Assembly: GCF_011044975.1 (NCBI RefSeq)
Contig: NZ_JAAKZV010000052.1
Coordinates: forward strand, 1 to 39,451
From: Streptomyces coryli
GTDB lineage: Bacteria; Actinomycetota; Actinomycetes; Streptomycetales; Streptomycetaceae
Direction: 5' to 3'
DNA length: 39,451 nt
Position numbers and translations under genes: made by a program
Shown: piece after piece, positions 1-39,451 of the stretch
Position numbering within the stretch: position 1 is the stretch's first letter
Layout: each line of letters opens with the position of its first letter
The notes under the pieces: generated by a model
What the model saw: the letters and a program-made list of their open reading frames with translations, nothing else
What the model was told of the DNA's origin: nothing
Database searches by the model: none

Positions 1-225
1 GACGGGTGCTTCCGGGCGGTGGGGGAGCTGGAGTCGCGGTTTGCTGGGCTCGGGGCTACCGGGGATGCGGAAGTCGGGGTGTACTGCGGCTCTGGAGTGT
101 CGGCGGCGCAGCAGGTATTGGCGCTGGACGTGGCGGGGGTACGAGCGGGGTTGTACGTGGGGTCGTGGTCGGAGTGGTCGGGCGATCCGGAGCGGCCGGT
201 GGCTACGGGGGCAGAGGCCGGCTAG
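1..225 (+). CDS. Sulfurtransferase (rhodanese domain), 3' end only
   Basis: Frame 1 is open from the window edge to a TAG at 223-225, giving the last 74 residues of a protein. The stretch reading VYCGSGVSAAQQ has the form of a rhodanese active-site loop, with the catalytic cysteine at residue 29 of the fragment. It is followed by the usual C-terminal helix and the LYVGSWSEWSGD tail seen in 3-mercaptopyruvate/thiosulfate sulfurtransferases. Such enzymes move a sulfane sulfur from a donor to cyanide or a thiol through a cysteine persulfide. The gene converges on the GNAT/acyl-CoA synthetase gene with 29 bases between the stops and no clear terminator hairpin. The N-terminal rhodanese repeat and the start lie outside the window, so single- or double-domain architecture cannot be decided. 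Confidence 0.8.
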   Translation, partial: DGCFRAVGELESRFAGLGATGDAEVGVYCGSGVSAAQQVLALDVAGVRAGLYVGSWSEWSGDPERPVATGAEAG

Positions 226-254
226 CCACCGGCAGGGCGCTCTTGCTGGGGCGT

Positions 255-2981
255 TCAGTACGACGGCAGGGTGCGTGGTCCCAGGTCTGTGCGGGGTGGG
301 GGCTGGGCTAGGCGTACCGTCGCTGAGAGGGCCATTGCGCCCTGGGTGGCGACCACTACGGGGGTCAACTCGACGCCTACTACCTCGGGATGGTCGTCCA
401 CCAGGAGCGATACCCGTAGCAGGAGCTCCTCCAGTGAAGGCGTGTCCACGGCGTCTGCGCCGCGCCAGCCGAAGAGGAGGGGGGCGGCTCGGATCGAGCG
501 CACCAGTGCTGCCGCCTCGCGGTCTGTGACCGGGACCAGGCGGTGTCCTACGTCTCCCAGTAGCTCGGACGGTGCTCCCGAGAGGCCGAAGGACAGCACC
601 GCTCCTACCGAGGGCTCCACTGTCGCCCGGACCACGGTGTCCACGCCGCGTGGTGCCATCGCCTGGACCACCAGGTGCAGTTCCTCGCTCTTGCCGAGGG
701 CCTGGGTGAGTTCGTCGTGGGCGCGGCGCAGGGCGCCCTCGTCGGCCAAGTCCAGGCGTACGCCGCCCAGATCGGGGCGGTGCCGGAGGTGGGCGGCGGT
801 GGTTTTCAGGGCTACCGGGTAGCCGAGGCGTGTCGCCGCGGCGGCTGCCGTGTCCGGGTCGGGGGCCGGGAGTACCGGCAGTACGGGGATGCCGTAGCGG
901 GCCAGCAGTGCGGTGGCGGCGTCCGTGTCCAGTTCGAGGACCTCGCCCTCGGCGCGGTCCGCGAGGGCCCGTTCGATGTCCGCCGCCGCCCCGGTCTCGT
1001 CCACGTCGTCCAGCTCCGGGACCCGGCCGGGTGCTGCCTCGTCGCGTCGCCACATGGCGTATCGCACCGCCGATGCCAGCGCCCGGGCCGCGCCCTCGGC
1101 GGCGTCGTAGGCCGGGATCGTACGGGCTGCCCCCGACGCCAGCGACTCCGCGAGGCCTTCCAGGGCCAGGGACACCACCGCCACCGGCTTCGCCGGTACC
1201 GCTTCGGCGAGCCCCGCGCGCAGGGCCTCCGCCAGCGACTCCGCGTCCTGCGGGCCCGGAGCCGCGGCCAGTGCCGGGAGGTCCGGGTCCGCGACCCACG
1301 GGATGGCCGTGACGACCACGGCGTCGCAGGCGTCGTCCGCCAGGACCGATGCCAGCGCCTGCCGGAAGTCCGCGGGTCCCGCGCCGCCGCCGAGGTCGCG
1401 CGGGAGCTGCGGGCGCAGGCCCTGGGCCAGGCAGGCGTCGTAGGTGAGCAGGCCGAGGGACTCCGAGTTGCCGACGATCGCCACCCGCGGGCCTGCGGGC
1501 AGCGGCTGGGTCGCCAGCAGCAGGCCGGTGTCCACCAGTTCCGTGACCGTGTCCGCGCGGATCACGCCCGCCTGTCCCAGCAGCTCCGAGACCGTCTCCG
1601 GCGACACGCCCGTCGCGGGCACCGCGTGGCCCGCCGGCGAGCTGCCCGTGTGCCGCGCGCCCTTCACCACCACGACCGGCTTCTGCGCCGCCGTGCGCTT
1701 GGCCAGGCGCGTGAACTTGCGCGGGTTGCCGATCGACTCCAGGTACATCAGCACCACGTCCGTGCCCGGGTCGTCGTGCCAGAACTGGAGGAAGTCGTTC
1801 CCCGAGACGTCGGCCCGGTTCCCCGCCGAGACGAAGGTCGACACCCCGGCACCCGCCCGCCGGTGCATCGCGGTCAGCAGGGCGATGCCGATCGCTCCCG
1901 ATTGCGTGAAGACGCCGGTGCGGCCCGGCAGCGGGGTCGTCGGGGCCAGGGACGCGTTCAGTCTCACGTCGCCCGCCTGCTGCACCAGGCCGAAGGCGTT
2001 CGGGCCGATCAGCCGCATGCCGTACGAGCGCACCTGGCGGACCAGCTCGCGCTGGCGGGTGCGGCCCTCGTCACCGGGCTCGTCCGCGTAGCCCGCCGTG
2101 AGCACCACCAGGCCCTGCACGCCGTGCTCGCCGCAGTCCGCCACCACGGAGGGGACCTCGGCCGGCGGGACCGCCACCACCGCCAGGTCGACCGGGCCTG
2201 CGATGTCCCGCACCGAGCGGTGCGCGGGGACGCCCTCCAGCTCCTGCCGGCCGTCCTCCAGCGCCCGGTTCACCGCGTACACCGCGCCGCCGAAGCCGCC
2301 GTCGAGCAGGTTGCGCAGCACCGTACGGCCCACGCCGCCGGGACGCCGGCCCGTGCCGACGACCGCCACCGAGCCAGGGGACAGCAGCCGCTGCACCGAC
2401 CTGGCCTCGGCGCGCTGCTCGCGCGCCCGCATCACCGCGACGGACTTCTCGGTCGGCTCCAGGTCGAACTCCAGCCGCACCACGCCGTCCTCGAAGGTGC
2501 GCTTCTGGGTGTAGCCGGCGTCCGTGAAGACCTTGATCATCTTGGTGTTGCCGGGCAGCACCTCGGCCGCGAAGCGGCGGATGCCGCGCTCCCTGGCGCA
2601 GGCCGCGATGTGCTCCATCAGCGCCGAGGCGACGCCGCGGCCCTGGTGCTCGTCCTGGACCAGGAAGGCGACCTCGGCCTCGGTCGGCGCGATCCGGTCG
2701 TAGCGCACGGTCGCGATGAACTGCTCCCCCACGACCGCCGCCAGACCCACCCGGTCCACATAGTCGTGGTGGGTGAAGCGGTGCACGTCCTTGTCGGACA
2801 GCCGCGGGTACGGGGCGAAGAAGCGGAAGTACTTCGACTCGTCGGAGACGCGCTCGTAGAAGGCGACGAGCCGGTCGGCGTCCTCCGGGCCGATGGGGCG
2901 GATCTGGGCAGTGCCGCCGTCGCGGAGCACGACGTCGGCCTCCCAGTGCGCGGGGTAGTCGGGTGCCGGTTCGGTGCCCAT
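255..2981 (-). CDS. GNAT acetyltransferase fused to NDP-forming acyl-CoA synthetase (Pat-type protein acyltransferase)
   Basis: 908 residues. The N-terminal 170 or so form a GNAT domain, with the acetyl-CoA loop seen as QDEHQGRGVASALMEH. The rest is an NDP-forming acyl-CoA synthetase: a CoA-binding Rossmann domain (SVAVVGTGRRPGGVG), succinyl-CoA-ligase-like domains (FTQSGAIGIALL) and a C-terminal ATP-grasp domain (GYPVALKTTA). Enzymes of this type (Pat/PatA) acetylate a lysine of acyl-CoA synthetases and so tie carbon metabolism to acetyl-CoA supply. GNAT-first order is the one I associate with actinomycete PatA. The ATG at 2981 was chosen because the GNAT fold begins just after it and the longer reading runs through an inverted-repeat element. 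There is no good Shine-Dalgarno. A TACTCT hexamer (minus strand, 2988-2993) sits 6 bases before the ATG, so the transcript may be leaderless. Whether the synthetase half is catalytic cannot be told by eye. Confidence 0.9.
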   Translation of the reverse strand: MGTEPAPDYPAHWEADVVLRDGGTAQIRPIGPEDADRLVAFYERVSDESKYFRFFAPYPRLSDKDVHRFTHHDYVDRVGLAAVVGEQFIATVRYDRIAPTEAEVAFLVQDEHQGRGVASALMEHIAACARERGIRRFAAEVLPGNTKMIKVFTDAGYTQKRTFEDGVVRLEFDLEPTEKSVAVMRAREQRAEARSVQRLLSPGSVAVVGTGRRPGGVGRTVLRNLLDGGFGGAVYAVNRALEDGRQELEGVPAHRSVRDIAGPVDLAVVAVPPAEVPSVVADCGEHGVQGLVVLTAGYADEPGDEGRTRQRELVRQVRSYGMRLIGPNAFGLVQQAGDVRLNASLAPTTPLPGRTGVFTQSGAIGIALLTAMHRRAGAGVSTFVSAGNRADVSGNDFLQFWHDDPGTDVVLMYLESIGNPRKFTRLAKRTAAQKPVVVVKGARHTGSSPAGHAVPATGVSPETVSELLGQAGVIRADTVTELVDTGLLLATQPLPAGPRVAIVGNSESLGLLTYDACLAQGLRPQLPRDLGGGAGPADFRQALASVLADDACDAVVVTAIPWVADPDLPALAAAPGPQDAESLAEALRAGLAEAVPAKPVAVVSLALEGLAESLASGAARTIPAYDAAEGAARALASAVRYAMWRRDEAAPGRVPELDDVDETGAAADIERALADRAEGEVLELDTDAATALLARYGIPVLPVLPAPDPDTAAAAATRLGYPVALKTTAAHLRHRPDLGGVRLDLADEGALRRAHDELTQALGKSEELHLVVQAMAPRGVDTVVRATVEPSVGAVLSFGLSGAPSELLGDVGHRLVPVTDREAAALVRSIRAAPLLFGWRGADAVDTPSLEELLLRVSLLVDDHPEVVGVELTPVVVATQGAMALSATVRLAQPPPRTDLGPRTLPSY

Positions 2982-2992
2982 GGGGCAAGAGT

Positions 2993-3126
2993 AGGGCCTG
3001 TCTTGCGGAACTTGTCGGCTAGCACGGGGCGGTGCCGGGAGCGGGTGGGCGTATGGCCTGGCCATGGGCATAGGAGCGTGCGTGCCGGGCGGCGCGGGAC
3101 CCGGCAAGTTCCGCAAGACAGGCCCT
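2993..3126. repeat. 134-bp element with perfect 22-bp terminal inverted repeats (MITE-like)
   Basis: Bases 2993-3014 (beginning AGGGCCTGTCTTGCGG) are the exact reverse complement of 3105-3126. The match continues inward for a few more bases after one mismatch. The 90 bases between the arms have no supported gene. Size and ends fit a miniature inverted-repeat element moved by a transposase encoded elsewhere. I see no clear target-site duplication. It lies between the GNAT/acyl-CoA synthetase gene and ptsH, and its left end supplies the first base of a -10-like hexamer for the former. A long-loop hairpin of another function is the alternative. Confidence 0.6.
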
Positions 3127-3218
3127 GGCGGGGCACCGCATTGGACCGGTTCCGCTCGCGGTCGCCGCCGCAGCAGGGCAGGGTGGGGGTTGCCGGAGCA
3201 CCCCGGACCCCGTGCGAG

Positions 3219-3234
3219 AATGGTCTAGACAACC
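3219..3234 (+). promoter_or_regulatory. DasR operator (dre site) upstream of ptsH
   Basis: The 16 bases AATGGTCTAGACAACC match the known dre consensus A(C/G)TGGTCTAGACCA(G/C)T at 13 positions, including the whole TGGTCTAGAC core. DasR is the GntR-family repressor that responds to glucosamine-6-phosphate and controls N-acetylglucosamine uptake in Streptomyces; ptsH is a known target there. The site ends 24 bases before the ptsH start codon, a position suited to repression. Confidence 0.85.
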
Positions 3235-3258
3235 GTAACGACCTGAAGGGCAACACCA

Positions 3259-3540
3259 ATGGCTGAGCGCCGTGTCACCGTCGGTTGGGCCGAGGGCCTG
3301 CACGCCCGTCCCGCCTCGATCTTCGTCCGCGCCGCCACCGCTGCGGGCGTCCCCGTGACCATCGCGAAGAACGGCGGCAACCCGGTCAACGCCGCGTCGA
3401 TGCTCGCCGTGCTCGGCCTGGGCGCGAAGGGCGGCGAGGAGATCATCCTGGCGTCCGACGCCGAGGGCGCCGACGGCGCTCTGGACCGCCTGGCGAAGCT
3501 GGTCTCCGAGGGGCTCGAGGAGCTTCCCGAGACCGTCTGA
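3259..3540 (+). CDS. ptsH: HPr phosphocarrier protein of the PTS
   Basis: 93 residues, the normal HPr size. His15 in GLHARPAS is the phosphorylated residue that accepts phosphate from enzyme I and passes it to sugar-specific EIIA domains in the cytoplasm. Ser47 in NAASMLAVLGLG sits where Gram-positive HPr carries its regulatory serine, although the sequence around it is not the classical one. The ATG at 3259 has a GAAGGG ribosome site 8 bases upstream. The gene stands alone with its own dre site in front and a strong terminator behind. In Streptomyces it mainly serves N-acetylglucosamine and fructose import. Confidence 0.97.
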   Translation: MAERRVTVGWAEGLHARPASIFVRAATAAGVPVTIAKNGGNPVNAASMLAVLGLGAKGGEEIILASDAEGADGALDRLAKLVSEGLEELPETV

Positions 3541-3553
3541 TACGCGACGTCAC

Positions 3554-3615
3554 TGAGCCGCACAATGGCCGGAATAATACTCCGGCCGGTGCGGCTCACT
3601 GCTTTTTTCCTTTTT
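3554..3615 (+). terminator. Intrinsic terminator of ptsH
   Basis: A 10-bp outer stem (3554-3563 with 3589-3598) encloses a 7-bp inner stem (3567-3573 with 3581-3587) with a 7-base loop. A T-rich run follows at 3603-3615. A T-tract this clear is uncommon in such GC-rich DNA. Confidence 0.9.
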
Positions 3616-3633
3616 GCAATTACCTCAATTTTG

Positions 3634-4314
3634 TTACGGGCGTTCGCCCGCCATGTTTACGGCGTGTTTCCGGGAACTCACACCCGCCGGGATGCGGAAT
3701 TCGTACGATCCCGCGGAACGCTCCACATGCAGCGCCGCCAGACCACGCGCCCGCTCCGCGTCGCCGCGGGCCACCGCGTCCACGATCGCGCCGTGCTCGG
3801 CCCAGGAGTCCACGGCGCGGCGGTGCGGCGCCACCGCGTACATCCACGCGATCTTCCGGCGCAGCTGGATCAGCAGCCCGGCGAGGCTCGGCGAGGCCGT
3901 GGCCTGGGCGAGTGTCTCGTGGAACCAGCCGCTGAGCGACGGCAGTTCGCTGACCTGGCCGCGGGCCGCCCGCTCCTGGCCGAGCCGGACCAGGCCGCGC
4001 AGGACCTTCAGATGCGCGTCGGTGCGGCGCTTGGCCGCGCGCGCCGCGCCCAGCGGCTCCAACAGGGCCCGGATGTCCAGCAGATCGGCCGCGTCCTCCG
4101 GTCCCGGCTCGGCAACCATGGCCCCGACGTGCCGTTTTGTGGTGACGAAGCCCTCCGACTCCAAGGTCCGCAGCGCCTCGCGTACGGGGACCCTGCTGAC
4201 GCCGTAGCGGCGGGCCAGGTGCTCCTCGGTCAGGCGTGCGCCGGGGGCGAAGAATCCGGAGACGATGTCGTCGCGGATCGCCGTGCACACTGCATGCGAG
4301 GACCCGCCGTTCAT
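3634..4314 (-). CDS. GntR-family regulator, FadR/FCD subfamily
   Basis: 226 residues. The N-terminal winged helix-turn-helix is clear: LTEEHLARRYGVSRVPVREALRTLE is typical of GntR proteins, here in two readable halves around YGVSRVPVREAL. The C-terminal part is an all-helical FCD ligand domain with candidate metal or ligand histidines in WFHETLA, EHGAIVDAV and ALHVERS. The ATG at 4314 has GGAGAG 4 bases upstream. FCD regulators usually answer small organic acids. The gene faces ptsH tail to tail and has no obvious co-transcribed partner, so its target is unknown. It is not DasR, which belongs to the HutC subfamily. Confidence 0.88.
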   Translation of the reverse strand: MNGGSSHAVCTAIRDDIVSGFFAPGARLTEEHLARRYGVSRVPVREALRTLESEGFVTTKRHVGAMVAEPGPEDAADLLDIRALLEPLGAARAAKRRTDAHLKVLRGLVRLGQERAARGQVSELPSLSGWFHETLAQATASPSLAGLLIQLRRKIAWMYAVAPHRRAVDSWAEHGAIVDAVARGDAERARGLAALHVERSAGSYEFRIPAGVSSRKHAVNMAGERP

Positions 4315-4408
4315 CGTTCTCTCCGCATTTTATCCGCCTCCCTGGCCCGCCTCAGGAATGGACAGTATGGCAGCGGGATTGGAATTGCGGCAGGAATGCT
4401 TCGGCAAA

Positions 4409-4445
4409 AGATTAAGCCCCGGCCAGGATGGCCGGGGCTTAATCT
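4409..4445 (-). terminator. Intrinsic terminator after the M16 peptidase pair
   Basis: Bases 4409-4424 pair perfectly with 4430-4445: a 16-bp stem around a 5-base loop. Read on the minus strand the hairpin ends in TCTTTTGCC, a short T-rich tail, 17 bases past the stop of the downstream M16 gene. Confidence 0.88.
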
Positions 4446-4462
4446 GTGAACTTTCGGGCGGA

Positions 4463-5848
4463 TCACACGCCCTTGATCACGCGGACCTCGCCGATGCCGA
4501 GCGCCCGCACCGGCTCCTCGATCTGCGCCGCGTCGCCGACCAGGACCGTCACGAGGCGGTCCACCGGGAAGGCGTTCACCACCGCGGCGGTGGCCTCGAC
4601 CGTGCCGGTCTCGGCAAGACGTGCGTACTGCTGCGCCTGGTAGTCGTCCGGCAGGCCCTGCTCGACCTGGTCGGCGAGGGTGTCGGCGACGGCGGCCGCG
4701 GTCTCGTACTTCAGCGGGGCGACACCCACCAGGTTCTGCACCGCCACGTCCCGCTCGGCGTCGGTGAGGCCCTCGGCGGCGAGCGTGCGCAGCACCGTCC
4801 AGGTGTCCTCGAGCGCCGGGCCCGTCACCTCGGTGGCGACCGAGCCGCTGATGGCGAGCATCGCGGCGCCGGTGCCGTCGGCGTTGGAGCGCAGCACCTG
4901 GGCGAAGGCGCGGACGCCGTACGTATAGCCCTTCTCCTCGCGCAGGACGCGGTCCAGGCGGGAGGTGAGGGTGCCGCCGAGGCAGTACGTGCCGAGCACC
5001 TGGGCGGGCCAGACGCGGTCGTGGCGGTCCGGGCCGATGCGGCCGATCAGGAGCTGCGTCTGCACCGCGCCGGGGCGGTCGACGATCACGACGCGGCCGT
5101 GGTCGTCGGCGGTGACCGGCGGCAGCGGCTTCGGCTCGGCGGTGTTGCCGGTCCAGGCGCCGAGGGTGTCGGCGATGATCGCGCCGAGGTCGACGCCCTC
5201 CAGGTCGCCGACGATGACGGCGGTCGCGGTGGCCGGGCGGACGTGGGCCTCGTAGAAGGCCCGTACCGCCGCCGCGTCGATCCGCTTGATGGTGTCCTCG
5301 GTGCCCTGGCGCGGGCGCGAGGCCCGGTCCGTGGCCGGGAAGAGGTCGGCGGACAGGGCCATCGCGGCGCGCCGGCCCGGGTTGGCGAGCTCGTGCGGGA
5401 TCTCGTCGAGGCGGTTGCCGACGAGGCGCTCGACCTCGCTGTCCGGGAAGGCGGGAGCGCGCAGGGCGTCGGCGAGCAGGCCGAGGCCCTTGGCGAGGCG
5501 GGAGGCCGGGACCTCGAGGGAGAGGCGGACGCCGGGGTGGTCGGCATGCGCGTCGAGGGTGGCGCCGGCCCGCTCCAGCTCGGCGGCGAACTCCTCGGCC
5601 GAGTGCTTGTCGGTGCCCTCGGAGAACGCCCGCGCCATGATCGTGGCGACGCCGTCCAGGCCGTCCGGCTCGGCGGCGAGCGGGGCGGCGAGGGAGACCT
5701 CGGCGGCGACGACCTTCTGGCCCGGGCGGTGACAGGTCAGCACGGTGAGGCCGTTGGGGAGGGTGCTCCGGTCGGGCGCCGGGAAGGCCCAGGGCTTGGG
5801 CTGCCCCGCCTGCGGCTGCGGGTGGAACGTCATCTGTGCGGCGCTCAC
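4463..5848 (-). CDS. M16-family protein without the zinc motif (non-catalytic partner subunit)
   Basis: 461 residues with the M16 fold, including LPNGLTVLTCH near the start and a C-terminal half with GGTLTSRLDRVLREEKGYTYGV. The family's HxxEH zinc site is missing: the matching segment reads VATIMARAFSEGTDKHSAEEF. In two-subunit M16 enzymes one chain carries zinc and the other helps hold the substrate, as in mitochondrial processing peptidase. This chain fits the second role. The GTG at 5848 overlaps the stop of the zinc-bearing partner as GTGA, and GAGGGAG lies about 8 bases upstream. An in-frame ATG at 5833 is the alternative start. Substrate unknown. Confidence 0.9.
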   Translation of the reverse strand: MSAAQMTFHPQPQAGQPKPWAFPAPDRSTLPNGLTVLTCHRPGQKVVAAEVSLAAPLAAEPDGLDGVATIMARAFSEGTDKHSAEEFAAELERAGATLDAHADHPGVRLSLEVPASRLAKGLGLLADALRAPAFPDSEVERLVGNRLDEIPHELANPGRRAAMALSADLFPATDRASRPRQGTEDTIKRIDAAAVRAFYEAHVRPATATAVIVGDLEGVDLGAIIADTLGAWTGNTAEPKPLPPVTADDHGRVVIVDRPGAVQTQLLIGRIGPDRHDRVWPAQVLGTYCLGGTLTSRLDRVLREEKGYTYGVRAFAQVLRSNADGTGAAMLAISGSVATEVTGPALEDTWTVLRTLAAEGLTDAERDVAVQNLVGVAPLKYETAAAVADTLADQVEQGLPDDYQAQQYARLAETGTVEATAAVVNAFPVDRLVTVLVGDAAQIEEPVRALGIGEVRVIKGV

Positions 5849-7188
5849 TGGTCGGCTCCCTCTTCGTTCTCGTCCTCGGTGCTCTCGCTGGGCTCGGTCG
5901 GCTCGTAGACGAGCGCCGCGCGGTTGTCGGGGCGCAGCCGCTCCTTGGCCACGGCCTGCACCTCCTCCGCCGTAATGCTGAGGATGCGCTCGGTGGCGCT
6001 CAGGGCGAGCTGCGGGTCGCCGAACAGGACGGCGTAGCGGCACAGTTCGTCGGCGCGGCCGCCGACGGTGGCGAGCCGGTCCAGCCACTCGCGCTCCAGC
6101 TGCGCCTGCGCCCGCTCCAGCTCCTCGGGGCTCGGGCCCTCCTCGGCGAAGCGCTTCAGCTCCTCGTCGACGGCGGCCTCGATGTCGGGGATCTCCACGC
6201 CGCCGGACGCCTTGACGTCCAGCCAGCCGAGCGAGGGCGCGCCGGCGAGGCGCAGCATGCCGAAGCCGGCGCCGACGGCGAGCCGGTCGCGGCGGATCAG
6301 GCGGTTGTAGAGGCGGGAGGACTCGCCGCCGCCGAGGGCGGTGAGCGCCAGGTCGGCGGCGTCGGCCTCGCGGGTGCCGTCCTCGGGGAGGCGGTAGGCC
6401 GCCATCAGGGCGCGCGAGGGCACCTCTTCCTCGATGACGACGCGCTGCTCCGCGCCGAGTACGTCCGGCAGCGAGCCGTCCCGCGGCGGCTGCTTCCCCT
6501 CGTGGTTGGGGATGGAGCCGAAGTACTTCTCCACCCAGGCCAGCGTCTGCTCCGGGTCGATGTCGCCGACGACCGCGAGGACGGCGTTGGACGGCGCGTA
6601 ATACGTGCGGAAGAAGGCCTGCGCGTCCTCGAGGGTGGCCGCGCTCAGGTGCTCCATCGAGCCGATGGGGGTGTGGTGGTACGGGTGGCCCTCGGGGAAG
6701 ACCATCGCGGTGAGCTTCTCGAAGGCGGTGCCGTACGGGACGTTGTCGTAGCGCTGGCGGCGCTCGTTCTTGACCACGTCGCGCTGATTGTCCAGGTTCT
6801 CCTGGTCCAGGGCTTCGAGGAGCGAGCCCATGCGGTCGGCCTCCAGCCAGAGGGCGAGCTCCAGCTGGTGGGTGGGCATGGTCTCGAAGTAGTTGGTGCG
6901 CTCGAAGCTCGTGGTGCCGTTGAGCGAGCCGCCGGCGCCCTGCACCAGCTCGAAGTGGCCGTTGCCCTTGACCTGGGCGGAGCCCTGGAACATCAGGTGC
7001 TCGAAGAGGTGGGCGAGGCCTGTCCGGTCCTCGCTCTCGTGCCGGGAGCCGACGTCGTACCAGAGGCACACCGCGGCGACCGGGGTCAGGTGGTCCTCGG
7101 AGAGGATCAGGCGCAGCCCGTTGGACAGGCGGTGTTCGGTGGCGGTGAGCCCGCCGGAGCCGGCTTGCGGTGTGGCCGTCTGACCCAT
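5845..7188 (-). CDS. M16-family zinc metallopeptidase (catalytic subunit)
   Basis: 447 residues. The inverted zinc motif HLFEH is at residues 60-64 (His60, Glu63, His64), with the distal glutamate at about residue 142 in KNERRQ, the expected spacing for the pitrilysin family. The RLSNGLRLILSEDH start and the glycine-rich SLNGTTSFERTNYF segment are also typical. It probably degrades or processes peptides in the cytoplasm together with the metal-free partner encoded next. The ATG at 7188 is favoured because the family's conserved N-terminus begins soon after it; a weak GAAGGGA lies 11 bases upstream, and longer readings to 7317 add unlike sequence. The gene is divergent from parC. Confidence 0.9.
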   Translation of the reverse strand: MGQTATPQAGSGGLTATEHRLSNGLRLILSEDHLTPVAAVCLWYDVGSRHESEDRTGLAHLFEHLMFQGSAQVKGNGHFELVQGAGGSLNGTTSFERTNYFETMPTHQLELALWLEADRMGSLLEALDQENLDNQRDVVKNERRQRYDNVPYGTAFEKLTAMVFPEGHPYHHTPIGSMEHLSAATLEDAQAFFRTYYAPSNAVLAVVGDIDPEQTLAWVEKYFGSIPNHEGKQPPRDGSLPDVLGAEQRVVIEEEVPSRALMAAYRLPEDGTREADAADLALTALGGGESSRLYNRLIRRDRLAVGAGFGMLRLAGAPSLGWLDVKASGGVEIPDIEAAVDEELKRFAEEGPSPEELERAQAQLEREWLDRLATVGGRADELCRYAVLFGDPQLALSATERILSITAEEVQAVAKERLRPDNRAALVYEPTEPSESTEDENEEGADQ

Positions 7189-7250
7189 GGGCCGTATCGT
7201 CCCTTCGATCGCAGCATTCTGAAGTGCGTAATGATGTGGTCCCCACTGTA

Positions 7251-7309
7251 TGTCGGTGCCTCGTGCGAGGGCGTCATGCCGGGTCGCGGTCACGGTTGTC
7301 GGTGCCTCG
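7251..7309. repeat. Two copies of a 13-bp direct repeat between the M16 genes and parC
   Basis: TGTCGGTGCCTCG occurs at 7251-7263 and again at 7297-7309, 46 bases apart, in the 196-bp divergent region between the M16 peptidase start and parC. It may be a regulatory site or chance. I could not place a convincing parC promoter here. Confidence 0.4.
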
Positions 7310-7384
7310 GGCCACAATGGGGGCCGACTGAACTACTGACTGACTCCTGCCCGATCCGTAAAGCCGAAGGGACCGCAGCCTAAG

Positions 7385-9841
7385 ATGGCCCGCCGCAGCA
7401 CGAAGGCAGCCCCGCCGCCGGACGACTTCGAGGAGCGCATCCTCGACGTCGACGTCGTCGACGAAATGAAGGGCTCCTACCTCGAGTACGCGTACTCCGT
7501 CATCTACTCGCGTGCCCTCCCCGACGCCCGTGACGGCCTGAAGCCGGTGCACCGGCGCATCCTGCACATGATGGACGACATGGGGCTGCGCCCCGAGCGG
7601 TCGTACGTGAAGTGCGCCCGCGTCGTCGGCGAGGTCATGGGTAAGTTGCACCCACATGGCGACCAGGCCATCTACGACGCCCTGGTGCGCATGGCGCAGT
7701 CGTTCTCGATGCGGGTGCCGCTGGTCGACGGGCACGGCAACTTCGGCTCGCTGGGCAATGACGACCCGCCCGCCGCCATGCGTTATACGGAGTGCCGTCC
7801 GGCCCCGGCCGCCTCGCTGATGGTCGAGTCCCTCGACGAGGACACGGTCGACTTCGAGTCGAACTACGACGGCAGCGAGCAGGAACCCATCGCGCTGCCC
7901 GCCGCGTTCCCGAATCTGCTGGTCAACGGCGCGTCCGGGATCGCGGTCGGCATGGCCACCAACATGCCGCCGCACAATCTGGGCGAGGTCATCGCCGCGG
8001 CCCGCCATCTCATCAGGTACCCGGGCGCCGACCTCGAGACGCTGATGAAGTACGTGCCGGGGCCCGACCTGCCCACCGGCGGCAAGATCACCGGGCTCGA
8101 CGGCATCAAGGACGCGTACGAGACCGGGCGCGGCTCGTTCAAGATCCGCGCCACCGCCACGGTCGAGCAGATCACCCCGCGCCGCAAGGGCATCGTCGTC
8201 ACCGAGCTGCCGTTCGCCGTCGGCCCTGAGAAGGTGCGGGCGAAGGTCAAGGACCTGATCGGCGCGAAGAAGCTGCAGGGCATCGCCGACCTGAAGGACC
8301 TCACGGACCGTCAGCACGGGCTGCGCCTGGTCTTCGAGATCAAGAACGGCTTCAACCCGGAGGCGGTGCTCGAGCAGCTCTACAAGCTGACGCCGATGGA
8401 GGAGTCCTTCGGCATCAACAACGTGGCGCTGGTGGACGGTCAGCCGCTCACGCTCGGGCTGAAGGAGCTCCTCGAGGTCTATGTCGACCACCGCTTCGAG
8501 GTGGTCCGCAGGCGCAGCGAGTTCCGGCGCCGCAAGCGCGAGGACCGGCTGCACCTGGTCGAGGGCCTGCTGGTGGCGCTCGTCGACATCGACGAGGTCA
8601 TCCGCATCATCCGGGCCAGCGACAATGCGGCGGCGGCCAAGGACAAGCTGATGCGCCGCTTCGAGCTGTCCGAGATCCAGACGCAGTACATCCTGGACAC
8701 CCCGCTGCGCCGGCTGACGAAGTTCGACCGGATCGAGCTGGAGTCCGAGCGGGACAAGCTGACCGCGGAGATCGCCGAGCTGACGGCGATCCTCGACTCG
8801 GACGCGGAGCTGCGCAAGCTGGTCTCCTCCGAGCTGGCGGCGGTGGCGAAGAAGTACGGCACGGAGCGCCGGACGGTGCTGCTGGAGGCGCCGGAGTCGA
8901 CGGTCTCCGCGGTGCCGCTCGAGGTGTCCGACGACCCGTGCCGGGTGCTCATGTCGTCCACCGGACTGCTGGCCCGTACGGCCAACGGCCAGGCCTTCCC
9001 GGAGGCGGAGGACGGCAAGCGGGCGAAGCACGACGCCATCGTCTCGGCCGTGCCGACCACCTCGCGGGCGCATGTCGGCGTGGTGACGTCGGAGGGCCGG
9101 CTGCTCCGGCTGCCGGTGATCGATCTGCCGATCCTGCCGGAGACGGCGGCGGCGCCGACGCTGGCCGGGGGTGCGCCGCTGAAGGAGTTCCTGACGCTGG
9201 ACGACGGCGAGACGGCCGTCTGCCTGATGACCCTGGACGAGTCATCGCCGGGCCTCGCGCTCGGCACCGAGCAGGGCGTGGTGAAGCGGGTGGTGCCCGA
9301 CTATCCCTCGAACAAGGAGGAGTTGGAGGTCATCACCCTCAAGGACGGCGACCGGATCGTGGGCGCCGCCGAGCTGCGTACGGGCGAGGAGGACCTGGTC
9401 TTCATCACCGATGACGCGCAGCTGCTGCGCTACCAGGCCTCGCAGGTGCGGCCGCAGGGACGCCCTGCGGGCGGCATGGCCGGGATCAAGCTGTCGACCG
9501 GCGCGAAGGTGATCTCCTTCAACGTCGTCGATCCGGCGCAGGACGCGGCCGTGTTCACGGTCGCCGGGTCCACCGGCGCGCTCGACGGCGCCTGGATGCA
9601 GACGGCGAAGCTGACGCCCTTCGACCAGTACCCGCGCAAGGGCCGGGCCACCGGCGGCGTGCGCTGCCAGCGCTTCCTGAAGGGCGAGGACTGCCTCACC
9701 CTGGCGTGGGCCGGCGGCATGCCGGCCCGGGCGGCGAGCAAGACGGGCGCGGCCGTCCCGCTGCCGGAGATGGACCCGCGCCGGGACGGCTCCGGGACCC
9801 CGCTGCAGAAGACGGTGGCGGCGGTGGCCGGGCCCGTATAG
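7385..9841 (+). CDS. parC: DNA topoisomerase IV subunit A
   Basis: 818 residues. ParC and its partner ParE unlink replicated chromosomes. The active-site tyrosine is Tyr134 in AAMRYTECR, preceded by the conserved GHGNFGSLGNDDPPA stretch, and the C-terminal half is a beta-propeller. The partner parE lies in this window at 31881-34007, so this is the topoisomerase IV subunit rather than gyrase A, which in Streptomyces sits near the origin beside gyrB. In HPHGDQAIYDALVRMAQ, Gln94 occupies the position of Ser83 of E. coli GyrA, while the Asp87 equivalent (Asp98) is kept. The ATG at 7385 has GAAGGGA about 13 bases upstream. A hairpin follows the stop. Confidence 0.96.
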   Translation: MARRSTKAAPPPDDFEERILDVDVVDEMKGSYLEYAYSVIYSRALPDARDGLKPVHRRILHMMDDMGLRPERSYVKCARVVGEVMGKLHPHGDQAIYDALVRMAQSFSMRVPLVDGHGNFGSLGNDDPPAAMRYTECRPAPAASLMVESLDEDTVDFESNYDGSEQEPIALPAAFPNLLVNGASGIAVGMATNMPPHNLGEVIAAARHLIRYPGADLETLMKYVPGPDLPTGGKITGLDGIKDAYETGRGSFKIRATATVEQITPRRKGIVVTELPFAVGPEKVRAKVKDLIGAKKLQGIADLKDLTDRQHGLRLVFEIKNGFNPEAVLEQLYKLTPMEESFGINNVALVDGQPLTLGLKELLEVYVDHRFEVVRRRSEFRRRKREDRLHLVEGLLVALVDIDEVIRIIRASDNAAAAKDKLMRRFELSEIQTQYILDTPLRRLTKFDRIELESERDKLTAEIAELTAILDSDAELRKLVSSELAAVAKKYGTERRTVLLEAPESTVSAVPLEVSDDPCRVLMSSTGLLARTANGQAFPEAEDGKRAKHDAIVSAVPTTSRAHVGVVTSEGRLLRLPVIDLPILPETAAAPTLAGGAPLKEFLTLDDGETAVCLMTLDESSPGLALGTEQGVVKRVVPDYPSNKEELEVITLKDGDRIVGAAELRTGEEDLVFITDDAQLLRYQASQVRPQGRPAGGMAGIKLSTGAKVISFNVVDPAQDAAVFTVAGSTGALDGAWMQTAKLTPFDQYPRKGRATGGVRCQRFLKGEDCLTLAWAGGMPARAASKTGAAVPLPEMDPRRDGSGTPLQKTVAAVAGPV

Positions 9842-9846
9842 CCGAT

Positions 9847-9881
9847 ACGGGCCGATCGCCCCCCGTGGGCGATCGGCCCGT
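9847..9881. terminator. Hairpin terminator between parC and the alpha-glucosidase gene
   Basis: A perfect 14-bp stem (9847-9860 with 9868-9881) with a 7-base loop lies 5 bases past the parC stop. It has no T-run, as is common in streptomycetes. It separates two convergent genes and probably works for both. Confidence 0.82.
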
Positions 9882-9901
9882 CGTGGCGGCCTGGCTGCGG
9901 T

Positions 9902-11497
9902 TCAGGTACGCAGCCAGACCGCCGTGTCCTGCGGCAGCCGGCCGCCCTGGAGCGGGCCGGAGGCGAGCAGGACGGCGGTGTGCGGCGGGAGTTCGGCCGG
10001 CCGCCCGTTGATGTTGATCACGCAGACGAAGTCGCCGCCGTCGCGGGCGAAGGCGAGCACGCCCTCCGGGGCGTGCAGCCACCGCATCGGCCCGTCCCCG
10101 AGCGACGGCTCCCCGCGCCGCAGGCGCAGCGCCTCGCGGTACAGCGACAGCAGCGAGTCCGGGTCGGCTTCCTGCTTCTCGACGGCGTACGAGCCCCAGT
10201 CCGCCGGCTGCGGCATCCAGGGCGCGGCGCCGCCGTCGGGGCCGAAGCCGTACGAGCTTCCGCCCGACGACCAGGGAAGCGGGACCCGGCAGCCGTCGCG
10301 GCCGGGGTCCGTGCCGCCGGAGCGGAAGTGCATGGGGTCCTCGATGCGGTCCTTCGGGATCTCCACCTCGGGCAGGCCGAGTTCTTCGCCCTGGTAGAGG
10401 TAGACGGCGCCCGGGAGCGCGAGGGAGAGCAGCGCCGCGGCGCGCGCCCGGCGGGTGCCCAGCTCCAGATCCGTAGGGATGCCGAAGCGCTTCTTCTCGA
10501 AGTCGAAGCCGGTGAAGTCGGCGCGCCCGTACCGGGTCACGGTCCGCGTCACGTCGTGATTGCACAGCACCCAGGTGGCCGGGGCGCCGACCGGCGCGTG
10601 ATACGCGAGGGTCTGGTCGATGGACGAGCGCAGCTCCGCCGTGTCCCAGCGGCGCGCCAGGAAGTCGAAGTTGAAGGCCGTGTGCAGCTCGTCGGAGCGC
10701 AGATAGCGGGCGAAGCGCTCCGGGTCCTCCACCCACAGCTCGCCGATCAGCACCCCGTCGTACTCGTCGGCGATGGCCCGCCACGAGCGGTAGATGTCGT
10801 GCAGCTCGTCGCGGTCGACGAACGGGTGCGGATCGACGCCGACCTCGAAGTCCGGCAGCGCCGGATCCTTCGCCGCGAGCGCCGCGGAGTCGATACGGAC
10901 CCCCGCCGCCCCCCGGTCGAACCAGAACCGCAGCACGTCCTCGTGCTCCTTGCGGACCCGCGGATGCGCCCAGTTGAGGTCGGGCTGCCCGGTGGCGAAC
11001 AGGTGCAGATACCAGTCGCCGTCGTCGGTGCGGGTCCAGGGCACGCCGCCGAACTCGCTCACCCAGTCGTTCGGCGGCAGCGAACCGCCGGGCCCGCGCC
11101 CGGGGCGGAAGTGGAAAAGCTCCCGCTCCGGACTGCCGGGCCCGGCCGCCAACGCCGCCTGGAACCACGGATGCTGGTCGGAGACGTGGTTCGGGACGAC
11201 GTCGACGATCGTGCGCAGGCCCCGCTCGCGGGCCTCCGCGATGAGCTTCTCGGCCTCTTCGAGGCTGCCGAAGGACGGGTTGATGGCCCGGTAGTCGGAG
11301 ACGTCGTAGCCGCCGTCGGCCAGCGGGGAGCGGTACCAAGGGGTGAACCACAGGGCGTCTACGCCGAGTTCGGTCAGGTAGGGCAGCTTGGCGTGGACGC
11401 CGGCCAGGTCGCCGGTTCCATTGCCGTCTGCGTCGGCAAAGCTGCGAACGTAGACCTGGTAGATGACGGCATGCCGCCACCAGCTCGTGTCGGACAC
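9902..11497 (-). CDS. GH13 alpha-glucosidase
   Basis: 531 residues, the usual size for an intracellular GH13 alpha-glucosidase or oligo-1,6-glucosidase. The barrel begins with HAVIYQVYVRSFADADGNGTGDL. Catalytic residues are visible: Asp203 in GVRIDSAA (nucleophile), Glu253 in IGELW (acid/base) and Asp315 in CNHD (transition-state stabiliser). DVVPNHVSDQHPWF is the conserved region I. There is no signal peptide, so it acts on sugars already imported. It starts with GTG at 11497, with AAAGGA 8 bases upstream, 43 bases after the stop of the permease gene, and is the last gene of the sugar operon. The layout resembles malR-malEFG-aglA of S. coelicolor. The substrate is probably maltose, maltodextrin or another alpha-glucoside; motifs alone do not decide. 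Confidence 0.92.
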   Translation of the reverse strand: MSDTSWWRHAVIYQVYVRSFADADGNGTGDLAGVHAKLPYLTELGVDALWFTPWYRSPLADGGYDVSDYRAINPSFGSLEEAEKLIAEARERGLRTIVDVVPNHVSDQHPWFQAALAAGPGSPERELFHFRPGRGPGGSLPPNDWVSEFGGVPWTRTDDGDWYLHLFATGQPDLNWAHPRVRKEHEDVLRFWFDRGAAGVRIDSAALAAKDPALPDFEVGVDPHPFVDRDELHDIYRSWRAIADEYDGVLIGELWVEDPERFARYLRSDELHTAFNFDFLARRWDTAELRSSIDQTLAYHAPVGAPATWVLCNHDVTRTVTRYGRADFTGFDFEKKRFGIPTDLELGTRRARAAALLSLALPGAVYLYQGEELGLPEVEIPKDRIEDPMHFRSGGTDPGRDGCRVPLPWSSGGSSYGFGPDGGAAPWMPQPADWGSYAVEKQEADPDSLLSLYREALRLRRGEPSLGDGPMRWLHAPEGVLAFARDGGDFVCVININGRPAELPPHTAVLLASGPLQGGRLPQDTAVWLRT

Positions 11498-11540
11498 GGG
11501 TGATCCTTTCGATGCTCGCGGAGTGGGAGTGGGCGAGGGG

Positions 11541-12431
11541 TCAGCCCTTGAGCCCGCCCGCGGTCAGGCCGCTCATGATGTTCCGCTGGAAGATCAGGAA
11601 GATGAGGAGAGTGGGGATGGAGGCGATCGTCATGGCCGCGATCAGGACGTTCTCCGAGACCCCGGTGGAGAGCGAGTAGATGCCGACGTTCAGCGTCTGC
11701 TTATCCGGGTCCGGGAGCGTGAGCAGCGGCCAGAGGAAGTCCTTCCAGACATTCACGATCGCGAAAATCGAGACCACGCCGAGGATCGGCCGGGAGATCG
11801 GCAGGATGACCGACCACAGCGTCCGTATCCGGGAGGCACCGTCCATCGAGGCCGCGTCCAGCAGCTCCTGCGGGATGGAGTCGAAGAACCGCTTCAGCAG
11901 GAAGATGTTGAAGGCGTTGGTGACGGACGGCAGCCAGATCGCCCAGGGCGAGTTGGCCAGATTGCGCTCGAAGAGCGGCACGTCGATGACCGTGAGGTAC
12001 TGCGGCACGATCAGCACCGTCGCCGGGATCATCAGCGTCGCGAGCATCATGCCGAGGATGACGTTCCCCAGCACGGGCCGCAGCTTGGAGAGCGAGTACG
12101 CGGCCGCCACGCAGAGCACCAGCTGGAAGGCGAGTGCCCCGAAGGCGTAATAGAGCGTGTTGCCCAGCAGCTTGGCCAGGTTCAGCCGGTCCCACGCGTC
12201 GCCGTACGTCTCGGGGCTCGGGTCCTTCGGATACGGGGTCGGCGGCGACTGGATGACCTCGGCGGTGGACTTCAGGCCGCCGGTGATCATCCAGTAGAGC
12301 GGCCCCAGGAAGACCAGGGTGAAGACCGTCATGGTCAGCCCGAAGACGATCCAGTACGTCACCTTGCCGCGCCGGCGGCCGAGTTGGGCCGGTGATATCA
12401 GGGTGCGGGGCCGGGCCTCTATCGCTGCCAT
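11541..12431 (-). CDS. Sugar ABC transporter permease, MalG type
   Basis: 296 residues with about six membrane spans. The cytoplasmic EAA loop that contacts the ATPase is seen as LLDAASMDGASRIRTLWSVILPIS. The N-terminus carries a short basic segment (LGRRRGKVTYW) before the first span. The ATG at 12431 lies 4 bases after the stop of the partner permease, with GAGTGAGGAC inside that gene as ribosome site, so the two are translationally coupled. No ATPase gene lies in the cluster. In Streptomyces one general ATPase, MsiK, energises several such importers, and the same is likely here. Confidence 0.93.
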   Translation of the reverse strand: MAAIEARPRTLISPAQLGRRRGKVTYWIVFGLTMTVFTLVFLGPLYWMITGGLKSTAEVIQSPPTPYPKDPSPETYGDAWDRLNLAKLLGNTLYYAFGALAFQLVLCVAAAYSLSKLRPVLGNVILGMMLATLMIPATVLIVPQYLTVIDVPLFERNLANSPWAIWLPSVTNAFNIFLLKRFFDSIPQELLDAASMDGASRIRTLWSVILPISRPILGVVSIFAIVNVWKDFLWPLLTLPDPDKQTLNVGIYSLSTGVSENVLIAAMTIASIPTLLIFLIFQRNIMSGLTAGGLKG

Positions 12432-12435
12432 GTCC

Positions 12436-13401
12436 TCACTCCCCGCTCGATCGGTTCAGCCGTGCATACGCCCCGGAGACACCGGCCAGCAGCAGGAGCA
12501 GCATCAGGCCGAGGGCGGCGGCGGCGCCGTAGTTGTTGAAGTTGAACGCGTATTGGTAGATCAGATAGACCACGGTGGTGGTCGAACCCTCCGGACCCGC
12601 CCCGCCGGTGAGCAGGAACGGCTCCACGAAGACCTGCATGGTCGCGATGATCTGCATCAGGAACATCAGCGACAGGATCAGCCGCGTCTGCGGGATGGTG
12701 ACGTGCCAGATCTTGCGCCACAGCCCGGCGCCGTCCAGGTCGGCGGCCTCGTAGAGCTCACCCGGGATGCCTTGCAGGGAAGCCAGGTAGATCAGGGTGG
12801 CGCTGCCCATGTTCATCCAGGTCGCGGCGATGACGACGGACAGCATGGCCGTATCGGTGGACTGCAGCCATTCCGGTTCCGGCAGGCCCACCGACCCCAG
12901 GATGGCGTTGAAGAGGCCGTGGCCCGGGTCGTAGAAGTACTTGAAGAGCAGCACGGACGCGACCGGCGGCAGCATCACCGGCAGATACACCAGCAGCCGC
13001 AGATAGCCCTGCGCGTGCCGGAATTCATTGAGCAGGACCGCCACGAGGAACGGGAGCGCGAAGCCGAGCACCAGCGCCAGGGCGGTGAACAGCAGCGTGT
13101 TGCGCCAGGCCTGCCAGAACGCCGGGTCGTTGATGACCTGTTCGAAGTTGCGCCAGCCCACCCACGTGGTGACGCCGTTCTTGTTCTTCTGGAAGGCGAG
13201 CAGGAACTCGCGGACCATCGGGTACCAGGAGAAGAAGCCGAAGCACAGCACGGCGCCGATGAGGAAGCCGTGCGCGGAGAGGTTCCGGCGGATCGAGCGG
13301 GCGATGTCCTCGCGCCGCCGCCCGGCGGGCGGCCCCGCGGCGTGCTTGCCGCTGGGCCGCCCCTTCGGGGCCTCGCTCCTGGTGAGTGCGGGGGCCGACA
13401 T
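12436..13401 (-). CDS. Sugar ABC transporter permease, MalF type
   Basis: 321 residues with a 40-residue basic, proline/glycine-rich cytoplasmic N-terminus and about six membrane spans. The EAA loop reads ELYEAADLDGAGLWRKIWHVTIP. It pairs with the MalG-type protein to form the membrane channel of a carbohydrate importer and is the second gene of the operon, 17 bases after the binding-protein stop. Confidence 0.93.
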   Translation of the reverse strand: MSAPALTRSEAPKGRPSGKHAAGPPAGRRREDIARSIRRNLSAHGFLIGAVLCFGFFSWYPMVREFLLAFQKNKNGVTTWVGWRNFEQVINDPAFWQAWRNTLLFTALALVLGFALPFLVAVLLNEFRHAQGYLRLLVYLPVMLPPVASVLLFKYFYDPGHGLFNAILGSVGLPEPEWLQSTDTAMLSVVIAATWMNMGSATLIYLASLQGIPGELYEAADLDGAGLWRKIWHVTIPQTRLILSLMFLMQIIATMQVFVEPFLLTGGAGPEGSTTTVVYLIYQYAFNFNNYGAAAALGLMLLLLLAGVSGAYARLNRSSGE

Positions 13402-13418
13402 AGTGCGTCTCGCTCCCG

Positions 13419-14813
13419 TCAGCCGTTCGCCAGGACCTGGTTGACCTGCTGCTCAGCCGTGTCGAGCAGCTTGTCCACGTCGGCGTTCTTGTTGGTCAGC
13501 ACAGTCGACATGGCGACATCGAGGATCTTGTAGACCTCCTGCGCCTTCGCCGGCTCGGTCTTGCCGGGCACCGGGTTGTCGCGGAAGGCCTGGAAGTTCT
13601 CGACCGGCACCGTGGCGTCCTTCTCCCGCGCGGCGTCGTCCTTCTTACGGGTCTCGCCGGTCCAGAAGTCCGGCTGCGGCAGGCCGACGGGCAGGCCATC
13701 GGTCTTGATCTTCGGCCAGTCGAAGCGGCCCTTGCCCTGGGAGAGGAAGCGGAAGTTCAGCCAGGCGATGGCCGCCTTGGTCTTCTCCGGCGAGATCCCC
13801 TTCTTGACGTAGTAGGCGTCGCCGCCGGTCAAGGTGTACTTCTGCCCGGGGATCGGGCCCATCCCGAACCTGCTGTACTCGGCGTCGAGTTGCTGCGCCA
13901 TCATGTTGAGGTCGTCGGGCGCGGCCAGGAACATCCCGAGCTTGTCGGAGACCATCTGCTTCTGCAGGTCGCCCCACTTCAGCAGCTGGGTCTTGCCCAT
14001 CGACTCGTCCTTGAAGCGCATGTCCTTCAGCTGCTGCAGGACCGCCTTGCCGGTGTCGTCGTTGAAGGCGGCCTTCTTGCCGTCGGGGGTGACGACGCTC
14101 CCGCCGCGGCTGTAGACGGAGGCGGTGAAGTGCCAGCCGCCCTGGTTGGTGGCGCTGTAGATGCCGAAGCCGTTGACGCCGCCGCCGAGTCCAGCGATCT
14201 TCTTGCTCGCGCTACGGACCTCTTCCCAGGTCGTCGGCGGCTTGTCGGGGTCGAGGCCGGCCTTCTTGAAGAGCTTGCGGTTGACCAGCAGGCCCATGGA
14301 GTAGTGCTCGCGCGGCAGGCCGTAGAGCTTGTCGTCCGACTTCAGGTCGTTGAGGACGTTGCCGCTGATGTCCCCGAGCGCGGGCACCGTCTTGTTGTTG
14401 ACGTACGGCGTGATGTCCTGAGCGGCGTCGTTGTCAAGAATTTGCTGCCGGTCGGTGAAGTATGCGTAGAAGACGTCCGGCTGCGACTTCGCCTTCAGCA
14501 TCGCGGTGAAGCGGGGCGGCTCCAGGCAGGGGTCGGTGGCCTTCCCCTTGATGGTGACGTTCGGGTAGAGCTTCTTGAACGCCTTGATGTCCCGGTTCCA
14601 GCCCTTGAGCTCGTCATCCTTGGTCTTCGTCGGCATGCAGTCGATGCTGATCGTGACCTTGGCCTTCTTGTCCAGCGGCTTGCCGGCGTCGGAGCCGGGA
14701 TCGCTGCCGCCGCCTTCATCGGTGCTGGAGGTGCCGCAAGCGGCTGCGGTGAGCGCGAATGCTGCCGCTATCGCCGCCGTTGTCCATGTACGGCGGAACC
14801 CGGAGCTTCTCAT
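13419..14813 (-). CDS. Sugar-binding lipoprotein of the ABC importer
   Basis: 464 residues. A basic N-terminus, a hydrophobic stretch and a Cys at residue 26 in LTAAACGTSS form a relaxed lipobox, so the mature protein should be lipid-anchored outside the membrane. The body is a family 1 solute-binding protein (AFKKLYPNVTIKGKATDPC, QPDVFYAYFTDRQQI). An unusual lysine- and aspartate-rich C-terminal third ends in KNADVDKLLDTAEQQVNQVL. The ATG at 14813 has GAAGGGG 8 bases upstream. It is the first gene of the transport operon. The 163-bp region before it holds a LacI-type operator candidate and two leader hairpins. The ligand is inferred to be an alpha-glucoside only from the GH13 gene in the same operon. 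Confidence 0.92.
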   Translation of the reverse strand: MRSSGFRRTWTTAAIAAAFALTAAACGTSSTDEGGGSDPGSDAGKPLDKKAKVTISIDCMPTKTKDDELKGWNRDIKAFKKLYPNVTIKGKATDPCLEPPRFTAMLKAKSQPDVFYAYFTDRQQILDNDAAQDITPYVNNKTVPALGDISGNVLNDLKSDDKLYGLPREHYSMGLLVNRKLFKKAGLDPDKPPTTWEEVRSASKKIAGLGGGVNGFGIYSATNQGGWHFTASVYSRGGSVVTPDGKKAAFNDDTGKAVLQQLKDMRFKDESMGKTQLLKWGDLQKQMVSDKLGMFLAAPDDLNMMAQQLDAEYSRFGMGPIPGQKYTLTGGDAYYVKKGISPEKTKAAIAWLNFRFLSQGKGRFDWPKIKTDGLPVGLPQPDFWTGETRKKDDAAREKDATVPVENFQAFRDNPVPGKTEPAKAQEVYKILDVAMSTVLTNKNADVDKLLDTAEQQVNQVLANG

Positions 14814-14839
14814 CGGTGGTCCCCTTCGGGCATGAGCGA

Positions 14840-14896
14840 TTGGAGGGCCCCGCCTCCAAAGAGGGAGCCCGCCTCAGCAGCCCTCGCTGCCGAGGC
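14840..14896 (-). promoter_or_regulatory. Two hairpins in the leader of the binding-protein gene
   Basis: Bases 14840-14846 pair with 14853-14859 (TTGGAGG/CCTCCAA, 6-base loop). Bases 14871-14880 pair with 14887-14896 with one mismatch. Both lie between the operator-like site and the start codon, so they would fold in the 5' leader. The first lies 14 bases upstream of the GAAGGGG ribosome site. A role in mRNA stability or translation is an inference. Confidence 0.45.
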
Positions 14897-14940
14897 GGCA
14901 CACTCAACCACCGACGACTTGTGAACGCAATATCTCGCGC

Positions 14941-14955
14941 AGACTTCGCAAGAAT
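14941..14955 (-). promoter_or_regulatory. LacI-type operator candidate before the binding-protein gene
   Basis: AGACTTCGCAAGAAT contains the GCAAGA core (14948-14953) that is repeated in the region upstream of the LacI gene. It lies about 130 bases before the binding-protein start, where the operon promoter should be. The match is partial, with one extra base relative to the perfect palindrome at 16013-16026. Confidence 0.5.
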
Positions 14956-14976
14956 TAAACAGCGACCTGTAGATCC

Positions 14977-15984
14977 CTATCGGACGGGTGCGGTAGACCC
15001 CCGTACGACCAGCTCCGGCTCGAAGAGCAGCTCGTCGTCCGCGACATGCGCCCCGCCGATCTGCGCCTGCAGCAGGTCGACGGCCGCCCGGCCCATCGCG
15101 TCGATGGGCTGCCGGACGGTGGTCAGCGGCGGCGAGGTGCAGTTCATCAGCGCGGAGTCGTCGTAGCCGACGACGGAGACATCGCCCGGCACGTCCTTGC
15201 CGGCCCGCCGCGCGGCCCGTACGACGCCCAGGGCGATGGGGTCGCTGGCGCAGATGAACCCGGTGACCCCCTCGGCGAGCAGCCGCCCGGCCGCCGCGGC
15301 CCCGCTCTCCAGTGAGTACTGCGACCGCGCGATGTGTGCGTCGGGCAGATCGAGCCCGGACCGCTCGGCCTCGAGGCGGGCGGCGGCGAGCTTGCGCCGC
15401 GACGGCATATGGTCCTCGGCGCCGAGCACGAGACCGATCCGCTCGTGCCCGAGCGAGGCCAGGTGCCGCCAGGCCTGCTCGACGGCGACGGCGTCGTCGC
15501 AGGAGACGGTGGGGAAGCCGAGATCCCGGATGCCTGCGTTGATCAGCACCACCGGGATGTGCCGCTCGGCCAGCCGCTTGTAGTGGTCGTGCGGGGCGTC
15601 GGCCTGGGCGTAGAGACCGCCGCCCGCGAAGACCACACCCGAGACCTGCTGCTGGAGGAGGAGGTCGACGTAATCGGCCTCGGAGACGCCGTTCTTGGTC
15701 TGGGTGCACAGCACGGGGGTGAGCCCGAGCTGGGCCAGGGCGCCGCCGACGACCTCGCCGAAGGCCGGGAAGATCGGGTTCTGCAGCTCGGGCAGAACGA
15801 GCCCGACGAGCCGGTTGCGCTCCCCGCGCAGCTGGGTCGGCCGCTCGTAGCCGAGCACGTCCAGCGCGGAGAGCACGGCCTGCCGGGTGGACTCCGAGAC
15901 CCCGGGCTTGTCATTGAGCACCCGGCTGACGGTGGCCTCCGAGACCCCTACCTTCTTGGCTACTTCAGCAAGTCGTCGCGTCAT
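14977..15984 (-). CDS. LacI-family repressor of the alpha-glucoside operon
   Basis: 335 residues. The helix-turn-helix is RLAEVAKKVGVSEATVSRVL at residues 4-23, followed by the hinge helix (DVLGYERP) and a periplasmic-binding-protein-like sensor domain (NRLVGLVLPELQNPIF; VVGYDDSALMNCTSPPLTTV). It lies upstream of the binding-protein, permease and glucosidase genes on the same strand, and should repress them until its sugar is present. A TACGCT hexamer lies 12 bases before the ATG and no Shine-Dalgarno is seen, so the leader would be very short. A perfect palindrome overlaps the region just upstream of that hexamer, which suggests autorepression. Gene order and family match MalR of S. coelicolor, but the inducer is not proven. 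Confidence 0.93.
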   Translation of the reverse strand: MTRRLAEVAKKVGVSEATVSRVLNDKPGVSESTRQAVLSALDVLGYERPTQLRGERNRLVGLVLPELQNPIFPAFGEVVGGALAQLGLTPVLCTQTKNGVSEADYVDLLLQQQVSGVVFAGGGLYAQADAPHDHYKRLAERHIPVVLINAGIRDLGFPTVSCDDAVAVEQAWRHLASLGHERIGLVLGAEDHMPSRRKLAAARLEAERSGLDLPDAHIARSQYSLESGAAAAGRLLAEGVTGFICASDPIALGVVRAARRAGKDVPGDVSVVGYDDSALMNCTSPPLTTVRQPIDAMGRAAVDLLQAQIGGAHVADDELLFEPELVVRGSTAPVR

Positions 15985-15988
15985 GCGC

Positions 15989-16031
15989 GCAAGACTAGCG
16001 TAAGTCCGCGCAAGTCTTGCAAGACTCTTGC
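15989..16031. promoter_or_regulatory. Operator cluster of the LacI regulator
   Basis: Bases 16013-16026 read AGTCTTGCAAGACT, a perfect 14-bp palindrome with a central CG-type LacI axis (TTGCAA). GCAAGA also occurs at 15989-15994 and TCTTGC at 16026-16031. The cluster fills the space between the LacI start (15984) and the divergent ferredoxin-like gene (16080) and overlaps the presumed LacI promoter. It may also touch the divergent gene. Confidence 0.72.
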
Positions 16032-16079
16032 GAAGAGGGTTGGCACGGGCAGCGGACGATCACCGTTTACGCTCACGCA

Positions 16080-16988
16080 GTGACCACGTGCGCAACCGCC
16101 TCCCAGGCGCTTCACGAGCCGCTGGCCGGGACCGCCGCGACGGCGACGACCTGGCTGCTCATCGAGCAGCCGGGCCCGTGGGGCTCCAAGGCCCTGACCG
16201 AGAGCCACCTCGACCCGGCGGTCGGCCGCGCGCTGGAGTCGGCGGCGGACGGCACGGGGGTACGGGTCGCCCTGATCCGCCGCCCCGGGCGGCACGCGGA
16301 CTGCGGCCGCGCGATCCGCCGGCGGGTCTTCGCGGCCCATACGGCCCCGGGCGCCTCATGGGTCCGTACGACGGAGATCACGGACCCGGCCGAGCTGCTC
16401 GACCTGGACTTCGCGGCACTGGGCGCCGGCGCTCGCTTCGACGGCACCCCCGCCCCGGCCCCCCTCGCCCTCGTCTGCACCAACGGCAAACGCGACCGCT
16501 GCTGCGCCCTCCTCGGCCGCCCCCTCGCCGAGACCCTGGCCGCCCAGGCCACCTGCGACACGTGGGAAATCACCCACATCGGCGGCCACCGCTTCTCCCC
16601 CACCCTGCTGCTCCTCCCTTACGGCTACGCCTACGGCCGCATGACCCCGCACGCGGTGAAGGAGGCGACGGAGGCGCTCCGCGACGGCCGCGTGATCACG
16701 GAGAACAGCCGCGGCCGCTCCACCTGGGACCGCCCGGCCCAGGCGGCGGACCTCGCCCTGCGGGCGCATCTCGGCGAGTACGGCGCGGACGCGGTGACGG
16801 TCACGGAGGTCAGCGGCACGCACCCGGAGTGGACGATCCGGCTCCGCCACGCAGCAGCGACCTGGTCGGTAGCCGTCACCTCGGCCGCCCCGGCGGGAGC
16901 GACGGCCACACCGGCGTCGTGTGGGGCAACGCCTGTCCCCCAGGAGCGACTGACCGCGGCCCGGCCCCGCTGTGAACTGCGCCGCTGA
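16080..16988 (+). CDS. Sucrase/ferredoxin-like (Apd1-type) thioredoxin-fold iron-sulfur protein
   Basis: 302 residues from a GTG start. The C-terminal domain shows Cys133 and Cys142 in LVCTNGKRDRCCALLGRP (eight residues apart) and His166/His170 in HIGGHRF (H-x3-H). That is the ligand pattern described for yeast Apd1, where two Cys and two His hold a [2Fe-2S] cluster in a thioredoxin-like fold. An electron-transfer role in the cytoplasm is likely; the 'sucrase' label is historical. The GTG was chosen because conserved sequence starts after it. A TACGCT hexamer ends 6 bases upstream with no Shine-Dalgarno, so the message may be leaderless. It is divergent from the LacI gene and its stop overlaps the promoter of the next gene. 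Confidence 0.82.
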   Translation: MTTCATASQALHEPLAGTAATATTWLLIEQPGPWGSKALTESHLDPAVGRALESAADGTGVRVALIRRPGRHADCGRAIRRRVFAAHTAPGASWVRTTEITDPAELLDLDFAALGAGARFDGTPAPAPLALVCTNGKRDRCCALLGRPLAETLAAQATCDTWEITHIGGHRFSPTLLLLPYGYAYGRMTPHAVKEATEALRDGRVITENSRGRSTWDRPAQAADLALRAHLGEYGADAVTVTEVSGTHPEWTIRLRHAAATWSVAVTSAAPAGATATPASCGATPVPQERLTAARPRCELRR

Positions 16989-17013
16989 CAGATATGCCCG
17001 GATCGCGTACGGT
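16985..17013 (+). promoter_or_regulatory. Promoter of the histidine kinase gene (leaderless)
   Basis: CTGACA at 16985-16990 and TACGGT at 17008-17013 are separated by 17 bases, close to the HrdB-type consensus. The ATG follows 8 bases after the -10 hexamer, so the predicted transcript starts at or next to the start codon. The -35 box overlaps the stop codon of the upstream gene. Confidence 0.68.
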
Positions 17014-17021
17014 CCGTCCCC

Positions 17022-18677
17022 ATGCACACCCAGGAGCCGCGCGGCAGGCGCATACGCTTCGCCCGCCCCCGCCGCCTGGCGTCCCAGGTGCTCGCCGTCC
17101 AGCTCGCCCTCACCGCCGGCGTCACCCTCCTCGCCGCCGCCCTCTTCCTCGCCCCGCTCAGCAACAACCTCGACGACCAGGCCATGCGCCGCGCCCTCGC
17201 CATCGCGCAGACCACCGCCGCCGAGCCCGGCATGGCCGACCGCCTCCTCTCGTCAAAACCCACCCCTGACAACCCCGTCCAGCGCGAAGCGGACCGCATC
17301 CGCCGCGCCACCGGCGCCGAATACGTCGTGATCATGGACGAGCGCGGCGTCCGCTGGTCGCACACCGAGGCGCACCGCATCGGCAGCCACGTCTCCACCG
17401 ACCCGGAGCCCGCCCTCTCCGGCGCCGAGTGGATGGGCATCGACCACGGCACCCTCGGCCAGACCGCCCGCGGCAAGGTCCCGCTCCGCGACCAGAACGG
17501 CCGCGTGATCGGCGCGGTCTCCGTCGGCATCGCCTACGAGAGCGTCCGGGACCGCCTGGTCGGCGCGGTCCCCGGCATCCTGGCCTACGCCGGCGGCGCC
17601 CTCGCGGTAGGCGCGATCGTCGCCTACGCGCTCTCCCGCCGCCTCCAGCGCCGCACCCACGACCTGGCCTTCTCCGACATCTCCGCGCTCCTCGACGAGC
17701 GCGAGGCGATGCTGCACGGCATCCGCGAGGGCGTCATCGCCCTGGACAAGAACGCCCGCATCCGCCTGGTCAACGACGAGGCCCGCCGCCTCCTCGGCCT
17801 CACGGATACGGACGCGGCCGCCGTCACCGGCAAGCCTCTCGACGAAGCCCTCCCCCCGGGCCGTACGACCGACATCCTGGCCGGCCGCGTCACCGGCGAC
17901 GACCTCCTCGCCGTCAGCAACAGCCGCGTCCTCGTCCTCAACCGCATGCCCACCGACGACGGCGGCGCCGTCGCCACCCTCCGCGACCGCACCGAGCTGG
18001 AGCGCCTCGGCCGCGAGCTGGACTCCACCCGCGGCCTCATCGACGCCCTGCGCGCCCAGGACCACGAGCACGCCAACCGCATGCACACCCTCCTCGGCCT
18101 GCTCGAACTGGGCCTGACCGATGAGGCGGTGGACTACATAGCCGAGGCCGTCGGCGGCCACCGCGCCACCGCCGAGCAGGTCACCGGCCACATCCACGAC
18201 CCGCTCCTCGCCGCCCTCCTGGTCGGCAAGGCGACGGTCGCGGCGGAGCGCGGCGTGGAGCTCCACCTGGCCGGCAGCCTCCCGGACGAGGTCGTCGACC
18301 CGACCGGGCTGGTCACCATCGTCGGCAACCTCATCGACAACGCCCTCGACGCGGCCGTCGGCTCGCACGACCCCGAGATCGAGGTAGAGGTGGACGCGGA
18401 CGAAGGCGGCCGCGCCGTCCACCTCCGCATCGCCGACTCGGGCCCCGGCGTCCCGTACGACCAGCGCGACAAGATCTTCACCGAGGGCTACTCCACCAAG
18501 CGCCTCCCGCCCCACGGCGCCAAGCGCGGCATCGGCCTCCCCCTCGTCCGCCGCCTCGCCGAACGCCAGGGCGGCGAGGTCACGGTCGACGACCGCCCGG
18601 GCGGCGGCGCGGAGTTCACCGTCTACCTCCCGGAAGCCCTCCGCGAAGCGACACCGGCCCCCGCCCCGCAGCCCTAG
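17022..18677 (+). CDS. CitA/DcuS-type sensor histidine kinase, no response regulator nearby
   Basis: 551 residues. Membrane spans at about 22-44 and 183-203 flank an extracytoplasmic sensor of about 140 residues. A cytoplasmic PAS domain (about 225-325) follows. The phosphoacceptor is His348 in LRAQDHEHANRMHTLLGLLE, the DcuS/CitA form. ATP-binding boxes are visible: NLIDNALDA (436-444), DSGPGVP (472-478) and KRGIGLPLVRRL (from 501). Relatives sense C4-dicarboxylates or citrate and normally sit beside a CitB/DcuR-type regulator. The genes on both sides here are unrelated and no receiver-domain protein is encoded anywhere in the window. The gene has its own promoter and no Shine-Dalgarno. It converges on the SGNH gene with a 6-base gap. 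Confidence 0.93.
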   Translation: MHTQEPRGRRIRFARPRRLASQVLAVQLALTAGVTLLAAALFLAPLSNNLDDQAMRRALAIAQTTAAEPGMADRLLSSKPTPDNPVQREADRIRRATGAEYVVIMDERGVRWSHTEAHRIGSHVSTDPEPALSGAEWMGIDHGTLGQTARGKVPLRDQNGRVIGAVSVGIAYESVRDRLVGAVPGILAYAGGALAVGAIVAYALSRRLQRRTHDLAFSDISALLDEREAMLHGIREGVIALDKNARIRLVNDEARRLLGLTDTDAAAVTGKPLDEALPPGRTTDILAGRVTGDDLLAVSNSRVLVLNRMPTDDGGAVATLRDRTELERLGRELDSTRGLIDALRAQDHEHANRMHTLLGLLELGLTDEAVDYIAEAVGGHRATAEQVTGHIHDPLLAALLVGKATVAAERGVELHLAGSLPDEVVDPTGLVTIVGNLIDNALDAAVGSHDPEIEVEVDADEGGRAVHLRIADSGPGVPYDQRDKIFTEGYSTKRLPPHGAKRGIGLPLVRRLAERQGGEVTVDDRPGGGAEFTVYLPEALREATPAPAPQP

Positions 18678-18683
18678 CGCGCC

Positions 18684-19598
18684 TCAGCGCCCGCGCCCCG
18701 TCCTCCCCAGCTTCGCCAGCACCGCCACCGCCATCTTCTCCTCACCCGTGGCATTGGGGTGGAACGGCGCCGCCGGATTCGCCGGCACCATCGGCTCGAC
18801 CCACCGCTCCGCCGGCGGCTTGCACACGTCGTGGCCGATGCTCGGCGTGTACGTGTCCGCGAACTTGGCGCGGTTCACCCCGGCGACCGCCCGCAGCATC
18901 GAGTTCAGCCGCTTGCCCGTATCGCGCAGATACGGCACGTCGCCGTCCGCCATCTGCACGTCCGGGCGGCAGCCGACGCCGCTGTCCGGGACGATCACCG
19001 GATAGCCGACCACCACCACCCGGGCCCGCGGCGCCCGGTCGTGGATCGCGTCGAGCACCTTGTCGACCTTGAAGAAGGCCTCGCGGATGCGCTTGGACAG
19101 CTCGTCCTTGCCGCTCGCCTTGTAGTGCTTCTCGCACGGGTTCCCGGTCGGATCGGCGCCGGCGAGGGTCGTACAGGTGCCGATGATCTCGCCGAAGCCG
19201 ATGTCGTTGCCGCTGATACCGACCGTCACCAGCGTGGTGTCCCGGCTCAGCGCGTCCAGTTGCGGCGGGTTGGTGCCCTGCGCCTGCCACATCTCCTTGG
19301 TGGTGGCGCCGCCGCAGCTGACGTCCTTGAAGGACGCCACCCGGTGCCGCAGCGCGACATGCGTCGGGTAATTGTGGTCGGAGCGGGCGCAGTTGGCGTC
19401 CAGCTGCCTCGGGATGCCGGGGCCCGAGGTGTACGAGTCGCCGAGCGCGACGTAGCGCTCGCCGTGCTTCGGCGTGGCCTGCGCCGGCGCGCCCCCCGCG
19501 CCCAGTACGAGTGCCGCCGCCCCGGTCGCGGCGGTGGCCACCGCCACCCTGCGTCTCCTGCCGGCAGCACCCTTGGTCGTACGCGCGTCTGCGCCCAT
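18684..19598 (-). CDS. Secreted SGNH/GDSL esterase or lipase
   Basis: 304 residues. A basic N-terminus (GRRRRVAV) and an alanine-rich hydrophobic stretch ending at AQA near residue 41 form a signal peptide. Catalytic blocks: Ser55 in GDSYTSG, Gly97 in SCGGAT, Asn131 in GISGNDIGF and His280 in PFHPNATG. Position -3 from that histidine is Ala rather than Asp, as I recall for streptomycete enzymes with a Ser-His dyad. Cysteines at 70/95, 142/155 and 210/259 could form three disulfides. The ATG at 19598 has GGAGG 6 bases upstream; a longer reading to 19673 lacks support. It would hydrolyse ester bonds of lipids outside the cell. It appears independent of the neighbouring operon. Confidence 0.9.
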   Translation of the reverse strand: MGADARTTKGAAGRRRRVAVATAATGAAALVLGAGGAPAQATPKHGERYVALGDSYTSGPGIPRQLDANCARSDHNYPTHVALRHRVASFKDVSCGGATTKEMWQAQGTNPPQLDALSRDTTLVTVGISGNDIGFGEIIGTCTTLAGADPTGNPCEKHYKASGKDELSKRIREAFFKVDKVLDAIHDRAPRARVVVVGYPVIVPDSGVGCRPDVQMADGDVPYLRDTGKRLNSMLRAVAGVNRAKFADTYTPSIGHDVCKPPAERWVEPMVPANPAAPFHPNATGEEKMAVAVLAKLGRTGRGR

Positions 19599-19669
19599 CC
19601 CTGCCTCCACTCCCGTGACTTCCGCGTCACTTACCGGGAAGTAACAGTCCTGGCAGGGGTCGACACGTG

Positions 19670-20551
19670 TCAATGCCCGCGCACGAAGTCCGCCATCGCG
19701 CTCAGATCACGGTCCGCGTATCCCGCCTCCCCCGCCGCCCTGACCTGCCGGAGGTTGAAGGCGGCCTGCTCCATCGGCACCCCGGCCCGCTCGGCCCGGT
19801 CCAGGATCAGCTCCAGGTCCTTGGCGACCAGGCCGAGCGTGAAGCCGACGGCCGCGTCCTCGGGGTGCACGAACGCGGCCCGCTTGTAGTGCACGAAGGG
19901 CGCACCGGCCGCGCTCGCCGCGAAGACGTCGTACGCCATCTCGCGTGCCACCCCCGAGCGTTCCGCGAGCACCAGCGCCTCGGACAGCGCCAGATTCAGG
20001 CCGTGCACCACGGAGTTGAGCGCCAGCTTCATCACCGCGCCCGCCCCGCTGCCGCCGACATGGATGACGCGGGCGGCGAGGATGTTCAGCACCGGACGGG
20101 CACGCTCCAGCGCCTCGGCGGGGCCGCCCGCCATCACGATCAGCTCGCCGTGCTCGGCGAAGGCCACGCTGCCCGAGACGGGTGTGTCGAGCAGCACGGC
20201 GCCCTGCTTCTCGGCAAGTGCGGCTAGCGCCGCCACCGTTTCCGGGGCGATGGTCGAGGTCTCCAGGACGACGCTGCCGGGCCGCAGCCCGACGGCGATG
20301 CCGTCGGCGCCGCCGTACGTCCCGGCGGCCGCGGCGTCGTCGGCGAGCGAGACCACGACGACATCCGCGGCCGCGGCGGCCTCCCGCGCCGTAGCGACGA
20401 CGACCGCGCCGGTACGGGCCGCCAGCTCCTCCGCCGTGGCCCGCGTCCGGTTGTACACGGTCACCGCGATCCCGGCCTCGCGCAGCCGCCCCGCCATGGC
20501 GGCGCCCATCCGCCCGGTGCCGACGACGGCGATGCGTCCGACGCCGCTCAC
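19670..20551 (-). CDS. NAD(P)-dependent 3-hydroxyisobutyrate-dehydrogenase-like enzyme
   Basis: 293 residues. The Rossmann motif is VVGTGRMGAAMAGRL (residues 10-23); Arg35 in YNRT suggests NADP. The substrate motif DTPVSGS is at 122-128 and the catalytic lysine is Lys175 in GAVMKLALNS. The family (also tartronate semialdehyde and imine reductases) reduces beta-keto or semialdehyde acids, or oxidises the hydroxy acids. It begins with GTG overlapping the stop of the SDR gene and is the last gene of the ten-gene cluster. The natural substrate is not deducible; the cluster suggests a hydroxy-acid or semialdehyde intermediate. Confidence 0.88.
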   Translation of the reverse strand: MSGVGRIAVVGTGRMGAAMAGRLREAGIAVTVYNRTRATAEELAARTGAVVVATAREAAAAADVVVVSLADDAAAAGTYGGADGIAVGLRPGSVVLETSTIAPETVAALAALAEKQGAVLLDTPVSGSVAFAEHGELIVMAGGPAEALERARPVLNILAARVIHVGGSGAGAVMKLALNSVVHGLNLALSEALVLAERSGVAREMAYDVFAASAAGAPFVHYKRAAFVHPEDAAVGFTLGLVAKDLELILDRAERAGVPMEQAAFNLRQVRAAGEAGYADRDLSAMADFVRGH

Positions 20552-21249
20552 CGCAGCAGCCAGCCGCCGTCGACCGGCAGGCCGACCCCGTTGACCGCGC
20601 CGTTGCGCAGCAGGAAGTCCACCGCGTCGACCACGTCGGCCATCCCGGCCAGCCGGCCCGTCGGCGTACGGGAGCGGATGCCCTCAAGCGCCGCGGGCGG
20701 CTTGTCGCGCCAGTACGGGCTGTCGCCGACGATGCCGGGGTGGACGGCGTTGACCCGGACCGGGGCGAGCTCGGCGGCGAGGGTGCGCACCATGCCGTCG
20801 ACGCCGGCGTTGACCGTCGTCACCGTGGTCGAGCCGGGGTACGGGCGGGCTCTGGCCTGGCCGCCGAAGAGCACGACCGCCGCGTCCGCGCCGAGCCGGG
20901 GGCGCAGCGCGTGCACGACCTCCGTGTAGCCGACCAACTTGAGCGTGACCAGCGCCAGCGCCGCCTCGATGTCGTACTCCGCCACCGAGTTCTCGTCCCG
21001 GCTGATGGCGGCCAGCACCAGCGCGTCCACCCGCTGGATGCCCTCCAGCGCCGCGGCGATCTCCCGCGGCCGCGCCAGGTCGAGGGCCAGCCCCCGGGCA
21101 CCGCACTCCTTCGCCACCGTGGCCGCGCGGTGCGCGTCGCGGCCGGTGAGCACCACGTCGTCGCCCACGGTCGCGTACCGGCGGGCGATCTCCCGGCCGA
21201 TGCCGGCGGTGCCGCCGACGACGACCACGCTCCTTGCCGTTCCCGTCAT
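20548..21249 (-). CDS. SDR-fold protein lacking the catalytic Ser-Tyr-Lys
   Basis: 233 residues. The N-terminal nucleotide-binding motif is intact (GGTAGIGREIARRY, residues 12-25), and the C-terminal half aligns well with classical short-chain dehydrogenases (GMVRTLAAELAPVRVNAVHPG). The catalytic positions do not: the Tyr and Lys of the YxxxK motif fall at Val143 and Asn147 in TVTTVNAGVDG, the serine region reads VVLFGGQ, and the NNAG loop reads LVLAAIS. It may be a non-redox binding or regulatory protein, or use other residues. The ATG at 21249 overlaps the bicupin stop (ATGA) and the stop overlaps the next gene. Confidence 0.86.
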   Translation of the reverse strand: MTGTARSVVVVGGTAGIGREIARRYATVGDDVVLTGRDAHRAATVAKECGARGLALDLARPREIAAALEGIQRVDALVLAAISRDENSVAEYDIEAALALVTLKLVGYTEVVHALRPRLGADAAVVLFGGQARARPYPGSTTVTTVNAGVDGMVRTLAAELAPVRVNAVHPGIVGDSPYWRDKPPAALEGIRSRTPTGRLAGMADVVDAVDFLLRNGAVNGVGLPVDGGWLLR

Positions 21250-22127
21250 CGCTTCTCCTCCAGCCGCTGCCTCAGGTAGTCCCAGTCGCGCGCGAACCGG
21301 TACGAGTGCCGCGACGGCGGCTGCGGCGCCTGTGTCTCCAGCCATCGCACGGGCCCCGTACCGGCATTGGCGAAGGAATGCACGCAGCCCGCCCCCGCCC
21401 ACGCGAGGTCGCCCGGGCCGAGGCGGTGCCGCGTCCCGTCGAACTCGGCGTCCACGCTGCCCTCGAGGATCAGATACGTCTCCTCGAAGGGATGGTCGTG
21501 CGCCCCGGCGGCGCCGTCCGGCTCGTACTGGACCATGAACATCGTCGAGGCCACCGCGCCCAGATCGCCGTCGACCATCATCTTCACGGTGATCCCGCTG
21601 TAGACGAGCAGCGCGGTGCGCATGCTCGCCGAGACCGCGAGCAGGTCCTGGCGCTGCTTGCCCGGGTCCATGTGCGCGGGCTCGAAGTGGCCGAAAGCGC
21701 GCGTGCGCGGGTCGCGTACGTCCACCGGCCGCGGCTCCCGCGCGGGCAGTTCGGGCACCGCCTCCGTATCGTGCCCGTACCGCGCCCGGGGCACCGGTGC
21801 GAGCATGTCGGCCCAGCGGGCGGGGCCCTCGCCCGTACCCCGCCAGGCATGCGGCACGCCGACGGGCAGCAGGCCGTAGTCGCCCGGCCGCAGCAGCCAC
21901 GAGCCCTCGGGGGTGTCCAGCGCGACGGCGCCGGACAGCACGAAGAACGACTCCTCGTACGCGTGCACATGCGCCCCCACCGCGCCGTCCGCCGCCAGCT
22001 CGCAGACGCCGAAGCCGGTGTGCACCGCGCCGTCGCGCTCGCCGACCGCCGCCCAGCGGGAGAGGCCCGGCTGCCCGGTGGCGGCGAACTCCGCGTCCGC
22101 CGCCCGCCGTACCAGATGCGCACTCAC
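21246..22127 (-). CDS. Bicupin metalloprotein, probable enzyme
   Basis: 293 residues with two cupin barrels. Each keeps a full set of metal ligands: His53, His55, Glu59 and His93 in the first (GAHVHAYEESFFVLSG ... PVGVPHAW), and His210, His212, Glu216 and His250 in the second (AHDHPFEETYLILEG ... GAGCVHSF). Bicupins include gentisate dioxygenases, oxalate decarboxylase and (S)-ureidoglycine aminohydrolase. The sequence alone does not choose among them, but two intact sites argue for an enzyme rather than a sensor. The GTG at 22127 overlaps the amidohydrolase stop with no Shine-Dalgarno, so translation is probably coupled. Context points to a step acting on the amidohydrolase product. Confidence 0.85.
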   Translation of the reverse strand: MSAHLVRRAADAEFAATGQPGLSRWAAVGERDGAVHTGFGVCELAADGAVGAHVHAYEESFFVLSGAVALDTPEGSWLLRPGDYGLLPVGVPHAWRGTGEGPARWADMLAPVPRARYGHDTEAVPELPAREPRPVDVRDPRTRAFGHFEPAHMDPGKQRQDLLAVSASMRTALLVYSGITVKMMVDGDLGAVASTMFMVQYEPDGAAGAHDHPFEETYLILEGSVDAEFDGTRHRLGPGDLAWAGAGCVHSFANAGTGPVRWLETQAPQPPSRHSYRFARDWDYLRQRLEEKR

Positions 22128-23488
22128 TGCCGCGGCGCCCGGGACGCGACCGCGGCCAGCAACCGGTCGCGGGACTCCTCGACCAGCCGCCGGGCGCGGG
22201 CGGTGTCGGCGAGCAGCCGGCCGTCCCGCTTCTTGACCTCGCCGGCTACGAGGACGGTGTCGACGTTCGACACGTCGGCGCTCAACGTCACCGCGGCCAC
22301 CGGGTCGTGCACGGGCGCCACGTTGAGCGCGGTCGCGTCGATGGCGACGACATCGGCCTGCTTGCCGGGGGTGAGCGAGCCGGTACGGTCCCCGAGCCCG
22401 GCGACGTGCGCGCCGTCGAGGGTGGCGAGCCGCAGCATCCGGCGGGCGGTGAGCATCGTGTCCGGGATGGGGGTGTCGGCCTGCCAGCACTCGGCGTTGA
22501 CCCGGGCGCGCTCGGCGCCGAAGGCGGAGCGGATCTGGGTGAACATATCGCCCGGCGCGGTGGTGACCACGTCGATGCTGAGCGACGGCCGCAGGCCGTA
22601 TTCGATGGCCTTCATCACCGGCGGCCAGCCATGGCCCATCTGGGTCTCGACCTGCGGCGCCACGGAGATGGTGCCGCCGCTGTCGGCGACCATCCGCCAC
22701 TCCTCGTCGCTGAGATAGCAGCTGTGCACGTACGTGGTCGGCGGGGTGTCAGGACCCAGCAACCCGAGGTCGTGCAGCTGCTTCACCATGCCGAAGCGGC
22801 CGGCGACCCGGCCCATCGCGACGTGCACGGTGATCGGGAGGTCCAGCTCGCGGGCGAGCCGCCATTCGCTGATCACCACGTCGCTGATGCAGAAGCCGGG
22901 CCCGCGGGTGGCGAGGCCCATGGTGAGCAGCCCGTCGTCCGAGGAGAAGTACGCCGCGCGGACTCGGCGCACATCGTCCGCCGGAATCGCGATCTTGCTG
23001 TCGTACCAGTAGTCGGCCAGCGAGGTGTTGGCGCTGCCGTACGCGTACTGGGCGCGGATGCCCGTCTCCCGCAGCGCCTGCAGGGCGGCGTCGGGGTGCT
23101 CGGGCGTGTTGTTGATGTGCGACCAGTCGACGAGCGTGGTGATGCCGGCGTTCAGGCACTCCAGGGAGCCGGCGAGGTTGCCCGCGTACACGTCCTCCGG
23201 CCGGTAGACGGGCGCGAAGGTGTCGAGGACCTCGGTGAAGTAGTCGTCGAGGGTGGCGTCCGGCGCGCAGCCGCGGATGGACGCCTCCCAGGTGTGGCGG
23301 TGGGTGTCCACGAAGCCGGGGATGACGATGCGCCCGGTCATGTCGAGCACCTCGGCGTCGGCGGAGATCTCCCGGTCGACCGCCGCGATCTTCCCGTTCT
23401 CGATCAGGACGTCCCCCTGGGCCAGGTCCCCGAGCTCCGGGTCCATGGTGAGCACCTGGCCTCCGCGCAGCAGCTTGCGCTCGCTCAT
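22124..23488 (-). CDS. Amidohydrolase-superfamily protein, TrzN/AtzA-like
   Basis: 454 residues. Metal ligands of the superfamily are visible: His63 and His65 in DTHRHTW, His222 in VHVAMG, His255 in VHSCYLS and Asp306 in SIDVVTT. The nearest groups are triazine hydrolases and purine or cytosine deaminases. In most of these the third histidine is followed three residues later by a glutamate (HxxE) that handles the substrate proton; here that position is Met225. The substrate may therefore lack an amidine. The ATG at 23488 has AGGAGG and GAAGG upstream. It lies 29 bases after the E1-beta stop, the largest gap inside the catabolic block. Confidence 0.88.
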   Translation of the reverse strand: MSERKLLRGGQVLTMDPELGDLAQGDVLIENGKIAAVDREISADAEVLDMTGRIVIPGFVDTHRHTWEASIRGCAPDATLDDYFTEVLDTFAPVYRPEDVYAGNLAGSLECLNAGITTLVDWSHINNTPEHPDAALQALRETGIRAQYAYGSANTSLADYWYDSKIAIPADDVRRVRAAYFSSDDGLLTMGLATRGPGFCISDVVISEWRLARELDLPITVHVAMGRVAGRFGMVKQLHDLGLLGPDTPPTTYVHSCYLSDEEWRMVADSGGTISVAPQVETQMGHGWPPVMKAIEYGLRPSLSIDVVTTAPGDMFTQIRSAFGAERARVNAECWQADTPIPDTMLTARRMLRLATLDGAHVAGLGDRTGSLTPGKQADVVAIDATALNVAPVHDPVAAVTLSADVSNVDTVLVAGEVKKRDGRLLADTARARRLVEESRDRLLAAVASRAPRQ

Positions 23489-23517
23489 CGCCGTGCCGCC
23501 TTCCTCCTGTGGGGTGT

Positions 23518-24498
23518 TCAGTAGTGGGCCAGGCCGCGGACCGCGGCCACGACCTTGTCGACCGTCGGGATGACCTCGTCCTCCAGCGCGTCGGCGAAGG
23601 GCAGCGGGACGCACTCGCCGGCCACCCGGCGTACCGGCGCGTCCAGCAGGCCGAAGCCCTCGTCGGCGACGATCGATACGAGCGTGCCGCCCCAGCCGCC
23701 CTGGTACGGGTTCTCCTCCACGGTCAGCAGCCGCGAGGTCTTCCGCAGTGACGCGAGCACCGTCGCCATATCGAGCGGCACCAGGCAGCGCAGGTCGATC
23801 ACTTCGGCCGAGATGCCTTCCGCGGCGAGCCGCTCGGCCGCGGACAGCGCGACGGGCACCATCGAGGCCAGCGCGACCAGCGTGACGTCGGCCCCTTCCC
23901 GTACGACCGCGGCCCGGCCCAGCTCGACGACGTGCCCGTCGGGCGGCACTTCGCCCTTGACGGCCAGCAGCGCCTTGTGCTCGAAGAGCACCACGGGATC
24001 GTCGCTGCGGATCGACGCGGCCATCAGGCCGATCATGTCCGCGGGGGTGGCGGGGGCCGCGATTTTCAGTCCGGGGACGGTGAGCGCCCAGTTCTCCGTG
24101 GCCTGCGAGTGCTGGGCGCCGAAGCCGAGGCCCCCGCCGTTGGCGGTCCGCACCACCAGCGGCACGGTGACCTGGCCGGCCGTCATGTAGCGGACCTTGG
24201 GGATTTCATTGGCGAGGTAGTCCCAGCAGCAGGCCAGGAAGTCGGAGAACATGATCTCCGCGACCGGTCGCAGCCCGGTCATCGCGGCGCCCATCGCCGC
24301 CCCGGCGATGGCCTGTTCGGAGATCGGCGTATCCCACACCCGCTCCGGGCCGAACTCCTTGAACAGCCCCGCGGTGGTCTTGAACACCCCGCCCGCCGCG
24401 CCGATGTCCTCGCCCAGGCACACCACCGCGGGATCGCGGCGCATCTCGCGCGCGATGCCCTCGGCGACCGCCTCCCGGTAGGTGATCACGTCCGCCAC
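23518..24498 (-). CDS. 2-oxoacid dehydrogenase E1 component, beta subunit
   Basis: 326 residues of the transketolase-like E1-beta family: ITYREAVAEGIAREM, VCLGEDIGAAGGVFK, DTPISEQAIAGAAMG and the C-terminal LLTVEENPYQGGWG are all typical, with Glu30 in the position that activates thiamine diphosphate. The GTG at 24498 is preceded by GGAGG at 6 bases and overlaps the alpha-subunit stop by 13 bases; a GTG at 24489 is possible. E1 decarboxylates a 2-oxo acid and passes the acyl group to a lipoyl E2. No E2 or E3 is encoded in the window, so a shared E2 must serve it, or it works without one. Confidence 0.92.
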   Translation of the reverse strand: MADVITYREAVAEGIAREMRRDPAVVCLGEDIGAAGGVFKTTAGLFKEFGPERVWDTPISEQAIAGAAMGAAMTGLRPVAEIMFSDFLACCWDYLANEIPKVRYMTAGQVTVPLVVRTANGGGLGFGAQHSQATENWALTVPGLKIAAPATPADMIGLMAASIRSDDPVVLFEHKALLAVKGEVPPDGHVVELGRAAVVREGADVTLVALASMVPVALSAAERLAAEGISAEVIDLRCLVPLDMATVLASLRKTSRLLTVEENPYQGGWGGTLVSIVADEGFGLLDAPVRRVAGECVPLPFADALEDEVIPTVDKVVAAVRGLAHY

Positions 24499-25463
24499 GC
24501 CGCACCTCCGTCGGCCCATACGTCGGTGAGCGCGGCGGCCGGGTCCGGCCCCGGCGCGCTCTTCGCGGCCGCGACGGCCTGCGCGACGAGGTGCTCCGCC
24601 CGATCGTCGGCCGCGGCGATGTCCTTGTCGTTTACGCCGGCTGACAGAAGCCGTCCGCGCGCCAGGTCGAGCGGATCGTGCTTCAGCCACTCCTCGACCT
24701 CCGCGGCCGGGCGGTACGCGGCCGGGTCGGAGCGGCTGTGCCCGAAGTGCCGGTACGTCAGCGCCTCCAGGATCGCCGGGCCCTCCCCGGCCCGGGCCCG
24801 CCCGGCCAGCGCGGCCACCGCCTCCCGGACCAGCACGACGTCGTTGCCGTCCACGACCTCGCCGGGAATGCCGTACGCCGGGGCCCGGTCGGCGGCAGGG
24901 CGCGGCACGGCGGTCACGTCGGCGATCGCGGTGTACTCCATGTACAGGTTGTTCTCGCACACGAACAGCACCGGCAGCCGCCACACCGCGGCCAGGTTCA
25001 ACGCCTCGTGGAAGGCGCCGATGTTGGTTGCGCCGTCGCCGAAGAAGGCCACCGCGATCTGCCCGGTGCCGCGCAGCTTCGCCGACCAGGCGGCGCCGGC
25101 GGCCATCGGGAGGTGCGAGCCGACGATGGCGTACGAGCCGAGCATCCCGGCCGCCGCCTTTGTCAGGTGCATCGAGCCGCCCTTGGCCCCGCACAGCCCG
25201 GTCGCCCGGCTCATCAGCTCGGCCAGGCACTCCTCCGGCGTGGCACCGCGGGCGATGGCGTGGTGGTGGCCGCGATAGGTGGCGAAGACGTAGTCGTCGG
25301 CGCGCAGCGCGGCGCTCGCGCCGACGGCGATCGCCTCGTGCCCGGCGGCCAGGTGGGTGGTGCCCTTGACCAGGCCCTGCAGAAACAAGTCGTGGGCGGC
25401 CCGCTCGGTGCGGCGGATCACCGCCATCTGCTCGTACGCGCCGAGGAGCTCAGCGGGCCTCAC
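24486..25463 (-). CDS. 2-oxoacid dehydrogenase E1 component, alpha subunit
   Basis: 325 residues. The thiamine diphosphate motif runs from GDGATN (142-147) to CENN (169-172), and the RHFGHSRSDP loop matches the region phosphorylated in eukaryotic E1-alpha. AGHEAIAVG and YRGHHHAIARG are typical of the acetoin/pyruvate/branched-chain group. The GTG at 25463 overlaps the M24 stop as GTGA. It forms a heterotetramer with the beta subunit encoded next. The preferred 2-oxo acid cannot be read from the sequence; acetoin-type and pyruvate-type enzymes are both close. Confidence 0.92.
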   Translation of the reverse strand: MRPAELLGAYEQMAVIRRTERAAHDLFLQGLVKGTTHLAAGHEAIAVGASAALRADDYVFATYRGHHHAIARGATPEECLAELMSRATGLCGAKGGSMHLTKAAAGMLGSYAIVGSHLPMAAGAAWSAKLRGTGQIAVAFFGDGATNIGAFHEALNLAAVWRLPVLFVCENNLYMEYTAIADVTAVPRPAADRAPAYGIPGEVVDGNDVVLVREAVAALAGRARAGEGPAILEALTYRHFGHSRSDPAAYRPAAEVEEWLKHDPLDLARGRLLSAGVNDKDIAAADDRAEHLVAQAVAAAKSAPGPDPAAALTDVWADGGAAWRT

Positions 25464-26794
25464 CGCTCTCCCCTGCCCGCCCGGGTGTTGAGGTGCGACT
25501 GCGCCTCGCGGCGGGTGTCGAGCTCACCGCCCACGGTCCAGTACTTGCGCCCGGCGACCAGCAGCTCCTCGGCCGGGAACTTGGTGATGACCTCGCAGCC
25601 GTCCGCGGTCACCACCACTTCCTCCTCGATACGGGCCGCCGACCAGCCGTCCGCGGCCGGCCAGTACGTCTCGAGCGCGAAGACCATGCCCTCCTCCAGC
25701 ACCTCCGGATGCTTCGGCGAGACCAGGCGGCTGAAGATGGGCTTCTCCCAGATCGACAGGCCGACCCCGTGCCCGTACTGCAGGGCGAAGGCGGCAGTCT
25801 CGTCCGGGAAGCCGAACTCCTCGGCGCGCGGCCACACCGCGACGATGTCCGCGGTGGTCGCGCCCGGGCGGACGAGAGCGATGGCCTCGTCCATGTACTC
25901 CCGGCAGCGGGTGTAGGCGTCCCGCATGGCGGGCGAGGCGCTGCCGACGGCGAAGGTGCGGTAGTAGCAGGTGCGGTAGCCGAGGTGGCTGTGCAGGATG
26001 TCGAAGAAGGCGGGGTCGCCGGGGCGGATCAGCCGGTCGCTGTAGACGTGCGGGTGGGGTGAACAGCGCTCGCCGGAGATGGCGTTGACGCCCTCGACGT
26101 ACTCGCTGCCGAGGTCGTAGAGCGCCTTGCTGACGACGCCGACGCACTCGTTCTCGCGCACCCCGGGGCGCAGATACCCGTACAGCTCCTCGTAGGCCGC
26201 GTCCACCATGGCGCAGGCCTGGGTGAGCAGGGAGATCTCGTCGCGGGTCTTGAGTCGCCGGGCTGCCAGGAACAGCTGCTGGCCGTCCACCACATCGATG
26301 CCCTCGGCCTTGAGGGCGGCCAGCACCGGCATCTCGGCGAGGTCCACGCCGAGCGGTTCGCCGCCCATGCCGTGCTCGCGCAACTCCCCGGCCACCTTGG
26401 CGGCGACGTCCTCGGCGATGCCGGCGTCCGGGTGAAAGGCGCCGCGCAGCGTGGAGATCCCGGCGCGGGCGCCCGTGGGCTCGCCCTCCTTACCGCCGTG
26501 GTCCAGCCAGGGGTTGTAGAGCTGGTGGTGGCGGGCCGCGGAGCCGAAGTCCCAGATCACCGGCTCGGCGCCGCGGACGAGGAGGGCGAAGCGGATGAGC
26601 TTGTCCATCGCCCAGGTGCCGATGTGCGTCGACGTCATATAGCGGATGTTGGAGAAGTCGAAGCTGAGCACCGCGCCGAGCTCGGACTCCTCGAGGGCGG
26701 CCTTCAGCCGGGCCAGCCGCTCGGTCCGTAACCGCGCGAGATCGACACGCTCCTCCCAGTCGACCGCGCCTTGCCCGAATGTGCGGACCGCCAT
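25460..26794 (-). CDS. M24-fold (DddP/creatinase-like) protein with a changed metal site
   Basis: 444 residues with the creatinase N-terminal domain (AVLSFDFSNIRYMTST) and a pita-bread C-terminal domain. Four of five metal positions are recognisable: Asp265 in PAFFDILHSH, His342 in YGHGVGLS, Glu375 in FALETYW and Glu391 in RIEEEVVV. The second aspartate, 11 residues after the first, is Cys276 (GYRTCYYRTF). The N-terminal region recalls DMSP lyase DddP, an M24 protein that is not a peptidase. It is probably a lyase or hydrolase of a small molecule. The ATG at 26794 has GAGAGGGG 8 bases upstream; a GTG at 26803 sits on top of that site. It is the first gene after the regulator and has a candidate promoter. 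Confidence 0.85.
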   Translation of the reverse strand: MAVRTFGQGAVDWEERVDLARLRTERLARLKAALEESELGAVLSFDFSNIRYMTSTHIGTWAMDKLIRFALLVRGAEPVIWDFGSAARHHQLYNPWLDHGGKEGEPTGARAGISTLRGAFHPDAGIAEDVAAKVAGELREHGMGGEPLGVDLAEMPVLAALKAEGIDVVDGQQLFLAARRLKTRDEISLLTQACAMVDAAYEELYGYLRPGVRENECVGVVSKALYDLGSEYVEGVNAISGERCSPHPHVYSDRLIRPGDPAFFDILHSHLGYRTCYYRTFAVGSASPAMRDAYTRCREYMDEAIALVRPGATTADIVAVWPRAEEFGFPDETAAFALQYGHGVGLSIWEKPIFSRLVSPKHPEVLEEGMVFALETYWPAADGWSAARIEEEVVVTADGCEVITKFPAEELLVAGRKYWTVGGELDTRREAQSHLNTRAGRGER

Positions 26795-26833
26795 GGCGTC
26801 CACCCCTCTCCAGCCGGAGCCCGCTCAACTGAC

Positions 26834-26862
26834 AGTGAACGACCGCCCGGTGAGAGTGTCAA
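26834..26862 (-). promoter_or_regulatory. Candidate promoter before the M24 gene
   Basis: On the minus strand a perfect TTGACA (26857-26862) overlaps the regulator's stop codon and is followed after 17 bases by TTCACT (26834-26839), a weak -10. The related stretches ACAGTGAAC (26832-26840) and ACACTGAAC (26866-26874) flank it and could be regulator sites. The catabolic genes may thus be transcribed both from here and from further upstream. Confidence 0.45.
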
Positions 26863-27491
26863 GGCACACTGAACACCACCCAGACGCCGACCGCCGGTTC
26901 CTCGCCCTCGTTGCGGTAGCGGTGCGGAGTCGTGGATTCGAAGCAGACGGCGTCGCCAGGGCGCAGCGTGTGCTCCTCGAAGCCGAGGGTCAGGATCAGC
27001 TCGCCCGCGGTGAGGTAGCCGTACTCGGTGCCCGGGTGCCGCATCAGCCCGCCGGTGCTGGAGGAGGAGCCGCCGGGGCGGTAGGTCACCTGCAGGAAGT
27101 CGGTCTCGGTCCCGGGCACATGGCCGAGCCGCTCCCACACCACACCGGAGTCCAGCTCCAGCCGCTCCCGCTCGTCAGGGCCGGTCAGCGGGCCGATCCG
27201 GCGGGCCGGCTCCGCGGCCAGCGCGGCGAGCGCGCCGAGCACGGTGCCGGGGGCGGCGGCCGGTGCGACCGCGTCCTCACGGACCTCGAAGAGGTGGTCG
27301 ACGGTGACGGACAGCGCCGTCGTGATCGCGTACAGGGTGCTCACGGACGGCTGGCTCTTGCCGTTCTCGATCTGCGAAACGAGGCTCGCGGATACGCCGA
27401 TCTCGCGCGCCAGCCGCCGCAGGCTCCAGCCGCGATCCAGGCGCACCTGGCGGATCCGGTCGCCGACAGGCGGCACGGCGGCTGGGGACAC
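26859..27491 (-). CDS. XRE-family regulator with C-terminal cupin sensor
   Basis: 210 residues. A helix-turn-helix of the XRE type occupies about residues 12-66 (LAREIGVSASLVSQIENGKSQ). A cupin domain follows at about 135-205 (HPGTEYGYLTAGEL ... PGDAVCFESTTPHRY). Such proteins, for example PuuR, regulate use of small amines, amino acids and organic acids, with the cupin as sensor. It starts with GTG at 27491, GAGGAG 7 bases upstream, and lies between the symporter and the catabolic genes on the same strand. It is the obvious local regulator of the cluster. Confidence 0.9.
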   Translation of the reverse strand: MSPAAVPPVGDRIRQVRLDRGWSLRRLAREIGVSASLVSQIENGKSQPSVSTLYAITTALSVTVDHLFEVREDAVAPAAAPGTVLGALAALAAEPARRIGPLTGPDERERLELDSGVVWERLGHVPGTETDFLQVTYRPGGSSSSTGGLMRHPGTEYGYLTAGELILTLGFEEHTLRPGDAVCFESTTPHRYRNEGEEPAVGVWVVFSVP

Positions 27492-27527
27492 GGGCGGCTC
27501 CTCTGCGTGGCCAACGGCTGGGCCGTA

Positions 27528-27543
27528 CAGCCTAATTGAACAC
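27528..27543. promoter_or_regulatory. AT-rich island upstream of the XRE-cupin gene
   Basis: The run CAGCCTAATTGAACA (27528-27542) stands out in the 72-bp gap between the symporter stop and the regulator start. It may hold a promoter or regulator site. No full -35/-10 pair or long palindrome could be assigned. Confidence 0.25.
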
Positions 27544-27563
27544 CGCCGGAGCCGCAGCCGAGC

Positions 27564-29171
27564 TCACACGGCCCCGGCCCCCGTCAGCGCCCGCACCTCG
27601 GTCTCCGCGTGCCGCGCCGGGTCGGCGGGCTCGTGGGAGAAGCGGGTGCCGAGCCAGCCCGCCAGGAAGCCGAGCGGTACGGAGACAAGACCCGGGTTCT
27701 GCAGCGGGAAGTACGCGAAGTCGAGGCCGGGGAAGAGCGCGTCGGGCCGCCCGGACACGACCGGCGACAGCGCCACCAGGAGGAGCGCGGGGATCAGCCC
27801 GCCGTACACCGCCCACACCGCGCCGCGGTGCGTGAAGCGGCGCCAGAACAGCGCGTACAGCAGCACCGGCAGATTCGCCGAGGCCGCCACCGCGAAGGCG
27901 AGGCCGACGAGGAAGGCGACGTTCTGGCCGCGGGCGAGCAGCCCGAGCCCGATCGCGACGGCCCCGATCGCGCCCGCCGCCACCCGCGCGACCGCGACCT
28001 CGCTGCGCTGCTTGGCGTGCGCGTGCCGGCGGCGCCGCAGCGAGGCGTACAGGTCGTGGGCGACCGAGGCGGACGACGCCAGCGTGATGCCGGCGACCAC
28101 GGCGAGGATGGTGGCGAAGGCGACCGCGGCCACGATCGCGAAGAGCACCGCGCCGCCGGTCGACCCCGCTCCCCCGCCGAGGTCGAGGGCGAGCAGCGGG
28201 ACAGCGGTGTTGCCCGCGGCGTTGTCGGTACGGACCGCGTCGGTGCCGAGGATCGCGGCGGCGCCGAAGCCCAGCACGATCGTCATCAGGTAGAAGCCGC
28301 CGATGAGGCCGATCGCCCAGACCACCGAGCGCCGGGCGGCGCGGGCGGTCGGGACCGTATAGAAGCGGGCGAGGATGTGCGGCAGGCCCGCGGTGCCGAG
28401 GACAAGGGCGATGCCGAGGCTGATGAAGTCGAGACGATTGCCGAGCGTGCCGCCGTATTTCAGCCCCGGGGCGAGGAAGTCGCGGCCGTGTCCGCTGCGT
28501 TCGGCGGCCGTGGACAGCAGCGCGCCCAGGTCGCCGTGGAAGCGGATCAGCACCATCACGGTGAGCGCGATCGCGCCGCCCATCAGCAGGACAGCCTTGA
28601 CGATCTGGATCCAGGTGGTGGCGCGCATGCCGCCGACGACCACGTAGAGCACCATCAGGCCGCCGACCCCGGCGACCGCGGCCGACTGCTCCGCGCCGCC
28701 GCTCGCGCCGACCAGCAGCGCGACGAGGCTGCCCGCGCCGACCATCTGCGCGACGAGGTAGAGGACCGAGACGGTGACGGAGGAGATGCCGAGGGCGAAG
28801 CGGACGCGGCGCTCGCGCAGCCGGGCGGCGACGACGTCGGCGAGGGTGAAGCGGCCACAGTTGCGGACGAGTTCGGCGACCAGCAGCAGCACGACCAGCC
28901 AGGCGACGAGGAAGCCGACGGAGTAGAGCATTCCGTCGTAGCCGTAGAGGGCGATGAGCCCGGAGATGCCGAGGAAGGACGCGGCGGACATGTAGTCGCC
29001 GGAGAGGGCGAAACCGTTCTCCATGGGCGAGAACAGCCTGCTGCCGGCGTAGAACTCCTCCGGCGAGCCGTGCCGGTTGCGCCCCGCCCACGAGGTGATC
29101 GCGAGCGTCAGCAGCACGAAGGCGCTGAACAGGAGCAGCGCGAGGGTCTGGTGCTCGGCGAGGCCCCTCAC
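27564..29171 (-). CDS. Sodium/solute symporter (SSS family, ActP-like)
   Basis: 535 residues with about 13 membrane spans. SSS-family signatures are clear: EEFYAGSRLFSPMENGFALSGDY in two adjacent halves around SRLFSPMENG, then SAASFLGISG, VVGGMRATTW and the GTLGNRLDFISLGIALVLGT region. ActP-type members import acetate and other short monocarboxylates with sodium. The GTG at 29171 overlaps the stop of the DUF485 gene, the same pair order as yjcH-actP in E. coli. Its place ahead of the XRE-cupin regulator and catabolic genes makes it the likely importer for that pathway. Confidence 0.92.
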   Translation of the reverse strand: MRGLAEHQTLALLLFSAFVLLTLAITSWAGRNRHGSPEEFYAGSRLFSPMENGFALSGDYMSAASFLGISGLIALYGYDGMLYSVGFLVAWLVVLLLVAELVRNCGRFTLADVVAARLRERRVRFALGISSVTVSVLYLVAQMVGAGSLVALLVGASGGAEQSAAVAGVGGLMVLYVVVGGMRATTWIQIVKAVLLMGGAIALTVMVLIRFHGDLGALLSTAAERSGHGRDFLAPGLKYGGTLGNRLDFISLGIALVLGTAGLPHILARFYTVPTARAARRSVVWAIGLIGGFYLMTIVLGFGAAAILGTDAVRTDNAAGNTAVPLLALDLGGGAGSTGGAVLFAIVAAVAFATILAVVAGITLASSASVAHDLYASLRRRRHAHAKQRSEVAVARVAAGAIGAVAIGLGLLARGQNVAFLVGLAFAVAASANLPVLLYALFWRRFTHRGAVWAVYGGLIPALLLVALSPVVSGRPDALFPGLDFAYFPLQNPGLVSVPLGFLAGWLGTRFSHEPADPARHAETEVRALTGAGAV

Positions 29172-29695
29172 TGCTGCGGGTCCTCCTTCGGCTTACGGGC
29201 CTCGGCCGCCGAGTTCGTCTGCATCGTGACGTCCCAGCGCAGCTCCATCGCGGGCTGGTCGCGGCGGAGCCGGGCGTGCCTGGCGTAGGCCCAGGTGAGG
29301 AGGAAGGTGGTGACGAACTGGCCGAGGCCGGCCAGTATCGCGACGTTCACCACGCCCGCGACCTTGTGTGCCATCAGCCCCGGGGCGGCGGTCGCGGCGA
29401 TGACGTAGGCGAGATACCAGCCGAGGAACGCGATGGCGGCGGGCACCACGAAACGCCGGTACTGGTTGCGGACGTGCTGGAACTCCGGGCTCTGCTGGAC
29501 CTCCAGATACAGCTCGGAGTCGTCGGCGGGCGGCCGCGGCCCCGGGACGGCGGCGGCCGCGGCGCGCGGGGCGGGCATCCAGCGGTCCGGCTCCGGATCG
29601 TCCCAGGCCCCCCATCCGGAGGCCAGCTCGTCGTGCCAGGGGTCGTCGAGCGCCGCGGCCGGTGCGTGTCCCTCGGCCGCCTCGTGCTTGTCCAC
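29168..29695 (-). CDS. DUF485 membrane protein, partner of the SSS symporter
   Basis: 175 residues. A long acidic, alanine/proline-rich cytoplasmic N-terminus (about 80 residues) precedes two membrane spans (VVPAAIAFLGWYLAYVIAA and NVAILAGLGQFVTTFLLTW), the compact DUF485 core, followed by a basic tail. The GTG at 29695 was chosen for its ideal GAGGGAG site 5 bases away; an ATG at 29722 lacks one. It overlaps the symporter start and is the first gene of the ten-gene run. The 159 bp upstream (29696-29854) holds no gene and no promoter I can assign with confidence. Confidence 0.85.
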   Translation of the reverse strand: MDKHEAAEGHAPAAALDDPWHDELASGWGAWDDPEPDRWMPAPRAAAAAVPGPRPPADDSELYLEVQQSPEFQHVRNQYRRFVVPAAIAFLGWYLAYVIAATAAPGLMAHKVAGVVNVAILAGLGQFVTTFLLTWAYARHARLRRDQPAMELRWDVTMQTNSAAEARKPKEDPQQ

Positions 29696-29854
29696 CGTGT
29701 CTCCCTCGCGTTGCGGGCTCATTGCCGCGTCACAAAGGATGGGTGGACCGCATGCGGCCGGGTTCCGCAATCCCGGACCCTTCACACAATCAGGTGAACA
29801 CCCGGCGCAATACCGGAGATTTAAGCCCAGGTCTCCCCTACGGAATCGCCATTG

Positions 29855-30778
29855 CTACACATTTCCGCCCGTGCACATGACCGCCACCCGCCGCCCGGCG
29901 AACCGGTCGGGGTAAGTGTGCAGCGCGGCCAGCGCCGCCGCGCCGGCGCCCTCGGCGAGGGTGTGGGCGTCGCGGGCGAGGATCTGCCGGGCCTGCTCGA
30001 TGACGGCGTCGTCGAGCAGCAGGAAGTCCTTCAGGCGCTGTTTCAGCACCAGTTGCGGCAGCGCGAAGCCGCTGCCGGTGGCGAGGCCCTCGACGGCGGT
30101 GCGGTTGGGCCGCTCGACGATCTCGCCGGCCCGCCAGGAGTCGTGCGCGGCGGGCGCCTCGGCGGACTGCACGGCGACGACCTCGGCGTGCGGCGCGAGG
30201 GCGGCGGCGACGATGCAGGCGGCCGCGGCACCGGAGCCGCTGCCGACCGGGACGATCACGGTGTCGGTGCGCGGGGCGTCCTCGAAGAGCTCGAAGTACG
30301 CGGTGCCGACGCCCGCCAGGATGGCGGGCTCGTTCGCCGCGCTGACGAGCCGCATGCCGCGCTCGCTGGCGAGCTTCTCGGCGTACGGGCGGGCCTCGTC
30401 GAAGTTCGCCCCGTACTCGACGAGTTCGGCGCCGAGGGCCGTAACGGCGCGCGCCTTGCCCGGGTTGGGGTCGCGCGGCATGACGATGGCGCAGGGGACG
30501 CCGAACTGCGCGGCGGCGTAGGCGAGGGACTGGGCGTGGTTGCCGGTGGAGTAGCCCACGACGCCGCGGGCTCGCTCGCCCGGCTCCATCCCGGCGAGCA
30601 GGGTGAGCCCGCCGCGGACCTTGAAGGCGCCGGTGGGCTGGACGTTCTCGTGCTTGACGGTGAGGGAGGCGGCGGGTCCGTGGTCGAGCGTCGGATACGA
30701 CCAGGCCGGGGTGGGCGGCAGGTGCCGCCGCAGCAGGGTGCGGGCTTCGAGGACATCGGTGATGGTGGGCGGCTGCAT
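29855..30778 (-). CDS. Threonine-dehydratase / serine-racemase-like PLP enzyme
   Basis: 307 residues, fold type II. The PLP lysine is Lys53 in PTGAFKVRGG, the asparagine loop is YSTGNHAQSLA, and the phosphate-binding glycine loop is PVGSGSGAAAA. There is no C-terminal ACT regulatory domain, so it resembles the short catabolic threonine/serine dehydratases, serine racemase or hydroxyaspartate dehydratase. Products would be a 2-oxo acid and ammonia. It is divergent from a LysR gene, which probably controls it. The 2-oxo acid could feed the nearby E1, but the gene is separated from that cluster by 159 bp and there is no direct link. Confidence 0.88.
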   Translation of the reverse strand: MQPPTITDVLEARTLLRRHLPPTPAWSYPTLDHGPAASLTVKHENVQPTGAFKVRGGLTLLAGMEPGERARGVVGYSTGNHAQSLAYAAAQFGVPCAIVMPRDPNPGKARAVTALGAELVEYGANFDEARPYAEKLASERGMRLVSAANEPAILAGVGTAYFELFEDAPRTDTVIVPVGSGSGAAAACIVAAALAPHAEVVAVQSAEAPAAHDSWRAGEIVERPNRTAVEGLATGSGFALPQLVLKQRLKDFLLLDDAVIEQARQILARDAHTLAEGAGAAALAALHTYPDRFAGRRVAVMCTGGNV

Positions 30779-30852
30779 GGAGCCAGGCTGGCAGCCGCTC
30801 GACCCATAGGTCCAATGGAAGTTTCCGCTGCTTTCATAGATACGATCGATGC
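30779..30852. promoter_or_regulatory. Divergent LysR control region
   Basis: The 74 bases between the PLP-enzyme and LysR starts are AT-richer than their surroundings. They include GGAAGTTTCC, near 30818, which is an imperfect inverted repeat of the LysR T-N11-A kind. TACGAT (30841-30846) ends 6 bases before the LysR ATG. Binding here would explain control of the divergent enzyme gene. Confidence 0.5.
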
Positions 30853-31746
30853 ATGGACCTCACCCGCCTCCGCGTCCTGGCCGCCGTCGCCCGCGAAGGA
30901 TCCGTAACGGCCGCCGCCGACGCCCTGAACTACGCCCAGCCGTCGGTCAGCCACCACCTGGCCCGGCTGGAGGAGGAGGCAGGCGTCCCGCTGGTGCAGC
31001 GCGCGGGCCGCGGCATCCGCCTCACGGACGCGGGCCGGCTGCTGGCCGAGCGGGCGGAGGAGATCCTGGGCCGGCTGGAGGCGACGCGAGCCGAACTGGC
31101 GGCCCACGCGGGCCTGCACACCGGCCGGGTCCGGGTGGCGGCTTTCCCCTCGGCGCTGGCCACGCTGATCCCGGCGGCGGCCGCCCCCTTCGCCGCGGAT
31201 CACCCCGGGGTGGAGCTGGCGCTGACCGAGGCCGAGCCCCCGGCCGCGCTGGCGGCGCTGCGCGCCGGGGAGGTGGACGTGGCGCTGACCTTCGAGCACG
31301 ACGACGCGAGCGAGGCCGGCCGCCTGCACACGACGTCCGTACCGCTGCTCGAGGAACCGATGTACCTGGTGACGAAGGGCGGCACCGGCGCACCCGCAAG
31401 CCTGGGGGCGTACGCCGAGGAGCCCTGGATCGCCGGCTGCGAACGCTGCCGCGCCCACCTCCTCACCTCCTGCACCCGCGCAGGCTTCACCCCACACATC
31501 GCCTTCGAGACGGACGACTACGTAGCAGTCCAGTCCCTGGTAGCAGCAGGCATCGGCATCTCCACCCTCCCGGGCCTCGCCCTACGCGCCCACCGCCACA
31601 ACGGCATCCGCGTACACCGCCTCCCAAACGACCGCCGCACGGTCAGCGCATCGGTCTACGGCAAGCCACCGGCCCCGGCGCCGGTGGCAGCATTCCTCGC
31701 AGCCCTGACGACCGCGGCCAAGGGCCCTTGGCGCTGGCCGCGCTGA
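30853..31746 (+). CDS. LysR-family transcriptional regulator
   Basis: 297 residues. The N-terminal helix-turn-helix (LRVLAAVAREGSVTAAADAL, then NYAQPSVSHHLARLEEE) fills residues 1-60. A type 2 periplasmic-binding-like effector domain follows from about 90 (GRVRVAAFPSA ... GIGISTLPGLALR). No Shine-Dalgarno is seen and a -10-like TACGAT sits 6 bases before the ATG, which suggests a leaderless message. Its position opposite the PLP-enzyme gene makes that gene the probable target. Confidence 0.92.
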   Translation: MDLTRLRVLAAVAREGSVTAAADALNYAQPSVSHHLARLEEEAGVPLVQRAGRGIRLTDAGRLLAERAEEILGRLEATRAELAAHAGLHTGRVRVAAFPSALATLIPAAAAPFAADHPGVELALTEAEPPAALAALRAGEVDVALTFEHDDASEAGRLHTTSVPLLEEPMYLVTKGGTGAPASLGAYAEEPWIAGCERCRAHLLTSCTRAGFTPHIAFETDDYVAVQSLVAAGIGISTLPGLALRAHRHNGIRVHRLPNDRRTVSASVYGKPPAPAPVAAFLAALTTAAKGPWRWPR

Positions 31747-31794
31747 GGCCCACATGGCTCGGCTCGGCACCCGGCCCGCGCTCGCGGCCAACCC

Positions 31795-31860
31795 AAGCCC
31801 GGCCGGCGCTTGAGGCCGAGGCGCGCAGCGCCGATCCGGGGTCCGGGGGCGGAGCCCCGG
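31795..31860. repeat. Streptomyces-type intergenic palindromic repeat
   Basis: The stretch with CCGGCCGGCGCTTGAGG and, after a variable GC core, GGGGGCGGAGCCCCGG resembles a sequence family found, as I recall, in very many copies between Streptomyces genes. It can fold (31836-31841 with 31855-31860) and lies between the convergent LysR and parE genes, where it may act as a bidirectional terminator. Confidence 0.7.
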
Positions 31861-31880
31861 CAACCCGGCGCGGCAGCGCG

Positions 31881-34007
31881 CTACGTGTCGATCCGCGACC
31901 GATCCAGCGTCGCCGCCGAGTTCGTAATGAACTCCTTCCGCGGCGCCACCTCATTCCCCATCAGCAGGTTGAAGGCCTCCTCCGCCGCCTCCAGATCCCC
32001 GATGTTGATCCGCCGCAGGGTGCGGTGCCGCGGGTCCATCGTGGTCTCCGCGAGCTGGTCGGCGTCCATTTCGCCGAGGCCCTTGTAGCGCTGGATCGAG
32101 TCCTTGTAGCGGGTGCCCTTGCGCTCGAGCTCCAGGATGGTCTGGCGCAGCTCGTTGTCGGAGTACGTGTAGATGTACTTGTCGACGCCCTTCTTCGGAT
32201 TGATCAGCTCGATCCGGTGCAGCGGCGGGACGGCCGAGAAGACCCGGCCCTCCTCGACCATCGGCCGCATATAGCGCTGGAAGAGGGTCAGCAGCAGGCA
32301 GCGGATGTGCGCGCCGTCCACATCCGCGTCGGCGAGGAAGATCACCTTCCCGTAGCGCGCCTGGTCGATGTCGAAGCTCCGCCCGGAGCCGGCTCCTATC
32401 ACCTGGATGATCGCGCTGCACTCGGCGTTCTTCAGCATGTCCGAGATCGAGGACTTCTGGACATTGAGAATCTTGCCGCGGATCGGCAGCAGCGCCTGGA
32501 ACTCCGAATTCCGCGCCAGCTTCGCCGTACCCAGCGCCGAGTCACCCTCGACGATGAAGAGCTCGGAGCGATCCACGGCATCGCTGCGGCAGTCCGCGAG
32601 CTTCGCCGGCAGCGACGACGACTCCAGGGCCGTCTTACGGCGCTGTGCCTCCTTGTGCTGCCGCGCGGCGATACGGGTCCTGGCCGCGGCGACGATCTTC
32701 TCCAGGACCGAGCGGGCCTGCTGCTTCTGGTCGCGCTTGGTGGAGGTGAGGAAAGCCTTGAGCTCCTTGGCCACCACATTGGCGACGATCCGCGAGGCCG
32801 CCGAGGTGCCGAGCACCTCCTTGGTCTGGCCCTCGAACTGCGGCTCGGCCAGCCGGACCGTGACGACGGCCGTGAGGCCCTCGGTGACGTCGTCCTTGAC
32901 CACGTCGTCCTCGGCGGCGCGCAGCAGCTTCACGGCGCCGCGCAGTACCTCGTTGACCGTCTTGGTGAGGGAGCGCTCGAAGCCGGAGACGTGGGTGCCG
33001 CCCTTGGGGGTGGCGATGATGTTCACGAACGACTTCATGGTCGTGTCGTAGCCGGTGCCCCAGCGCAGCGCGATGTCGACGCCGAGGTCGCGCTGGACCT
33101 CGGTCGGCGTCATGTGCCCCTGGTCGTCCAGCACCGGGACGGTCTCCTTGAAGGTGCCCGAGCCGGCCAGCCGGACCACGTCGGAGACGGCCTTGTCCGG
33201 CGCCAGGTACTCGCAGAACTCGCTGATGCCGCCGTCGTACCGGAAGATCTCGGTGGTCGGCTCGGCGCCGTCGATGCCGCGCTCGTCCCGTACGACCAGG
33301 GTGAGCCCCGGCACCAGGAAGGCGGTCTGGCGGGCGCGGGCCTGCAGCTCCTCCAGGGAGAGGCGGGCGTCCTTGAGGAAGATCTGCCGGTCCGCCCAGT
33401 AGCGGATACGGGTCCCGGTGCGGGTCTTCGGGACCTTCTTGGTCTTGGTCATCCCGCTCGCGGCCTCGAACTTCGCGTCCGGGCCCTCTCCCGCGAAGGC
33501 GCCGGGGACGCCGCGGCGGAAGCTGATCGTGTGCGTACGGGAGGAGTGGTCGACCTCGACGTCCAGGCGGGAGGAGAGCGCGTTGACCACGGAGGCGCCG
33601 ACGCCGTGCAGACCGCCGGAGGCCGCGTAGGCGCCGCCGCCGAACTTGCCGCCGGCGTGCAGCTTGGTCATGACGACCTCGACGCCGGAGAGGCCGGTCT
33701 TGGGCTCCTTGTCGACGGGGATGCCGCGGCCGTTGTCCCGGACCTCGACCGAGCCGTCCGCGTGCAGCAGGACCTCGATGTGGTCGCAATAGCCACCCAG
33801 GGCCTCGTCGACGGAGTTGTCGATGATCTCCCAGAGGCAGTGCATGAGGCCGCGGCTGTCCGTGGAGCCGATGTACATGCCGGGGCGCTTGCGGACGGCC
33901 TCGAGGCCCTCGAGAACGAGGAGGTGCCGCGCGGTGTAATTCGACCCGTCGCGGTCTGCCGCGGCGAGCAGGGAGGGCACATCGGTGGTCGACACTGCGG
34001 CGGACAC
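31881..34007 (-). CDS. parE: DNA topoisomerase IV subunit B
   Basis: 708 residues. The GHKL ATPase domain shows RKRPGMYIGST, EIIDNSVDEALGGY and GLHGVGASVVN; the TOPRIM domain shows FIVEGDSALGTAK and FLADADVDGAHI. It supplies ATP hydrolysis for the decatenating enzyme formed with ParC. The GTG at 34007 has AGGAG 9 bases upstream and is followed at once by family-like sequence; a longer reading to 34223 crosses the promoter region. The message probably has a leader of roughly 100 bases, with a TACTAG hexamer at 34117-34122 and a LexA-box-like palindrome just upstream. Confidence 0.96.
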   Translation of the reverse strand: MSAAVSTTDVPSLLAAADRDGSNYTARHLLVLEGLEAVRKRPGMYIGSTDSRGLMHCLWEIIDNSVDEALGGYCDHIEVLLHADGSVEVRDNGRGIPVDKEPKTGLSGVEVVMTKLHAGGKFGGGAYAASGGLHGVGASVVNALSSRLDVEVDHSSRTHTISFRRGVPGAFAGEGPDAKFEAASGMTKTKKVPKTRTGTRIRYWADRQIFLKDARLSLEELQARARQTAFLVPGLTLVVRDERGIDGAEPTTEIFRYDGGISEFCEYLAPDKAVSDVVRLAGSGTFKETVPVLDDQGHMTPTEVQRDLGVDIALRWGTGYDTTMKSFVNIIATPKGGTHVSGFERSLTKTVNEVLRGAVKLLRAAEDDVVKDDVTEGLTAVVTVRLAEPQFEGQTKEVLGTSAASRIVANVVAKELKAFLTSTKRDQKQQARSVLEKIVAAARTRIAARQHKEAQRRKTALESSSLPAKLADCRSDAVDRSELFIVEGDSALGTAKLARNSEFQALLPIRGKILNVQKSSISDMLKNAECSAIIQVIGAGSGRSFDIDQARYGKVIFLADADVDGAHIRCLLLTLFQRYMRPMVEEGRVFSAVPPLHRIELINPKKGVDKYIYTYSDNELRQTILELERKGTRYKDSIQRYKGLGEMDADQLAETTMDPRHRTLRRINIGDLEAAEEAFNLLMGNEVAPRKEFITNSAATLDRSRIDT

Positions 34008-34436
34008 GTAAGTTCGCTCCTCGCTGAATTCAGGTGTGTGGTGCCTGGTGGCGCCGGTCAGAGGGTACCGACCCCTTGGCGGGACTGGTGTGCAGGCACT
34101 TGCTCGTGGCTCCATGCTAGTACCGTGTCGAGCAGATGTTCGATCCCTCGAAGGAGTGACGTCCACATCACGTTCCCATCCCGGCATGAACCATTTAGGC
34201 TCCGGGCACGTCCTCATGGACAACCGGCAAGCCAGCCGGCAAGGACGACCCCTGTAATGAAGCGAAAAGCCCAGCAGCGCACCAAAAATGCACTACGGCA
34301 CATTTCGCCGCCACCCCGTCGGCATCTGTCCGCTGTGAGCGAACCCACCCCGAGGCAAAGCCCGAGCGGGAACGTTTTCGGCCTGGTTGGATGTTGACCC
34401 TGGTACGACAGCTCGTCGAGCTAGAGAAGAGGCGAC
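34008..34436. other. 429-bp non-coding region between parE and the DUF7455 gene
   Basis: No convincing gene is seen. It holds the parE leader and promoter region (to about 34145), a LexA-like palindrome, a locally AT-richer segment at 34255-34310, and near the right end GGGAACGTTTTCGG (from 34369) and TTGACC (34394-34399) that could belong to promoters for the small gene. A 46-codon reading at 34257-34397 begins without a ribosome site. Confidence 0.5.
34128..34143. promoter_or_regulatory. LexA (SOS) box candidate upstream of parE
   Basis: TCGAGCAGATGTTCGA differs at one base from the actinobacterial SOS-box form TCGAACNNNNGTTCGA (read on the other strand: TCGAAC-ATCT-GCTCGA). It sits directly upstream of a TACTAG hexamer on the parE strand, where LexA would block transcription. 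Confidence 0.45.
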
Positions 34437-34664
34437 GTGACTACTGTTCTGACACCGTCGAGCCCGCTGACGGCCGCAGACCGCTGTGACCGCTGCGGCG
34501 CCCAGGCATACCTGCGCGTCGTCCTGATGAGCGGTGGCGAACTGCTCTTCTGCGCCCACCACGGGCGCAAGTTCGAGCCGGAACTCAAGAAGATCGCCGC
34601 TGAGATACAGGACGAGACGGAGAAGCTGACCGCGACTCCTGCAGCCGACACAGAGGAACGTTGA
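34437..34664 (+). CDS. Small zinc-ribbon protein (DUF7455-like)
   Basis: 75 residues. Cys17 and Cys20 in DRCDRCGAQAY and Cys39 with His41/His42 in LFCAHHGRKF form a probable zinc site. A charged helix follows (LKKIAAEIQDETEKL). I recall this small protein as conserved next to hrdB and parE in streptomycetes; its function is unknown. It starts with GTG at 34437, with AGAAGAGG about 5 bases before it, and ends in a strong terminator. Confidence 0.82.
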   Translation: MTTVLTPSSPLTAADRCDRCGAQAYLRVVLMSGGELLFCAHHGRKFEPELKKIAAEIQDETEKLTATPAADTEER

Positions 34665-34708
34665 TACGACGCTTCCCAGACGAGCCGTGCCGGTCCAGGA
34701 CCGGCGTT

Positions 34709-34748
34709 CGGGCGGCCTCCCCCTGAGAGATCAGGGGAAGGCCGCCCG
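34709..34748. terminator. Strong hairpin terminator between DUF7455 and the protease gene
   Basis: Bases 34709-34726 pair with 34731-34748, 17 of 18 positions, with a 4-base loop. A second small hairpin (34689-34696 with 34698-34705) precedes it. It lies between two convergent genes; no T-run. Confidence 0.85.
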
Positions 34749-34788
34749 TTCGGCTCCTCAGCCTTTCTGTGACCGCGGGTCCACCGCC

Positions 34789-34827
34789 TATGTACGGCCC
34801 GCGATCTTTATGTACGGCCCGCGATCT
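34789..34827. repeat. Tandem duplication (20-bp period) at the protease 3' end
   Basis: The 19 bases TATGTACGGCCCGCGATCT occur at 34789-34807 and again at 34809-34827, with a single base between. The second copy carries the last codons of the protease (IAGRT). The first copy lies just past its stop and repeats the same codons and another stop in a shifted frame. Confidence 0.9.
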
Positions 34828-35662
34828 CCGGCAGCACACCGGAGATCCTGGTGTAGACCCCCGGGTTCCCCGGCTCCCCGCAGCCGTTCCCCCAGGACAC
34901 CAGCCCGATGAGGCGCCCCTTGGCGACCAGCGGCCCGCCGCTGTCGCCCTGGCAGGCGTCCTTGCCGCCCTCGACCACTCCCGCGCACAGCATGGAGTCG
35001 GTCGTGTACGTACCGTCAAGGCTCCCCGCCGGATAGGCGGACCTGCACCGACGGTCGGCGAGCACCTTCACCTCCGCGGCGTGCAGCGAGGTGGCATAGC
35101 TGCCGTCGCCCTTGGTGTCGCCCCACCCGTAGACCTGCGCCGGACCGCCGGCCTGGTACGCGTCGTCCCTGCCGCCGGTGGCCAGTTCGATCGGCTTGCC
35201 CCGAGTGGCGGGTCGTTCCAGGGTGAGTACGGCGACGTCCCCCGCGTTGGTCCAGCTGTCGTAGTCCGGGTTGACCCAGGCCTTGCTGATCTTGATCTCC
35301 TGGCCCCCGCCGTCGCGCAGATTGCCCCGCCCCGCCACCACCCGCAGGTCACGCACCTTCTCGAGCGGGGCGCCGAGCACCTCGCGGGTCAGGCAGTGCG
35401 CCACCGTTATCACCTTGCGCGGCGAGATCAGCACCCCGGCGCAGAACTGCCCGGAGCGCTCCCGCCCGTACTGCTCCCGGCTGGTCAGCGCCACTATCCA
35501 CGGGCTCTCCTCTATCTGCACCGGCTTGCCGCCCACCACCACGCCGTCGGCGGCCGCCCTGGGCGCCACCGCCAGCAGCTGGAGCACCGCCAGCGGCAGC
35601 AGGGCCGCGAGGATGCGGGCGGGCAGCAGGCGGTGGCACCCTCTTTCGACAACGTGGCGCAT
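34808..35662 (-). CDS. Secreted trypsin-like serine protease (S1 family)
   Basis: 284 residues. A signal peptide (basic start, LLPARILAALLPLAVLQLL core) probably ends at RAAA near residue 38, and the mature chain would begin close to VVVGG, the trypsin N-terminus. The catalytic triad is His89 in TVAHC, Asp142 in AGDVAVL and Ser241 in GDSGGP. Asp235, six residues before the serine, sits at the bottom of the S1 pocket and predicts cleavage after Lys or Arg. Cysteines pair as in trypsin (74/90, 237/C-terminal). The ATG at 35662 has AGGAG 7 bases upstream; a longer reading to 35725 runs into the hrdB terminator. The stop lies in a tandem duplication. Confidence 0.93.
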   Translation of the reverse strand: MRHVVERGCHRLLPARILAALLPLAVLQLLAVAPRAAADGVVVGGKPVQIEESPWIVALTSREQYGRERSGQFCAGVLISPRKVITVAHCLTREVLGAPLEKVRDLRVVAGRGNLRDGGGQEIKISKAWVNPDYDSWTNAGDVAVLTLERPATRGKPIELATGGRDDAYQAGGPAQVYGWGDTKGDGSYATSLHAAEVKVLADRRCRSAYPAGSLDGTYTTDSMLCAGVVEGGKDACQGDSGGPLVAKGRLIGLVSWGNGCGEPGNPGVYTRISGVLPEIAGRT

Positions 35663-35686
35663 GGCGACTCCTGACGCGGAAACGAG

Positions 35687-35721
35687 AAGAGGCTGAGCGG
35701 ACGGTGTCCACTCAGCCTCTT
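35687..35721 (-). terminator. Terminator downstream of hrdB
   Basis: Perfect 11-bp stem (35687-35697 with 35711-35721, AAGAGGCTGAG/CTCAGCCTCTT) with a 13-base loop, followed on the minus strand by CTCGTTT. It lies 31 bases past the hrdB stop and just before the protease ribosome site. Confidence 0.82.
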
Positions 35722-35752
35722 TCACGTGGGTGCGCCGCGCACCCGTAGCCGA

Positions 35753-37342
35753 TCAGTCGAGGTAGTCGCGCAGCACCTGCGAACGGGACGGGTGCCGCAG
35801 CTTCGACATGGTCTTGGACTCGATCTGGCGGATCCGCTCGCGGGTCACGCCGTAGACCTTGCCGATCTCGTCCAGGGTCTTCGGCTGGCCGTCGGTCAGG
35901 CCGAAGCGCATGGACACGACGCCCGCCTCACGCTCGGAGAGGGTGTCGAGCACCGAGTGCAGCTGCTCCTGCAGGAGGGTGAACGAGACCGCGTCCGCCG
36001 GGACGACCGCCTCGGAGTCCTCGATCAGGTCGCCGAACTCGCTGTCGCCGTCCTCGCCCAGCGGGGTGTGCAGCGAGATGGGCTCGCGGCCGTACTTCTG
36101 GACCTCGATGACCTTCTCCGGGGTCATGTCGAGCTCCTTGGCCAGCTCCTCCGGGGTGGGCTCGCGGCCCAGGTCCTGGAGCATCTGGCGCTGGACGCGG
36201 GCCAGCTTGTTGATGACCTCGACCATGTGCACCGGGATACGGATGGTGCGGGCCTGGTCGGCCATCGCGCGGGTGATCGCCTGCCGGATCCACCAGGTGG
36301 CATACGTGGAGAACTTGTAGCCCTTGGTGTAGTCGAACTTCTCGACGGCGCGGATCAGACCGAGGTTGCCCTCCTGGATCAGGTCCAGGAAGAGCATGCC
36401 GCGGCCGGTGTAGCGCTTGGCCAGCGAGACCACGAGGCGGAGGTTCGCTTCGAGGAGGTGGTTCTTGGCGCGGCGGCCGTCCTCGGCGATGATCTCCAGC
36501 TCGCGCTGCAGCTTCGGCGCGAGCTTCTCGGAGTTGGCGAGCTTGTCCTCGGCGAAGAGACCCGCCTCGATGCGCTTGGCGAGCTCGACCTCCTGCTCCG
36601 CGTTGAGGAGCGGGACCTTGCCGATCTGCTTCAGGTAGTCCTTGACCGGGTCGGCGGTGGCACCGGCCGCGGCGACCTGCTGCGCGGGCGCGTCGTCCTC
36701 GTCCTCGTCGGACAGGACGAAGCCCTCGCCGGACTCGCCCTCGGGACCCTCGGGCCCGTCGGTCTTGCCCTCAGGACCGGCGGCGCCCTCCTCGGACTCC
36801 TCCTCGCCCTCGCCCTTCTTGCCGGCGGTCTTCTTGGCCGTGGCCTTCTTGGCGGTCTTCTTGGCAGCCGTCTTCTTGGCGGCGGTCTTCTTCGCCGCCG
36901 CCTTCTTCGCCGGCTTGGCCTCGGTCTGCTCGTCGACGGCCTCGGCGGTCTCCTCGGCGGCCGTCGCTTCCGCGGCGGCGTCCTCGGTGGCCGCGGGGAC
37001 CGTAGCGGTGGTCTTCTTGGTGGCCGTCTTGGCGGCGACCGTCTTCTTGGCCGCCGGCTTGGGAGCGGCGGCCGGGGTGTTCTTCGCCGGCGCGGTCTTA
37101 CGGGTGCGCTTCGGCGCCTCAGCGGCACTGACCATCAGTGTCACACCCTCCTCTTCGAGGACCTGGTTGAGGCTACGCAGGACGTTCTTCCACTGTGTCT
37201 GCGGAATCTGGTCTGCGTCGAAGGCACGGCGCACGTCGTCGCCGGCAATCTGCCCTTCGGCCTTTCCCCGCTCGATGAGCGCCATGACGGACGCGGCTTC
37301 GGCGATCTCCGGCGGGAGCGTACGGGATGTGCTGGCCGACAC
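35753..37342 (-). CDS. hrdB: Principal RNA polymerase sigma factor HrdB
   Basis: 529 residues. It begins [14 protein letters not shown] as in S. coelicolor HrdB. Residues about 145-177 are an alanine/lysine repeat (KKTAAKKTA and variants) and about 178-218 are strongly acidic, a low-complexity linker. Conserved sigma regions follow: 1.2 at [16 protein letters not shown] (231-246), 2.3-2.4 at [17 protein letters not shown], 3 at [14 protein letters not shown], and the 4.2 helix-turn-helix at [20 protein letters not shown]. It directs RNA polymerase to housekeeping promoters. The GTG at 37342 has GAGAGG 6 bases upstream. An ECF-type promoter candidate lies about 125 bases before the start. Confidence 0.97.
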
Positions 37343-37468
37343 GAACAACCTCTCGAACGATGGGAACGACCGGCGGTGGGGATGGACCGTCGGCGGGTGC
37401 GGCGGCGACGCTCCGCAGAAGCGCGGTGCGCGAGCCACCTCTTAGGTCATCGCGCCTTCCCGCAGAGC

Positions 37469-37498
37469 GTTACGCCCAATCCACGTGGCTCAGGTCAC
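37469..37498 (-). promoter_or_regulatory. ECF-sigma-type promoter candidate of hrdB
   Basis: On the minus strand GTGACC (37493-37498) and CGTAAC (37469-37474) are 18 bases apart. In Streptomyces hrdB is known to depend on the ECF sigma factor ShbA, and this pair is not of the HrdB type. It predicts a leader of roughly 120 bases. I cannot confirm the ShbA consensus from memory. Confidence 0.5.
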
Positions 37499-37525
37499 AC
37501 TGAGGGGCCGCGGCCCGGGACGGCG

Positions 37526-37555
37526 CGTCGCCGGACCCCTGGAGGTCCGGCGACG
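37526..37555 (-). terminator. Terminator downstream of whiH
   Basis: Perfect 12-bp stem (CGTCGCCGGACC, 37526-37537, with 37544-37555) and a 6-base loop, 18 bases past the whiH stop on the minus strand. It separates whiH from the hrdB promoter region (37343-37525), which holds no gene. Confidence 0.82.
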
Positions 37556-37573
37556 ACAGCGCCCGTGAGCGTG

Positions 37574-38500
37574 TCAGTGCTCGCGCGGGGCGGGCACCAC
37601 ACGCTCGGTGCCGGTGGTCTCGTGGACCGAGAGCAGCTGGCGCATCGCGGCCTCGGCGGCGGGGCCGTCGCCGGCGGCGAGCGCGTCGCAGATCCGCAGG
37701 TGGTTGGCGACCGACGTCTCGCCCGGGCGGTCGCAACCGCCGACCGGGCCGCCGGAGACCTGCAGGGCGGCGCCGACGACGCCGGAGAGGTGCTCCAGCA
37801 TGCGGTTGCCGGCGACCTGCATCACCAGGGAGTGGAACTCGGCGTCGGCGCGGGAGAACGTCACTGCATCTCCCTGGACCAGGGCGTGGCTCATGATCTC
37901 GGCCATGTCCTGGAGCCGCTGCTGGACGTCCTCGCGGCCGTGCCCCGCGGCGAGGCGGGCGGCCAGCGGCTCGATGGTGTAGCGGAGTTCGCACAGCTCG
38001 CGGCGCTGGTCCTCGCGCTGCGGGCCGAAGGCGCGCCACTCGATGATGTCCGGGTCGAGCAGGTTCCAGTCGCTGACCGGACGGACCCGGGTGCCGACGT
38101 TGGGGCGGGCGCTGACGAGGCCCTTGGCCTCCAGCACGCGCAGGGACTCGCGGACGACGGTCCGGGAGACCTCGAAGCGCTGTCCGATCTCTTCGGGGAC
38201 GAGCGGGCGGTCGGCGCCGAGATCGCCGGAGACGATCATCTGGCCGAGCTGCTGGACGAGTTGGCCGTGCAGCCCGCGGCCGCGGCTGGTGGCGGCGCGC
38301 CGGACGCTGCGGCTGAGGTCGGGCTCCGAATCCCAGGCCGGCGAGGGGGCCGGGGCCGGGGGTGCCGGAGCGGCGGTGGGTGCGGCTGGTGCGCCCTCCT
38401 GGTACGCGAAGCGGTTGAGCCCGCCCGCCGAGCCGGCATAGCCGTCGGTCGAGGGAGCCGCGGTCATCATGGTCTGCATGGTCTGCGCAAGGGTACTCAC
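37574..38500 (-). CDS. whiH: Sporulation regulator WhiH (GntR/FCD family)
   Basis: 308 residues. The winged helix-turn-helix includes VPEEIGQRFEVSRTVVRESL and the C-terminal FCD domain includes LRYTIEPLAARLAAG, ADAEFHSLVMQVAGN and NHLRICDALAAGD. The N-terminal 70 residues are low complexity (Ala/Pro). In S. coelicolor WhiH is a GntR-family regulator needed for septation of aerial hyphae, encoded next to hrdB; sequence and position agree. The GTG at 38500 gives STLAQTMQTMMTA, which fits the WhiH start as I remember it, although its ribosome site is weak. An inverted repeat 40 bases upstream may be its own operator. The gene is followed by a terminator. Confidence 0.9.
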   Translation of the reverse strand: MSTLAQTMQTMMTAAPSTDGYAGSAGGLNRFAYQEGAPAAPTAAPAPPAPAPSPAWDSEPDLSRSVRRAATSRGRGLHGQLVQQLGQMIVSGDLGADRPLVPEEIGQRFEVSRTVVRESLRVLEAKGLVSARPNVGTRVRPVSDWNLLDPDIIEWRAFGPQREDQRRELCELRYTIEPLAARLAAGHGREDVQQRLQDMAEIMSHALVQGDAVTFSRADAEFHSLVMQVAGNRMLEHLSGVVGAALQVSGGPVGGCDRPGETSVANHLRICDALAAGDGPAAEAAMRQLLSVHETTGTERVVPAPREH

Positions 38501-38539
38501 GAAGTCTTTTGTCGGCCGGGCTCCGTGGGACCTTGAGGG

Positions 38540-38562
38540 CTTTCGTGAAAAGCACACGAAAG
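38540..38562. promoter_or_regulatory. Inverted repeat upstream of whiH (candidate operator)
   Basis: CTTTCGTG (38540-38547) and CACGAAAG (38555-38562) are perfect inverted repeats 7 bases apart, about 40 bases before the whiH start. GntR-family regulators often bind such repeats near their own start, and WhiH is reported to affect its own expression. Confidence 0.6.
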
Positions 38563-38649
38563 GGTGATCGCCTGCGACCCCGGCATTGACGCCTTTTCAG
38601 GGCGTGTGTGCGAGGGGTGTTGCTCGGGGTGCGCGGCTTGCGCCGCAGG

Positions 38650-39451
38650 TCAGCGGGCCCGGCTCTTGGCCGCGGTGAGCAGGTAGGCGGCGAGCAGCGC
38701 CAGCAGCGACAACACCAGTGCCTGGCCGACGGGTTGGGCGGCCGGGCCGAGGTCGGTGGAGAGCAGCCGGGCGGCGCCGGAGGGCCACGGCATCGGGAAC
38801 ACCTCCTGCATCCGCAGCGGCAGCTCGGCGATGCGGCGGGCGGCGCCGGTGGTGGCGAACTCCCCCAGCAGCGGGCTGACCGCGACCGGCACGGTCAGCA
38901 CGGCGGCGAGGCCGAGCGACGCGTGCCGGAAGACGCCGGCGGCGAGCACGCCGGTCCAGGCGCAGCCGATGGTGAGCAGGGCCCAACCGGTCATGCTCGT
39001 GGCCCAGTTCGCCGGGAGGTCGACGATGTCGCCGTAACCGACCAGCAGGGCGCTGGCGTCGGCGAACATCACGGCGACCAGGAGGGCGAGCGCGACCGCG
39101 GTGGCGACGACGAGCTTGGCGACCAACAGCCCGAAGCGCCGGGGGACGCCGCCGAAGGCCGCGGCGAGCGAGGGGAAGCGGAACTCCTGCGCGAAGGCGT
39201 GGGCACCGATGAAGCCGGCGCCGATCGCGACCGGGGGCAGCGGCAGCGAGGGGTGCCAGCCGGTGAGCATCCGGACGCCGGAGGCGCCGTTGCCGCCGGT
39301 GTGGGCGAGGAGGGCGGCGCCGGCGACGGAGGCGAGGACGGTCAGCGCGGCTACGAGGCGGGGGACGCGGGGTCCGGTGGTCATACGCCGGATCTCGTAG
39401 CGCAGCGGGTGCGCGGGGCCGGGGACGCGGCCGGGGCCGGCACAGGTGAAG
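38650..39451 (-). CDS. ABC-type multispan membrane protein, 5' end outside the window
   Basis: The minus frame is open from the window edge to the TGA at 38650 and encodes at least 266 residues. About six hydrophobic segments are seen (LVAALTVLASVAGAALL, LVVATAVALALLVAVMFA, SLGLAAVLTVPVAVSPLL, ALVLSLLALLAAYLL). LRYEIRRMTTG near the edge is typical of the start of ABC-2 type permeases, so the ATG at 39384 is probably internal. A partner ATPase would be expected upstream, beyond the edge. Substrate unknown. The next 150 bases toward whiH hold only a weak 5-bp hairpin (38589-38605). Confidence 0.75.
   Translation of the reverse strand, partial: FTCAGPGRVPGPAHPLRYEIRRMTTGPRVPRLVAALTVLASVAGAALLAHTGGNGASGVRMLTGWHPSLPLPPVAIGAGFIGAHAFAQEFRFPSLAAAFGGVPRRFGLLVAKLVVATAVALALLVAVMFADASALLVGYGDIVDLPANWATSMTGWALLTIGCAWTGVLAAGVFRHASLGLAAVLTVPVAVSPLLGEFATTGAARRIAELPLRMQEVFPMPWPSGAARLLSTDLGPAAQPVGQALVLSLLALLAAYLLTAAKSRAR

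Follow-up and report, generated by a model that had tools for sequence, protein, structure and literature searches.

Gene content and conservation of the locus

The window, by which we mean the whole 39,451-nt stretch of Streptomyces coryli DNA that was analysed, carries ten genes between positions 19670 and 29695, all on the minus strand. A gene for a DUF485 protein (29168..29695; PF04341) is followed by that for an SSS symporter of the ActP/MctC type (27564..29171; SSF) and, after a gap of 72 nt, by one for an XRE-cupin regulator (26859..27491; PF01381 and PF07883, XRE HTH and Cupin_2). There follow genes for an M24 pita-bread hydrolase (25460..26794; PF00557, Peptidase_M24), the alpha (24486..25463; PF00676, E1_dh) and beta (23518..24498; PF02779/PF02780, Transket_pyr/Transketolase_C) subunits of a TPP-dependent dehydrogenase E1, a TRZ/ATZ-type amidohydrolase (22124..23488; PF01979, Amidohydro_1, and PRK08204), a bicupin (21246..22127; two Cupin_2 stretches), an SDR-fold protein (20548..21249; PF13561) and a beta-hydroxyacid dehydrogenase of the HIBADH family (19670..20551; PF03446/PF14833, NAD_binding_2/11). 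The start of the M24 gene was placed at ATG 26794, where its relatives begin, in preference to GTG 26803; residue numbers for this protein follow the 447-aa reading from GTG 26803. The strand and families given in the initial annotation were all borne out, as were its six overlapping junctions: 4 nt each for DUF485/SSS (29168-29171), M24/E1-alpha (25460-25463), amidohydrolase/bicupin (22124-22127), bicupin/SDR (21246-21249) and SDR/HIBADH (20548-20551), and 13 nt for E1-alpha/E1-beta (24486-24498).

One set of comparison loci, those of the best 80 of 562 relatives, was chosen by match to the M24 protein, so its counts of context genes are biased towards M24. Identity of M24 was 87-91% among Streptomyces operon loci and 51-85% further out (this set and further loci). 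M24 relatives were also seen in Acidobacteria-labelled MAGs and on alphaproteobacterial plasmids. Of 45 distinct Streptomyces loci, 41 carried XRE-M24-E1A-E1B-AMID-BICU-SDR in unbroken order on a single strand; because of this, the block is a conserved operon whose order is more than chance. The M24-to-SDR stretch was also kept in seven of 53 non-Streptomyces loci, and the cluster is thus not unique to this strain. The XRE gene was present at 44/45 Streptomyces loci and lay within 12 kb of M24 in 36/49 other loci. The HIBADH-like gene, counted as a full member in the initial annotation, is indeed present here but is only an optional member in Streptomyces (5/45 loci); HIBADH-like genes of any kind lay within 12 kb of M24 in 37/49 other loci. 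Among 396 genomes sampled across the phylum, which include one known carrier, 17 carried the bicupin, 16 of them with M24, out of 31 with M24 in total (hypergeometric 3.8e-19, uncorrected for kinship). None of 46 Streptomyces operons had an E2, aldehyde dehydrogenase or transporter gene of the kinds sought within 12 kb. No description of the operon or its pathway was found in open-licence papers in PMC, so the earlier view of a catabolic-looking cluster that matches no described pathway stands.

All ten genes had been taken as a single cluster, with the symporter and its DUF485 partner importing the substrate. This agrees with the shared strand and short gap to the regulator gene, and with the NCBIfam MctC model the symporter reaches 732 bits (cut-off 670), the score of a monocarboxylate carrier. 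However, the symporter was found in 100 of 101 Streptomyces genomes (E<=1e-150), and all ten symporter loci that were fetched lacked the remaining operon genes; a kinase gene adjoined the symporter in nine of them, and DUF485 was recognised next to it in nine. DUF485 and SSS were near M24 in none of 100 tabulated loci, nor in any of the 46 Streptomyces and 49 other rows of a second tabulation. No operator site scoring above 11.5 lay near either gene in the window, except for the M24 site (see below), which is beyond the XRE gene. The symporter pair is therefore an unrelated neighbour with a genus-wide locus of its own, DUF485 is not supported as a cluster member or the symporter as the importer, and a single ten-gene unit is very improbable. 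The ten genes form two units that adjoin here, the DUF485/symporter locus and the XRE-to-SDR block with its optional HIBADH gene.

The regulator and a putative operator

Before the M24 gene, overlapping the end of the XRE gene, lies a palindromic putative operator (GTGTTCAGTGTGCCTTGACAC; 26856..26876, minus strand), the top-scoring site of the window at 15.5. Its right half contains TTGACA, followed 17 nt on by TTCACT, a possible -35/-10 pair; a consensus scan found no promoter. A palindromic site precedes M24 in all 44 Streptomyces loci measured. Upstream of the XRE gene there is a weaker operator-like site (27523..27543, minus strand; score 9.5, under the cut-off of 11.5), which possibly reflects autoregulation, and the 9-mer CATTGAACA was present in 43 of 47 XRE upstream regions.

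The pattern used for scoring was trained on Streptomyces sites. In 101 of 120 loci it scored 161 sites over 11.5, which stand in 158 distinct contexts and include 24 that match training sites exactly; shuffled sequence gave 2-7, and another 200 kb of Streptomyces DNA gave none. Across six whole genomes the pattern occurred six times, in five genomes and always at the operon locus. With genes on both sides of divergent sites counted, 141/161 sites had a called gene start no more than 250 nt away; the remaining 20 had none near, and no site was solely inside a gene. Other taxa carry the operator before scattered homologues of the operon genes and before transporter genes, of ribose type and, once, of branched-chain type. 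Upstream of M24 in 52 non-Streptomyces loci, the site found with this Streptomyces-trained pattern beat all local controls in 22 and did not in 30.

Active-site residues of the operon enzymes

The GDG...NN stretch of E1 alpha aligns with human PDH E1-alpha, and E1 beta with the 2-oxo acid dehydrogenase beta subunit 1um9_B, so the TPP stretch and both subunits of a 2-oxo acid dehydrogenase E1 are in place. A complete complex with its own E2/E3 nearby is not: E2 was near none of the 46 Streptomyces operons and near M24 in 16/49 other loci, and E2-like matches were no more frequent in three carriers (6, 4, 5) than in three Streptomyces genomes lacking a bicupin match (4, 5, 4). Near M24, lpdA was seen in L002/L088 and L007.

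The amidohydrolase belongs to PRK08204 (633 bits, cut-off 391), a model named hypothetical protein. It keeps H63, H65, H222, H255 and D306 in 39/39 sequences, but the acid-base Glu that follows the third metal His (HxxE) in cytosine-deaminase-type TRZ/ATZ enzymes, aligned here with HIHE of 4f0r, is replaced at position 225 by Met (33/39) or Asp (6/39). The bicupin has an invariant metal site in its C-terminal cupin (H210, H212, E216, H250), and the N-terminal site is partly lost in some relatives. It also adjoins the SDR gene in four loci of different layout (L055, L062, L063, L084). The SDR retains its Gly-rich motif but not the catalytic YxxxK of classical SDRs: Val fills the Tyr column and Asn the Lys column in 45/45, and a YxxxK string occurs outside the catalytic columns (residues 111-180) in 22/45. 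Both NAD_binding_2 and NAD_binding_11 place the last enzyme in the HIBADH superfamily, and it reached no curated cut-off among those listed. A ureide or purine-type nitrogen pathway, in which the bicupin would resemble (S)-ureidoglycine aminohydrolase and the amidohydrolase would be a base deaminase, is improbable: the bicupin scores 26.4 bits with the ura-cupin model TIGR03214 (cut-off 200), its best sequence match and best Z are both quercetin dioxygenases, and the amidohydrolase lacks HxxE.

For M24 enzymes we take the canonical dinuclear ligands D, D, H, E, E to be those of 1pv9 (D209, D220, H284, E313, E327). Four of these are kept as D268, H345, E378 and E393 in 85/85 rows of the alignment, and the second Asp is Cys279 in 85/85, so the protein is not a canonical dinuclear metallopeptidase. 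It had been called DddP/creatinase-like; the fold supports this and nothing beyond the fold does. That the enzyme cleaves DMSP (DddP) or hydrolyses creatine (creatinase) or ectoine (DoeA), with the other genes as a lower pathway, is the least credible reading, since it scores 122 bits with the DddP model NF043017 (cut-off 600) and 63.1 and 50.8 bits with the ectoine hydrolase models NF038259 and TIGR02993 (575 and 613), no creatinase model was among the profile matches (creatinase was compared by fold only), the positions of DddP D297 and D307, which we take to be metal ligands, hold Leu/Ile/Met and Cys in 85/85, and D377, presumably catalytic, faces a gap in one pairwise alignment. The substrates suggested earlier (betaines, ureides, hydroxy acids and sulfonio compounds) were neither shown nor favoured. 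Canonical catalytic positions are changed family-wide in three of the enzymes, and names assigned by annotation (Xaa-Pro peptidase, amidohydrolase, SDR) may therefore be misleading, possibly in many genomes given at least 562 M24 relatives.

Proposed pathway and its relation to known systems

We consider it somewhat better than even (roughly 55%) that this is a dedicated catabolic operon under its own XRE-cupin regulator, in which an amidohydrolase/bicupin/SDR upper part feeds an M24/TPP-E1 lower part. The operon is one conserved gene unit whose M24 gene is preceded by a palindromic site, one that also precedes scattered homologues in other taxa; the chemistry is read from families and residues. 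The regulator's cupin would sense the substrate or an intermediate and release the operator, which covers the possible -35. The upper part would consist of successive steps by the amidohydrolase, which keeps its mononuclear metal site and lacks the deaminase Glu, the bicupin, with a single invariant metal site, and the SDR-fold protein, which keeps the nucleotide motif and lacks YxxxK. Together they would open a small substrate, probably one that contains nitrogen, or rearrange it; the chemistry would be hydrolysis, oxygenation or isomerisation dependent on a metal, and a redox or tautomer change. Where present, the HIBADH-like enzyme may act on an intermediate that is a beta-hydroxy or formyl compound. 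M24, as a hydrolase or lyase other than a peptidase, would act on the product before E1 takes it on for 2-oxo acid decarboxylation or acyloin cleavage, yielding acyl-CoA with a shared E2/E3, or an aldehyde when E1 acts alone.

More tentatively, and at somewhat less than even odds, the operon may represent an undescribed but widespread pathway that puts known folds to new use. A Cys-site M24 cleaving a non-peptide C-N or C-C bond would supply a TPP E1 and be served by alternative upper modules, either amidohydrolase/bicupin/atypical SDR or MDR dehydrogenases plus a PRISE-like reductase, under one XRE-cupin operator across actinobacteria, with the M24 relatives in Acidobacteria-labelled MAGs and on alphaproteobacterial plasmids. 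A PRISE-like gene occurred in 8/74 other loci, none of them with the bicupin (32 loci) or amidohydrolase (33 loci). Exclusion between the upper parts is not strict, since MDR occurs with the bicupin in L161 and with the amidohydrolase in L058 and L069, and an MDR-like gene lies within 12 kb in three Streptomyces operon loci (L019, L022, L023). The TPP step of the main proposal is favoured by an E1 within 12 kb of M24 in 31/49 other loci and by an SSADH-like gene that follows E1A-E1B in L157, L163, L167 and L171; E1 was absent from that range in 18/49 and the bicupin in 28/49, so M24 does not depend on these partners. In favour of a nitrogen-containing substrate in that proposal, RidA was found in L084 and, by BLAST labels, in L157 and L161; the M24 region of a Paenarthrobacter plasmid encodes an HsaA-like monooxygenase and an amidase besides RidA, and RidA was found on another plasmid. 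No nitrogen enzyme was among the labelled genes of PRISE/MDR loci, and the guess of a nitrogen substrate may therefore be wrong.

AcoAB is a TPP-dependent E1 that cleaves acyloins or 1,2-diketones. By analogy, E1 of the proposed catabolic operon could act on such a compound instead of a 2-oxo acid, which we regard as unlikely. With an acetoin reductase model (cut-off 304), an SDR close to some M24 relatives reaches 256 bits, and E1, E2 and SSADH genes lie together in L005-L007. However, the closest curated models of E1 are pyruvate dehydrogenase E1, and in L038, at 7 kb from M24, a different, acetolactate-synthase-like TPP enzyme adjoins an aldehyde dehydrogenase, a pairing in keeping with 2-oxo acid decarboxylation. 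Less likely still, the operon would be a tailoring or detoxification unit and not support growth. Its patchiness (a close full-length bicupin in 37 of 295 Streptomyces genomes sampled) and the lack of a nearby transporter of the tabulated kinds in the Streptomyces form would suit such a role, but the transporter genes that this operator precedes in other taxa argue against it, as does the absence of biosynthetic genes among the flank proteins selected for scanning. As a highly conserved set recurring in several lineages without assigned chemistry, the proposed catabolic operon offers a handle on a missing soil carbon or nitrogen route, and its operator can be used directly as a reporter in the search for the compound that induces it.

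Compared with pyruvate/acetoin dehydrogenase E1 (alpha2beta2), the E1 here shares the TPP stretch and E1-beta core but has no nearby E2 in Streptomyces operons. M24 shares the pita-bread fold with DddP, and D268, H345, E378 and E393 align with metal ligands of DddP, whereas the D297, D307 and D377 positions are lost and the score is far under the family cut-off; DoeA/EutD and creatinase differ in their genomic partners and, for ectoine, in scores below the cut-offs. Nicotinate fermentation pairs an amidohydrolase, enamidase, with the HIBADH-family 2-hydroxymethylglutarate dehydrogenase, acting on a formyl intermediate. The operon has the same pairing, as an analogy of logic only, enamidase 2vun being a weak match (E 2.6e-6). 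With TRZ/ATZ amidohydrolases (atrazine chlorohydrolase, MTA/SAH deaminase, TrzN) the operon enzyme shares the HxH motif, another two His and the metal Asp, but has HxxM, or in a minority HxxD, in place of HxxE. Quercetinase, gentisate/salicylate dioxygenase and ureidoglycine aminohydrolase are 11-18% identical to the bicupin, which differs in having only one invariant site, located in its C-terminal cupin; by its fold and metal site alone it is a candidate for a bicupin dioxygenase with O2-dependent ring or C-C cleavage.

The conserved gene unit

Gene calls and family searches in the window bore out the ten genes on one strand and all six overlapping junctions described in the initial annotation; the start of M24 is better set at the ATG at 26794, the position where its relatives start. 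Loci for comparison came from a scan of species genomes with the M24 alignment (best 80 of 562 relatives) and from bicupin searches of Streptomyces and phylum samples. This gave 47 Streptomyces loci, or 45 distinct ones when the same-bicupin pairs L014/L132 and L021/L137 were each counted once.

The search across Actinobacteria proposed in the initial annotation showed that the gene order recurs both in Streptomyces and elsewhere. The genes for the XRE-cupin regulator (XRE), M24, E1-alpha, E1-beta, amidohydrolase, bicupin and SDR lie in series on the same strand in 41 of the 45 distinct Streptomyces loci (less than 400 nt between matches). The four failing this rule are L017 (the contig ends), L035 (the bicupin is fragmented), L122, which has all eight genes in order yet exceeds the permitted gap, and L130 (G212:C1:1406000-1422500), where SDR, bicupin, amidohydrolase and E1 genes are present and M24 and XRE were not found within the fetched stretch. 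L130 is possibly a decaying copy. Beyond the Streptomyces operon set, the M24-to-SDR part is complete in 7/53 loci of a sample including the best 80 of 562 M24 relatives: Micromonospora (L036), Nocardioides (L037), Propionibacteriales (L039), Virgisporangium (L041), Micromonosporaceae (L043), Actinomadura (L049) and Jiangella (L053). The HIBADH-like gene, found in 5/45 Streptomyces loci, is next in line in L012, L036, L037, L039, L041, L043, L123, L135 and L136.

In the bicupin search, 41 of 295 Streptomyces genomes matched (37 full-length at >70% identity, one fragment and three at 35–36%). The phylum sample of 396 genomes contained 31 with M24, and 16 of its 17 bicupin genomes also had M24. 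Base composition gave no ground for a foreign origin, GC3 being 0.92–0.97 across all ten genes. A consensus promoter scan detected none; the scan for terminators picked up 2 terminator-like sites, where shuffled sequence gave 1.6.

The ten-gene unit of the initial annotation is conserved as a smaller unit, without the SSS symporter (27564–29171, minus strand) and its DUF485 partner (29168–29695, minus strand), which occur in 0/100 tabulated loci. We rejected the symporter as an operon member, as it also has a genus-wide locus of its own: 100 of 101 Streptomyces genomes gave a symporter match at E<=1e-150. Of the ten symporter loci fetched, eight rank among the ten best matches and two come from operon carriers. 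Operon and symporter lie about 1.5 Mb apart in carrier G003 and about 1.0 Mb apart in carrier G072. All ten fetched loci kept the order from a ParE-like gene (31881-34223 in the window, presumably ParE) to the symporter, and none contained a recognisable operon gene; tblastn for XRE, M24, HIBADH and the SGNH-type gene was likewise negative. DUF485 was recognised in 9/10, and a DcuS/DpiB-like kinase lay on the opposite side in 9/10. In the window, the eight-gene block and a presumed SGNH-type gene (18684-19673), whose product matched 0 families in the NCBIfam search, sit between the symporter and this kinase, a sensor kinase (17022-18677). The position of the operon beside the symporter is a matter of placement or replacement.

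The window kinase lacks the adjoining response-regulator-like gene of its relatives (best tblastn E 0.91 in the window), the SGNH-type gene and operon lying there instead. Judged by the start of its protein in four relatives inspected, the gene absent from the window is presumably a response regulator. Upstream of DUF485 is a threonine-dehydratase-like PLP enzyme (29855-30778), under the cut-offs of the 25 NCBIfam models shown, adjoined by a divergent LysR-type regulator.

The operator and a proposed regulon

All 44 Streptomyces loci measured carry the palindromic site GTGTTCAGTGACACTTGACAC upstream of M24, with 16–21 of 21 positions agreeing. With a Streptomyces-trained model, the M24-upstream site outscored every local control in 22 of 52 other loci. 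It did not do so in the remaining 30, several of which have operator-like sites ahead of other genes in the locus. A symmetric model was built from 16 typed sites. It gave 161 sites above a score of 11.5, spread over 101 of 120 loci; shuffled sequence yielded 6, 2 and 7 such sites, and 200 kb of other Streptomyces DNA yielded 0. Of the 161, 24 are identical to training sites and, given the origin of the model, are not independent. None falls only within a gene; 141 are no more than 250 nt from the start of a called gene, and the other 20 have no such start nearby.

Outside Streptomyces operons, the near genes were M24 (25), XRE (14), amidohydrolase (11), SDR (7), bicupin (4), HIBADH-type (7), ribose-type transporter (8), fused E1 (2) and PRISE (2), plus others, in a tally that includes the window and counts both flanks of divergent sites. 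Across six whole genomes, the pattern with at most one mismatch occurred 6 times in 5 genomes, always at the operon locus (control 0). In the window, the symmetric model placed the operator at 26856-26876, a stretch that it shares in part with the end of XRE; it placed none near DUF485, and a second, weaker operator-like site precedes XRE. We read the sites as marking one regulon around M24 and scattered homologues.

Gene modules in other loci

Neighbourhoods were tabulated for 46 Streptomyces rows, retaining both duplicate loci, and for 74 other rows, which include the operon-less Streptomyces plasmids L004 and L005. Dropping 25 rows with <6 kb on one side left 49. In this sample, which includes the best 80 of 562 M24 relatives, the genes near M24 in the 49 (and in all 74) other loci were E1 in 31 (44), XRE in 36 (47), HIBADH-like in 37 (46), bicupin in 21 (32), amidohydrolase in 24 (33) and MDR in 13 (18). 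A PRISE-like gene was near in 8/74, none of which has the bicupin or the amidohydrolase near. In the 49 kept rows, MDR never occurred together with bicupin (p = 1.4e-4); we do not rely on this exclusion because both meet in one dropped row, L161, their single co-occurrence in all 74, which makes a widespread undescribed pathway with alternative upper modules slightly less probable. MDR and amidohydrolase co-occur twice in the 74. With kinship uncorrected, we read these arrangements as alternative upper parts (amidohydrolase/bicupin/SDR, or MDR with PRISE) over one shared lower part (M24/TPP-E1).

The TPP function is carried by differing proteins: separate E1A/E1B, fused E1 or an acetolactate-synthase-like enzyme (L038). 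An SSADH-like gene follows E1A-E1B in L157, L163, L167 and L171; genes of loci L140-L171 were labelled by BLAST to earlier proteins only. At L038:408-11751, M24 shares a stretch with the acetolactate-synthase-like enzyme, which has an aldehyde dehydrogenase beside it, and with citryl-CoA-lyase-like and CoA-transferase-like genes. Plasmids of Pacificitalea (L006) and Phaeobacter (L007) carry M24, E1 alpha, E1 beta, a lipoyl protein, SSADH and E2 in a row, with lpdA added in L007 and a ribose-type ABC transporter near both. L010:1818-4923 and similar Streptomyces loci have glutamine-synthetase-like, Amidohydro_2 and DUF4916 genes upstream on the opposite strand; the families were seen in 19, 18 and 21 loci, respectively. 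The arrangement resembles a FluG-like pairing, and plain synteny suffices to explain it.

Proposed pathway and known systems

Alongside the observed unit, operator, residue changes and co-occurrence, we infer an action of the regulator and a chemistry with an order of steps. A small compound, probably containing nitrogen, would be worked on by the amidohydrolase, bicupin and atypical SDR; M24 would subsequently cleave a non-peptide bond, and E1 would decarboxylate the resulting 2-oxo acid or split an acyloin. Nitrogen in the substrate is suggested by the amidohydrolases, by RidA in L084, L157 and L161, and by the M24 region of the Paenarthrobacter SD-1 plasmid, with its RidA, amidase and HsaA-like monooxygenase; the PRISE and MDR loci speak against it. 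The M24 relatives on Paenarthrobacter plasmids (L088, L089) come from strains studied as sulfonamide degraders, and the one on the R1 plasmid lies near RidA and an annotated flavin reductase, SulR.

Naming the chemistry after DMSP (DddP) was rejected on family score and residues, and after ectoine (DoeA) on family scores below cut-offs. A dedicated extra E2 was rejected as well (6, 4 and 5 E2-like matches in operon carriers vs. 4, 5 and 4 in non-carriers). Fold matches of M24 carry little weight because the predicted model is weak (mean pLDDT 62.0), and a low rank or absence in the fold lists does not exclude a family.

Background comparisons were the Arthrobacter 68b pathway for pyridine and the enzymes acting on nicotinate. 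A description of this cluster was not found in the open-licence PMC literature and, as far as searches there show, the gene combination and the altered catalytic sites are undescribed. By family tests, and with residues counted over 85 M24, 39 amidohydrolase and 45 SDR rows (the window counted once), the operon enzymes differ from DddP, DoeA, canonical metallopeptidases, HxxE deaminases, classical SDRs and ureidoglycine aminohydrolase. As a system, the whole would be a self-regulated catabolic operon, which is a known kind.
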